A DNA stretch of 44,823 nucleotides from Acidobacteriota bacterium (GTDB taxonomy: Bacteria > Acidobacteriota > Vicinamibacteria > Vicinamibacterales > 2-12-FULL-66-21), in NCBI GenBank assembly GCA_003223835.1, contig QHWR01000120.1, positions 1-44,823 on the forward strand. The letters are read 5' to 3'. A program made the translations under genes and the position numbers. Under the pieces are notes generated by a model. The model searched no databases and was not told the DNA's origin. It saw only the letters and a program-made list of their open reading frames with translations. Below, one piece after another: positions 1 to 44,823 of this stretch. The stretch's first letter is position 1. Each line of letters starts with the position of its first letter.

Positions 1-108
1 TCCGCTGCCGGCGGTGTCGAGCATCGACGACGCGCTGAGCGGACGCGAGGTCGTCCGCTGCCGGCGGTGTCGAGCATCGACGACGCGCTGAGCGGACGCG
101 AGGTCGTC
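1..108. repeat. 55-bp exact direct repeat at the contig edge (probable assembly artefact)
   Basis: Bases 1-55 are identical to bases 54-108, so the two copies overlap by 2 bases. The period is 53 bp, which is not a multiple of three. Only the second copy fits the reading frame of the molybdenum hydroxylase gene (protein P-L-P-A-V-S-S-I-D-D). An exact 55-base match at the very end of a sequence is what a k=55 de Bruijn assembler leaves at a graph loop or tip. I therefore read it as technical rather than biological. Confidence 0.85.
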
Positions 109-1866
109 TGGGGGACCGACAACCTCTTCAAGTCGTACACCGTCGCGCGCGGGGACGTCGAAGCGGCATTCGCCGGCGCGCCCATCGTCGTCGAAGGCGA
201 GTACGAAACGGGATCGCAGGAGCAGCTTTACATCGAGCCGAACGGCATGCTCGCGATCGCCGATCTCCAGAATGGGGTGACCGTCTGGGGATCGATGCAG
301 TGCCCGTACTACGTACACCGCGCGCTGGCGGGACTCTTCAATCTCCCGGCGGAAAAGATCCGCGTGGTGCAGATGGAGACCGGCGGCGGATTCGGCGGGA
401 AGGAAGAGTATCCGTCGATCATCGCGGGCCACGCGGCGCTGCTCGCCTGGAAGTCGGGTCGTCCGGTGAAGATCGTGTACAGCCGCGCCGAGGACATGGT
501 CGCGACGACGAAGCGGCACCCGTCGCGGACGAAGCACCGCACCGCCGTGACTCGCGACGGCCGGCTGCTCGCGATGGACGTGGACTTCGTCATCGACGGC
601 GGCGCGTACTGCACGCTGTCGCCCGTCGTGCTTTCGCGCGGGACGATCCACGCCGCGGGGCCGTACCGGTGCGACCATGTCCGCATCCGTGGACGCGCGG
701 TCGCGACGAACGTGCCGCCGCACGGCGCGTTCCGGGGTTTTGGCGCGCCCCAGAGCATCTTCGCGCTCGAGCGGCACATGGACCGCGTCGCCGCGGCCGT
801 CGGGCTGGGACCGGACGAGTTCCGCCGGCGCAATTTCGTTCACGCCGGCGATACGCTCGCGGTCGGCCAGGTCATCCGCGAGCCCGTTTCGATGAACACG
901 CTGCTCGATCGCGCGCTCGCCCTGGCCGGGTATCACGACAAGCGGCGACGCTTCGTCGAGGAGAACGGCACGCGGGCGATCAAGAAAGGGATCGGGTTCT
1001 CGACGTTCATGCACGGCGCGGGATTCACCGGATCCGGCGAAGATCACCTCGCGTCCGTCGTCGCGGTCGAGGCGACGCGCGAAGGCGTCGTCCGGGTGCT
1101 CGCCGCGAGCACCGAGATCGGACAGGGAACGAACACCATCTTCTCGCAGATTGCCGCCGAAGCGCTCGGCATCGATCCGGACGACGTCGAAGTGGTCCAG
1201 CCGGACACCTCGGAGGTGCCGAACAGCGGCCCGACCGTCGTGCACCACGCGCTCGTCGACGCCGGCGTGCTTCCGTCGGTCCATTCACGCGCCGAGTTCC
1301 GTGCCGCGTGCCGGCGTTACGTCGATTCGTACGGCACGCTCCGCGCCACGAGCCGGTATCAGCCGCCGCCCGGCGTGCGCTGGGACGATCAGACCTACCA
1401 GGGGGACGCGTACGGCACGTACGCGTGGGCTGCTTACGTCGCCGAGGTGTCGGTGGACACGACCACGTACGAAATCCGCGTGGACGACTTCGTCGCGGTG
1501 CAGGAAGTCGGCAAGGTGATCAACCCGACGCTGGCGATGGGGCAGATCGAAGGAGGCGTCGCGCAGGGCGTCGGCTGGGCGCTCTACGAGGACGTCGTCT
1601 GGCGCGAAGGGCGGATGGCGAACGCGCAGATGACGAACTACATCATGCCGACGTCGATGGATCTGCCGGAGATCCGCGTGCACTTCGAGGAAGTGCCGTA
1701 TCCGTACGGACCGGCGGGCGCGAAGGGGATCGGCGAGCTGCCGATGGACGGTCCGGCGCCCGCGATCTTCAACGCGGTCGAGCACGCGACCGGCATCTCC
1801 GCCACGCGGCTGCCGCTCACGCCGGAGCGGCTGATGGAGCTGATGTGCGCGTCACCTGCCGTGTAA
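1..1866 (+). CDS. Xanthine dehydrogenase-family molybdopterin-binding subunit, 5' partial
   Basis: This is the large Mo-cofactor subunit of a xanthine dehydrogenase/CO dehydrogenase-type hydroxylase, which hydroxylates N-heterocycles, aldehydes or related substrates in the cytoplasm. About 600 residues are present; the family is usually near 750-780, so the N-terminal part is missing at the left edge. The earliest start in good frame is GTG at 67, but the true start lies outside. Visible motifs are GGGFGGKEEYPS, RGFGAPQ and the late GAKGIGE, which carries the catalytic Glu. The segment after NSGPTV (around 1237-1249) runs straight into ALVDAG. In relatives I recall about 20 residues between these (ASRT..MVVG..), so an in-frame deletion is likely. 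The substrate cannot be told from sequence. It overlaps the 2Fe-2S subunit gene. Confidence 0.9.
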   Translation, partial: SAAGGVEHRRRAERTRGRPLPAVSSIDDALSGREVVWGTDNLFKSYTVARGDVEAAFAGAPIVVEGEYETGSQEQLYIEPNGMLAIADLQNGVTVWGSMQCPYYVHRALAGLFNLPAEKIRVVQMETGGGFGGKEEYPSIIAGHAALLAWKSGRPVKIVYSRAEDMVATTKRHPSRTKHRTAVTRDGRLLAMDVDFVIDGGAYCTLSPVVLSRGTIHAAGPYRCDHVRIRGRAVATNVPPHGAFRGFGAPQSIFALERHMDRVAAAVGLGPDEFRRRNFVHAGDTLAVGQVIREPVSMNTLLDRALALAGYHDKRRRFVEENGTRAIKKGIGFSTFMHGAGFTGSGEDHLASVVAVEATREGVVRVLAASTEIGQGTNTIFSQIAAEALGIDPDDVEVVQPDTSEVPNSGPTVVHHALVDAGVLPSVHSRAEFRAACRRYVDSYGTLRATSRYQPPPGVRWDDQTYQGDAYGTYAWAAYVAEVSVDTTTYEIRVDDFVAVQEVGKVINPTLAMGQIEGGVAQGVGWALYEDVVWREGRMANAQMTNYIMPTSMDLPEIRVHFEEVPYPYGPAGAKGIGELPMDGPAPAIFNAVEHATGISATRLPLTPERLMELMCASPAV

Positions 1867-2315
1867 ACGGCTTCCGCGTCCTGCTCGAGGGGCACCCGAT
1901 GGCGCGGCTGCTCGACGCGCTCCGGCTGCAGATCGGCCTGACCGGTACCAAAGAAGGATGCGGCGAAGGGGAGTGCGGCGCGTGCAGCGTGCTGCTCAAC
2001 GGGGAGCTGGTGAACAGTTGCCTCACGCCGCTCGCGCACGCGGACGGAACGGACATCGTGACGATCGAAGGCGTCGCGTCCGACGAGCAGCTCCACGTCG
2101 TCCAGCAGGCGTTCATCCAGTGCGGCGGCGCGCAGTGCGGCATCTGCACGCCGGGGATGGTGCTCGCCGCGATGTCGCTGCTCGCGCGCACGCCGCAGCC
2201 CACGGAAGCCGACATCCGCGCGGGGCTCGCGGGCAACCTGTGCCGTTGCACCGGCTACATGCGCATTTTCGAGTCGGTCCTCGAGGCATGCCGCCACCTG
2301 CCGCCGAAGCTGTAG
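1845..2315 (+). CDS. (2Fe-2S)-binding subunit of the molybdenum hydroxylase
   Basis: This small electron-transfer subunit carries two [2Fe-2S] clusters and passes electrons from the Mo site to FAD. It is 156 residues, normal for the family. The N-terminal plant-type ferredoxin motif is CGEGECGAC followed by a fourth Cys in NSC. The C-terminal all-helical domain carries CGGAQCGICTPGM and CRCTGY. I chose GTG at 1845 because GGAG lies 5 bases upstream and because the product then begins with the usual beta-strand (RVTCRVNGF). It overlaps the end of the Mo-subunit gene by 22 bases, which suggests coupled translation. The final G of its TAG stop is also the first base of the hairpin that follows. 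Confidence 0.93.
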   Translation: MRVTCRVNGFRVLLEGHPMARLLDALRLQIGLTGTKEGCGEGECGACSVLLNGELVNSCLTPLAHADGTDIVTIEGVASDEQLHVVQQAFIQCGGAQCGICTPGMVLAAMSLLARTPQPTEADIRAGLAGNLCRCTGYMRIFESVLEACRHLPPKL

Positions 2316-2368
2316 GGGACAGTCACCGTTTCGCGCGGCGCGAGTGCCGCGAATCGGTGACTGTCCCC
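2315..2368. repeat. REP-like palindromic element (14-bp perfect arms)
   Basis: The left arm GGGGACAGTCACCG (2315-2328) is the exact reverse complement of CGGTGACTGTCCCC (2355-2368). After one T/T mismatch, a further 6 pairs (2330-2335 with 2348-2353) extend the stem, leaving a loop of about 12 bases. It sits between two genes of one enzyme complex, so a full terminator would be odd. GGGGACAG..CTGTCCCC palindromes are, from memory, a recurrent dispersed element in many bacterial genomes. I saw no second copy here. It may stabilise or attenuate mRNA, or be a mobile REP-type unit. Confidence 0.8.
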
Positions 2369-2387
2369 CTTGATCAGTCGACGAGTG

Positions 2388-3248
2388 ATGAGAACCCCGC
2401 TCCACCGCTACGAGCTGACGGCATGCGACTCGCTGCAGGACGCGCTCGCCGCGCTCGCCGCGGATCCGTCCGCGCGGCCGTTCGCGGGTGGGACCGATCT
2501 CATGGTGCTCATGGATGCCGGTCATCTGCCGCCGGGGCGCTATATCGATCTGTGGAAGGTGCGCGAGCTGCGCGATATCGACGTCACAGCGGAAGCGGTC
2601 ACGCTCGGAGCGCTCACCACGTACACGGAGGTGCTGAAGGCGGAGATCCTGCGGCGCGAATTCCCGATGCTCGGGATCGCGGCGGCGGAGACGGGGGGGA
2701 TCGCGACGCAGAACCGCGGCACGATCGGCGGCAACATCGCGAACGCGTCGCCGGCCGCCGACACGCCGCCGGCGCTGGTCGCGTACGACGCCGAGCTGGA
2801 GCTGGTGTCGTCCCGCGGGGTCCGCCGCGTCGCGTACGAGAAGTTTCACACCGGATATAAGAAGATGGATCTCGCGCCCGGCGAGCTCATCGCGCGCGTG
2901 CGGCTGCCGCGCGGGCGCAAAGGATGGCGCGACTACTACCGCAAGGTAGGAACGCGGAAGGCACAGGCGATCTCGAAGGTCTGTTTCGCCGCGGCCGCCG
3001 ACGTCGCGGACGGGCGCGTGCGCGATCTTCGGGTCGCGCTCGGCAGCGTCGCGCCGACGGTGGTCCGTTGCACGGCGACCGAGACGACGGTCAGGGGACA
3101 CGCCGTCGACGATGCCGTCGTCGTGAAAGCGCAGCGCGCGCTCGCGTCGGAGATCGAGCCGATCGACGACATCCGCTCGACGGCAGCGTATCGCCTGCGC
3201 GTCGCGCAGAACGTATTGCGCGAGTTTCTCACGCGGATTCGCGCATGA
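2388..3248 (+). CDS. FAD-binding subunit of the molybdenum hydroxylase (CoxM/XdhB type)
   Basis: This medium subunit binds FAD and hands electrons to NAD or another acceptor. It is 286 residues, typical for the family. The FAD-contacting motifs are AGGTDLMVLM near residue 35 and NRGTIGGNIANASPAAD near residue 105. The C-terminal half fits the CO-dehydrogenase flavoprotein C-terminal domain (LPRGRKGWRDYYRKVGTRKAQAISK). ATG 2388 is preferred; GTG 2385 and TTG 2370 are in frame, but TTG 2370 abuts the hairpin. With the two upstream genes it completes the three-subunit enzyme. The order Mo, Fe-S, FAD is one of several known for the family. Confidence 0.92.
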   Translation: MRTPLHRYELTACDSLQDALAALAADPSARPFAGGTDLMVLMDAGHLPPGRYIDLWKVRELRDIDVTAEAVTLGALTTYTEVLKAEILRREFPMLGIAAAETGGIATQNRGTIGGNIANASPAADTPPALVAYDAELELVSSRGVRRVAYEKFHTGYKKMDLAPGELIARVRLPRGRKGWRDYYRKVGTRKAQAISKVCFAAAADVADGRVRDLRVALGSVAPTVVRCTATETTVRGHAVDDAVVVKAQRALASEIEPIDDIRSTAAYRLRVAQNVLREFLTRIRA

Positions 3249-3260
3249 ACCGCCGGGCCG

Positions 3261-3296
3261 AATGCCGAAAGCGCAGTGTTTTTGCCATTCGGCATT
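3261..3296. terminator. Possible terminator or small palindrome after the hydroxylase operon
   Basis: AATGCCGAA (3261-3269) pairs perfectly with TTCGGCATT (3288-3296), with 18 bases between that include a GTTTTT run. It lies 12 bases after the FAD-subunit stop, the right place to end the operon. The T-run is in the loop rather than after the stem, so it is not a classical intrinsic terminator. It could equally be a dispersed palindrome. Confidence 0.35.
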
Positions 3297-3333
3297 GACC
3301 ATAACAACCTCCCAGACTCGTGGGGCGCCTCTC

Positions 3334-3879
3334 ATGATCGAACAGCAATATCTCGACGACGTGCACCTGCAGTTGCGCAAGCTCAAAGGGCAGGCCGACA
3401 AGGCCGTCGCGCAGATCGCGGACGAGGATCTCTTCGCCTTGATCGATCCCGACGCGAACAGCATCGCGATCGTGATGAAGCACATCACCGGCAACATGCG
3501 CTCCCGGTGGCGGGACTTCCTCACGACGGACGGCGAGAAGCCGGATCGCAACCGGGACACGGAGTTCGAGCAGGACGCGGGCGACACACGCGACAAGGTT
3601 CTGTCGCGATGGGACGAGGCGTGGACGCTCGTGCTCGACACGCTGTCGTCGCTCGCGCCGGAGGATCTCGACAAGACGGTGTTCGTCCGGGGCGAGGCGC
3701 ATTCGGTGCTCGAGGCGATCAACCGTCAGATGACGCACTACGCCGCGCACGTCGGCCAGATCGTGCTCCTCGCGAAGCATTTCTCCGGCCCGTCATGGGA
3801 ATCGCTGAGCATTCCCAAGGGCAAATCGCGCGACTTCGATGTCTCCAAGGCGGGCTCGCGCTATGGGGTGAAAAGGTAA
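3334..3879 (+). CDS. DinB-superfamily (DUF1572-like) protein
   Basis: A 181-residue cytoplasmic protein of the DinB/YfiT four-helix-bundle superfamily, closest in feel to the DUF1572 group. Members usually bind a divalent metal through three histidines and often act as thiol-dependent transferases or are uncharacterised. The candidate ligands are the His of MKHITGN near residue 49 and the pair in THYAAHVGQI near residues 133-137. I used ATG 3334 because the family domain starts directly with this segment (MIEQQYL); upstream in-frame codons run into the palindrome. It stands alone between two operons, so context gives no specific function. Confidence 0.82.
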   Translation: MIEQQYLDDVHLQLRKLKGQADKAVAQIADEDLFALIDPDANSIAIVMKHITGNMRSRWRDFLTTDGEKPDRNRDTEFEQDAGDTRDKVLSRWDEAWTLVLDTLSSLAPEDLDKTVFVRGEAHSVLEAINRQMTHYAAHVGQIVLLAKHFSGPSWESLSIPKGKSRDFDVSKAGSRYGVKR

Positions 3880-4019
3880 TGTGAGGCGATTCTGTCCACA
3901 TCCTTGACTCAGCCGCTCGCGTGATAGCCCGGGGGCGGCGCGTCCAGGTGGCAACGATGTTGCCTCCCAACGCCGACGCTCGGCCTCCGGTCCGTCGGGC
4001 AGAAAGAAGGAAGCTGCCT

Positions 4020-5078
4020 ATGCGCACCAGCGCTCTCACGCTTCGCGCCCTCGTGGCCGCGACGATCGTTGTCGGGGTCGCCGCGCCCGCCCACGCGCAG
4101 TTCTACGCGCAACACAACCTCGTCTCCGACGGCGCCGTCCCCGCCGACTTCGTCGATCCGCTTCTGGTGAACGCCTGGGGCCTCGTCGCGAGCGGCGGCA
4201 GTCCGTGGTGGGTGGCGAACAACGGCACCGGAACGTCCACGGTGTACAACGGCAACACCGGCGCGAAGGTGCCGTTGAACGTCATGGTGCCCGGCGCGCC
4301 GACCGGCGTCGTCTTCAATGGGACGACCGGGTTCGCGATCCCCTCGCACGGCACGGCGCGATTCATCTTCGCCAGCGAGGACGGAACCATCTCCGCGTGG
4401 TCCGGGGGGACGCAGGCGTTCGTGGTCGTCGATCACTCCGCGACGGGCGCGATCTACAAGGGGCTGGCGATCGCGCAGACGGCCGCCGGCGCATTCATCT
4501 ACGCGACCAACTTCCACGCCGGCACCGTGGAGGTGTTCGATTCGACGTGGGCGCCGGTTGCGACCTTCGGGTTCACCGATCCGGCGATCCCGGCCGGCTA
4601 CGCGCCGTTCGGCATTCAGAATATCGGCGGCGCGATTTTCGTGACGTACGCGCTGCAGGACGAGAACGCCAAGGATGACGTGCCGGGCGAAGGGCACGGC
4701 TACGTCAATGCGTTCGACGCGACGGGGCACTTCGTCCAGCGCGTCGCGTCGCAGGGATCGCTCGACTCGCCGTGGGGCCTCGCGCTGGCGCCCGCCGGTT
4801 TCGGCACGTTCAGCGGCGATCTGCTCGTCGGGAACTTCGGCAACGGTCGAATCCATGCGTTCGTGCCCGCCCCGGCCGGTGAATTCGAGGACCACGGTCC
4901 GCTGCATTCGACCGCCGGCCGTCCCATCGAAATCCCCGGGCTGTGGGCGCTGCAGTTCGGCAACGGCGCGGCCGCGGGCCCGAAAACCACGCTCTTTTTC
5001 ACGGCCGGGCCGTTCGACGAGCAGCACGGCCTCTTCGGGTCGCTCGTGGTGGCGCACCCCCCGGGTCACAATCGATAA
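4020..5078 (+). CDS. Secreted TIGR03118-family protein
   Basis: A 352-residue exported protein of unknown function. The N-terminus is a clear Sec signal (MRTSALTLRAL, a hydrophobic stretch, then APAHA|Q) with likely cleavage near residue 27. The mature part matches what I recall of TIGR03118: NLVSDG near the start, NAWGLV, WVANNGTGTSTVYNG, FIFASEDGTISAW, and DSPWGLALAP with GDLLVGNFGNGRI. It is rich in beta-strand and Gly/Asn, consistent with a beta-propeller-like fold. GAAGG upstream of ATG 4020 is a reasonable ribosome site. It is followed 39 bases later by lspA. The roughly 140-base gap before it (3880-4019) shows nothing I can name. Confidence 0.8.
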   Translation: MRTSALTLRALVAATIVVGVAAPAHAQFYAQHNLVSDGAVPADFVDPLLVNAWGLVASGGSPWWVANNGTGTSTVYNGNTGAKVPLNVMVPGAPTGVVFNGTTGFAIPSHGTARFIFASEDGTISAWSGGTQAFVVVDHSATGAIYKGLAIAQTAAGAFIYATNFHAGTVEVFDSTWAPVATFGFTDPAIPAGYAPFGIQNIGGAIFVTYALQDENAKDDVPGEGHGYVNAFDATGHFVQRVASQGSLDSPWGLALAPAGFGTFSGDLLVGNFGNGRIHAFVPAPAGEFEDHGPLHSTAGRPIEIPGLWALQFGNGAAAGPKTTLFFTAGPFDEQHGLFGSLVVAHPPGHNR

Positions 5079-5117
5079 TCACACAGGGGACGGGCGGCCC
5101 TTGCCAATGGAGAAGCG

Positions 5118-5633
5118 ATGACCCGCGTGGCGCGTCTGCTGTTGCTGGTCGTCGTGACCGCCTCCTGCGTCGGCTGCGATCAGGTGACGAAATCGATCGC
5201 GCGCGCGCAATTGGCGGGCCGCCCAACCATCTCGCTGCTGGGAGACAGCGTGCGTCTGCTGTATGCCGAGAACGCCGGCGGGTTCATGAGCCTGGGCGCG
5301 GACCTGCCGGAACCGGTCCGCTCGCTCGTCTTCGGTCCCGTTGTCGCGGCGACACTCACGTTGCTCGTCTGGATCGCGCTCAGGAACCGCGCGCTCGGTC
5401 CCGTGCAGGTGGCGGCCGTCGCCCTGGTCATCGCGGGCGGAGCGGGGAACCTGATCGACCGTGCGCTGTTCGGCACCGTGCGCGATTTCATGAACCTCGG
5501 CATCGGGACGTTGAGGACGGGCATCTTCAACGTCGCCGATTTCGCCGTCCTCGCCGGCGTGTCCGTGATGCTCGTCACGTCTCATCGCGAGGAGCTCCAG
5601 CGTCCCGGCAGAGACGATGGCCCCGGTGAATGA
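5118..5633 (+). CDS. lspA: Lipoprotein signal peptidase (signal peptidase II)
   Basis: This inner-membrane aspartyl protease removes the signal peptide of diacylglyceryl-modified prolipoproteins. It is 171 residues with four hydrophobic segments, normal for LspA. The conserved boxes are present: DQVTK (residue 21), NAGGF (52-56), GNLIDR (110-115), VRDF with Asp123 and FNVADF with Asp141. The last two give the catalytic aspartate pair, at the same numbering as E. coli LspA. The family usually has NxGaaF; here it is NAGGF, a mild variation. The stop overlaps an in-frame ATG (ATGA) of the next gene's frame, so coupling is possible. Confidence 0.95.
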   Translation: MTRVARLLLLVVVTASCVGCDQVTKSIARAQLAGRPTISLLGDSVRLLYAENAGGFMSLGADLPEPVRSLVFGPVVAATLTLLVWIALRNRALGPVQVAAVALVIAGGAGNLIDRALFGTVRDFMNLGIGTLRTGIFNVADFAVLAGVSVMLVTSHREELQRPGRDDGPGE

Positions 5634-5707
5634 CGCGCGCTCGTCCCGTTTATATAGTCACCCATGGCGGACGCGGACGCGCGCCTGCTCGTCGAAGCTG
5701 CGCTAGA

Positions 5708-6226
5708 ATGCCGCGCATGCCGCTACGATCGGGCATCTACATCGTTCCCACCGACCGTTGGTACATCGAGAGGACGGTCTGGCTGATCGCCGGCACCGTC
5801 CTCGTGACCGCCACGGCGCTGGCGGCGCTGCATCGGCCGCTCTGGGTGCTCGTCATCATCGCGACCAGCCTCGCGTCGCTCAACGTCTCGCTGACGGGCT
5901 TCTGCATCGTCGGCAGCGTGCTGAGGCTTCTTGGCTTCACGCCGATGCTCGGAGACCCGGCGCCCGGATCGCGGTTGTATAGAATGCGAACCGACAGTTG
6001 GTATCTCGAGCGTCGGATCTACGCGGCGGTCGGCGTCAACGTCTCTGTCGCATCGGTGCTCGCGCTCGTCCACAGCGCCTGGTGGCTGATCTTCACGGGA
6101 TTCGTCGGCGTCGCGATGATCTGGTTCGCCGCGACGGGGTTCTGCATCATGGCGAACGGCCTCTACTGGCTCGGCGCCGAGCCGCGGCTCGCGCCCGACG
6201 CGGCCGCCCGGAGTCACGTTTCCTGA
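5708..6226 (+). CDS. Membrane protein with two tandem YgaP-TM/DUF2892-like domains
   Basis: A predicted inner-membrane protein of about 172 residues made of an internal duplication. Unit 1 runs TDRWYIER, two hydrophobic helices, LTGFCIV and LLGFTP. Unit 2 runs TDSWYLER, two hydrophobic helices, ATGFCIM and WLGAEP. Each matches the membrane part of YgaP-like proteins, including the TGFC cysteine. There is no rhodanese domain in the chain. I chose ATG 5708; ATG 5717 is equally possible, and ATG 5630 overlaps the lspA stop but would add an Arg-rich, unlikely N-terminus. Role unknown; some relatives sit near sulfur-transfer genes. Confidence 0.75.
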   Translation: MPRMPLRSGIYIVPTDRWYIERTVWLIAGTVLVTATALAALHRPLWVLVIIATSLASLNVSLTGFCIVGSVLRLLGFTPMLGDPAPGSRLYRMRTDSWYLERRIYAAVGVNVSVASVLALVHSAWWLIFTGFVGVAMIWFAATGFCIMANGLYWLGAEPRLAPDAAARSHVS

Positions 6227-6291
6227 TCCGGAAACGATCAGCTGATTTCTGACCGATCCCGCGGTGATCGGCTAACGTATTCGCCCACGCG

Positions 6292-7173
6292 ATGATCCCG
6301 ATGCCCATCATCGTCGGCGCTCCGCGCTCGGGGACGACGTTGCTCAGGTTCATGCTGGACGCGCACCCCGAGGTCGCCATTCCGCCCGAGACCGGCTTTC
6401 TGACGATCGGCGGGGACTTCGCGGCACAGGACGACGAGCTTCGCGAAGCCTTCTTCGGCGCCGTCACCCGTTATCCGTCGGACATGCCCGCGTGGGAGGA
6501 CTTCGGCATCCCGGACGAGGTGTTTCGCGCGGCCCTTTCCGGCATCGAGCCGTTCACCGTTGACGAAGGGTATCGCGCGTTCTACCGCCTCTACGCCGCG
6601 CGATTCGGAAAGCCGCGGTGGGGCGACAAAACGCCCGTTTACTGTTTTTGCCTCGAAACGATCGCCTCGATCCTGCCCGAGGCGCACTTCGTGCACATCA
6701 TCCGCGACGGGCGCGACGTGTGTCTCTCGTGGCGGGAAACGTGGTTCTCGCCGGGCCGCGACATTGAAACGCAGGCGGGATCCTGGTCCAGCTTCGTGGA
6801 ATCCGCTCGGCGGCAGGGCGCGGGCTGCCCGCACTACCTGGAAATCCGCTACGAGGATCTGATCCTCGACACGCGCCGCACGCTCGAGCAGGTTTGCGCG
6901 TTCGCTCAGTTGTCGCTCGACGAGAGGATGCTCCGCTACTACGAGGGGGCGCCCGAGCGGCTCGGCGAGCACGCCACGCGCCGCCGCGCCGACGGAACGG
7001 TCGCCCTCACCGCCGACGAACGCCTGCGGCAGCAGCGCGCAACGCTCCAGCCGCCGGATCGCGATCGCGTGGCGGGCTGGAAATCGTCGATGTGCGTCGA
7101 CGAACAGGCGCGGTTCGACGCCGTCGCGGGTGGTCTGCTCGCGGAACTGGGGTACGAACGGCGGCAGCCATGA
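6292..7173 (+). CDS. Sulfotransferase-family protein
   Basis: A 293-residue PAPS-dependent sulfotransferase-like protein (Sulfotransfer_3 type) that would move a sulfuryl group to an unknown acceptor, perhaps a sugar or small molecule. The PAPS 5'-phosphosulfate loop is at the N-terminus, [13 protein letters not shown]. The 3'-phosphate site is in [15 protein letters not shown], near residue 140. [10 protein letters not shown] and the late GWKSSM segment also fit. Length is normal. ATG 6292 is used; ATG 6301 is three codons in. Its TGA overlaps the ATG of the oxidoreductase (ATGA), so the two are probably co-translated. Confidence 0.88.
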
Positions 7174-8141
7174 CACGCCTGCGATGGGGACTCATCGGCT
7201 GCGGCGACATCGCGCGAAAACGCGTCGCGCCGGCGCTGCGCGATTCACCGGCGTGCGAGCTCGTCGCGGTCAACCGCGCGCAGTCGGCCCTTGCCGAATC
7301 GTTCGCGCGGACGTTCGGGGCACGGCGATGGTACGCCGACTGGCAGGAGCTCCTCGCGGACGCGGACATCGATGCCGTCTACATCGCCACGCCGGTCCAT
7401 CTGCACGCGCCGCAGACGCTCGCCGCGGCGGAAGCCGGCAAACACGTCCTCTGTGAGAAGCCGATGGCGTTGGATCCGGGCGAGTGCGCCCGGATGATCG
7501 ACGTCTGTCGCGCGAACCGCGTGAGGCTGGCCGTCGCCTACTACCGTCACTTCTATCCGGCGATCGCGCGGATCAAGGCACTGATTGCGTCGGGCGCGAT
7601 CGGCGATCCCGTCGTCGCGCAAATCAACGCGTTCGAGCGGTTCAATCCGCCGCCCGATCATCCGCGGCACTGGCTCGTGGAGAAGGCGCGGGCCGGCGGC
7701 GGCCCGATGTTCGATTTCGGCTGTCACCGGCTCGAGGTCCTTCTCCATGTGCTCGGACCGGTCCGCCGGCTCACCAGCCTCGCGGCCAACGTCGCCTTCG
7801 ATCGCGAAGTGGAGGACACGGCGGTTGCCACGCTGCAGTTCGAAAGCGGCGCGTGCGCCACGCTGACCGTAACGCACGCCGCGCAGGAGCCGCAGGACAC
7901 GCTCGACATCTTCGGCACCGGCGGCTCGCTTCACGTCGCGGAGCTGAATGCGGGACGGATCAGGATCGTCGGCGGCGGCGAGGAACGCGTCGAAGTCCAC
8001 GCGCCCGACGCGAACCTGCACCGGCCGTTGATCGACGACTTCGTGGACGCCGTGTTGAACGATCGCGATCCCGCCGTCAGCGGCGAGACCGGGAAGACCG
8101 TCGCCGACCTCGAGCAGCGAATCTACGGCCCGCGAGACTAG
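7170..8141 (+). CDS. Gfo/Idh/MocA-family NAD(P)-dependent oxidoreductase
   Basis: A 323-residue sugar-dehydrogenase-type enzyme. The N-terminal Rossmann fold shows [12 protein letters not shown] and then a beta strand LVAVNRAQ. The EKPMAL motif (near residue 93) carries the family Lys that sits at the active site. [13 protein letters not shown] supplies the usual His. The C-terminal alpha/beta domain is complete. The start overlaps the sulfotransferase stop. The substrate is not predictable; pairing with a sulfotransferase suggests modified sugars. Its TAG stop shares a CTAG tetramer with the stop of the convergent HAD gene, leaving no space for a terminator. Confidence 0.9.
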
Positions 8142-8710
8142 GCCGCCTTCCCGCGCGCCGCCAGCCGTTCCAGGCATTCGGCGACGGACCCCACGACGTC
8201 GATGTCCTGGTGCGCGGACGCCAACAGCGACGGCCGCTCCTGCTCGCGCCACACCAGAATCGCCCGCGCCCGCGAATCCGCGACGATGTCGAGGCAATGG
8301 TCCGGCCTGTCGTCGATGACGACGTCGAGCGCCAGCGCGGAGGCGATCAGGCCGCGGGAGCCCGTCACCACGAAGACGCTCGGCAGCGGGTACCCGTGCG
8401 CCGTCAGCCATCGCTGTGTCTGCAGCTGCGCGGTCGCGCCTTCGCACTCCGGCCGCGCGGTGAGAAAGATGACTTCCCATCCTCGATCGCGCGCCCGCGC
8501 GGCCAGGCGCGCGACGGCGCCCGGCTCGAGTTCCGGCAGCGTTTCCCAGAACGAGTCGAGGCACGTGACGTGACGCCATAACCGGCTCACTTGACGGCGC
8601 GTCAGGTCGGGGCGCGGCGTCGCGCCGAAGAGCGTCTCGGCGTGACGCCCCAGCTCGCCGTCGAGATCGGCGAGGACGCCATCGAGGTCGAAGGCGACGC
8701 GCAGCGGCAC
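8138..8710 (-). CDS. HAD-superfamily 5' nucleotidase/phosphatase-like protein
   Basis: A 190-residue haloacid-dehalogenase-type hydrolase, resembling the 5'(3')-deoxyribonucleotidase (NT5C-like) branch. Motif I is FDLDGVLAD at residues 7-15 with both catalytic aspartates. Motif II lies in IFLTARPE. The acidic motif IV is [10 protein letters not shown]. The start is GTG at 8710, only 3 bases after the stop of the gas-vesicle-type gene on the same strand, so the two form a small operon. A ribosome site GGGAGGA lies within the end of that gene. The substrate is unproven, and HAD assignments at this level are weak. Confidence 0.85.
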
Positions 8711-8713
8711 GAT

Positions 8714-8932
8714 TCAGGACGCGATCCTCCCGGATCGCGCGACGGAGTCTGCTTGCTTGAGGTATGTCTCGATCGAGGCGACGAAGATACGGGCCTGAAG
8801 CGTCATGAGATCGATACCGGCCAGCGACACCCGGACCCACGCGTCGATCACGACGCCTTTGTCGAGGACGCGGTCGAGGACATCGATCAGGCTGGCGTGC
8901 GTTGCACGTTCGACGATCATGCGATCCGACAT
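8714..8932 (-). CDS. gvpA: Gas vesicle structural protein, GvpA/GvpJ family (orphan)
   Basis: A 72-residue protein matching the GvpA/GvpJ family, whose members polymerise into the hydrophobic rib wall of gas vesicles. Recognisable family boxes in order are [42 protein letters not shown] and a short hydrophilic tail. Compare the canonical [29 protein letters not shown] from memory. ATG 8932 gives the usual family size; an open frame extends further upstream but has no family similarity. No gvpF, gvpN, gvpO, gvpL or other vesicle gene is visible in the window. It could be a GvpJ-like minor protein, or a family member with another role. It is divergent from a LuxR-type regulator. Confidence 0.85.
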   Translation of the reverse strand: [72 protein letters not shown]

Positions 8933-9051
8933 CTCAACCCAAGTCTCATGCCAAGCCCGGGCGTGGGCGTCGCGGTTCTGACCCGTGCCACGGACGAGTT
9001 GTCGCCCGGATGGCGTTTCAGGATATGCTTGAGCCGATAGGCAAGCGCTGC

Positions 9052-9741
9052 ATGGAGCCAAGGGAAGAAGCGTCGAGAGGGACCGGAGCCGACGTCCGCC
9101 TCATTCGCATCGTCATCGCCGACCAGCACGCGATCTCGCGCGATGGGCTGCGCCGCCTCCTCGAGACGCGGACGGATTTTCGCATCGTCGGCGAAGCGTG
9201 CGAGCCCTCGCACGTGCTGGCGATCGTGCGCCGCGTGGCGCCCGATGTGTTGCTATTCGATGCCGGCCACCCGGCTGTTTTCGACATCCTCGCGCGCGTC
9301 GTCGCGATCCAGCCCCCGGTCCGCTCGATTCTGCTGACCGGCTCGATGCGCGCCGCGGAGGCGACGCGGGCGCTTCAGCTCGGCGCGTGCGGCATCCTGC
9401 CGACAGATTCTCCCCCGAGCGCGCTGTTCGAGAGCATCGAGTCCGTGATGGCCGGCCAGTACTGGATCGGGGTCGAGCGTGCATCCGACATCGAAGCGAG
9501 CGTCCGGCGGCTCGAGGTGGCGCGGCGCCGCGCCCGCGCGTTCGGGTTGACGCGCCGCGAGCTGGAGATTCTGCGCGCCCTTACCAACGGGGACACCAAC
9601 CGGACCATCGCGACGAACTGCGCCATCAGCGAAAACACGGTCAAGCATCACATCAAGCACATCTTCGACAAGGTGGGAGCCTCCAACCGCGTCGAGCTGG
9701 CCATGTTCGCCGCGTACCATCAGCTCACCGATATTCTCTGA
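9052..9741 (+). CDS. LuxR/NarL-type regulator with atypical receiver domain (first of a pair)
   Basis: A 229-residue response-regulator-like protein: receiver domain (residues 17-135), then a LuxR helix-turn-helix (about 165-225; FGLTRRELEILRAL and ISENTVKHHIKHIFDKVGASNR). The phospho-acceptor Asp70 is kept in LLFDAGHP and Thr96 in ILLTGS. However, the second acidic residue is Gln25 (IADQH), and the conserved Lys is Thr118 (GILPTD in place of GYLLKD). Phosphotransfer may be impaired or altered. ATG 9052 is used; ATG 9010 and 9025 are alternatives. It is divergent from the gvpA-like gene. No histidine kinase is nearby. Confidence 0.88.
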   Translation: MEPREEASRGTGADVRLIRIVIADQHAISRDGLRRLLETRTDFRIVGEACEPSHVLAIVRRVAPDVLLFDAGHPAVFDILARVVAIQPPVRSILLTGSMRAAEATRALQLGACGILPTDSPPSALFESIESVMAGQYWIGVERASDIEASVRRLEVARRRARAFGLTRRELEILRALTNGDTNRTIATNCAISENTVKHHIKHIFDKVGASNRVELAMFAAYHQLTDIL

Positions 9742-9887
9742 TTTTCTACGTCAGTAATCATGCACAGCTGGGCCCGCTGTGTAGCGAATGGTTCGGCCAT
9801 ACACGATTGCGCCAAGTTTGAAAACGCGGAGCATCAACTTCCCGCGACCCCGGCCTGCGATTTGCTGGTGCCGCTGCCGGAGCGTGC

Positions 9888-10592
9888 ATGACGGATTCCT
9901 GTCGTCCACTTCGCATCGTGCTCGCCGATGACGAAGTGATCTTCCGAGCGAGCCTGCGGCAGTTGTTGACTCTGCCGCCATCGGTCATCCAGGACGTCTA
10001 TCGCGTGGACGTCGGCCCCGGATTCGAGATCGTCGCGGAGGCCGGGACCGGCACCGATCTCGTCGTCGCGGTGCGCGCGGCGCGTCCCGACCTCGTGTTG
10101 TTCGAGGTCTCGCTGCCTCGAATGTCGGGGTTGGCGGCGCTGCGCGAGCTCGGCCCGTCGACGCCCCCCGCGATGGTCCTGGCGGAACGCGTCCACAAGG
10201 CGGAGCTTCTATCCGCCGTCCAACTCGGCGTTCGCGGATTCCTGTTGAAGGACGCCGCCACGGAATCATTGTTCGAAGCCATCGTCGCGGTTGCCGCGGG
10301 ACAGCACTGGGTGGCGGCGCCGCTCGTCGCCGATTTGATCCAGATCGTCGGAGCGTTCGGCGATCAGTCGACGCGCACCTCCGCGCGCCCGTTCGGCTTG
10401 ACGCGGCGCGAGCGGGAAGTGCTCGCGCTCGTGGCGGCCGGATATGCGAACAAGGAAATCGCACAGACGTGCGCGGTGAGCGAGCAGACGGTAAAGCACC
10501 ATCTCACGCGAATGTTCGACAAGGTCGGCGCGTCGAGCCGGGTCGAGCTGGCGATGCTGGCGTCGCATGCCGGTTTGATCGGCGACGGGTGA
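9888..10592 (+). CDS. LuxR/NarL-type regulator with Glu at the phospho-acceptor site (second of a pair)
   Basis: A 234-residue paralogue of the preceding regulator: receiver (8-140) then LuxR HTH (FGLTRREREVLALVAAGY and VSEQTVKHHLTRMFDKVG). Acidic pair Asp14-Asp15 and Lys121 (FLLKDA) are kept, but the acceptor position is Glu73 (LFEVSLPRMSG where LLDVSLPRMSG is usual) and the Thr/Ser switch is Ala99 (MVLAE). Glu here often mimics a phosphorylated state, so it may be constitutively active; that is inference. It lies 146 bases after its partner; the gap shows no clear terminator. It precedes the exopolysaccharide locus and may control it. Confidence 0.88.
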   Translation: MTDSCRPLRIVLADDEVIFRASLRQLLTLPPSVIQDVYRVDVGPGFEIVAEAGTGTDLVVAVRAARPDLVLFEVSLPRMSGLAALRELGPSTPPAMVLAERVHKAELLSAVQLGVRGFLLKDAATESLFEAIVAVAAGQHWVAAPLVADLIQIVGAFGDQSTRTSARPFGLTRREREVLALVAAGYANKEIAQTCAVSEQTVKHHLTRMFDKVGASSRVELAMLASHAGLIGDG

Positions 10593-10730
10593 TACGTGCG
10601 GATCTTCATCGTCCGGGAGTGCTACGCGAAATAGCCACCTCCGGGTGATTCTCACGCGACAGTCGGTTGTTTATTGTGGTTAGTGCTGGGACGATCTCCC
10701 GGCGCCTCGTCGCGGGCGGCATTTCCCAAG

Positions 10731-10808
10731 CTGCGGGCCGCCCGCAGAGTCCCACGGTCAGGAGCGTTCGCGGCGTAGCGGTTCGGCCGGCCAGACGGCC
10801 ACGAACCG
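10731..10808 (+). promoter_or_regulatory. Structured leader of the exopolysaccharide locus
   Basis: The 230-base gap 10593-10822 contains two strong hairpins. The first is CTGCGGG (10731-10737) with CCCGCAG (10741-10747) around a 3-base loop. The second is CGGTTC-GGCC (10779-10788) with GGCC (10797-10800) and GAACCG (10803-10808), with a 2-base bulge. Between them, CGGCGTAGCGG (10771-10781) resembles the E. coli ops pause element GGCGGTAGCGT with one G missing and the last base changed. As the next gene is a NusG paralogue, leader-based antitermination is plausible but unproven. No convincing -35/-10 pair was found. Confidence 0.4.
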
Positions 10809-10822
10809 AAGGGGGCGAAGCC

Positions 10823-11328
10823 TTGTTGCGCGCAGAATGGTTTGCGATTTGGACGCACAGTCACTGTGAACAACTCGTCCACGATCAACTGGCCGGGAAA
10901 GGATTCGAGGTGTTTCTGCCGACGATTCGCGTCTGGTCGCGCCGCGCCGGCAAGCGCCGGCTGATTCCGCTTCCGATGTTCCCGGGGTACCTGTTCGCGC
11001 ACTGCACGATGGACAAGGGCGACGCTGGGATCGGCTCGCGACGGTCGCCGACGCGGAAATCGAGGCGCTGCAGCGGCTGCTCGAGGTCGACGCGCCGGTT
11101 TTGCCCCATCCGTATCTCCACGAAGGACAACGCGTGCGGATCACCGATGGTGCGTTCGCGGGCATCGAAGGGCTCCTCGTCCGCAGCAGACCGAACCGCG
11201 GCCTCCTGGTCCTTTCGGTCGAGCTGCTTCATCAGAGCGTGGCCGTGGAAGTGGACTGCACGGCGGTGACGCCGATTGCGCCGGCCGCCGCGGCGCTCGC
11301 CGATCGCGCGCGACTTCTCGCATCGTGA
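10823..11328 (+). pseudogene. NusG-like (UpxY/RfaH-type) antiterminator, frameshifted by an internal deletion
   Basis: NusG paralogues of this kind let RNA polymerase read through long polysaccharide operons. The NGN domain reads well in one frame: WFAIWTHSHCEQLV, FEVFLPTIRVWSRR, PMFPGYLFAHCTMDK. Near 11021-11026 the frame changes, and the rest continues one frame away: WDRLATVADAEIEAL, LPHPYLHEGQRVRITDG (KOW), LLVLSVELL, ending at 11328. Relatives, as I recall them, have about 20 residues (..VRILG..) between these parts, so a deletion of 3n+1 bases fits better than a single-base error. Start TTG 10823 follows GGGGGCG. If the deletion is real the operon has lost its own antiterminator; it may be an assembly error. 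Confidence 0.8.
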
Positions 11329-11331
11329 CTC

Positions 11332-11967
11332 ATGACCGCTGACCGCCGGACCCCCGCCCTCCTCGCCGTAACGTCGATCGTCGCGATCGCGTTGTCGGCG
11401 TCCGCGTCCGCGCGCGCCGCGGCGCAGTCGCCGGCGATGCCGCCGATCGTCCAGTCGTGTCCGGCGGCGTACGTGATCGGTCCTGAAGACGTGCTGGACG
11501 TGTCGGTGTGGGGGAACCCCGATCTGACGCGCACGGTGCCCGTGCGTCCCGACGGCAAGATTTCGATCCCGCTGCTCAACGATGTGCAGGCGGCAGGGCT
11601 GACGCCGATGGCCCTTCGCGAACGGCTCATGAAGGCGCTCGACGAGTACCTTCCGTCGCCGGTCGTGTCGGTGATCGTTCGCGAAGTCCACAGCTTCAAG
11701 GTGACGGTCATCGGCCAGGTCAAAACGCCGGGACGATACGAAGTCAAGGATCGGCCGACGGTGCTCGACGTGCTCGCGATGGCCGGGGGACTCAATGAAT
11801 TCGCCGCCAGGAACCGGATCGTCGTGCTGCGCCAGGAGCCGGCCGGCACACGGCAGATCCCGTTTCCCTACTCGCGACTGGCTTCGAAGAGCACGGCCGG
11901 CGCGACCGGCGCGACGGGCCAGGAGAACTTCTGCCTGCAGCCCGGCGACATCATTCTGGTGCCATAG
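11332..11967 (+). CDS. Wza/GumB-type polysaccharide export protein
   Basis: A 211-residue outer-membrane/periplasmic polysaccharide export protein. There is a Sec signal (hydrophobic run VTSIVAIALSASASA, then ARAAAQS) but no obvious lipobox Cys. The Poly_export domain follows (YVIGPEDVLDVSVWGNPDL, VRPDGKISIPLLNDV), then an SLBB domain (VTVIGQVKTPGRYEV, VLDVLAMAGGLNEFA) and LQPGDIILVP at the C-terminus. It is short compared with E. coli Wza and like GumB-type proteins. It starts 4 bases after the NusG-like gene and is followed by the chain-length gene 12 bases later, so it lies in the export part of the operon. Confidence 0.92.
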   Translation: MTADRRTPALLAVTSIVAIALSASASARAAAQSPAMPPIVQSCPAAYVIGPEDVLDVSVWGNPDLTRTVPVRPDGKISIPLLNDVQAAGLTPMALRERLMKALDEYLPSPVVSVIVREVHSFKVTVIGQVKTPGRYEVKDRPTVLDVLAMAGGLNEFAARNRIVVLRQEPAGTRQIPFPYSRLASKSTAGATGATGQENFCLQPGDIILVP

Positions 11968-11978
11968 GAATCCGTCCG

Positions 11979-13571
11979 TTGCCTGAGCGCGTTGACGATC
12001 GACAGGGGCGCACCGCCGGGATCGAACCGATCCTGGACATCTGGGCGCGCCGAAAATGGATCGCGATCATCGTGTGCGCCGCGGTCATGACCGCCGCGGT
12101 GAGCCTCACGATGTCGCTGCCGTATCTGTACCGCGCCACGACGACGGTGCTCGTGGAACAGCAGCAGGTGTCCGAGGCGTTCGTGCGGCCCGTCGTGAGC
12201 ACCGAACTCGAGTCGCGGATTCAGATGATTCAACAGGAAGTGATGAGCCGCGCGCGGCTGAGCGAGCTGATCACGCGTCTGAACCTGTATCCCGAGCTGC
12301 GGCGCAAGGGCGTTTCGTTTGACGATATCGTCGATCGGATGCGCCGCGACGTCGACCTGGATCCGAAAGGCGTGGATCCGGCCGTGAGCGGGCGCGGCCC
12401 GACGATCGCGTTCGCGATCAGTTACACCGGACGCGACCCGGCGACGGTGGCCGAGGTCACCAACACGCTCGCCTCGCTGTACGTGGAGGAGAACACGAAG
12501 TCGCGTGAAGGGCAGGCGGCACGGACCGCGTCGTTTCTGCAGGCGCAGGTCACCCAGGCCAGGCAGGATCTGGATGCGCAGCAACGCCGGATCGGCGAGT
12601 ACCAGTCGAGTCACATCGGCGAATTGCCGCAGCAGGTCGAGGCCAATCTGGCGAGCCTGGAACGGCTCAACACGCAGCTTCGTCTCAACGGCGAGAATCA
12701 GATTCGCGTGACGGATCGTCGCGAGCGCCTCGAGCGGCAGCGAGCCGACGCGCAGCGTCCCGTCGCCGCCCCGGCGCCGCCGGCCGCGTCGCCCGACGCC
12801 GAGCGCATCTCGCGCCTCAAGACGCAGCTCGAGGAGTCGCGGCACAAATTCAAGGACACCTATCCGGACGTCCAGCGGCTGCAAGAGGAGCTGGCCGCGC
12901 TGGAACGCCAGTCTCAAAAGAGCGCGACGCCGGCGCCGAGCGCGGCGCCGGCCGCCGACCCGGACGCGTATCTCACTCAAACCATCAAAGCCGCCGAGGC
13001 GGAGCTGGCGGCCCTCAAGCAGGAGGAGCTTTCCCTGCGCCGCGCGATCGACGCGTACCAACAGCGAGTCGAAAACGTGCCGAAGCGGCAGGAGGAGTTC
13101 GACGCGCTTTCCCGCGACTACACGTCGACGAAGGAACGGTACGAATCGCTGCTCAAGCGCTACGAGGACGCCCAGGTGGCCGAGCGCCTCGAACAGGGAC
13201 GTCACGTCGAGCAGTTCCGCATCATCGATCCCGCGATTCCGCCCCGCGAACCCGCGGCGCCGGGCCGGCTGCGGCTGCTCGCATTCGGCCTCGTGCTCGC
13301 GATCGCGCTGGCGTGCGCGGCAGCGCTGGCGGCGGAAAAGATCGACACCGCATTCCACACCGTCGAGGACCTGCGCGCCTTCGCGACGGTGCCCGCGGTC
13401 TTCAGCATTCCGGTCATCAGGACAGCGGCCGCGACGCGCCGTCAATGGGGACGGTTCGCGCTCGCGGTCGTCACGATCGCCATTGGTCTGACGTGCATCG
13501 CCGCCGCGTCGCACTACATCGCGAACGGCAACGAGCGCATCGTCCGGCTGACGGCGCGTGGACGGGTGTAA
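11979..13571 (+). CDS. GumC/Wzc-type polysaccharide chain-length determinant
   Basis: A 530-residue inner-membrane polysaccharide co-polymerase that sets chain length and links to the Wza-like channel. TM1 is at about residues 25-45 (WIAIIVCAAVMTAAVSLTM). It is followed by a Wzz-type periplasmic head and long coiled coils (residues about 170-400). Then come the Pro-rich IPPREPAAPGR segment, TM2 at about 430-450, and a further hydrophobic segment near the C-terminus. The start is TTG 11979, supported by AGGA 9 bases upstream; no nearby ATG fits. The kinase part is a separate gene whose ATG overlaps this TAA, a split Wzc arrangement. Confidence 0.92.
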   Translation: MPERVDDRQGRTAGIEPILDIWARRKWIAIIVCAAVMTAAVSLTMSLPYLYRATTTVLVEQQQVSEAFVRPVVSTELESRIQMIQQEVMSRARLSELITRLNLYPELRRKGVSFDDIVDRMRRDVDLDPKGVDPAVSGRGPTIAFAISYTGRDPATVAEVTNTLASLYVEENTKSREGQAARTASFLQAQVTQARQDLDAQQRRIGEYQSSHIGELPQQVEANLASLERLNTQLRLNGENQIRVTDRRERLERQRADAQRPVAAPAPPAASPDAERISRLKTQLEESRHKFKDTYPDVQRLQEELAALERQSQKSATPAPSAAPAADPDAYLTQTIKAAEAELAALKQEELSLRRAIDAYQQRVENVPKRQEEFDALSRDYTSTKERYESLLKRYEDAQVAERLEQGRHVEQFRIIDPAIPPREPAAPGRLRLLAFGLVLAIALACAAALAAEKIDTAFHTVEDLRAFATVPAVFSIPVIRTAAATRRQWGRFALAVVTIAIGLTCIAAASHYIANGNERIVRLTARGRV

Positions 13572-14407
13572 TGACTTCCGAAGGGCGCGCGCTTACAGAC
13601 CCTGGCGAGATTCCGGCAGCGCCGCCGATGGAGCGGGACGCCGTTCTGTTCTCGCGTGCGTTTCGTCACGGCAGCGGACGCGAGGCCATCGACGAAGAAA
13701 TCGTCAGCCTCGTCGATCCCGCGTCGTTCGCGGCGGATCAATACCGTTCGCTTCGCCACAGCATCGAGCGCCTGCGGACGGACGCGAGCAGCCGCGTGCT
13801 CGCAATCACCAGCCCCGGTCCGGGCGACGGCAAAACACTGACGACGCTCAACCTGGCGGGCGCGCTTGCCCAGTGCCGCGACCTCCGCGTCCTCGTGATC
13901 GACGCGGACCTGCGGCGGCCGGCCGTCTCCGAGTATCTCGGACTGGAGGCGCGCCGCTCGCCGGGGCTCGCCGATCTCCTGCGCGATCCCGATTACGAGA
14001 TCGACCAGGTCACGCATCGTCTCGAGCGGTTCAACCTGTCGGTCGTGCCGGCGGGATCTCCCCAGCCGGCGGCGTACGAGCTGTTGAATTCAGCCAGGCT
14101 CGAGTCGTCGATCGAGGAGGCGCGCCGTCGCTACGACTACGTCCTCATCGACACGCCGCCGCTCGTGCCGCTGCCGGATTGCCGGCTCCTGGCGAAATGC
14201 GTCGATGGGTTCCTGCTGATCGTTGCCGCGCACCGGACGCCTCGCAAATCGCTCGCCCGGGCGCTCGACATGCTCGATCCCTCGAAGCTTATCGGCATCG
14301 TCTTCAACGGCGACGACGCGTCGGGGTCGCACCAGAACAGCTACTACGCCTACTACACGCCGCAGGGCCGCGACCGCCAGCGGCGCCGGTGGTGGCGACG
14401 CGGGTAA
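13571..14407 (+). CDS. Bacterial tyrosine kinase (BY-kinase, CpsD/EpsD-type)
   Basis: A 278-residue cytoplasmic tyrosine autokinase that partners the GumC-like protein and regulates polymerisation by cycling phosphorylation. The Walker A is SPGPGDGKT at residues 81-89 (GEGKT is more common), Walker A' is VLVIDADLRRP (107-117) and Walker B is YVLIDTPP (190-197). The C-terminal Tyr cluster is YYAYY (258-262), followed by an Arg-rich tail. The start overlaps the previous stop (TAATG). All catalytic elements are present. A 60-base gap with a good GGAGGAG site precedes the next gene. Confidence 0.93.
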   Translation: MTSEGRALTDPGEIPAAPPMERDAVLFSRAFRHGSGREAIDEEIVSLVDPASFAADQYRSLRHSIERLRTDASSRVLAITSPGPGDGKTLTTLNLAGALAQCRDLRVLVIDADLRRPAVSEYLGLEARRSPGLADLLRDPDYEIDQVTHRLERFNLSVVPAGSPQPAAYELLNSARLESSIEEARRRYDYVLIDTPPLVPLPDCRLLAKCVDGFLLIVAAHRTPRKSLARALDMLDPSKLIGIVFNGDDASGSHQNSYYAYYTPQGRDRQRRRWWRRG

Positions 14408-14467
14408 TCCTGGCGGCGAATCTCTGCTACATCAACTGCTGCATCTCACTTCAGAACGGAGGAGCGT

Positions 14468-15061
14468 ATGCGGGATAGAGTCTTTTTTTCGTATCGTCTG
14501 ATCGCCGTGTGTTCGTTCGCGATCGCCGCCTGGGCGGCGCCCGCCGCGGCCCAGACGATCAGCGGACAGGCGCGTGTGGCGCAGGTCACGACGTTCAGCG
14601 CGCTCGGCGCGCCGACCACGACGGTCGTCGGCGATACCGGCACCCTCGCCGATTCGAGCGACGTTCGTCAGGCGTCGCAGATCACGGCGTCGATTCCCGA
14701 CGTTCTCACGTGCGGGACCATGCACGCCGTGACGATCGGCTGGTCCGACCAGGTCGCCTCGGAAACGTCGCTCTCGGATCTCGCCCTGACGGTCGCCGGG
14801 ACCACGATCGGCGCCGACTTCGTCATGTCGCGCGCGGCCGCCGTACTGGGAGCCGCAGGCGGCGGTAAGGTCGCGATCGAGGGTCTCTCGATCAATGGTC
14901 TGCCGATTGCCGTCACGGGCGCGACGAATCAGGTTGTTCTGATTCCAGGCGGACGCGTCGTCATCAACGAACAGCAGAGCACGACTTCGAACGCGTTGCA
15001 CGTCGTCATCGACGGCGTCGCGGACGTGATCGTCGGTTCCGCGACGGCTGGAATTCAGTAG
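14468..15061 (+). CDS. Secreted choice-of-anchor P family protein
   Basis: A 197-residue exported protein with a clear signal peptide (AVCSFAIAAWAAPAAAQ, cleavage near residue 29). The mature part resembles the choice-of-anchor P group: short beta-rich repeats, GGGKVAIEGLSING, TGATNQVVLIPGG, VVINEQQ and NALHVVIDGVADVIV. No transmembrane anchor or sorting signal is seen at its C-terminus, although the family name refers to proteins with varied anchors. A strong GGAGGAG site lies 5 bases before the ATG. It sits between the kinase and the sugar transferase, with a post-COAP-1 gene next. Role unknown; possibly surface or polymer associated. Confidence 0.78.
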   Translation: MRDRVFFSYRLIAVCSFAIAAWAAPAAAQTISGQARVAQVTTFSALGAPTTTVVGDTGTLADSSDVRQASQITASIPDVLTCGTMHAVTIGWSDQVASETSLSDLALTVAGTTIGADFVMSRAAAVLGAAGGGKVAIEGLSINGLPIAVTGATNQVVLIPGGRVVINEQQSTTSNALHVVIDGVADVIVGSATAGIQ

Positions 15062-15156
15062 CGGCCACCCGTCCAGGTCGACCTCTCAATTCTCTTCAAC
15101 ACAATTTTCGCAAGGCGCCACCGGATTCACGGTGCCGGTGCGAGCGGAGGATATCG

Positions 15157-15726
15157 ATGCGCAGAGTGGTTGCGGCGGCATACGCGCTTGGAACCGCGGC
15201 GATCGCGGTTGTCTTGATAAGCACGCAGGTGAATGCCTGGCAGTGCGATTTCCTGACGGGAGGGGGCTTCATTTACGTGAATGGCGCGAAAGGCACGTTC
15301 GCCATCGGCGGCGGATGCAAGCACGACGAGTATTGGGGACATCTCGAGTACCACGACCATGGCACCGGGCTCAACGCCCATTGGACGAGCGTGACGGCGT
15401 ATCAGGAGTGGAATTCCGGCACCGACGACAAGGGCCGGCTGAGCGGCCGACGCTTGATCTGCGGCACCGCGCGAACGAATCAGTTCGGCGACGTGAACTT
15501 TGCCGTCGTGGCGACGGACAACGGCGAGCCGGGCACGAACGACGAATTCGACATTCAGCTGAAGAGCTCCGACGGCACTATCGCGTACAGCACGTTCGGA
15601 TGGGACACGAGCGGAGGGTTCCCGCACAAGCTGGGCGGAGACGCGAATGGCGGCGGCAACATCCAGCTTCACAAGCCAAACGACTCCAACACCGGAAGCT
15701 TTGGCGGGTCGTGCCCGGCGCTGTGA
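15157..15726 (+). CDS. Secreted post-COAP-1 domain protein
   Basis: A 189-residue exported protein. Its signal peptide runs to VNA near residue 27. The mature part carries the post-COAP-1 pattern: DFLTGGGFIYVN, AKGTFAIGGGCK, YWGHLEYHDHGTGL, TSVTAY, NFAVVATDNGEPG and GGGNIQLHKPN. Four Cys residues could form disulfides. In known proteins this domain usually follows a choice-of-anchor P domain in one chain; here the two are separate neighbouring genes. GGAGGATATCG precedes the ATG. The 95-base gap before it is AT-richer and shows no clear terminator. Function unknown. Confidence 0.8.
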   Translation: MRRVVAAAYALGTAAIAVVLISTQVNAWQCDFLTGGGFIYVNGAKGTFAIGGGCKHDEYWGHLEYHDHGTGLNAHWTSVTAYQEWNSGTDDKGRLSGRRLICGTARTNQFGDVNFAVVATDNGEPGTNDEFDIQLKSSDGTIAYSTFGWDTSGGFPHKLGGDANGGGNIQLHKPNDSNTGSFGGSCPAL

Positions 15727-15766
15727 CGCGCCTGTTCGTGCGGCCGACGCACAACCCTGCAATCAC

Positions 15767-16204
15767 ATGCTGCGCGAGTCCAGCGAACGATCGTGCGCCA
15801 TCGCTCTCCAGGGGCGGTTCGGACACGCCTATACGGAGGACGCGTTCCGCTACCTGCTCGCGCTCGAACGCAACCGGTCCGCCCGCTCGGGCCGCGCGTT
15901 TCTCCTGCTGCTCGTCGATCTGAAAGAACACACCGGCATCGGCGTGCGCATCGACCCGGCGGCCACGGCAAAGATTTTTTCGCGGCTATGGAGCTGTCTC
16001 CGGGAAACCGATTCCATCGGCTGGTATCGCGAGGAGCGCGTGGCGGCGGCGCTCCTGCCGCACGTGGCTGACCCGCCCCGGCCGGACCTCTGCCGACGGA
16101 TCCGCCAGCGTGCGGCGGCGGCGCTCGTGGACGCGGTGCCGTCACCCGCGTCTCAGCTCCTGCACGTCCGCGTCTACCAGCTTCAACCGAGGGTGAAAAG
16201 TTGA
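15767..16204 (+). CDS. Stand-alone paralogue of the sugar transferase N-terminal domain
   Basis: A 145-residue cytoplasmic protein without signal or membrane segment. It aligns by eye with residues 33-145 of the next gene. The shared features are FRYLLALERNRSARS against [15 protein letters not shown], a hydrophobic LLLLVDL strand, RETDSIGWYREERVAAAL against [18 protein letters not shown], a CRRIRQ/EHRIRR helix, and a final VRVYQL/IRVHRI strand. The pattern recalls nucleotidyl-cyclase (GGDEF)-like folds without the GGDEF signature, but I am not sure of that. ATG 15767 is chosen. Its TGA overlaps the TTG start of the transferase, so the two are probably made together and may interact. Confidence 0.7.
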   Translation: MLRESSERSCAIALQGRFGHAYTEDAFRYLLALERNRSARSGRAFLLLLVDLKEHTGIGVRIDPAATAKIFSRLWSCLRETDSIGWYREERVAAALLPHVADPPRPDLCRRIRQRAAAALVDAVPSPASQLLHVRVYQLQPRVKS

Positions 16205-17313
16205 GACCCACATCGAGCGCGTTGATCGTTCAGCCGTTGCCCTCGATCTCGAGCGCCGTTCCGCCGGCCGCGGTACGCCAGCCCAGGCGGATCGTCGGGC
16301 AGGACCTGTTTCACAGCCTGCTGCGCACGGAGCGGAAGCGCGCCGCGCGCGCGCGTCAGACGATCGTCGTGCTCCTGATCACGCCGGATCGTTCCACCGT
16401 CGACGACTCGCTGTTCGTGTGGCAGCCGGTCGTGGACGTGCTCGAGGCGGCCGCGCGCGACACGGACGTCATCGGCTGGTTTGCCGAGCGCAGGGTCCTC
16501 GGCGTGATCCAGACGGAAATGACCGCCGTCACCAGCGCGGGGCCGCGCGCGCTCGAGCATCGCATCCGCCGCGCGATCGGCGCGCGGTCCGACACGGCCG
16601 GCGCGGTTCAAATCCGCGTCCATCGGATTGCGCAGGACGTCGCCGCCGCCGCGGCGCCGCCGCTCGATTCGCCGAAGCAGATCGGTCGCGCGATCAAACG
16701 GGTCGTGGACGTGCTCGGCAGCATCGCGCTGTTGATCCTCCTGTCTCCGCTGTTCCTGCTGATCGCGCTGCTCGTCAAGAGTCGCTCGTCCGGGCCGCTG
16801 CTCTTCGGACAGACGCGCATCGGCGAAAAGATGAAGCCCTTCACGATGCTGAAGTTCCGCACCATGTACACCGGCGCGGATCAGACGCTCCATCGCGAGT
16901 ACGTGACGCAGTTCATCAAGTCGGGCGGCCAGGGCCTCCAGTCGGGCCCAACCGGACTCTTCAAGATCACCGCCGATCCGCGCGTGACGCCGATCGGCCG
17001 CGTGCTCCGCAAGACGAGCCTCGACGAGCTGCCGCAGCTGTGGAACGTGCTGCGAGGGGAGATGTCGCTCGTCGGGCCGCGCCCTGCGCTGCCGTACGAG
17101 GTCGAGCAATACCAGGCATGGCACTGCCGGCGTCTGGTGGATGCGAAGCCGGGGATCACCGGTCTCTGGCAGGTCGTCGGCCGCAGCCGGACGACGTTCG
17201 ACGAAATGGTGCGGCTGGATCTGCGCTACGCGAAGACGTGCTCGTTCTGGACCGACGTCAAGATCCTGCTCGCCACGCCACGAGCGGTGATCTCCGGAAA
17301 AGGCGCCTGCTGA
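16201..17313 (+). CDS. Initiating sugar transferase (polyprenyl-phosphate glycosyl-1-phosphate transferase)
   Basis: A 370-residue membrane enzyme that moves a sugar-1-phosphate from a nucleotide sugar to undecaprenyl phosphate, the first step of repeat-unit assembly. Residues 33-150 form a soluble domain shared with the preceding gene. One membrane-inserted helix is at about 168-192, and the catalytic part follows: [44 protein letters not shown] and [10 protein letters not shown]. It lacks the multi-TM N-terminus of WcaJ/WbaP-type enzymes. The TTG start is forced by the frame, since the first in-frame ATG is within the catalytic domain. It is intact. Confidence 0.92.
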
Positions 17314-17321
17314 GGAATCTT

Positions 17322-18372
17322 ATGAACAGCCTCGTTCCAGCCGTTCCCGCGTTCGCCTGCGCCACCATCCCTCGCGCGGTCGACGTCGTCCGCATCGGCG
17401 TCATCGGCTACGGCTACTGGGGACCGAACATCGTTCGCAACCTCCACTCGCTCGACCAGTGCGAGGTCGCGGCGATCTGCGACAAGAACGACGCCGCGCT
17501 GCGCCGCGCGAGCCGCACGTATCCGGGCGTTCCCGTCACGAACGATTTCGCCGGCGTGCTGGCCGCCTCCGACGTGGACGCGGTCGCCATCGTGACGCCG
17601 GTGTGGACGCACTTCGAGCTCGCGAAGGCGGCGCTGAACAACGGCAAGCACGTCTTCGTCGAGAAGCCCTTCACCTGCACCTCGGCGCAGGCCGAGGAGC
17701 TCATCGAGCTGGCGGAGCGGAAGCGCCTCCGCGTCATGGTGGACCACAGGCGCCGTCACCAAGATCAAAGAGCTCGTGCAATCCGGCGCGCTCGGGCCGT
17801 TGTATTACTTCGACTCGACGCGCGTGAACCTCGGGTTGTTCCAGCACGACGTCGACGTCGTGTGGGATCTCGCCCCGCACGACCTGTCGATCATGAACCA
17901 CATCGTGGGGGCGAAACCCCAGGCGGTCGTCGCCACCGGTGGCAACCACCTGAACGGACTCGCGGACCTCGCCTTCATCACCATCTATTTCCCGGGCAGC
18001 CTGATCGCGCACGTGAACGTCAACTGGCTCTCCCCCGTGAAGGTCCGCACGACGCTGATCGGGGGCGAGCAGAAGATGCTGGTCTGGAACGATCTCGAGG
18101 CGGACGAGAAGATCAAGGTGTACGACAAAGGCGTGCGGATTACGAACGGGCAGAGCGTCTACGACCTGCTCGTGAGCTATCGCTCGGGAGATGTCTGGGC
18201 GCCGAAAGTCGAGCAGGCGGAAGCCTTGAAGGTCGAGCTCGAGTACTTCGTGGACTGCATCCTGCAGAATCGCGCACCCTTCAACGACGGCCGCGCGGGC
18301 CTCGAAGTCGTCCGTCTGCTCGAAGCCGCGGACCGCTCCCTGAAAGCGCGAGGGCAACTTGTGGCCCTCTGA
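17322..18372 (+). pseudogene. Gfo/Idh/MocA-family dehydrogenase, frameshifted near 17746
   Basis: This resembles UDP-N-acetyl sugar 3-dehydrogenase-type enzymes used to build amino-sugar donors. The first part (from ATG 17322) reads RIGVIGYGYWGPNIVRNL, VTPVWTHFELA, HVFVEKPFTCT and RVMVDH. At 17744-17749 the frame switches by one, and the second part reads TGAVTKIKELVQSGALG, NLGLFQHDVDVVWDLAPHDLS and so on to 18372. Relatives have HTFVYTGAV across the join, so about 14 bases (T-F-V-Y and flanks) appear lost at a repeated AC/CAC. Everything else is well conserved, which points to a recent event or an assembly error. The stop overlaps the next gene's start. Confidence 0.85.
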
Positions 18373-19510
18373 GGTCCCCATTGCCCGGCGGACCGATCTC
18401 GCCCGCACCGCGCCGCCGGCGTCGCGAACCGGCACGCGCGCGCGGGGCACGATCTGGATCGATCTGGACAACTCGCCGCACGTCCCTTTCTTTGCGCCCA
18501 TCCTCGATCGCCTGCACGGGCGTGGGTTCGAGACCGTCGTGACCGCGCGAGACTGCTTTCAGGTTCGCGAGCTGGCGGATCTCTTTCACCTGCGCTACAC
18601 GCTGATCGGGCGCCATTCCGGGAAGAACCGATGGCGCAAGCTTGCCGGATTGTGCCGCCGCGCCTGCCAGCTCGTCCCCGCCGTGTTCGAAACAAAGCCG
18701 GATCTGGCCGTGTCGCACTGCTCGCGTGCGCAGTTGATCGTGGCCGCGATGCTCGGCATCCCGTCGTTGTTCATCGGGGACTATGAGTTCGCGACGGCGT
18801 GGGCGTTCGTGCAGCCGCGCTGGATGCTCACACCGGACGTCATTCCGCGGTCGGCCGTTGGCTGCGATCCCCGGCGCGTGCTGCAGTATCCGGGCATCAA
18901 GGAAGACGTCTACGTGCCCCGATTCCGACCCGACCCGCGCATCCGGCGGCAGCTCGGACTCGACGAGGAAGATCTCGTCGTCACGATCCGGCCGCCCGCC
19001 AATGAAGCGCACTATTACAACCCGGAAAGCGACGTCCTGTTCAACGCCGTCGTCGAGCGCCTGAGCCGCATCGCGGCCGTCCGGCTCGTGGCGCTTCCGC
19101 GCAACGACAAGCAGGCGGATGCGCTGCGCGCTCGCTGGCCCGATCTCTTCGCGGACGGCCGGATCCGGATTCCCGGCGCCGCGGTCGATGGCCTCAACCT
19201 GATCTGGCATTCCGATCTGGTCGTCAGCGGCGGGGGCACCATGAACCGCGAGGCGGCTGCGCTCGACGTGCCGGTGTACAGCACGTTCCGCGGCCGGATC
19301 GGGGCGGTCGATCGATATCTCAGCGCGTCGGGACGCCTCGTGCTGCTCGAATGTGTAGAAGACGTGCAGCGAACGATGCGCGTTGCGCGGCGCGCCCGGC
19401 CGGCCGTGCCGGCGGTCCGTGACGGCGGCGCGCTCGACATCATCGTGGCGCACATCGCGCGCGTCATGGAGTCCACCTGCGCGGCGGCAAACCGCCAGGT
19501 CGCGTCATGA
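18359..19510 (+). CDS. DUF354-family, GT-B-like protein
   Basis: A 383-residue cytoplasmic protein of the DUF354 family, which has a GT-B-like fold related to UDP-GlcNAc 2-epimerases and is common in archaeal and bacterial polysaccharide loci. Visible are IWIDLDNSPHVPFF near residue 31, ETVVTARDCFQ, LIGRHSG, HCSRAQLIVA, VVTIRPPANEAHYYN and the GT-B-like loop DLVVSGGGTMNREAAAL. Its role is unproven: a glycosyltransferase or nucleotide-sugar enzyme. The start is TTG 18359, inside the end of the broken dehydrogenase; the first 28 residues are low complexity. Its TGA overlaps the wecB ATG. Confidence 0.82.
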   Translation: MWPSEVPIARRTDLARTAPPASRTGTRARGTIWIDLDNSPHVPFFAPILDRLHGRGFETVVTARDCFQVRELADLFHLRYTLIGRHSGKNRWRKLAGLCRRACQLVPAVFETKPDLAVSHCSRAQLIVAAMLGIPSLFIGDYEFATAWAFVQPRWMLTPDVIPRSAVGCDPRRVLQYPGIKEDVYVPRFRPDPRIRRQLGLDEEDLVVTIRPPANEAHYYNPESDVLFNAVVERLSRIAAVRLVALPRNDKQADALRARWPDLFADGRIRIPGAAVDGLNLIWHSDLVVSGGGTMNREAAALDVPVYSTFRGRIGAVDRYLSASGRLVLLECVEDVQRTMRVARRARPAVPAVRDGGALDIIVAHIARVMESTCAAANRQVAS

Positions 19511-20691
19511 GACTGCTCACGGTCGTCGGCGCGCGGCCGAACTTCATGAAAGCGGCGCCGCTCATCGCGGCCATCCGGGCGCACAATCTGAAGGCGAGCG
19601 ATCCGATCGGCCACATCCTCGTCCATACCGGTCAGCACTACGACGACGTGATGTCGGGCGCGTTTTTCGCGGATCTCGGGCTGCCCGCGCCCGACGTGCA
19701 CCTCGGCGTCGGGTCGGCGTCGCACGCCGCGCAGACCGGCGAGATCATGAGGAAGTTCGAAGGCGTGCTGTCGGACACCAGACCCGACGTCGTCGTCGTG
19801 GTCGGCGACGTGAATTCGACGTTGGCGTGCGCGCTCGTCGCCGCGAAGATGTCGTGGGACACGGACGGCGGCCGGCCGCTCGTCGCGCACGTCGAAGCCG
19901 GGCTGCGTTCCTTCGACCGGTCGATGCCCGAAGAGGTCAACCGGATCGTGACAGATCACGTGGCGGACCTCCTGTTCGTGACGGAGCCGAGCGGCGTGGA
20001 GAACCTGCACAACGAAGGCATTCCGGCCGACAGGATCCATTTCGCCGGCAACACGATGATCGACTCGCTGCTGGCGTTCGAGGCGAGAGCGGACGCGTCG
20101 GCGATTCTGGAGCGGCTGGGATTGCGAAGTGATCCGGGACAGTCGCCCGAGCGGTACGCGCTGCTCACGCTGCACCGCCCGGCCAACGTGGATCATCGAC
20201 AGACGTTCGCGGGCATCGTCTCGGGGCTCGAGGAGCTGGCCGCGGAATGTCCGATCGTGTTTCCGGTTCACCCTCGGACGCAGCGGCGCCTCGAAAGCGA
20301 CGCGCTCGGCTCGACGCTCGTCACGAGCGGCCTGCGTCTGACAAGCCCGCTGGGCTATCTGGACTTTCTGTGTCTCATGAAGCACGCGTGGATCGTCGTG
20401 ACCGATTCGGGCGGCATCCAGGAAGAGACGAGCTGTCTGGGGGTTCCGTGCGTCACGGTGCGCCAGAACACCGAGCGGCCGGTCACGGTCACGCGCGGGA
20501 CGAACGTCATCGCCGGCACGCAGCCGGAGCGGATCAAAGCCGCCATCCGCGGTCAGACGCGCCGGCGGTTCTCGCGGGAGATGCCCGACAAGTGGGATGG
20601 ACGGGCGGCCGGCCGCATTCTCGACGTCATCGTGCGGACGCACGCCGGACGGTCGCGCTCGACGCCTGCTGTTTCGGCGATGTGCGGATGA
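19507..20691 (+). CDS. wecB: UDP-N-acetylglucosamine 2-epimerase (non-hydrolysing)
   Basis: A 394-residue GT-B-fold enzyme that interconverts UDP-GlcNAc and UDP-ManNAc, a precursor of ManNAc-containing polymers. Family motifs are VVGARPNFMKAAP at the N-terminus, HTGQHYDDVMS, HVEAGLRSFDRSMPEEVNR, TLHRPANVD, PVHPRT and VTDSGGIQEE near residue 300. All key residues are present and length is normal. It is joined by ATGA overlaps to both neighbours. A WecC-type UDP-ManNAc dehydrogenase is not visible nearby, so the next step may use the Gfo/Idh/MocA enzymes or lie elsewhere. Confidence 0.95.
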   Translation: MRLLTVVGARPNFMKAAPLIAAIRAHNLKASDPIGHILVHTGQHYDDVMSGAFFADLGLPAPDVHLGVGSASHAAQTGEIMRKFEGVLSDTRPDVVVVVGDVNSTLACALVAAKMSWDTDGGRPLVAHVEAGLRSFDRSMPEEVNRIVTDHVADLLFVTEPSGVENLHNEGIPADRIHFAGNTMIDSLLAFEARADASAILERLGLRSDPGQSPERYALLTLHRPANVDHRQTFAGIVSGLEELAAECPIVFPVHPRTQRRLESDALGSTLVTSGLRLTSPLGYLDFLCLMKHAWIVVTDSGGIQEETSCLGVPCVTVRQNTERPVTVTRGTNVIAGTQPERIKAAIRGQTRRRFSREMPDKWDGRAAGRILDVIVRTHAGRSRSTPAVSAMCG

Positions 20692-21902
20692 GGACCCGCG
20701 CGGACGCGATTCCGGATACGACGACGGTGACGCGCAAGCTGCTGGAATACTGCCGCTCGCAGGGTTGGGCGGGCTACGATCCGTACGACGCGCTGAACAG
20801 CCCGCTGCTGACGTCGCTGCCGTTTCTCCAGGCCCGAGTGCCGCGCCTGCTTTTGACGCAGGCCTTCAAGCGCAGCCCGATCAACATCCGCCCGCTCGCG
20901 CGCATTCCGCGGACGCAGAACCCGAAGGCGATCGCCTTGTTCCTGATCGCCGTGCTGCGGCTGACGAAGCTCGGGGCGCTCGAGGATGACACGCTCGCGC
21001 CGCTGTTGACCGCCAGACTGGCCGCGCTTCGATCGCCGGACGCGCGCTACTGGTGCTGGGGCTACAGCTTTCCGTGGCAGACGCGGACCCAGGTGATCGC
21101 GAAGGGATCGCCGAACCTGGTGTGCACCGCGTTCGCCGGCGCGGCGCTTCTCGATGCGTACGAAGCAACCCGCGACGAGTCGTGTCTCCAGATGGCGATC
21201 AGCGCCGCGGACTACGTGCTGGATTGCCTCTACTGGAACGACGGCGGGTCCGCCGGGTTCAGTTATCCGCAGCCTTCGCTGCGGCTCCACATCCACAACG
21301 CGAACTTCCTCGGGGCTGCGTTCCTCTGCCGTGTCTACACGCTGACGGGGGAACGGCGGTTTCTCGAGCCGGCGCTGACGGCGGCGCGGTATTCGGCCTG
21401 GCGGCAGCGCGCGGATGGATCCTGGCCGTACGGCGAGACGCGCACGCAGCAGTGGATCGACAACTTTCACACGGGATACGACCTCTGCGCGTTGCGGTCG
21501 ATTGCGCGGGACGCCTTCACGCCGGAATTCGACGAGTGCGTGCGCCGCGGGTTCGAGTTTTACCGCGACCATTTCATCCGGGAGGACGGGGCCGCGCGGT
21601 ACTACCACGACCGCACGTACCCGATCGATATCCACAGCGTCGCGCAAACCGTGATCACGCTATGTACTCTTCGCGACCTCGATCCCCGCGCCGTGTGCCT
21701 CGCACGCACGGTCTTTCAATGGGCCGTCCGTCACATGCGAGACGAGCGCGGCTTCTTCTATTACCGCGTGTTGCGCTTCGGCACGATCCGCACGCCGTAC
21801 CTTCGATGGGCGCAGGCCTGGATGCTGCTGGCGGGCTCCATCCTTCTCGGCGAGGACGCGGCGGCGGATCACGTCGGCGCTGCCGCGCGCGAGGTCGCGT
21901 GA
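20688..21902 (+). CDS. Alpha/alpha-barrel (six-hairpin-like) protein of polysaccharide loci
   Basis: A 404-residue predicted cytoplasmic, mostly helical protein. Repeated helix-hairpin segments such as RYWCWGYSFPWQTRTQ, NLVCTAFAGAALLDAY, RLHIHNANFLGAAFLCRVY, DGSWPYGE, WIDNFHTGYDLCAL and DIHSVAQTVITL resemble the alpha/alpha toroid of N-acylglucosamine epimerases, C5-epimerases and some glycosidases. I do not recognise a named family with certainty. It may epimerise or trim a sugar in the repeat unit. It starts at ATG 20688, overlapping the wecB stop, and ends in a GTGA overlap with the GT2 gene, so it belongs to the locus. Confidence 0.7.
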   Translation: MRTRADAIPDTTTVTRKLLEYCRSQGWAGYDPYDALNSPLLTSLPFLQARVPRLLLTQAFKRSPINIRPLARIPRTQNPKAIALFLIAVLRLTKLGALEDDTLAPLLTARLAALRSPDARYWCWGYSFPWQTRTQVIAKGSPNLVCTAFAGAALLDAYEATRDESCLQMAISAADYVLDCLYWNDGGSAGFSYPQPSLRLHIHNANFLGAAFLCRVYTLTGERRFLEPALTAARYSAWRQRADGSWPYGETRTQQWIDNFHTGYDLCALRSIARDAFTPEFDECVRRGFEFYRDHFIREDGAARYYHDRTYPIDIHSVAQTVITLCTLRDLDPRAVCLARTVFQWAVRHMRDERGFFYYRVLRFGTIRTPYLRWAQAWMLLAGSILLGEDAAADHVGAAAREVA

Positions 21903-22798
21903 GCCTGCTCGCGTATGCTGTCGTGACGCCGGCCCGCAACGAGGCGCGGTTCCTCGAGCTGACGATCCGATCCGTCATCGCCCAGACCGCGCGTCCCCTC
22001 CGGTGGATCATCGTCAGCGATGGATCGACGGACGGCACCGACGAGATCGTGGCGAAGTACGCCGCCGATCATTCGTGGATCGAGCTGCTGCGGATGCCGG
22101 AGCGGCGCGAACGTCACTTCGCCGGAAAGGTGCACGCGTTCAATGCCGGCCTCGCGAAGCTGCGCGAGGTGCCGTACGACGCGATTGCGAGCCTGGACGC
22201 GGACATCTCGTTTGACGAGGAGTATTTCTCGTTCCTCCTGGGCAAGCTCGCGCAGGATCCGGCGCTCGGGCTCGTCGGCACGCCGTTCCAGGACAGCTTC
22301 ATCTACGACTACCGGTTCGTCAGCATCGAGCACGTCTCGGGCGCGTGTCAGATCTTCCGCCGCGCGTGCTTCGAGGATGTCGGCGGATACGTGCCCGTCA
22401 AGGGAGGCGGCATCGATCACATCGCCGTCATCAGCGCGCGGATGAAGGGATGGAAGACGAGAACCTTCACTGAAAAGGTCTGCCGGCACCACCGCGCGAT
22501 CGGATCGGCGCGTGCCGGAGGGCTCAGGGCGCGCTTCAAGGACGGTCTGACCGATTACGCCCTGGGCGGCCACCCGCTCTGGGAACTGTTCAGAACCGCG
22601 TATCAGATGACCCGCCGCCCGTGGATCGCGGGCGGCCTGCTGCTGCTCGCCGGCTTCGTCTGGGGCGCCGTTCGCGGCGGCGAGCGGCCCGTTTCCCGGG
22701 AGCTCGTCGAATTCCGCAGACGCGAGCAGATGCAGCGCCTGCGAACGTTCTTGTCCGGCCGCCGCGCGTCCTCGCTGGACGCCGCGGTGTCTTCCTGA
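21899..22798 (+). CDS. Glycosyltransferase family 2 (first)
   Basis: A 299-residue GT-A-fold glycosyltransferase that adds a sugar to the lipid-linked unit on the cytoplasmic face. The N-terminal VVTPARNEARFL and WIIVSDGSTDGTDEIV bind the nucleotide, and SLDADISFD is the metal-binding DxD region. CQIFRRACFEDVGGY and GGIDH follow, the usual acceptor loop. A hydrophobic segment near the end (IAGGLLLLAGFVWGAV) may attach it to the membrane. GTG 21899 is used because it overlaps the previous stop and has GAGG upstream. Donor and acceptor cannot be predicted. Confidence 0.9.
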   Translation: MSLLAYAVVTPARNEARFLELTIRSVIAQTARPLRWIIVSDGSTDGTDEIVAKYAADHSWIELLRMPERRERHFAGKVHAFNAGLAKLREVPYDAIASLDADISFDEEYFSFLLGKLAQDPALGLVGTPFQDSFIYDYRFVSIEHVSGACQIFRRACFEDVGGYVPVKGGGIDHIAVISARMKGWKTRTFTEKVCRHHRAIGSARAGGLRARFKDGLTDYALGGHPLWELFRTAYQMTRRPWIAGGLLLLAGFVWGAVRGGERPVSRELVEFRRREQMQRLRTFLSGRRASSLDAAVSS

Positions 22799-22824
22799 TC
22801 GCGCCACACGCCGCGCGCGCACTC

Positions 22825-23805
22825 ATGTTGCTGCGAGACCTCTATTACCACGTGAAACCCGCGGTGCCGCGCTCGCTGCGCCTCGCGGTGCGGCGCGCGC
22901 GCGCGCGCCGGCTGCGCCGCCGGTTCAGCGCCTCGTGGCCGATCGACGTCGCGTCGGGACGAACGCCCGCCGGCTGGCGCGGATGGCCGCGCGGCGAAGC
23001 GTTCGCGTTCGTGCTCACCCACGACGTCGAAGGCGCGATCGGGCTGGGCCGATGCCGCGCGCTGGCCGACATGGAGATGTCGCTCGGGTTCCGCTCCGCG
23101 TTCAATTTCGTCCCCGAGGGCGAGTACGAGGTTCCATCACAGCTCCGCCGCGCGCTCATGGCAGACGGATTCGAGATCGGCGTCCACGATCTGCACCACG
23201 ACGGCAGGCTGTACCGATCCCGCACGCGGTTCAGGACCGCGGCGCAAACGATCAATCGCTATCTCGCGTCGTGGGAATCGGTCGGGTTCCGATCCGCCTT
23301 CATGCTCCACAATCTGGCCTGGCTCCAGGATCTCGACGCGCTGTACGACGCCTCGACGTTCGACACCGATCCGTTCGAGCCGCAGCCGGACGGCGTCAAG
23401 ACGATTTTTCCGTTCTGGGTCGCGCGTCCCGATGGCACCGGCTACGTCGAGCTGCCCTACACGCTGCCGCAGGATTCGACGCTCTTTCTCATCCTCCAGG
23501 AGCCGACGATCGAGACGTGGAGGCGCAAGCTCGATTGGGTGGCCCGCCACGGCGGCCTCGCGCTGGTGAACGTCCATCCGGACTACATGAGTTTCGGACC
23601 GGCGAAGGGGCGCCACGAGTACGACGCGGGACTCTATCGCGCGCTGCTCCAGTACGTGCGCAACCGGTACGACGGCCGATGCTGGTTCGCGCTGCCGCGT
23701 GAAGTGGCCAATTACGTTCGCCGCTTCCAGGACGTCGAATCGGACGTCGAATCGGACAGGGAAGTCGGCATCGCCGCCGCCTCGGCGCAGGGCCCGCTCG
23801 CATGA
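22825..23805 (+). CDS. Polysaccharide deacetylase-like (CE4 / WbmS-type) protein
   Basis: A 326-residue protein with an NodB-like pattern: VLTHDVEG with Asp67 (usual TFDDG replaced by THDVE), FRSAFNFVPEGEY, and IGVHDLHHDG with His121 and His125 as likely metal ligands. NVHPDYM lies later. This variant resembles the WbmS/PelA-like branch found in O-antigen and capsule loci, not the classical chitin deacetylases. It has a strongly basic N-terminal region (residues 12-34) and no signal peptide, so it probably acts in the cytoplasm. The C-terminus contains a short DVESDVESD repeat. It ends in an ATGA overlap with the next GT2. Confidence 0.78.
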   Translation: MLLRDLYYHVKPAVPRSLRLAVRRARARRLRRRFSASWPIDVASGRTPAGWRGWPRGEAFAFVLTHDVEGAIGLGRCRALADMEMSLGFRSAFNFVPEGEYEVPSQLRRALMADGFEIGVHDLHHDGRLYRSRTRFRTAAQTINRYLASWESVGFRSAFMLHNLAWLQDLDALYDASTFDTDPFEPQPDGVKTIFPFWVARPDGTGYVELPYTLPQDSTLFLILQEPTIETWRRKLDWVARHGGLALVNVHPDYMSFGPAKGRHEYDAGLYRALLQYVRNRYDGRCWFALPREVANYVRRFQDVESDVESDREVGIAAASAQGPLA

Positions 23806-24707
23806 CTCCATCCGCGCCGCGCATTTCAGTCTGCATCTGCACTTACAAGCGGCCGCGCCTGCTCGAGCGTCTGCTGGATGCGTTGCGCGAGCAGGAGACC
23901 GGCGGCCGCTTCGATTATTCGATCGTCGTGGCCGACAACGATGCCCTCGAGTCCGCCGCCCCGGTCGTCCGCGGCTTCGCCGCGGCCTCGGGCATCCCGA
24001 CCGTCTACTGCGTGGAACCGCGCAGGAACATCGCGCTCACGCGCAACAAGGCAATCCAGCAGGCGACGGGCGACTTCATCGCCTTCATCGACGACGACGA
24101 GTTTCCGACGCGAACGTGGCTGAAGACGCTGTTCGATGCCTGCGGCGAATTTGCGGCGGACGGCGTGCTCGGACCGGTGAAGCCGCACTACGAGGAGCCG
24201 CCGCCGCGGTGGGTCGTGCGGGGCGGATTCTACGATCGGCCAGGCTATCCCACCGGATTCGTCATCGACTGGCGCAAGGGGCGCACGGGCAACGTGCTGC
24301 TCAAGCGGGACGTTTTGATCGCGCTCGATCCCCCGTTCCGCCCCGAGTTCCTGACCGGCGAAGACCAGGATTTCTTCAGACGCGCGATCGAACGCGGACA
24401 CGCGTTCGTCTGGTGCGCGGAGGCGGTCGCGTACGAGGCGGTGCCGCCGCTCCGCTGGAACCGCCGGTTCATGCTTCGCCGCGCGCTCCTCAGGGGAACG
24501 ATTTCGCTGCTCCACCCGACCGTCGGCGCACGGCACGTCGTCAGGTCGTTCGTCGCGGTTCCCGCCTACCTGGCGGCGCTGCCGTTCGCGTTGTGCGCGG
24601 GCCAGGGCGCCTTCATGACGTGCCTCGTCAAGCTGTGCGATCACACCGGCCGTCTGCTGGCGACCTGCGGCATCAAACCGATAGACGAGGCGTACGTCAC
24701 CGAGTAA
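23802..24707 (+). CDS. Glycosyltransferase family 2 (second)
   Basis: A 301-residue GT-A glycosyltransferase. SVCICTYKRPRLLERLL opens the chain, followed by SIVVADNDALES, the RNIALTRNKAIQQA helix, and the DxD region AFIDDDEFP. GEDQDFFRRAIERG is the typical C-terminal acceptor and catalytic-base region. A hydrophobic segment (AVPAYLAALPFALCAG) near residues 250-265 suggests membrane association. It is only distantly related to the first GT2 of the locus, so it likely adds a different sugar. The start overlaps the deacetylase stop. Fourteen bases separate it from the SDR gene. Confidence 0.9.
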   Translation: MTPSAPRISVCICTYKRPRLLERLLDALREQETGGRFDYSIVVADNDALESAAPVVRGFAAASGIPTVYCVEPRRNIALTRNKAIQQATGDFIAFIDDDEFPTRTWLKTLFDACGEFAADGVLGPVKPHYEEPPPRWVVRGGFYDRPGYPTGFVIDWRKGRTGNVLLKRDVLIALDPPFRPEFLTGEDQDFFRRAIERGHAFVWCAEAVAYEAVPPLRWNRRFMLRRALLRGTISLLHPTVGARHVVRSFVAVPAYLAALPFALCAGQGAFMTCLVKLCDHTGRLLATCGIKPIDEAYVTE

Positions 24708-24721
24708 CACCGCGCAATTTC

Positions 24722-25780
24722 ATGCTCATGGAGCTCGACGCTGACGTCATCGGAAAAGACGAGGTGATTCTCGTCACCGGCGCGACCGGATTCCTCGGCC
24801 CGACGGTCGTCCGGACCCTGCTCGATCGCGGATTCCGCCGAGTCCGCTGCCTGACGCGCACCGCGGGCCGCGAGACCCGTCTGCCGGACGTGGACGGAGC
24901 GGGGCACCGCGTCGAGGTCTTCAGAGGCAATCTCCTGTCACGGGACGATTGCGTGGCGGCGACACGGGACGCCGCCGTCATCCTGCACCTGGCGGCGGCC
25001 AGAGGCGAGAAATCGTTCCCCGACGCTTTCCTGAACTCCGTCGTGACGACGAGAAATCTGCTCGACGCAAGCCTTCGCCACCGGTGCCTGCGTCGGTTCG
25101 TGAACGTGAGTTCGCTGACCGTGTACTCGAACGCGCGCGGCTGGCGTGTGCCTCTCGACGAGTCCTGTCCCGTCGAACGCCAGCCCGCGCGCCGCTCCGA
25201 TCCGTACTGTTTCGCGAAGGTCAAGCAGGACGAGATCGTCACCGAGTACGGGCGTCGGTTCGGCGTGCCCTACGTGATCGTCAGGCCCGGTTACGTGTAC
25301 GGACGCGGCAACGAGGCGATCACCGGCCGCGTCGGCATCGGCACGTTCGGCGTGTTCCTGCACCTGGGAGGCACGAACACCATCCCGTTCACCTATGTCG
25401 ACAACTGCGCCGACGCGATCGTGCTGGCCGGCATCACCGGCGGCATCGACGGCGAAGTCTTCAACGTCGTGGACGACGACCTGCCGTCGAGCCGGCGGTT
25501 CCTGAGGCTCTACAAGCGGGCAGTCAGGCGGTTCGCGTCGATCTATGTGCCGCACGCGCTGAGTTATGCCGCGTGTGATCTGTGGGAGCGCTACGCCGAT
25601 TGGTCGGAGGGGCAGTTGCCGCCGGTCTTCAATCGTCAGGCGTGGCGCACCTACTGGAAGCGCACGCGGTACAGCAACGACAAAGTCAAGTTGCGGCTCG
25701 GCTGGATGCCGCGGGTCTCGACGGCCGAAGGCCTGCGGCGGTACTTCGAGAGCTGCCGGGAGAAGCTTCAACATGCTTAG
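24722..25780 (+). CDS. NAD(P)-dependent sugar epimerase/reductase (extended SDR)
   Basis: A 352-residue extended short-chain dehydrogenase. The Rossmann motif is VTGATGFLGPTVV near residue 18, with VILHLAAARG, VNVSSLTVYS and the active-site YCFAK (Tyr-x3-Lys). RPGYVYGRGNE and FTYVDNCADAIVLA follow. It most likely acts on nucleotide-linked or lipid-linked sugars as an epimerase, dehydratase or 4-reductase. ATG 24722 or 24728 could be the start. It overlaps the following dehydrogenase by 8 bases, so the two may act in sequence on one precursor. Intact. Confidence 0.88.
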   Translation: MLMELDADVIGKDEVILVTGATGFLGPTVVRTLLDRGFRRVRCLTRTAGRETRLPDVDGAGHRVEVFRGNLLSRDDCVAATRDAAVILHLAAARGEKSFPDAFLNSVVTTRNLLDASLRHRCLRRFVNVSSLTVYSNARGWRVPLDESCPVERQPARRSDPYCFAKVKQDEIVTEYGRRFGVPYVIVRPGYVYGRGNEAITGRVGIGTFGVFLHLGGTNTIPFTYVDNCADAIVLAGITGGIDGEVFNVVDDDLPSSRRFLRLYKRAVRRFASIYVPHALSYAACDLWERYADWSEGQLPPVFNRQAWRTYWKRTRYSNDKVKLRLGWMPRVSTAEGLRRYFESCREKLQHA

Positions 25781-26900
25781 GGCGGCGATCGTCGGCTGCG
25801 GCAAGATCGCGGACGCGCATGCGTCTCAGATCCGCCGCATCAAGGGATCCGAGATCGTCGGCGTATGCGATCGCGAGCCGTTGATGGCGAAGCAGCTGTG
25901 CGAACGGTTTTCAGTCGCGCGCTCCTTCAGCGACGTCGACGACCTGCTCGACAGCGCGCATCCCGACGTCGTGCACATCACGACGCCGCCCGCCAGTCAC
26001 TTCGACATCGCGCGGGCCTGCCTCGATCGCGGCTGTCACGTCTACATCGAGAAACCGTTCACCATCCGGGCCGGCGAGGCCGAGGCGCTCGTGGCGCTCG
26101 CCGCCAGCAACGATCTGAAGCTGACGGCAGGACACGACGATCAGTTCAGTCACGTCGCGAGACGAATGCGGGCGCTCGTCCGGAGCGGATATCTGGGCGG
26201 TCCCGCGCTGCACGTCGAGAGCACGTATTGCTACGATCTTTCGGAGCCCGGCTACGCACGCGCCCTCCTCGGCGATCGCCAGCATTGGGTCCGGCGGCTG
26301 CCGGGCGGCTTGCTCCAGAACGTCATCAGCCACGGCATCGCGCGGATTGCGGAGTTCTTCACGACCGACGCGCCGCAGGTGATCGCGCACGGGTTCGTCA
26401 GCCCTCCTCTGCGACGAATGGGCGAGCGGAAGATCGTCGACGAGCTTCGGGTGATTGTTTCCGAAGAGGATCGGCTGACCGCCTATTTCACGTTCTCCTC
26501 GCAGATGCGGCCGTCGGTGCACGAGCTGCGCGTCTACGGCCCCAGGAACGGATTGCTGCTCGATCAGGACCACGAGATCCTGCTTCGCCTGCGCGGCCGT
26601 CGATTCAAGAGCTACGGCGAGAAATTCTTCCCGCCGCTGCTCTTTGCCCGGCAGCATCTGAGCAACCTGGTCACGAACGCGAAGACCTTCCTCGCCCGCG
26701 ACTTCCACATGAAGTCGGGGATGAAGTACCTGATCGAAGCCTTCTATCAATCGATTCTGCACGGGACTGCCGTTCCAATCCCGTACGCCGAGATCCTGAG
26801 GACCGCCAGGATCATGGACGCGATCTTCGACCAGCTCGGCGACGCCACGATTCACCGGCCGGTCTTCACCAGGGAGCGACGCGCTTATGGACACGTGTGA
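25773..26900 (+). CDS. Gfo/Idh/MocA-family oxidoreductase (intact, third in window)
   Basis: A 375-residue NAD(P)-dependent sugar dehydrogenase. AAIVGCGKIADAHASQI forms the nucleotide site, HITTPPASHFDIA is the second strand-turn, and YIEKPFTI holds the active-site Lys. GGLLQNVISHGIARIAEFF supplies the usual His. The C-terminal third (FKSYGEKFFPPLLFARQHLSNLV onward) is longer than in the first Gfo of the window, suggesting a distinct subfamily. It overlaps the SDR gene upstream and the FAD oxidoreductase downstream (14 bases). It may oxidise a sugar ring carbon prior to amination. No aminotransferase is visible. Confidence 0.88.
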   Translation: MLRAAIVGCGKIADAHASQIRRIKGSEIVGVCDREPLMAKQLCERFSVARSFSDVDDLLDSAHPDVVHITTPPASHFDIARACLDRGCHVYIEKPFTIRAGEAEALVALAASNDLKLTAGHDDQFSHVARRMRALVRSGYLGGPALHVESTYCYDLSEPGYARALLGDRQHWVRRLPGGLLQNVISHGIARIAEFFTTDAPQVIAHGFVSPPLRRMGERKIVDELRVIVSEEDRLTAYFTFSSQMRPSVHELRVYGPRNGLLLDQDHEILLRLRGRRFKSYGEKFFPPLLFARQHLSNLVTNAKTFLARDFHMKSGMKYLIEAFYQSILHGTAVPIPYAEILRTARIMDAIFDQLGDATIHRPVFTRERRAYGHV

Positions 26901-28104
26901 TGTCGCGATCGTCGGCGCAGGTCCGTACGGGCTTGCGGCCGCCTCGCATCTCCAGCATGTCAAAGGGCTCGACGTCAGACTCTTCGGCCGGCCCATGACG
27001 TTCTGGGAGCGCCACATGCCCGAGGCGATGTTTCTTCGATCGCCCTGGGTGGCGTCCAGCATCGCGGACCCGAACAGACGCTTCAGCCTCGACGTGTACC
27101 GCACGGCGTACGGACTCGACGCGCTCGATTATCCCGTGCCGGTCCGCGACTTCATCCGGTACGGACGCTGGGTCCACGAACACCTCACCGTCGCCGCGGA
27201 ACCGTCTCAGGTCACGCGCCTCGATCTCGATCGCGGCCGTTACCGGCTTCTGCTCGACACCGGAGATGCAGTGGTCGCACGGCGCGTCATCGTCGCCGGC
27301 GGCATTCAGCCGTTTGCCTATCGTCCCGACATGTTCCGCGATCTCCCTGCCGCGCTCGTCACGCACACCTCCGAGCAGCGCGAGTTCACGCGATTCAAGG
27401 ACAAGAACGTGCTCGTCATCGGCGCGGGGCAGAGCGCGCTCGAAGCGGCCGGTTTCATGCGAGCCGCCGGCGCCGACGTCGAGGTCTTGATTCGCAATCC
27501 CACGGTGCACTGGCTCGGGAAGAAACGGCAATGGCTGCACGCGCCGCAGATTCGCTGGATGCTGTACGGCCGCGGCGACATCGGACCCGCCGGCGTGAGC
27601 CTGATCGTGCAGTATCCGAATCTCTTCCGCCGATTGCCGCGACGGCTTCAGGACTGGTGGGGCCCGCGGGCGGTCCGCCCCGCCGTCTTCGACAATCTGA
27701 TGGCCAGCACGGACCTGCGGATCCGCGGCGAGCGATTCCCCGTGCGCGCGGAGGTCGCGGGCGAGCGCGTCCGCGTGCATCTGAATGACGGCACGGATCG
27801 TCCCGTCGATCACGTCGTCCTCGGAACCGGCTATCGGATCGACGTCGCGCGCTACCCGTTCATGTCGCCGTCAATCCTCGATCGCGTACGTCGGGTCAAC
27901 GGATACCCGCTCCTCGACGCGGGGCTCGAGACGACGTCACCGGGGCTGCACGTCATCGGCGCGCCGGCGGCGTGGAGTTTCGGGCCGCTCATGCGCTTCG
28001 TGGCCGGGACCGAGTTCGCCGGTCCGGCGCTCGTCCGGCGCGTTCGGCGCGATGCGAAGCGCGCGTCCGTCGCCACGGGCGCGCTCGAGACGTCTCCGGC
28101 GTGA
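26887..28104 (+). CDS. FAD/NAD(P)-binding oxidoreductase (monooxygenase-like)
   Basis: A 405-residue flavoprotein of the NAD(P)-binding/L-lysine-monooxygenase-like type. The FAD site is AIVGAGPYGLAAASHL at residue 7. A second dinucleotide motif, VLVIGAGQSALEAAGF, lies near residue 178, and the late VVLGTGYRIDV is the family ATG-like box. Length and order fit flavin N- or Baeyer-Villiger-type monooxygenases and thioredoxin-reductase-like enzymes. The substrate is unknown; in this locus it could hydroxylate or oxidise an amine-bearing group. It ends the tightly overlapping part of the operon; a 97-base repeat-rich spacer follows. Confidence 0.83.
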   Translation: MDTCDVAIVGAGPYGLAAASHLQHVKGLDVRLFGRPMTFWERHMPEAMFLRSPWVASSIADPNRRFSLDVYRTAYGLDALDYPVPVRDFIRYGRWVHEHLTVAAEPSQVTRLDLDRGRYRLLLDTGDAVVARRVIVAGGIQPFAYRPDMFRDLPAALVTHTSEQREFTRFKDKNVLVIGAGQSALEAAGFMRAAGADVEVLIRNPTVHWLGKKRQWLHAPQIRWMLYGRGDIGPAGVSLIVQYPNLFRRLPRRLQDWWGPRAVRPAVFDNLMASTDLRIRGERFPVRAEVAGERVRVHLNDGTDRPVDHVVLGTGYRIDVARYPFMSPSILDRVRRVNGYPLLDAGLETTSPGLHVIGAPAAWSFGPLMRFVAGTEFAGPALVRRVRRDAKRASVATGALETSPA

Positions 28105-28108
28105 ACTC

Positions 28109-28189
28109 GCCACGGATAACACGGGCCGGGATGCCACGGAACACACAGACCGAAACCCCGGCCACGGATTACACGGAATACACGGACCG
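28109..28189. repeat. CACGGA-type degenerate direct repeats in an intergenic spacer
   Basis: The spacer between the FAD oxidoreductase and the ATP-grasp gene carries repeated cores of the form CCACGGATAACACGG, CCACGGAACACAC, CCACGGATTACACGG and AATACACGGA. The unit ACACGGA recurs about every 10-12 bases, close to one DNA helical turn, and the block is less GC-rich than its surroundings. From memory, similar ACACGGAT strings are scattered in intergenic spaces of Acidobacteria, Planctomycetes and other phyla, with unknown role. The spacer has no obvious terminator stem. Confidence 0.7.
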
Positions 28190-28201
28190 GAATTCCTGGA
28201 A

Positions 28202-29413
28202 ATGCTGATGCCCGCACGGTTCGAGGACAACCAGAAGACGTCCGGAATACGACCGACGGGAGCCGTCGTCGTCGGAGGGGACTACCAGGGGCTCGGGATC
28301 GTTCGCAGTCTCGGGCGTCAGGGCGTGCCCGTGTGCGTCGTCGACGACGAGTGCTCGATCGCGCGGTACTCGCGCTACGCCACGCACGCGATCCGGACGT
28401 CGAGCCTGCGCGACGAGCGGCAGACCGTTGACATCCTGCTCGACGTCGGCCGGCGTCTCGGGCTGCAGGGATGGGTGTTGTATCCGACGCGAGACGAAAC
28501 CGTGGCGGCGTTTGCGAGGTACCGGCCGCTGCTCACCGAGCTGTTCCGCGTGCCGACGCCGGCGTGGAACACGATCCAGTGGCTCTGGGACAAGCGGAAT
28601 ACGTACAGTCTCGCCGGCCAGCTGGGGATTCCGACGCCACGAACGTTCTGGCCACGTACTGTCGAGGAGTTGGATCGGCTCGCGTTCGAGGCGCCGGTCG
28701 CCATCAAGCCCGCCATCAAGGAGCACTTCATTTACGCGACGAAGGCCAAGGCGTGGAGAGCGAACACGCCGGCCGAGCGCCGCGATCTCTTTCAGCGTGC
28801 CGCCGCCTACGTCGAACCCGGCGAAGTGATGATCCAGGATCTCATTCCGGGAAACGGCGACAGCCAGTTCGCGTACTCCGCGTTTTTCAAGAATGGCCAC
28901 GCGATCGGAAGCATGGTCGCTCGACGCACCCGCCAGCATCCGCCGGAGTTCGGCCGCGCCAGCACGTTCGTGGAGACGATCGAGCTGCCGATCCTCGAAA
29001 CGCTGTCGCACCGGTTTCTGCGCGCGATCGACTACTACGGTCTCGTCGAGCTGGAATACAAATTCGACGCGCGCGACGGCCAGTACAAGTTGCTCGACGT
29101 CAACGGCCGCACCTGGGGTTATCACACGTTGGGGGCGCGCGCCGGCGTCGACTTTCCGTACCTGCTGTACGCGGATCAAATCGGCGAAACGCTCGAGGCG
29201 CGGCGCGGACGCGCGGGAATCCGATGGATCCGGCTCGCGACGGACGTGCCGACCGCGATTGTCGAAATGATCGGCGGCCGTCTGGGCTGGCGGGAGTACA
29301 TCCGGTCGCTGACGAACGTTCACGTCGAAGCCGTCTTCAAGCGCGGCGACCTTCTTCCGGGACTCATGGAACTGGCGCTCATTCCCTACCTCTCGCTCAA
29401 GCGAGGCTTCTGA
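28202..29413 (+). CDS. ATP-grasp ligase-like protein (carboxylate-amine ligase type)
   Basis: A 403-residue ATP-grasp enzyme. The N-terminal pre-ATP-grasp domain begins AVVVGGDYQGLGIVRSL. The ATP-grasp core shows PVAIKPAIKEHF (the phosphate-binding Lys strand), VMIQDLIPGNGDSQF, RRTRQHPPEFG, YYGLVELEYKFD and KLLDVNGRTWGYH with the metal-binding acidic and Asn residues. Such enzymes join a carboxylate to an amine through an acyl phosphate. The following gene has a homologous C-terminal domain, so this is half of a tandem pair. ATG 28202 or 28208 could be the start. Substrate unknown; amide-linked decoration of a uronic acid is one guess. Confidence 0.85.
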   Translation: MLMPARFEDNQKTSGIRPTGAVVVGGDYQGLGIVRSLGRQGVPVCVVDDECSIARYSRYATHAIRTSSLRDERQTVDILLDVGRRLGLQGWVLYPTRDETVAAFARYRPLLTELFRVPTPAWNTIQWLWDKRNTYSLAGQLGIPTPRTFWPRTVEELDRLAFEAPVAIKPAIKEHFIYATKAKAWRANTPAERRDLFQRAAAYVEPGEVMIQDLIPGNGDSQFAYSAFFKNGHAIGSMVARRTRQHPPEFGRASTFVETIELPILETLSHRFLRAIDYYGLVELEYKFDARDGQYKLLDVNGRTWGYHTLGARAGVDFPYLLYADQIGETLEARRGRAGIRWIRLATDVPTAIVEMIGGRLGWREYIRSLTNVHVEAVFKRGDLLPGLMELALIPYLSLKRGF

Positions 29414-29416
29414 TTC

Positions 29417-31480
29417 ATGGGGCTCTCTCTGGCCATCGGCGTCGCGCTCGCGCTGCTCACGGCGGTGCCGCTCGCGTGGAAATGGCAGCTTGGCATCTTC
29501 CGGACGTGTCTGGTGGTCGCCGTCCTCGGAGCGATCAGCGGCGTTGCCGTGACGGCGGCGGGATCCGTCGTGCCGCTCGGCGCCACGGTATCGGCGGCGC
29601 TCATCTGGCTGCTGACGATCGCCGCCGCGTGCTCGCTCCTGGCGTACCGCTTCTATCGCGATCCCGATCGAACGCCGCCACGGCGAAGCGACGCGATCGT
29701 CAGCCCCGCCGACGGCGCCGTCGTGTACGTCCGGCGGTCGCGCGCAGGCGCGCTGCCGGTCTCCGACAAGCAGGGCCGCGCGTACACGCTGACCGAGCTG
29801 ACGCGAACGCCGCTCGAAGCCGACGACGCGATCGTCATCGGAATCGGGATGAACTTCGCCGACGTCCACGTCAACCGGGCGCCGATCGAGGGGCGCGTGG
29901 TGTGCCGCCGCCATTTCCACGGTCTCTTTGGCTCGCTGAGAAATCCGGAAATGGTGTTCGAGAACGAGCGCGCCACGACGGTGATCGAAGGTCAGGGGTT
30001 CCAGGTGGCGGTCGTGCAAATCGCGTCACGGCTCGTCCGCCAGATTGTTCTTTACGTGCGCGAAGGGCAGGGCATCGCGCTCGGGCAGCGGTTGGGCGCC
30101 ATCCGGTTCGGCTCGCAGGTCGATCTCGTTCTGCCCGTGCGTCCCGGCCTGCGGATCACCACGCAGGTCGGGGAGCGGCTGCGCGCCGGCGAGTCGGTCG
30201 TCGGCGTGCTGGAGCAGCCGCGCACGCCGATCGCGCACGTCGCGAGCGGCGGGTCGTCGCAGTCCGAAGGGGCGCTCGTGATCGGCGAACATGTCCGGGG
30301 GCTCGCGCTCGTTCGAAGCCTCGGGCGCCGGGGGATTCGGGTGTGGACGCTCGAGCCGCCCGGCCAGGCGATGGCTTCCCGCTCGCGATACAGCCGTCGA
30401 ACCCTTCCGTGGCCCGAGGGCGGCGAGCGCGAACAACTCGATTACCTGTTCGGCCTGGCGGCACGTCATCAGCTCGAGGGATGGGCGCTCTTTCCCGCGA
30501 GCGACGAAACGACCGCGCTTTGTTCGCGGCATCACGCGGCGCTGTCCGCGGTGTTCCGCATGACGGTCCCGCCCTGGGAGTCGATGGCATGGGCGTACGA
30601 CAAACGCCTCACCCATCGGCGCGCCAGCGAAGTCGGCGTCGCGCACCCCAAAACGTTTTGCGTGGCGACGTCCGAGGAGCTGTTCAGGCTTCCTTGTGCG
30701 TTTCCGGTCGTCCTCAAGCCGGCGTACAAGCGCGAGGAGAACCGATTCACGCGCGACAGGGCCTGGCGCGCGAACGACCGCGCCGCGCTGATCGCGCGTT
30801 TCGAAGAGGCCTGCACCTGCGTGGCGCCGGACGTCGTCATGATTCAGGAGTTGATCCCCGGCGACGGCCGCACGCAGTTCTCGTACGCGGCGTTGTGCGT
30901 CGACGGCCACCCGATCGCGTCGCTGACCGCGCGGCGCACGCGCCAGTATCCGGTGGAGTTCGGCCATTCGAGCTCGTTCGTCGAGACCGTCGCGCAGCCT
31001 GCCGTCGAGCACGCCGCGCGCCGGCTGCTGGAGGGGAGCCGCTATACGGGTCTCGTCGAAGTCGAATTCAAGTACGACGTCCGCGATCGACGGTTCAAGC
31101 TGCTCGACGTCAACCCTCGGGTCTGGACCTGGCACGCGATCGGGCGCCGCGCCGGCGTCGATTTTCCGTATCTGTTGTGGCGAACGATTCACGGCGCGCG
31201 GATTCCGGAAGTGCGCGGATGCTCCGGGGTGCGGTGGGTCCGGATGAGCACGGATGCCCTGGCCGCATGCACCGCCCTCGTCCGAGGCGAGCTGTCGCTG
31301 TCCACGTACCTCCGCTCGCTGGCGCCGCCGATCGAGCTTGCCACCTTTGCGTTCGACGATCCGCTGCCGGGAGTACTGAGCGTCCCGCATGCGGTGTCGT
31401 CGAGGTTGAAGCAAATCTTCGGGGCCGCCGGCGATCCTGTGCCGGCGCCCATCGAACGCTCGCTGCAGAAACCCGCCTGA
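29417..31480 (+). CDS. Fusion: phosphatidylserine decarboxylase-like domain plus ATP-grasp domain
   Basis: A 687-residue two-part protein. Residues 1-80 hold about three hydrophobic helices. Residues 80-265 are phosphatidylserine-decarboxylase-like: YRFYRDPDR, SPADGAVV, MNFADVHVNRAPIEG (Asp149, His151), NPEMVFENERAT, and IRFGSQVDLVLP, where Gly232-Ser233 is the expected self-cleavage site that makes the pyruvoyl group. Typical short PSDs have FGSRVD, so Gln replaces Arg. A Gly/Ser linker leads to a full ATP-grasp half (286-687) homologous to the preceding gene, with VVLKPAYKREENRF, MIQELIPGDGRTQF, ARRTRQYPVEFG and LLDVNPRVWTWH. If self-cleaved, the alpha chain would carry the ATP-grasp part. 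I know of no described function for this combination. Confidence 0.85.
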   Translation: MGLSLAIGVALALLTAVPLAWKWQLGIFRTCLVVAVLGAISGVAVTAAGSVVPLGATVSAALIWLLTIAAACSLLAYRFYRDPDRTPPRRSDAIVSPADGAVVYVRRSRAGALPVSDKQGRAYTLTELTRTPLEADDAIVIGIGMNFADVHVNRAPIEGRVVCRRHFHGLFGSLRNPEMVFENERATTVIEGQGFQVAVVQIASRLVRQIVLYVREGQGIALGQRLGAIRFGSQVDLVLPVRPGLRITTQVGERLRAGESVVGVLEQPRTPIAHVASGGSSQSEGALVIGEHVRGLALVRSLGRRGIRVWTLEPPGQAMASRSRYSRRTLPWPEGGEREQLDYLFGLAARHQLEGWALFPASDETTALCSRHHAALSAVFRMTVPPWESMAWAYDKRLTHRRASEVGVAHPKTFCVATSEELFRLPCAFPVVLKPAYKREENRFTRDRAWRANDRAALIARFEEACTCVAPDVVMIQELIPGDGRTQFSYAALCVDGHPIASLTARRTRQYPVEFGHSSSFVETVAQPAVEHAARRLLEGSRYTGLVEVEFKYDVRDRRFKLLDVNPRVWTWHAIGRRAGVDFPYLLWRTIHGARIPEVRGCSGVRWVRMSTDALAACTALVRGELSLSTYLRSLAPPIELATFAFDDPLPGVLSVPHAVSSRLKQIFGAAGDPVPAPIERSLQKPA

Positions 31481-31481
31481 G

Positions 31482-32264
31482 ATGCGCACCATGCCCGGAT
31501 GCCTGATCGTCAACGCCGACGACTGGGGCCGGAATATCGAAACGACGGACCGGATTGCCGAGTGCGCCGTCGCCGGCGGCGTGTCGGCTGTGAGCGCGAT
31601 GGTCTTCATGGCGGATTCCGAACGCGCCGCGGCCATTGCACGCGAACGTGGCATCGAGGCGGGTCTTCACCTGAATTTCACGACGCCGTTCACGGCGACC
31701 GGCCTGTCCGCCGACCTTGTCCGTTGTCAGCAGGTCGTCGGCCGCTCGCTCCGGCGTCATCGGCTCGCGCCGTTCGTCTTTCATCCAGGGCTGATGCGAT
31801 CGTTCGAATACCTCGTCGCGGCGCAGCGCGACGAGTTCCGCCGTCTGTACGGAGCATATCCGCGCCGTCTCGACGGCCATCATCACATGCACCTCTGCGC
31901 GAACGTGCTGCTCGGGCGGTTGATGCCCGCCGGAACGTTCGTACGACGGAACTTCTGCTTCGACGCCGGCGAGAAGAGCCTGGTCAACCGCGTGTATCGG
32001 CGCTCGGTGGATCGCGTCCTCGCGCGCCGGCACCGGCTCACCGATCTGTTCTTTTCATTGGCGCCGCTCGATCCGCCGTCGCGCATCGAGCGGATCTGCT
32101 CGCTCGCGTCGCGCCTCGTCGTCGAGCTGGAGACGCATCCCGTCGAGCGGGACGAGTACCGATTTCTCCGTGGCGGCGAGCTGCTCCGCTATCTCGGTGG
32201 CAGCCGCATCGTGCCCCCCTCGGCGATCCATCCGCAAGAGCCGCTCACGCTGGCCGCGTCATGA
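31482..32264 (+). CDS. ChbG/HpnK-family (YdjC-like) deacetylase
   Basis: A 260-residue carbohydrate deacetylase of the ChbG/HpnK family, which removes acetyl groups from N-acetyl sugars using a metal ion. Motifs are LIVNADDWG (Asp13, Asp14), EAGLHLNF (His63) and RRLDGHHHMHL (Asp131, His133 to His137). FSLAPLDPP and VELETHPVERDEY are late family features, giving the usual His. There is no signal peptide, so it should act on cytoplasmic precursors. HpnK in hopanoid pathways is the best-known relative, but here the context is polysaccharide. It starts 1 base after the fusion protein's stop. Confidence 0.9.
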   Translation: MRTMPGCLIVNADDWGRNIETTDRIAECAVAGGVSAVSAMVFMADSERAAAIARERGIEAGLHLNFTTPFTATGLSADLVRCQQVVGRSLRRHRLAPFVFHPGLMRSFEYLVAAQRDEFRRLYGAYPRRLDGHHHMHLCANVLLGRLMPAGTFVRRNFCFDAGEKSLVNRVYRRSVDRVLARRHRLTDLFFSLAPLDPPSRIERICSLASRLVVELETHPVERDEYRFLRGGELLRYLGGSRIVPPSAIHPQEPLTLAAS

Positions 32265-33190
32265 CACACAGCAGGAAAGAAATCGACATCGGCGGCAAGC
32301 TGACCCACGTTGACGTCATCACGGCCGCCGGCACCGACGTGATCGTGAGAGGGACCGCGATCAAGGTGGCCAGGACCGAAGGTGACGGCTACGAGGCTAT
32401 CGAGGATCCGGCGTCGTTGATCGACGAGCTACGCCGTCCGCGCGGCACGCCCGATATTTTCACGTTTGCCGAAGTCAATCCGGACGCGGGGCGGCGGCAC
32501 CCGTATCCGCTCGAATGGGAAAGCATCGCCGCGCTGCCGATCTCGACCTTCGATCACTGGTGGCACAAGCAGATTCCGCAGGAAACCCGCACCGGCGTGA
32601 GGAAGGCCGAGAAGAAGGGCGTGACCGTCCGGGTCGTGGAGTACACGGACGACCTCGTGAAAGGCATTCAGCGCATCTACGACGAATCCCCCGTCCGTCA
32701 GGGGAAGCCCTTCTGGCACTACGGCAGGGATTTCGACACGCTGAAAAAGATCCACGCGACCTTTCTCGAGTCGAGCGATTTCATCGGCGCCTACGACGAG
32801 GGGGAGCTCGTCGGATTCATGAAGCTGGTGTACTCCAAATATTGTGCCGGGACGATGAACATTCTCGCCAGGATCGATCGTCGCGACAAGCGAATCATGA
32901 ATGCGCTCGTTGCGAAAGCCGTTGACGTCTGCGCGGCCAGGCGGGTCCCGTATCTCACGTATTGCATGTGGAGCACGGGCGGCCTCGGCGAATTCAAGAC
33001 CAGGAACGGCTTCCAAAAAGTCGATCTGCCTCGGTACTACGTCCCCTTGACGCGGACAGGCAGGATCGCGGTCGCGCTGAAGCTGCATCGGGGCCTTCGA
33101 GGCATGCTGCCGCCGGCCGTGAAAGATCATCTCGTGCACCTGCGATCGAAGTGGTACTCGGTCAGGTCGCTGGCGCTGAAGCACTCCTGA
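32261..33190 (+). CDS. GNAT/FemAB-like acyltransferase-type protein
   Basis: A 309-residue cytoplasmic protein that I do not recognise as a named family. Its central region has GNAT-like features: SDFIGAYDEGELVGFMKLVYSKYCAG, MNILARIDRRDKRIMNALVAKAVD and YLTYCMWSTGGLGEFKTRNGFQKVDLPRYYVPL, the typical end of an acyl-CoA N-acyltransferase fold. A long N-terminal segment (residues 1-110) precedes it. In this locus it may acylate an amino group freed by the ChbG-type deacetylase whose stop its ATG overlaps. That is inference. FemAB-like peptidyl transfer is an alternative. Confidence 0.65.
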   Translation: MTHSRKEIDIGGKLTHVDVITAAGTDVIVRGTAIKVARTEGDGYEAIEDPASLIDELRRPRGTPDIFTFAEVNPDAGRRHPYPLEWESIAALPISTFDHWWHKQIPQETRTGVRKAEKKGVTVRVVEYTDDLVKGIQRIYDESPVRQGKPFWHYGRDFDTLKKIHATFLESSDFIGAYDEGELVGFMKLVYSKYCAGTMNILARIDRRDKRIMNALVAKAVDVCAARRVPYLTYCMWSTGGLGEFKTRNGFQKVDLPRYYVPLTRTGRIAVALKLHRGLRGMLPPAVKDHLVHLRSKWYSVRSLALKHS

Positions 33191-33205
33191 AATACCAGAA
33201 CGAAC

Positions 33206-35059
33206 ATGCCGGGAATCGTGGGACTGGTGACGCAGATGCCGGCCGCGCGCGCGCAACTGGAACTCGCGCGCATGGTCGAAGCGATCGATCACGAGCCGTT
33301 TTACGACACGGGCGCGTGGTGCGACGAGCGCGCGGGCGTGTACGTCGGGTGGACGGCCCGGAAGGGCCCCTTCTCCGGCGCGATGCCCCTGGCGAACGAG
33401 CGCGGCGACGTCGTTCTCGTGTTTTCAGGCGAGGAGTTCTCGCGCGATCACGCCGGCCGGGAAGGCCCCGGCTATCTCGTGCGCGCGGCGGAAAAGGACT
33501 CCGCGTTTCCGGCGAGCTTGAACGGACGATTCCATGGCGTGTTGATCGATCGGAGGCGCGGAACCTCGACGCTCTTCAACGACCGGTACGGAATGCACCG
33601 GCTCTACGTCCATCAATCCCGCGACGCCTTCTATTTTGCTGCCGAAGCGAAGGCGATCCTCGCCGTGCGCCCGGAGCTTCGCACGCTCGACGCGCGAGGG
33701 CTCGGCGAATTCCTCACCTGCGGCTGCGTCCTCGAGAATCGCTCGCTGTTCGAGAACGTCGGCGTCCTGCCGGCCGGCGCGGCGTGGGCCTCCAGGAACG
33801 GTTCGCTCGAACGGAAGGCGAGCTACTTCACACCCCGGGAGTGGGAGCAGCAGACCATCCTCGAGCCGGAGGCGTACTACCGCGAGGTGCGGCGGGTCTT
33901 CTCGACCAGCCTGCCTCGATACTTCGAAGCGCGCGAGCCGATTGCGTTGTCGCTGACCGGCGGGCTCGACACTCGGATGATCATGGCCTGGCACAAGCCC
34001 GCGGCCGGATCGCTGCCCTGTTACACCTTCGGCGGGATGTTCCGCGATTGTCATGACGTGCGTGTCGCGCGCGAAGTCGCGCGGACGTGCGGTCAGCCTC
34101 ACGAGGTCATTCCCGTCGCCGAGGACTTTCTTCTGCGGTTCCCGGAGTACGCCGAACGCGCCGTCTACCTGACGGACGGCTGCGTGGACGTGAGCCGCTC
34201 GCCCGACCTGTACGTCAACGAGAAGGCGCGCGCCATCGCGCCGATCCGCATGACCGGCAATTACGGGGGAGAGGTGCTTCGCCGGGTCCGCGCGTTCAAG
34301 CCCGTGCCGCCGCTGCCGGGCTTGTTCGACGCCGGCGTCCTCCCGCACGTGGACAAGGCATCGGCGACGTACGGGTCGCTGCTGCAGGAACATCCGCTGT
34401 CGTTCGCGGTGTTCCGCCAGGCGCCGTGGCACCACTACGGCCTGCTGGCGCTCGAGCAGACGCAGCTCTCGCTGCGGTCGCCGTACCTCGACAACGACTT
34501 CGTCCGGACGATCTTCCGCGCGCCGCAATCGACGCTCGCGAACAACGACGTCTGTCTGCGGCTGATTGGCGACGGCGATCAACGTCTCCGCCGCATTCGC
34601 ACCGACCGGGGGCTGGCCGGTGCCGAAGGATTCTCGTCGTCGGTGTCGCGGCAGGTGCTCGAGTTCACGTTCAAAGCGGAGTACGCGTACGACTACGGCA
34701 TGCCCCAATGGATCGCGGGCATCGATCACGCCTTCTCGCCGCTGCGGCTCGAGCGGCTCTTCCTCGGACGCCACAAGTTCTATCACTTCCGCGTCTGGTA
34801 CCGTGACGCGCTTGCGGGTTACGTTCGCGACATGCTGCTCGATTCCCGATCGCTCGCGAGGCCGTACGTCCAGCGCAAGCGTGTCGAGGCGATCGTGCAG
34901 GCTCACACGACCGGCACCCGAAACTACACCACGGCCATCCACAAGCTCCTGACGCTGGAGCTTCTGCACCGCCTCTTCCTCGACCGCCCATCCGTTTCAG
35001 AGACTCACATTCCTGCTGTTCAGGAACTTCACCCAGTGTCCGTCCCGGGGGGACGATGA
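33206..35059 (+). CDS. Asparagine-synthase-like amidotransferase lacking the N-terminal Cys
   Basis: A 617-residue class II glutamine amidotransferase/asparagine synthetase homologue. The N-terminal glutaminase-like domain (MPGIVGLV, GRFHGVLIDRRRG, FNDRYGMHRLY, FAAEAKAIL) has Pro2 where the catalytic Cys2 is required, so it cannot hydrolyse glutamine in the normal way. The synthetase domain has a PP-loop SLTGGLDTR (residues 249-256), YTFGG, RMTGNYGGEVLRR and LRSPYLDNDF. Such proteins may use free ammonia or another amine as nucleophile, or form an amide on the polymer. Not obviously a housekeeping AsnB. It starts 16 bases after the GNAT-like gene. Confidence 0.85.
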   Translation: MPGIVGLVTQMPAARAQLELARMVEAIDHEPFYDTGAWCDERAGVYVGWTARKGPFSGAMPLANERGDVVLVFSGEEFSRDHAGREGPGYLVRAAEKDSAFPASLNGRFHGVLIDRRRGTSTLFNDRYGMHRLYVHQSRDAFYFAAEAKAILAVRPELRTLDARGLGEFLTCGCVLENRSLFENVGVLPAGAAWASRNGSLERKASYFTPREWEQQTILEPEAYYREVRRVFSTSLPRYFEAREPIALSLTGGLDTRMIMAWHKPAAGSLPCYTFGGMFRDCHDVRVAREVARTCGQPHEVIPVAEDFLLRFPEYAERAVYLTDGCVDVSRSPDLYVNEKARAIAPIRMTGNYGGEVLRRVRAFKPVPPLPGLFDAGVLPHVDKASATYGSLLQEHPLSFAVFRQAPWHHYGLLALEQTQLSLRSPYLDNDFVRTIFRAPQSTLANNDVCLRLIGDGDQRLRRIRTDRGLAGAEGFSSSVSRQVLEFTFKAEYAYDYGMPQWIAGIDHAFSPLRLERLFLGRHKFYHFRVWYRDALAGYVRDMLLDSRSLARPYVQRKRVEAIVQAHTTGTRNYTTAIHKLLTLELLHRLFLDRPSVSETHIPAVQELHPVSVPGGR

Positions 35060-35060
35060 G

Positions 35061-38000
35061 ATGTTGAAGACTGCCCTGAGGCTCGCCGCGATCTCGTTCG
35101 TCGTCTTTCCGGTTTCGGTGTCGGCTCAACCCGTTCAGTTCAGTACGCATAGAGATTACCCGAGCGGCTACGGTCCGGCGTCGATCGCGACAGGCGATGT
35201 CAACGGCGACGGGATCCGGGACCTCGCGGTCGCGAATCGGTTGGACGACAGCGTCGCCGTTCTCCTGGGCAACGCCGACGGCAGCTTCCAGCGTCCGGTG
35301 TCGGTGTATCTGGGGCCAAACAGCAGTCCTTGCTCCGTCGGCATCGGAGATTTCAACCGGGACGGCCGCCTGGATCTCGCGGTCGCCAATTCAGGAGCGA
35401 ACACCGTCTCGATTCTTCCGGGCAACGGCGACGGCACGTTCCAGCCGGCGTTGTCGCTTGCGGCCGGGACGGGCCCGGCGTCGCTGGCCGTGGCGGACTT
35501 CAACGGTGACGGCAAGTCAGACCTCGCCGTTGCCAACACCGGATCGAACGATCTCTCCATCATCCTCGGCAACGGGGACGGAACATTCCAGCCCGCACAG
35601 CGCTGGGTGACGGACGCGGGCCCGTCGTTCGTCGCGGTCGCGGATTTCAATCGCGACACCAAACCCGATCTGGCCGTCGTCAATTCGGGTTCCGGGACGA
35701 TCTCGGTGCTCCTGGGTAATGGCGACGGCACGTTCCAGGCGCCCTCGACGTTCGGTGCGGGCGGCACGCACGTCGGGTCGATTGCCGTCGGCGACTTCAA
35801 CGGCGATGGGGCGCAGGATCTCGCCGTGACGAACACCGATGCGAACACGGTGTCGGTGCTCGCGGGCAACGGCGACGGCACGTTCCAGCCGTTGCGCGAC
35901 TTCGACGCGGGGCAGGGAGGACCTCGCGATCGCCAACGGCGGCAGCGCCGGCATGGACGGCGCGAGCACGGTCTCGGTACTCGCCGGCGCCGGCGACGGC
36001 ACCTTCGGCGCGCCGCACGCGTTTGCCGTGGGCAGCGTCTCCAGCGCGCTCGCGGCGGGGAACTTCAACGGAGATGCGATCTCGGATCTCGCCGTCGCCA
36101 ACAGTTATTCGACGACCGTGTCGGTGTTGCTGGGAACGAGCGTTGGAAGTTTTCCGGCCGCGTTGACGCTTGACGTCGGGCTCAACCCCGAGGGGCTCAC
36201 GACCGCGGATTTCAACGGCGACGGCCATCCGGATCTTGCCGTGAGCAACGCGGGCTCCGACAGCGTTTCCGTGATGCTGGGAAACGGCGACGGCACCTTT
36301 CAACCGCCGCTGACGTTCCCAGCCGGTGCGGCCCCCGTGTTCGTGACGACGGCCGACGTCAATCGCGACGGCAAGCCCGATCTGATCTGCGCCAACTACG
36401 GCGCGCACGACTATTACTCCGCGACGGTCGCGAGCACGGTCTCGGTCCTGCTCGGCAACGGTGACGGAACGTTCGGGTTGCCGCGGACGTTCCAGGCCGG
36501 CCCCGGTCCGCATGGCATCGCGGTCGGCGACTTCAATCGCGATGGCATCCCGGACCTTGCCGTCGCGGACCTCGGTCCCTACCCGAACCGCGCCACGACC
36601 GTGGCCGTGTTGATCGGCGCGGGCGATGGCACGTTCGGTGCGCCCCGGTTCTTCGACGCCGGCCACGCGCTGACCGGCGTCGCCGTCGGCGACTTCAACC
36701 GCGACGGCGTGGACGACCTGGCGCTCAGCAGCGGCGGCGATGCGACGGTGTCGGTCCTCCTCGGCAACGGCAACGGGACCTTCGCGCCGAAGGCGAGCTT
36801 CGGCGCGGGCAGCTCGCCGAAGTCGGTCGCGGTCGGCGACTTCAACGGCGATCAAATCCCGGACCTCGCCGTCGCCGACCACTGGTCCGACACGGTATCG
36901 GTGCTGCTCGGCAACGGCGACGGGACGTTCCAGCCACGGCGCACGTTCGAGACCGGCCGCAATCCCGCGTGGATCAGCGTCGCGGATCTCGACGGCGACG
37001 GCGTGCAGGACCTGGCGATCGCGAATTGGTTTGCGACGACGGTTTCCGTGCTGTTGGGCAACGGGGATGGCACGTTCCGCTATGGGGTCCAGTTCGGCGC
37101 CGGCGCGGCGCCGGAGAAGGTCGTCGTGGCCGACTTCAACGAGGACGGCCAGCCGGATCTCGCGGTCGCGAATTATTTCGGCCGGAGCGTCTCCGTGCTG
37201 ATCGACACGACGTACACGGCGCGCGTCGCGACGCCGTCGTTCAGTCCGGCCGGCGGGACGTACGTCGGCGGGCTGACCGTCACGATCGGCGTGACGACCC
37301 AGGGTGCGGTGATTCACTTCACGATCGACGGCAGCGCGCCGACGCTGGCGTCCCCCGTGTACGCGGGTCCGCTGCCGATCGGGAAGACGACGATCGTCCG
37401 CGCGGCGGCCTTCGCGAGCGGGATGACCGCCAGCGAGGTCGCGCAAGCCGCCTACGTCATCAAAGCGTTCGCTCCGACGTTCACGCCTTCGTCCGGCACG
37501 TATGTTGAGTCGGTCACCGTCACGCTTGCCAGCGCGACAGGCGGCGCGACGATCCGTTACACGACGGATGGCAGTGCGCCGTCAGCATCGTCGCCCGCCT
37601 ACACCGCTCCGATCGCGCTCGCGCGCAACACGACCGTCCGCGCGATCGCCGTCGCGAGCGGGATGGCGGCGAGCGACGAAGCCGTCGCCGCTTACCACGT
37701 GCGCGTGGCCTCGCCGGCCTTCAGCGCGCCTGGCGGGACGTACGATCAGCCGCAGACCATCTCCATCCGCACGACCACCGCCGGCGCGACGATCTACTTC
37801 ACGACCGACGGCAGCGCGCCGACGACGTCGTCCACGGTGTACACGAGTCCGATCTCCATCCCGCGGACGATGACCGTGCGCGCGATCGCGGTGGCCGGCG
37901 GCATGGACGACAGCGCCGTGTCCGGCGCGACCTACACCTTGCAGGCGGCGACGCCCACGTTCAATCCGCCCGCCGGAAATTACCTGCTGCCGCAGTTCGT

Positions 38001-38193
38001 CGCGATCGCCAGCGCCAGCCCGGGCGTGACGATCTACTACACCACCGATGGCAGCACGCCCACGACGTCGTCGACCCGGTACACGGGACCGATTCTCGTC
38101 GTCATGACGACCACGATCCGCGCGATCGCGGTCGCCCCCGGCTGGTCGCCGAGCGCCGTGGCGGCCGCCAGGTACACATTCCTCGTTCAGTAA
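35061..38193 (+). pseudogene. Secreted FG-GAP/chitobiase-C repeat protein, frameshifted near 35915 (4 C-terminal repeats)
   Basis: A very large exported protein: signal peptide to VSVSAQ, then about 14 VCBS/FG-GAP units (DFNxDGxxDLAVAN, SVLLGNGDGTFQ, a Ca-binding pattern that builds beta-propeller blades), then 4 chitobiase/beta-hexosaminidase C-terminal-type repeats (ATPxFxPAGGTY, YTTDGSTPTTSS, TTIRAIAVA). The frame changes between repeats 5 and 6: frame one ends GTFQPLRDFDAGQG and frame two resumes REDLAIAN. About 15 residues (xxVAVGDFNGDG) are missing, so a 3n+2 deletion fits. Both halves are otherwise clean. ATG 35061 lies 1 base after the previous stop. The role may be surface binding. 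Confidence 0.8.
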
Positions 38194-38270
38194 ACGCGTT
38201 GTAACCCGGTCGAAGCACTTCAGGGTCGTCGTCGCACGTCCTGAGCCTTCTCCAACTCCAGGGGGACCAG

Positions 38271-41200
38271 ATGATCAGCAGGTCAACATGGCAGGCGCTG
38301 TCGATTGCAGGGGGTCTGCTCTTGTCTTCACTCGGCGTGCTCACCAGCCCGGTCTCAGCTCAGACGCTGCAGTTCGGCACTCATAAGGACTACCCGACGG
38401 GTTACGGCCCCGGCTCCATCGCGGTCGGCGACCTCAACGGCGATGGACGCGCGGATCTCGCCGTCGCCGACGCGTTCAGCGATCTCGCTGCCGTGCTCTT
38501 CGGCAACGCGGACGGCAGCTTCCAGCCGCCGACGCTGATCTACCTCGGGCCGAGCAACAACCCGAGGTCGATCGCCATCGGCGACGTGAACAGGGACGGC
38601 AAGCCCGATCTCGTCGTCGCCAACGCCTTGGCGAATACCGTCGCCCTCATCCCGGGCAACGGCGACGGGACGTTTCAGCCGGCGGTGACGATCGCCGCGC
38701 CGGGAAGTCCCGTCTCGCTCGCGCTCGCGGATTTCAACGGCGATGGAAACCTCGATCTCGCGCTGGCCAATTCGGGGACGGGCAACGTGTCGGTGCTGCT
38801 GGGCAACGGCGACGGCACGTTCCAGGCCGCGCGCGTTCTCCAGGCCGACGCCGGTCCGGCCTTCGTCGCCGTGGCGGATCTCAATCGTGACGGCAAACCG
38901 GATCTCGTCGTCGCGAACAACGGGTCGGGGACCGTGTCGGTGCTGCTGGGCAACGGCGATGGGACCTTTCAGACCGCGCGCACCTTCGCGTCGGGCGCGG
39001 GAACTTCGTCGATCGGCATCGGAGACTTCAACAACGACGCCGTGCCGGACGTGGCCGCGACGAACAACGGCGCGAACAGCGTCGCCATCCTGCTCGGCAA
39101 CGGCGACGGGACACTGCAGGCGGCGCGGTCGTTCACGATCGGCAACGGTCCGAATTCCGTCGCCGTCGGCGACTTCAATCACGATGGGCGAGCCGACGTG
39201 GCGGTGGCCTCGTATCAGTCCGCGACGTCCACGGGCAAGTACCTGTCGGTCGCACTTGGGAACGGCGACGGCACGTTCCAGCCCCCCAAGACGTTCGCGG
39301 CGGGAGTCGAGAGCTTTGCGGTGACCGCCGGCGATTTCAACGCCGATGGCGTGCCGGATCTCGCGATCGCGAACTCGTTTTCGACGACCGTGTCGATCCT
39401 GCTCGGCAAGGGGGACGGGACGTTCCCGGCCGCGGCGTCGTACGCGACCGGACGGGATCCGGAGTCGGTGGTCGTCGCTGATTTCAACCGCGACGGCAAG
39501 CTCGACGTGGCGACCGCGAATGCCGGATCGAACACGGTGTCCGTTCTGCTGGGGAACGGCAACGGGACGTTCCAGAATCCCGTCTCGTTCGCGGCGAATC
39601 GTGGGCCGACGTCGGTCGCGCTCGGCGACTTCAATCGCGACGGCATCGTCGATCTGGTGGTCACGAACTACGGCACCGCGGACTACTACAACGACACCTT
39701 CGTCCTGTCGATGGTGTCGGTGCTGCTCGGCAACGGCGACGGCACGTTCCAGGCGCCGATGTCGTTCGAGGCGGGCCTCGGTCCCAACGAGGTCGCCGTC
39801 GGCGATTTCAACGGCGACGGCATTCAGGATCTCGCCGTCGCCGACTACGGTCCCGGCTCGACGCGCGGCACGACGGTGTCGGTGCTGCTCGGCAATGGCG
39901 ACGGGACGTTCAGGGCGCCGGTCGCCTACACGGTCGGCCATGCGCCGAGTTGTGTCACGGCCGGAGACTTCAACAAAGACGGGCGGCTGGATCTTGCCGT
40001 CTGCAATTACCAGGACAACAACGTCAGCATCCTGCTCGGCGCCGGCGACGGCACGTTCCAGGCGGCGGGCACCATCGCGGTCGGCAGCGCGCCGTGGAGG
40101 ATGGTCGTCGGCGACTTCGACGGCGATCACAATCCGGATCTCGCGGTCACGAGCCACTGGTCCGACATCATCTCCATCGTGCGAGGCAACGGCGACGGGA
40201 CGTTCCAGCCGCACGTCTGGTATCGGACCGACCGCGGGCCGACGGGCATTGCGGTGGCCGATTTCAACGGCGACGGCATCGCCGACCTCGCCGTCGCGGA
40301 CTACTTCTCGACGAACGTGTCGGTCCTGCTCGGCAACGGCAACGGCACGCTGCAGACATCCCAGGAGTTCGCGTCGGATCTGTCGCCGATGGGCGTCGTC
40401 GCGGCCGACTTCGACGGCGACGGGCAGCCGGATCTGGCGGTGGCGAACTACTTCGGCTTCACCGTAGCGGTCCTGATCAACAAGACGTTCGCGCCGCGTG
40501 CGGCGACGCCGACCATCGCGCCCGCGGGCGGGACGTTCGTCAATTCCGTCGTCGTGTCGCTGGCCGACGCCAGCGCCGGCGCCTCGATCTACTACACGAC
40601 CGACGGCAGCACGCCGACGACCACGTCGACGCTCTACAGCGGACCGATCACGCTGACCCAGACGACGACGATCAAGGCCATGGCAACCGCGGCCGGGATG
40701 ACCGACAGCGCGGTCGCGAGTGCCACGTACACGATTCAGCAGCCGGTGGCGGCGCCCACGTTCAGTCCAGCCGGAGGGACGTTCACCGGATCGGTGAGCG
40801 TGTCGATCGGCGACGCCACGAGTGGAGCGACTATCCACTACACGCTCGACGGGAGCACGCCGGGCGCCTCGTCGCCCACATACACCGGACCGATCACGCT
40901 GACGCAGACGACGACGATCAATGCGATGGCGACGGCGGCCGGGATGACCGACAGCGCGGTGGCGACAGCCTCGTACACGGTTCAACAGCCGGTGGCGACG
41001 CCCGCCTTCAGTCCCGCCGGCGGAACCTTCACCGGATCGGTGACGGTGTCGATCAGCGATGCCACAAGTGGAGCGACGATCTACTACACCACCGATGGAA
41101 ACACACCAACAAGGTCGTCCGCTGTCTATAGCGCACCGATCCTGGTCACGACGACCACGACGATCCGCGCGATGGCAGTCGCGAGCGGGATGGCCGACAG

Positions 41201-42443
41201 CGCCGTGGCGAGCGGCGTGTATACGATCCAGGTGGCGACGCCGGCATTCAGCCCGGGCGGCGCAACCTACACCGGATCCGTCACGGTATCGATCAGCGAC
41301 GCCACGAGCGGCGCAACCATCTACTACACCACCGACGGGAGCACGCCGACGACATCTTCGGCTGTCTATACCGCGCCCATCTCGGTGACGAAGACGACCA
41401 CGATCAAGGCAATCGCGGCGGCGAGCGGCATGATCAACAGCGCCGTGGCGAGCGCCACCTACACGATACGGGTCGCGACGCCCACATTCAGCCCGGCCGC
41501 TGGAACCTACACTGGATCGGCGACCGTGACGATCAGCGACGCGACCGCCGGCGCGACGATCTATTACACGACCGACGGCAGCACGCCGACCACGTCGTCA
41601 ACGGTCTACACCTCTCCGATCGCGGTCACGAAGAACACGACGATCCGCGCCCTCGCGGCCGCAGCCGGCATGGCAAACAGCGCCGTGGGCAGCGCAACCT
41701 ACACGATCCGTGTCGTGGCTCCCACGATGAACCCAGCGGCCGGCACGTATGTGGGCTCGGTGACGGTCGCGCTCAGTACGACAACTACCGGCGCAACGAT
41801 ACGGTATACGACGGACGGTACTGCGCCGACGTCATCGTCTCCAGCCTACACGGCGCCGATCGCCTTGACGCGAACGACGACGCTGCGCGCGATTGCGACG
41901 GCGCCAGGCATGGCTGACAGCACCGAGAAGAGCGGTGTCTACACTGTGAGGGCCGTGGCGCCGACGTTCAGTCCCGCTCCCGCCACGTACAACCAGCCGC
42001 AGTCGGTGACGCTGAGCACGACGACGAGCGGCGCGACGATTCGCTACACGACCGATGGCAGCACGCCGACGACGGCATCCGCACAGTACACGGGTCCGAT
42101 CTCGGTGACTCAGTCGACGACGATCAAAGCGATCGCCACGGCCCCGGGGCTCGCCGACAGCACCGTCGCCACCGGTGTTTACACCCTGCAGGCCGCGACG
42201 CCGACGTTCGATCCGCCGGGCGGCACGTACATCCTGCTGCAGTCGGTCTCGATCTCGGATGCGAGCCCCGGCACGACGATCTACTACACGACGGATGGGA
42301 GTACGCCGACCACCGCATCGACGAGGTACACCGGCCCGATCCTGCTGGTTCTCGGCACCACGACGATCAAGGCCATCGCCGTCGCGCCGGGCTGGTCTCA
42401 GAGCGCCGTGGCGAGCGCGACGTACCAGAACTTCCTCTTCTAG
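38271..42443 (+). CDS. Giant secreted FG-GAP/chitobiase-C repeat protein (14 propeller units, 8 C-terminal repeats)
   Basis: A 1390-residue exported protein with a signal peptide (SIAGGLLLSSLGVLTSPVSAQ). Residues about 30-740 contain 13 complete units ending in LLGNGDGTFQ-type motifs plus a final half unit (DFDGDGQPDLAVANYF), giving 14 DFNGDG-type turns, suitable for two seven-bladed propellers. Residues about 745-1390 hold 8 chitobiase-C-type repeats with YTTDGSTPTTSS. Repeats 3-5 are nearly the same and suggest recent duplication. No C-terminal anchor is seen. It is the intact tandem paralogue of the broken gene upstream. It has an AGGGGGACC ribosome site. It may bind the polymer or other glycans; unproven. 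Confidence 0.9.
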   Translation: MISRSTWQALSIAGGLLLSSLGVLTSPVSAQTLQFGTHKDYPTGYGPGSIAVGDLNGDGRADLAVADAFSDLAAVLFGNADGSFQPPTLIYLGPSNNPRSIAIGDVNRDGKPDLVVANALANTVALIPGNGDGTFQPAVTIAAPGSPVSLALADFNGDGNLDLALANSGTGNVSVLLGNGDGTFQAARVLQADAGPAFVAVADLNRDGKPDLVVANNGSGTVSVLLGNGDGTFQTARTFASGAGTSSIGIGDFNNDAVPDVAATNNGANSVAILLGNGDGTLQAARSFTIGNGPNSVAVGDFNHDGRADVAVASYQSATSTGKYLSVALGNGDGTFQPPKTFAAGVESFAVTAGDFNADGVPDLAIANSFSTTVSILLGKGDGTFPAAASYATGRDPESVVVADFNRDGKLDVATANAGSNTVSVLLGNGNGTFQNPVSFAANRGPTSVALGDFNRDGIVDLVVTNYGTADYYNDTFVLSMVSVLLGNGDGTFQAPMSFEAGLGPNEVAVGDFNGDGIQDLAVADYGPGSTRGTTVSVLLGNGDGTFRAPVAYTVGHAPSCVTAGDFNKDGRLDLAVCNYQDNNVSILLGAGDGTFQAAGTIAVGSAPWRMVVGDFDGDHNPDLAVTSHWSDIISIVRGNGDGTFQPHVWYRTDRGPTGIAVADFNGDGIADLAVADYFSTNVSVLLGNGNGTLQTSQEFASDLSPMGVVAADFDGDGQPDLAVANYFGFTVAVLINKTFAPRAATPTIAPAGGTFVNSVVVSLADASAGASIYYTTDGSTPTTTSTLYSGPITLTQTTTIKAMATAAGMTDSAVASATYTIQQPVAAPTFSPAGGTFTGSVSVSIGDATSGATIHYTLDGSTPGASSPTYTGPITLTQTTTINAMATAAGMTDSAVATASYTVQQPVATPAFSPAGGTFTGSVTVSISDATSGATIYYTTDGNTPTRSSAVYSAPILVTTTTTIRAMAVASGMADSAVASGVYTIQVATPAFSPGGATYTGSVTVSISDATSGATIYYTTDGSTPTTSSAVYTAPISVTKTTTIKAIAAASGMINSAVASATYTIRVATPTFSPAAGTYTGSATVTISDATAGATIYYTTDGSTPTTSSTVYTSPIAVTKNTTIRALAAAAGMANSAVGSATYTIRVVAPTMNPAAGTYVGSVTVALSTTTTGATIRYTTDGTAPTSSSPAYTAPIALTRTTTLRAIATAPGMADSTEKSGVYTVRAVAPTFSPAPATYNQPQSVTLSTTTSGATIRYTTDGSTPTTASAQYTGPISVTQSTTIKAIATAPGLADSTVATGVYTLQAATPTFDPPGGTYILLQSVSISDASPGTTIYYTTDGSTPTTASTRYTGPILLVLGTTTIKAIAVAPGWSQSAVASATYQNFLF

Positions 42444-42466
42444 GCTGGCAGGTCTCTGGGATCCTG

Positions 42467-43789
42467 ATGCCTCCCGCTGTTGCGACAGTCCTGTTCGCTG
42501 GCGGCATCCTGCTGCTGTTCTGGCTCGATCGCGGGCAGAAACGCGAGGTGTCGCCGGCGCTCTGGATCCCGACGGCGTGGCTGCTGATTGCCGGCTCGCG
42601 GATGTTGTCGGAATGGCAGGCGGCGTCAGGGAAGGAGTCGCCCGACCAGTACTTCGACGGCAGTCCGATCGATCGGCTGGTGCTGACGGGTCTACTCGCC
42701 GCGGGCGTGGCGGTGCTGCTCGCGCGCGGGCGCGAGTCGCAGGCGTTCGTCCGGCGCAACGCGCCGCTGCTCCTCTTCTTTCTGTACTGCGGCGCGAGCG
42801 TGCTCTGGTCGGACTACCCCGACGTCGCGTTCAAGCGGTGGACGAAAGCGCTCGGCGACGTCGTGATGGTCATGGTGGTCCTGACCGATGCGGACCCGAT
42901 CCTCGCGACCAAACGTCTGCTGACCCGCGCCGCCTTTCTCCTCATCCCGGCCTCGGTGCTGCTCATCAAGTACTACCCGGACCTCGGGCGCGGGTACGAA
43001 CCGTGGACGTGGATGCCGTACTACGGCGGGGTGGCGACGGGAAAGAACAGTCTGGGATACGTCTGCCTGGTGTTCGGGCTCGGCACCGTGTGGCGCTTTC
43101 TGGGCACCTTCGCGGAGGACGATCCGCTGCGCCGGCGACGATCGCAAATCGCGCACGGGGTGGTGCTGGCGATGACGATGTGGCTGTTCTGGCAGGCGGA
43201 TTCCGCCACGTCGCTGGCGTGCTTTCTTCTCGGGAGCGCCCTGCTCGTCGTGGCGAGCGCGCCTGGATTCGCGCGGACGCGGACGGCGCCGCATCTCGTC
43301 ATGGGAGCGGTGGTCTGTGTCGCGTTCACAATCGTGTTCCTCAATGCTGACGCGGCGCTCGTCCAGGCGATGGGTCGCGACTCGACGCTGACGGGTCGAA
43401 CGGAGCTGTGGAGCACGCTCGGCCGGATGGTCGTCGATCCGCTCTTCGGCGCCGGCTACGAGAGTTTCTGGCTCGGCGATCGGGTCGTGAAGCTGTGGAG
43501 CGTGTACTGGTGGCATCCGAGGCAGGCGCACAACGGATATCTCGAGGTGTTCCTGAACCTCGGCTCGCTGGGCGTGGCGCTCGTCGGATTCGTCGTCGCG
43601 TGGGGATATCGGAACATCGCCGCGGCGTTTGCGCGGGATCCCGACGCGGCCAGAATGCGGCTCGCCTTCCTGGTCGTGGCGCTTGCCTATAACGTCACCG
43701 AGGCGGCGTTCAAGATGATGCACCCCGTGTGGATCGCGCTGCTGTTCGCGGTGGCCGTTCCCATTCCTCCGCGCATCCCCTCCAGATGA
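42467..43789 (+). CDS. O-antigen ligase / polysaccharide polymerase-type membrane protein
   Basis: A 440-residue polytopic membrane protein of the O-antigen ligase (Wzy_C) superfamily, which joins or polymerises lipid-linked units on the periplasmic side. About ten hydrophobic segments are seen. The periplasmic-loop motifs are MGRDSTLTGRTELW near residue 300 and PRQAHNGYLEVFLNLG, the family His loop. It is not possible to tell ligase from Wzy polymerase by sequence; in this locus polymerase is the more useful guess. It starts 23 bases after the repeat protein and ends in an ATGA overlap with the flippase gene. Confidence 0.9.
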   Translation: MPPAVATVLFAGGILLLFWLDRGQKREVSPALWIPTAWLLIAGSRMLSEWQAASGKESPDQYFDGSPIDRLVLTGLLAAGVAVLLARGRESQAFVRRNAPLLLFFLYCGASVLWSDYPDVAFKRWTKALGDVVMVMVVLTDADPILATKRLLTRAAFLLIPASVLLIKYYPDLGRGYEPWTWMPYYGGVATGKNSLGYVCLVFGLGTVWRFLGTFAEDDPLRRRRSQIAHGVVLAMTMWLFWQADSATSLACFLLGSALLVVASAPGFARTRTAPHLVMGAVVCVAFTIVFLNADAALVQAMGRDSTLTGRTELWSTLGRMVVDPLFGAGYESFWLGDRVVKLWSVYWWHPRQAHNGYLEVFLNLGSLGVALVGFVVAWGYRNIAAAFARDPDAARMRLAFLVVALAYNVTEAAFKMMHPVWIALLFAVAVPIPPRIPSR

Positions 43790-44823
43790 AGCCTTTCGAC
43801 GAGCGCGGCGTGTTCGGTCCCGCGGCAGACGGCCCGTCGCTGCGGCGCCTCGCGGTCCGCGGCGCCGGCTTCACGGTCGCGGGCCAGAGCGCCGGCTTCG
43901 CCGTCCAGATGATCGCGACGATCGTGCTCGCGCGGCTCCTCACGCCCGCGGACTTCGGCGTCGTCATCATGGTCACGACGTTCAGCCTGCTCTTCGTCAA
44001 TTTTGGCGTGAACGGGTTCACGGAAGCCGTCCTTCAGCGCGAGTCCATCGATCATCGGCTGGCGAGCAACCTGTTCTGGATCAACCTGAGCGCCGGCGCG
44101 GCTCTCGCGGTCGCGTTTGCCGGCGCGGCGCCGCTCCTCGCCGCGTTCTACGGCGATCCGCGCGTCGTGGGGGTGACGCGGGCGCTCTCCGTCACGATTC
44201 TCGTGAGCAGCGCGTCCGTCCTGCACCTGGCGCTCCTCAAGCGCGCGATGCGGTTTCCCCTTGTATCCACGAACGATCTGCTCGCCAGGCTGATCGCGGT
44301 GCTCGCGTCGGTCGTGCTCGCGCTGGCGGGGTGGAATTACTGGGCGCTCGTCGGGGGAGCGATCGCGCTGCCGCTCGTCACGTGCATCGGCGCGTGGACG
44401 GTGTGCCGATGGGTCCCGGGCCCGCCGCGCCGCGACGCGCGCACGATTCCGATGATCGCGTTCGCGATGAACACGTACGGCCGGTTCATCGCGAGCTATC
44501 TCACCTGGAACCTCGACAACCTCCTGGTCGGGTGGCGCTTCGGTCCGGCGCCGCTCGGCTTCTACAAGAAGGCGTACGACCTGTTCGTGTTGCCGGTCAA
44601 CCAGCTCTCGTCTCCGCTGACGCCGGTCGCGGTATCGTCGCTGAGCCGTCTCGCCGGCGATCCCGTGCAGTATCGCCGCTACTACCTGCGCGCCTTGTCG
44701 ATCCTCGCGTTCGTCGGGATGGGACTGGCGACCGTCCTCACGCTGATCGGCAGGGACGTCATCCTGCTGTTGCTGGGACCGCGCTGGACGGAATCCGGCC
44801 GCATCTTCACGTTCTTCGCGCCG
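43786..44823 (+). CDS. Wzx-type polysaccharide flippase (MOP superfamily), 3' partial
   Basis: The frame from ATG 43786 stays open to the right edge (346 codons). It encodes a MATE/MOP-type multi-helix membrane protein: LRRLAVRGAGFTVAGQSAGF, TIVLARLLTPADFGVV, TTFSLLFVNFGVNGFTEAVLQR, AVAFAGAAPLLAAFYGDPRV, LLVGWRFGPAPLGFYKKAYD and LLLLGPRWTESGRIF. This is the PST/Wzx pattern (polysaccharide biosynthesis C-terminal family) that flips the lipid-linked unit across the inner membrane. The start overlaps the stop of the O-antigen ligase-like gene. The C-terminus is beyond the window. Confidence 0.88.
   Translation, partial: MKPFDERGVFGPAADGPSLRRLAVRGAGFTVAGQSAGFAVQMIATIVLARLLTPADFGVVIMVTTFSLLFVNFGVNGFTEAVLQRESIDHRLASNLFWINLSAGAALAVAFAGAAPLLAAFYGDPRVVGVTRALSVTILVSSASVLHLALLKRAMRFPLVSTNDLLARLIAVLASVVLALAGWNYWALVGGAIALPLVTCIGAWTVCRWVPGPPRRDARTIPMIAFAMNTYGRFIASYLTWNLDNLLVGWRFGPAPLGFYKKAYDLFVLPVNQLSSPLTPVAVSSLSRLAGDPVQYRRYYLRALSILAFVGMGLATVLTLIGRDVILLLLGPRWTESGRIFTFFAP

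What the first reader, a model, noticed from the sequence alone, without database searches (positions are those of the whole stretch)
29417..31480. Phosphatidylserine decarboxylase domain fused to an ATP-grasp ligase, beside a free ATP-grasp paralogue
Seen: a PSD-like proenzyme (NFADVHVNR, and FGS at residues 231-233 as the predicted self-cleavage and pyruvoyl site) continues without a stop into an ATP-grasp domain homologous to the neighbouring gene at 28202-29413. Known: PSD makes phosphatidylethanolamine, and ATP-grasp enzymes join carboxylates to amines. Inference: a ligase could attach serine or another carboxyl-bearing group to a polymer precursor or lipid, and the pyruvoyl domain could then decarboxylate it to leave an ethanolamine-type amine. 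Auto-cleavage would split the chain and leave the ligase with the alpha subunit. I know of no described pathway of this form.
Basis: partly seen in the sequence, partly recalled or inferred. Interest (0 to 1): 0.78.

Follow-up and report, generated by a model that had tools for sequence, protein, structure and literature searches.

The report
Polysaccharide-locus decarboxylase fused to ATP-grasp ligase
A bacterium carries, inside a gene cluster for a surface polysaccharide, a distinct relative of the enzyme that makes the membrane lipid phosphatidylethanolamine, fused to an ATP-using ligase; the same decarboxylase subfamily recurs beside such ligases and a sugar deacetylase in three phyla, which points to an undescribed decarboxylation step in building a glycan.

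Summary
Confirmed: window 29417-31480 is one 687-aa ORF with membrane helices, a PSD domain (PF02666, E 1.9e-39; catalytic residues intact) and an ATP-grasp domain 42% identical to the free ATP-grasp at 28202-29413. It is not a chimera: G162/L029, another phylum, has the same fusion (64-68%) after the same free ligase (78%). The PSD belongs to a separate clade (100/100). All six members sit beside ATP-grasp genes in polysaccharide-type loci with a CE4-type or CE4-like deacetylase nearby (three phyla, five lineages); canonical PSDs of the window's order adjoin pssA (19 of 19). The usual partner is the free ligase type (AG-B); fusion to the other type (AG-A) is derived. Pocket positions fixed in canonical PSDs differ. 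The assembly shows no other PSD, but its pssA is cut at a contig end exactly where relatives carry psd, and G162 has both, so a housekeeping role is unlikely. Best model (inference): deacetylate a membrane-bound glycan precursor, ligate an amino acid, decarboxylate to expose a new amine, re-acylate. New variant of known enzyme families.

The parts
29417..30262 (+). PSD-family domain with N-terminal membrane helices (residues 1-282 of the fusion)
   Evidence: PF02666 E=1.9e-39; hydrophobic stretches at about 1-80; catalytic D99, H151, G232, S233 invariant in the clade
30107..30115 (+). FGS codons 231-233: predicted self-cleavage and pyruvoyl site, followed by Gln234 (Arg in all 30 canonical PSDs compared)
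30263..31480 (+). ATP-grasp domain, type AG-A (residues 283-687 of the fusion)
28202..29413 (+). Free ATP-grasp, type AG-B, the conserved partner of this PSD subfamily
26887..28104 (+). FAD/NAD(P)H oxidoreductase of the flavin monooxygenase / amine N-hydroxylase fold; recurrently paired with these ATP-grasps
22825..23805 (+). CE4-type polysaccharide deacetylase-like protein (THD, HxxxH, HPDY motifs)
   Evidence: 3rxz polysaccharide deacetylase, E 5.6e-8
31482..32264 (+). YdjC/ChbG-like deacetylase
   Evidence: PF04794 E=1.3e-19
32261..33190 (+). GNAT/LPG-synthase-like acyl- or aminoacyltransferase
   Evidence: weak PF09924 and PF00583
33206..35059 (+). Asparagine-synthase-like amidotransferase
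   Evidence: PF00733 E=9.5e-15
11332..44823 (+). Surrounding Wzx/Wzy-type polysaccharide locus: export protein 11332, Wzz 11979, tyrosine kinase 13628, priming glycosylphosphotransferase 16222, DUF354 18359, WecB 19507, GT2s 21899 and 23802, epimerase 24722, Gfo/Idh 25773, Wzy 42467, Wzx 43786 (cut by the window end)

Best explanation
The fusion is a polysaccharide-tailoring enzyme. Its first half is a distinct subfamily of the phosphatidylserine decarboxylase family, recruited to act on a membrane-bound glycan precursor rather than on phosphatidylserine. Proposed order (inference): a CE4-type deacetylase frees a hexosamine amine on an undecaprenyl-linked intermediate; the free ATP-grasp AG-B attaches an amino acid so that its alpha-amine and alpha-carboxylate stay free (for example through a side-chain carboxylate); the self-cleaved pyruvoyl domain removes the alpha-carboxylate and exposes a new primary amine; the fused ATP-grasp AG-A acylates that amine, possibly after oxidation by the FAD enzyme. 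Fusing PSD to AG-A would pass the new amine directly to the next ligase. Shown: the fusion, the intact catalytic residues, the separate clade, the recurrent gene module, the polysaccharide setting. Inferred: substrate, order and product.
For: All six clade members lie within about 1.6 kb of an ATP-grasp gene, at 1-5 nt for AG-B in L114, L115, the window and L091, in loci with glycosyltransferases and, in most, Wzy, Wzz or a priming transferase. A deacetylase-like gene directly precedes AG in L114, L115 and, by motif only, L089, and is near in L092, L091, L086. Clade support 100/100 against 30 other PSDs; fixed pocket differences with retained D90/H144/S254 equivalents. Fusion repeated in G162, which also has a canonical PSD. 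PSD-less versions of the same cluster exist (G055/L086; G162 C231/L084), so PSD is an add-on step. Membrane helices fit a membrane-bound substrate.
Against: No substrate, product or polymer structure is known. The FAD/AG-A pair also occurs where no polysaccharide genes were recognised nearby (L026: DUF2336, NAD-kinase-like, TonB receptor). FAD enzymes and AG-A are absent beside PSD in L114, L115 and L089, so the full five-enzyme order cannot be general. Side-chain coupling by AG-B is only one of several chemically allowed options. The PSD half was modelled with low confidence.
Confidence: 0.42

Rival explanations
1. It is simply the genome's phosphatidylserine decarboxylase, moved next to polysaccharide genes and accidentally fused.
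For: It is the only PF02666 match in the held assembly; catalytic residues are intact.
Against: The assembly's pssA is cut at the first base of contig C304, exactly where 19 of 19 checked relatives have psd adjoining pssA (overlapping by about 10 nt in the two nearest). G162 has both a canonical PSD and the fusion. The domain lies outside the clade of the order's PSDs and differs at pocket positions fixed in all of them.
Confidence: 0.12
2. The PSD half makes phosphatidylethanolamine (or a PE-like lipid) locally, and the ATP-grasp domains use its amine as acceptor, giving an amide-linked lipid or lipid anchor for the polymer.
For: PSD family; membrane helices; a pyruvoyl domain fused to a carboxylate-amine ligase fits a decarboxylate-then-ligate order. 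Ser at the E. coli Ser166 position (a phosphate contact in PMC7952604) is invariant in the clade.
Against: The E. coli Tyr137 phosphate contact (Phe in all 30 canonical PSDs here) is Gly, Ser, Val or Glu in the clade. No lipid-handling gene was recognised beside it. It does not explain the deacetylase.
Confidence: 0.22
3. The enzyme decarboxylates a free or carrier-bound amino acid to a small amine, which the FAD enzyme oxidises and an ATP-grasp couples to a uronic acid or other carboxylate of the polymer; logic as in hydroxamate siderophores (decarboxylase, N-hydroxylase, ligase).
For: The FAD enzyme's best fold matches are diamine and amino-acid N-hydroxylases (DesB, putrescine N-hydroxylase, DfoA); an asparagine-synthase-like amidotransferase is in the locus.
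Against: The fold is shared with thioredoxin reductases and other flavin monooxygenases, and the model has mean pLDDT 71. FAD is absent beside PSD in three of six loci. Membrane helices are not expected for a small soluble substrate.
Confidence: 0.17
4. The PSD half is catalytically dead and only anchors the ligase to the membrane.
For: Pocket residues changed; membrane helices present.
Against: All catalytic and self-cleavage residues are invariant in six divergent members.
Confidence: 0.05

Closest known systems
Phosphatidylserine/archaetidylserine decarboxylase, short type (PF02666; NF003685, TIGR00164)
   Same: Domain, N-terminal hydrophobic helices, SPADG, VHVNRAP and GS motifs, catalytic residues
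   Different: Separate clade; FGSQ instead of FGSR; A to L, G to S and R to Q changes fixed; a KGxxYxLxEL-type element seen in E. coli Psd but not in the short type; scores below every NCBIfam PSD equivalog cut-off; beside ATP-grasp and not pssA; fused to ATP-grasp in two genomes
E. coli Psd (long type)
   Same: Catalytic Asp90, His144, Ser254 and the KG-x-x-Y-x-L segment align
   Different: Lacks Tyr137 and His147 equivalents; different size; fused ligase
ATP-grasp ligases of the PRK12767/2pn1 and L-amino-acid ligase (BL00235, YwfE) type
   Same: Fold and ATP-grasp signature
   Different: Only about 13-17% identity to the solved structures; substrate unknown; fusion to a pyruvoyl decarboxylase
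Sugar N-deacetylation followed by amino-acid ligation, as in bacillithiol or mycothiol synthesis (own knowledge)
   Same: Deacetylase beside a ligase; a distant AG relative in Priestia lies beside a PIG-L deacetylase and GT4
   Different: Membrane polysaccharide locus; CE4-type deacetylase; ATP-grasp ligase; added decarboxylase

Membership tests
PSD family (PF02666) | Match to the family model over nearly its whole length | tested here: met
   Positions 4-197 of 198, E 1.9e-39
PSD family (PF02666) | Catalytic Asp, His and Gly-Ser self-cleavage site | tested here: met
   D90, H144, G253, S254 equivalents invariant in six members
PSD family (PF02666) | Self-cleavage and pyruvoyl formation | not testable with these tools
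   Needs protein
Canonical phosphatidylserine decarboxylase (housekeeping) | Reaches a curated equivalog cut-off | tested here: not met
   Best NF003685 154.7 bits against 183; TIGR00164 148.4 against 230
Canonical phosphatidylserine decarboxylase (housekeeping) | Groups with the pssA-linked PSDs of its own order | tested here: not met
   Separate clade, 100/100
Canonical phosphatidylserine decarboxylase (housekeeping) | Only PSD in the genome | tested here: inconclusive
   No other match, but the psd-pssA site is cut by a contig end
ATP-grasp superfamily | ATP-grasp fold with conserved Lys and acidic/Asn metal site (LKP; DVNPR) | tested here: met
L-amino-acid ligase | Ligates amino acids | not testable with these tools
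   Fold similarity only (3vot, 3wo1)
Amine N-hydroxylating flavin monooxygenase (gene 26887-28104) | Two-dinucleotide-binding fold with ATGY motif | tested here: met
Amine N-hydroxylating flavin monooxygenase (gene 26887-28104) | N-hydroxylase substrate site | not tested
   Model confidence too low to assign

The most novel reading that the evidence does not exclude
A dedicated pyruvoyl decarboxylase subfamily tailors lipid-linked polysaccharide intermediates: an amino acid is ligated to a deacetylated sugar, decarboxylated in place to create a new amine, and re-acylated by a ligase fused to the decarboxylase. This would be a decarboxylative route to amide substituents in bacterial glycans.
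Probability: 0.35. Interest if true: 0.78.

Novelty: new variant of a known kind. Interest (0 to 1): 0.62.

Why it matters
PSD is normally read as proof of phosphatidylethanolamine synthesis. A recurrent subfamily with its own pocket residues, tied to ATP-grasp ligases and a deacetylase in polysaccharide loci, would mean that PSD annotations in such loci are wrong about the substrate. It would also mean that bacteria use pyruvoyl decarboxylation to decorate surface glycans, a step for which I found no described example in the searches made.

Tried and rejected
Assembly chimera: rejected, same fusion in G162. Housekeeping PSD: judged unlikely. Serine amide then decarboxylation: rejected on mechanism. 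G1468 and G1305 hits as further clade members: rejected, both beside pssA-like genes with about 34% identity. L066, a short PSD fragment first suspected to be a clade member: its sequence has the canonical AGLIARRIVC and FGSR signature. PSD profile against PDB sequences: no match. Literature: no paper found that joins PSD and ATP-grasp in this sense. First joint alignment misplaced PSD-only rows, so the fusion was folded without them and its PSD half is poorly modelled.

Full report
OBSERVATION. The ORF 29417-31480 (+) encodes 687 aa without a stop. Residues 75-262 match PF02666 (E 1.9e-39), and residues from about 285 match PRK12767-type ATP-grasp proteins and 2pn1. FGS is at 231-233. The neighbour 28202-29413 is 42% identical to the ATP-grasp half and its stop is 3 nt from the fusion's ATG. 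AlphaFold gives the ATP-grasp half high confidence (mostly 90-97) and a clear ATP-grasp fold, with biotin carboxylase, 2pn1 and L-amino-acid ligases among the matches. The PSD half is below 50, probably because only two rows covered it.

NOT A CHIMERA. VBOL01000027.1 (L029; whole contig L091; genome G162, titled Nitrospirae) has the same fusion, in frame across the junction at 64% over residues 1-482, then a frameshift, then 68% to residue 668. It is preceded by a 78% homologue of the free ligase, within a largely syntenic locus.

THE PSD IS A SEPARATE SUBFAMILY. Six members were found: window, L091 (G162), L092 (G163, Solirubrobacteraceae MAG), L089 (G233, same phylum as the window), L114 (G939) and L115 (G1156). 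G939 and G1156 share an order and lie in the phylum of G163. The members therefore fall in three phyla and five lineages. They form one side of a branch with 100/100 support against 30 other PSDs. In the window's order, 19 of 19 checked PSDs adjoin pssA (L003-L021). Across the six, the residues equivalent to E. coli D90, H144, G253 and S254 are invariant. The Tyr137 position is G/S/G/V/G/E (Phe in 30 of 30 canonical), 167 is Leu (Ala in 30 of 30), and 255 is Gln (Arg in 30 of 30). Tyr137, Ser166 and Val167 contact the substrate phosphate in E. coli Psd (PMC7952604). Canonical short PSDs also lack Tyr137, so this suggests, but does not prove, another substrate. The clade also has a KGxxYxLxEL-type element that aligns with KGHNYSLEALL of E. 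coli Psd and is missing from the short type. No NCBIfam PSD cut-off is reached.

GENE MODULE. In L115 the order is Wzy, GT2, GT4-hexapeptide, polysaccharide deacetylase, AG-B, PSD, B12-radical SAM, with 1-4 nt junctions from the deacetylase on. L114 has Wzz, Wzy, GT2, GT4, hexapeptide, deacetylase, AG-B, PSD. L092 has deacetylase-like, AG-A, FAD, PSD, FAD, AG-B beside a priming transferase and glycosyltransferases. L089 has GT4, a protein that looks deacetylase-like by motif (no Pfam match), AG, PSD, DUF354, methyltransferase, WecB. L091 and the window have FAD, AG-B and then the fusion in the same kind of locus. The ligase tree has two types. AG-B (free gene of the window, L091, L092_B; L114 and L115 nearby) is PSD-linked. 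AG-A (the fused domain) lies in a 16-member clade, most of which has no PSD. Fusion of PSD to AG-A is therefore most simply a later step. AG-A with an FAD enzyme also occurs in a Bradyrhizobium plasmid polysaccharide locus with sugar transferase, aminotransferase, glycosyltransferases and two asnB genes. Two PSD-less versions of the window's cluster exist (G055/L086; G162 C231/L084).

HOW COMMON. P0001 was searched in 162 genomes of the order, 396 of the phylum, 296 of G162's phylum and 397 of G163's phylum, and the PSD profile in 289 genomes of the phylum of L032 (Bradyrhizobium, Pseudomonadota) and two small groups. No seventh member was found. Only the best few candidates per genome were scored in the larger searches.

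IS IT THE HOUSEKEEPING ENZYME? The held assembly (93% complete, 400 contigs) has no other PSD. Its pssA begins at base 1 of contig C304 without its N-terminus; in the two nearest relatives examined psd overlaps the start of pssA by about 10 nt. The canonical psd is therefore most simply missing to the gap. G162 carries both. The question stays open for the window's genome until it is closed.

MECHANISM. Pyruvoyl decarboxylases form a Schiff base with a free alpha-amine and release the adjacent carboxylate (established; PMC7952604). Three orders can: coupling through a side chain and then decarboxylation; decarboxylation first and then ligation of the amine; or PE as the amine. The recurrent deacetylase-ligase-PSD neighbourhood and the membrane helices favour the first, on an undecaprenyl-linked sugar, and the fusion to a second ligase would then re-acylate the new amine. 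This is inference. The FAD enzyme resembles N-hydroxylases in fold, but the model is of moderate quality and the fold is widespread.

VERDICT. A real, recurrent, apparently undescribed enzyme combination: a new subfamily and a new fusion of known families. The setting is well supported; the chemistry is open.

Noticed in passing
window 28111-28186: The gap between the FAD gene and the free ATP-grasp holds four close copies of CACGGANNACACGGA (6 matches in the window with up to 2 mismatches against 2.2 expected); looks like a small dispersed repeat.
   Followed up: partly
window 35953-42443: Two large FG-GAP / CHB_HEX_C repeat proteins (746 and 1390 aa) inside the polysaccharide locus, the second with a 240-bp tandem repeat at 40585-41645.
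   Followed up: partly
L091 2117-4027: In G162 the GT2 and the CE4-type deacetylase, separate genes in the window, are one 636-aa ORF.
   Followed up: no
L115 7171-8625: A B12-binding radical SAM gene overlaps the end of the PSD gene in G1156; a possible further tailoring step.
   Followed up: no
window 6292-7173: Sulfotransferase (PF13469; weak NoeE similarity) upstream of the locus.
   Followed up: no
L026 6630-9224: FAD/ATP-grasp pair without recognised polysaccharide genes nearby; a TonB receptor gene ends about 1.5 kb downstream on the other strand.
   Followed up: no
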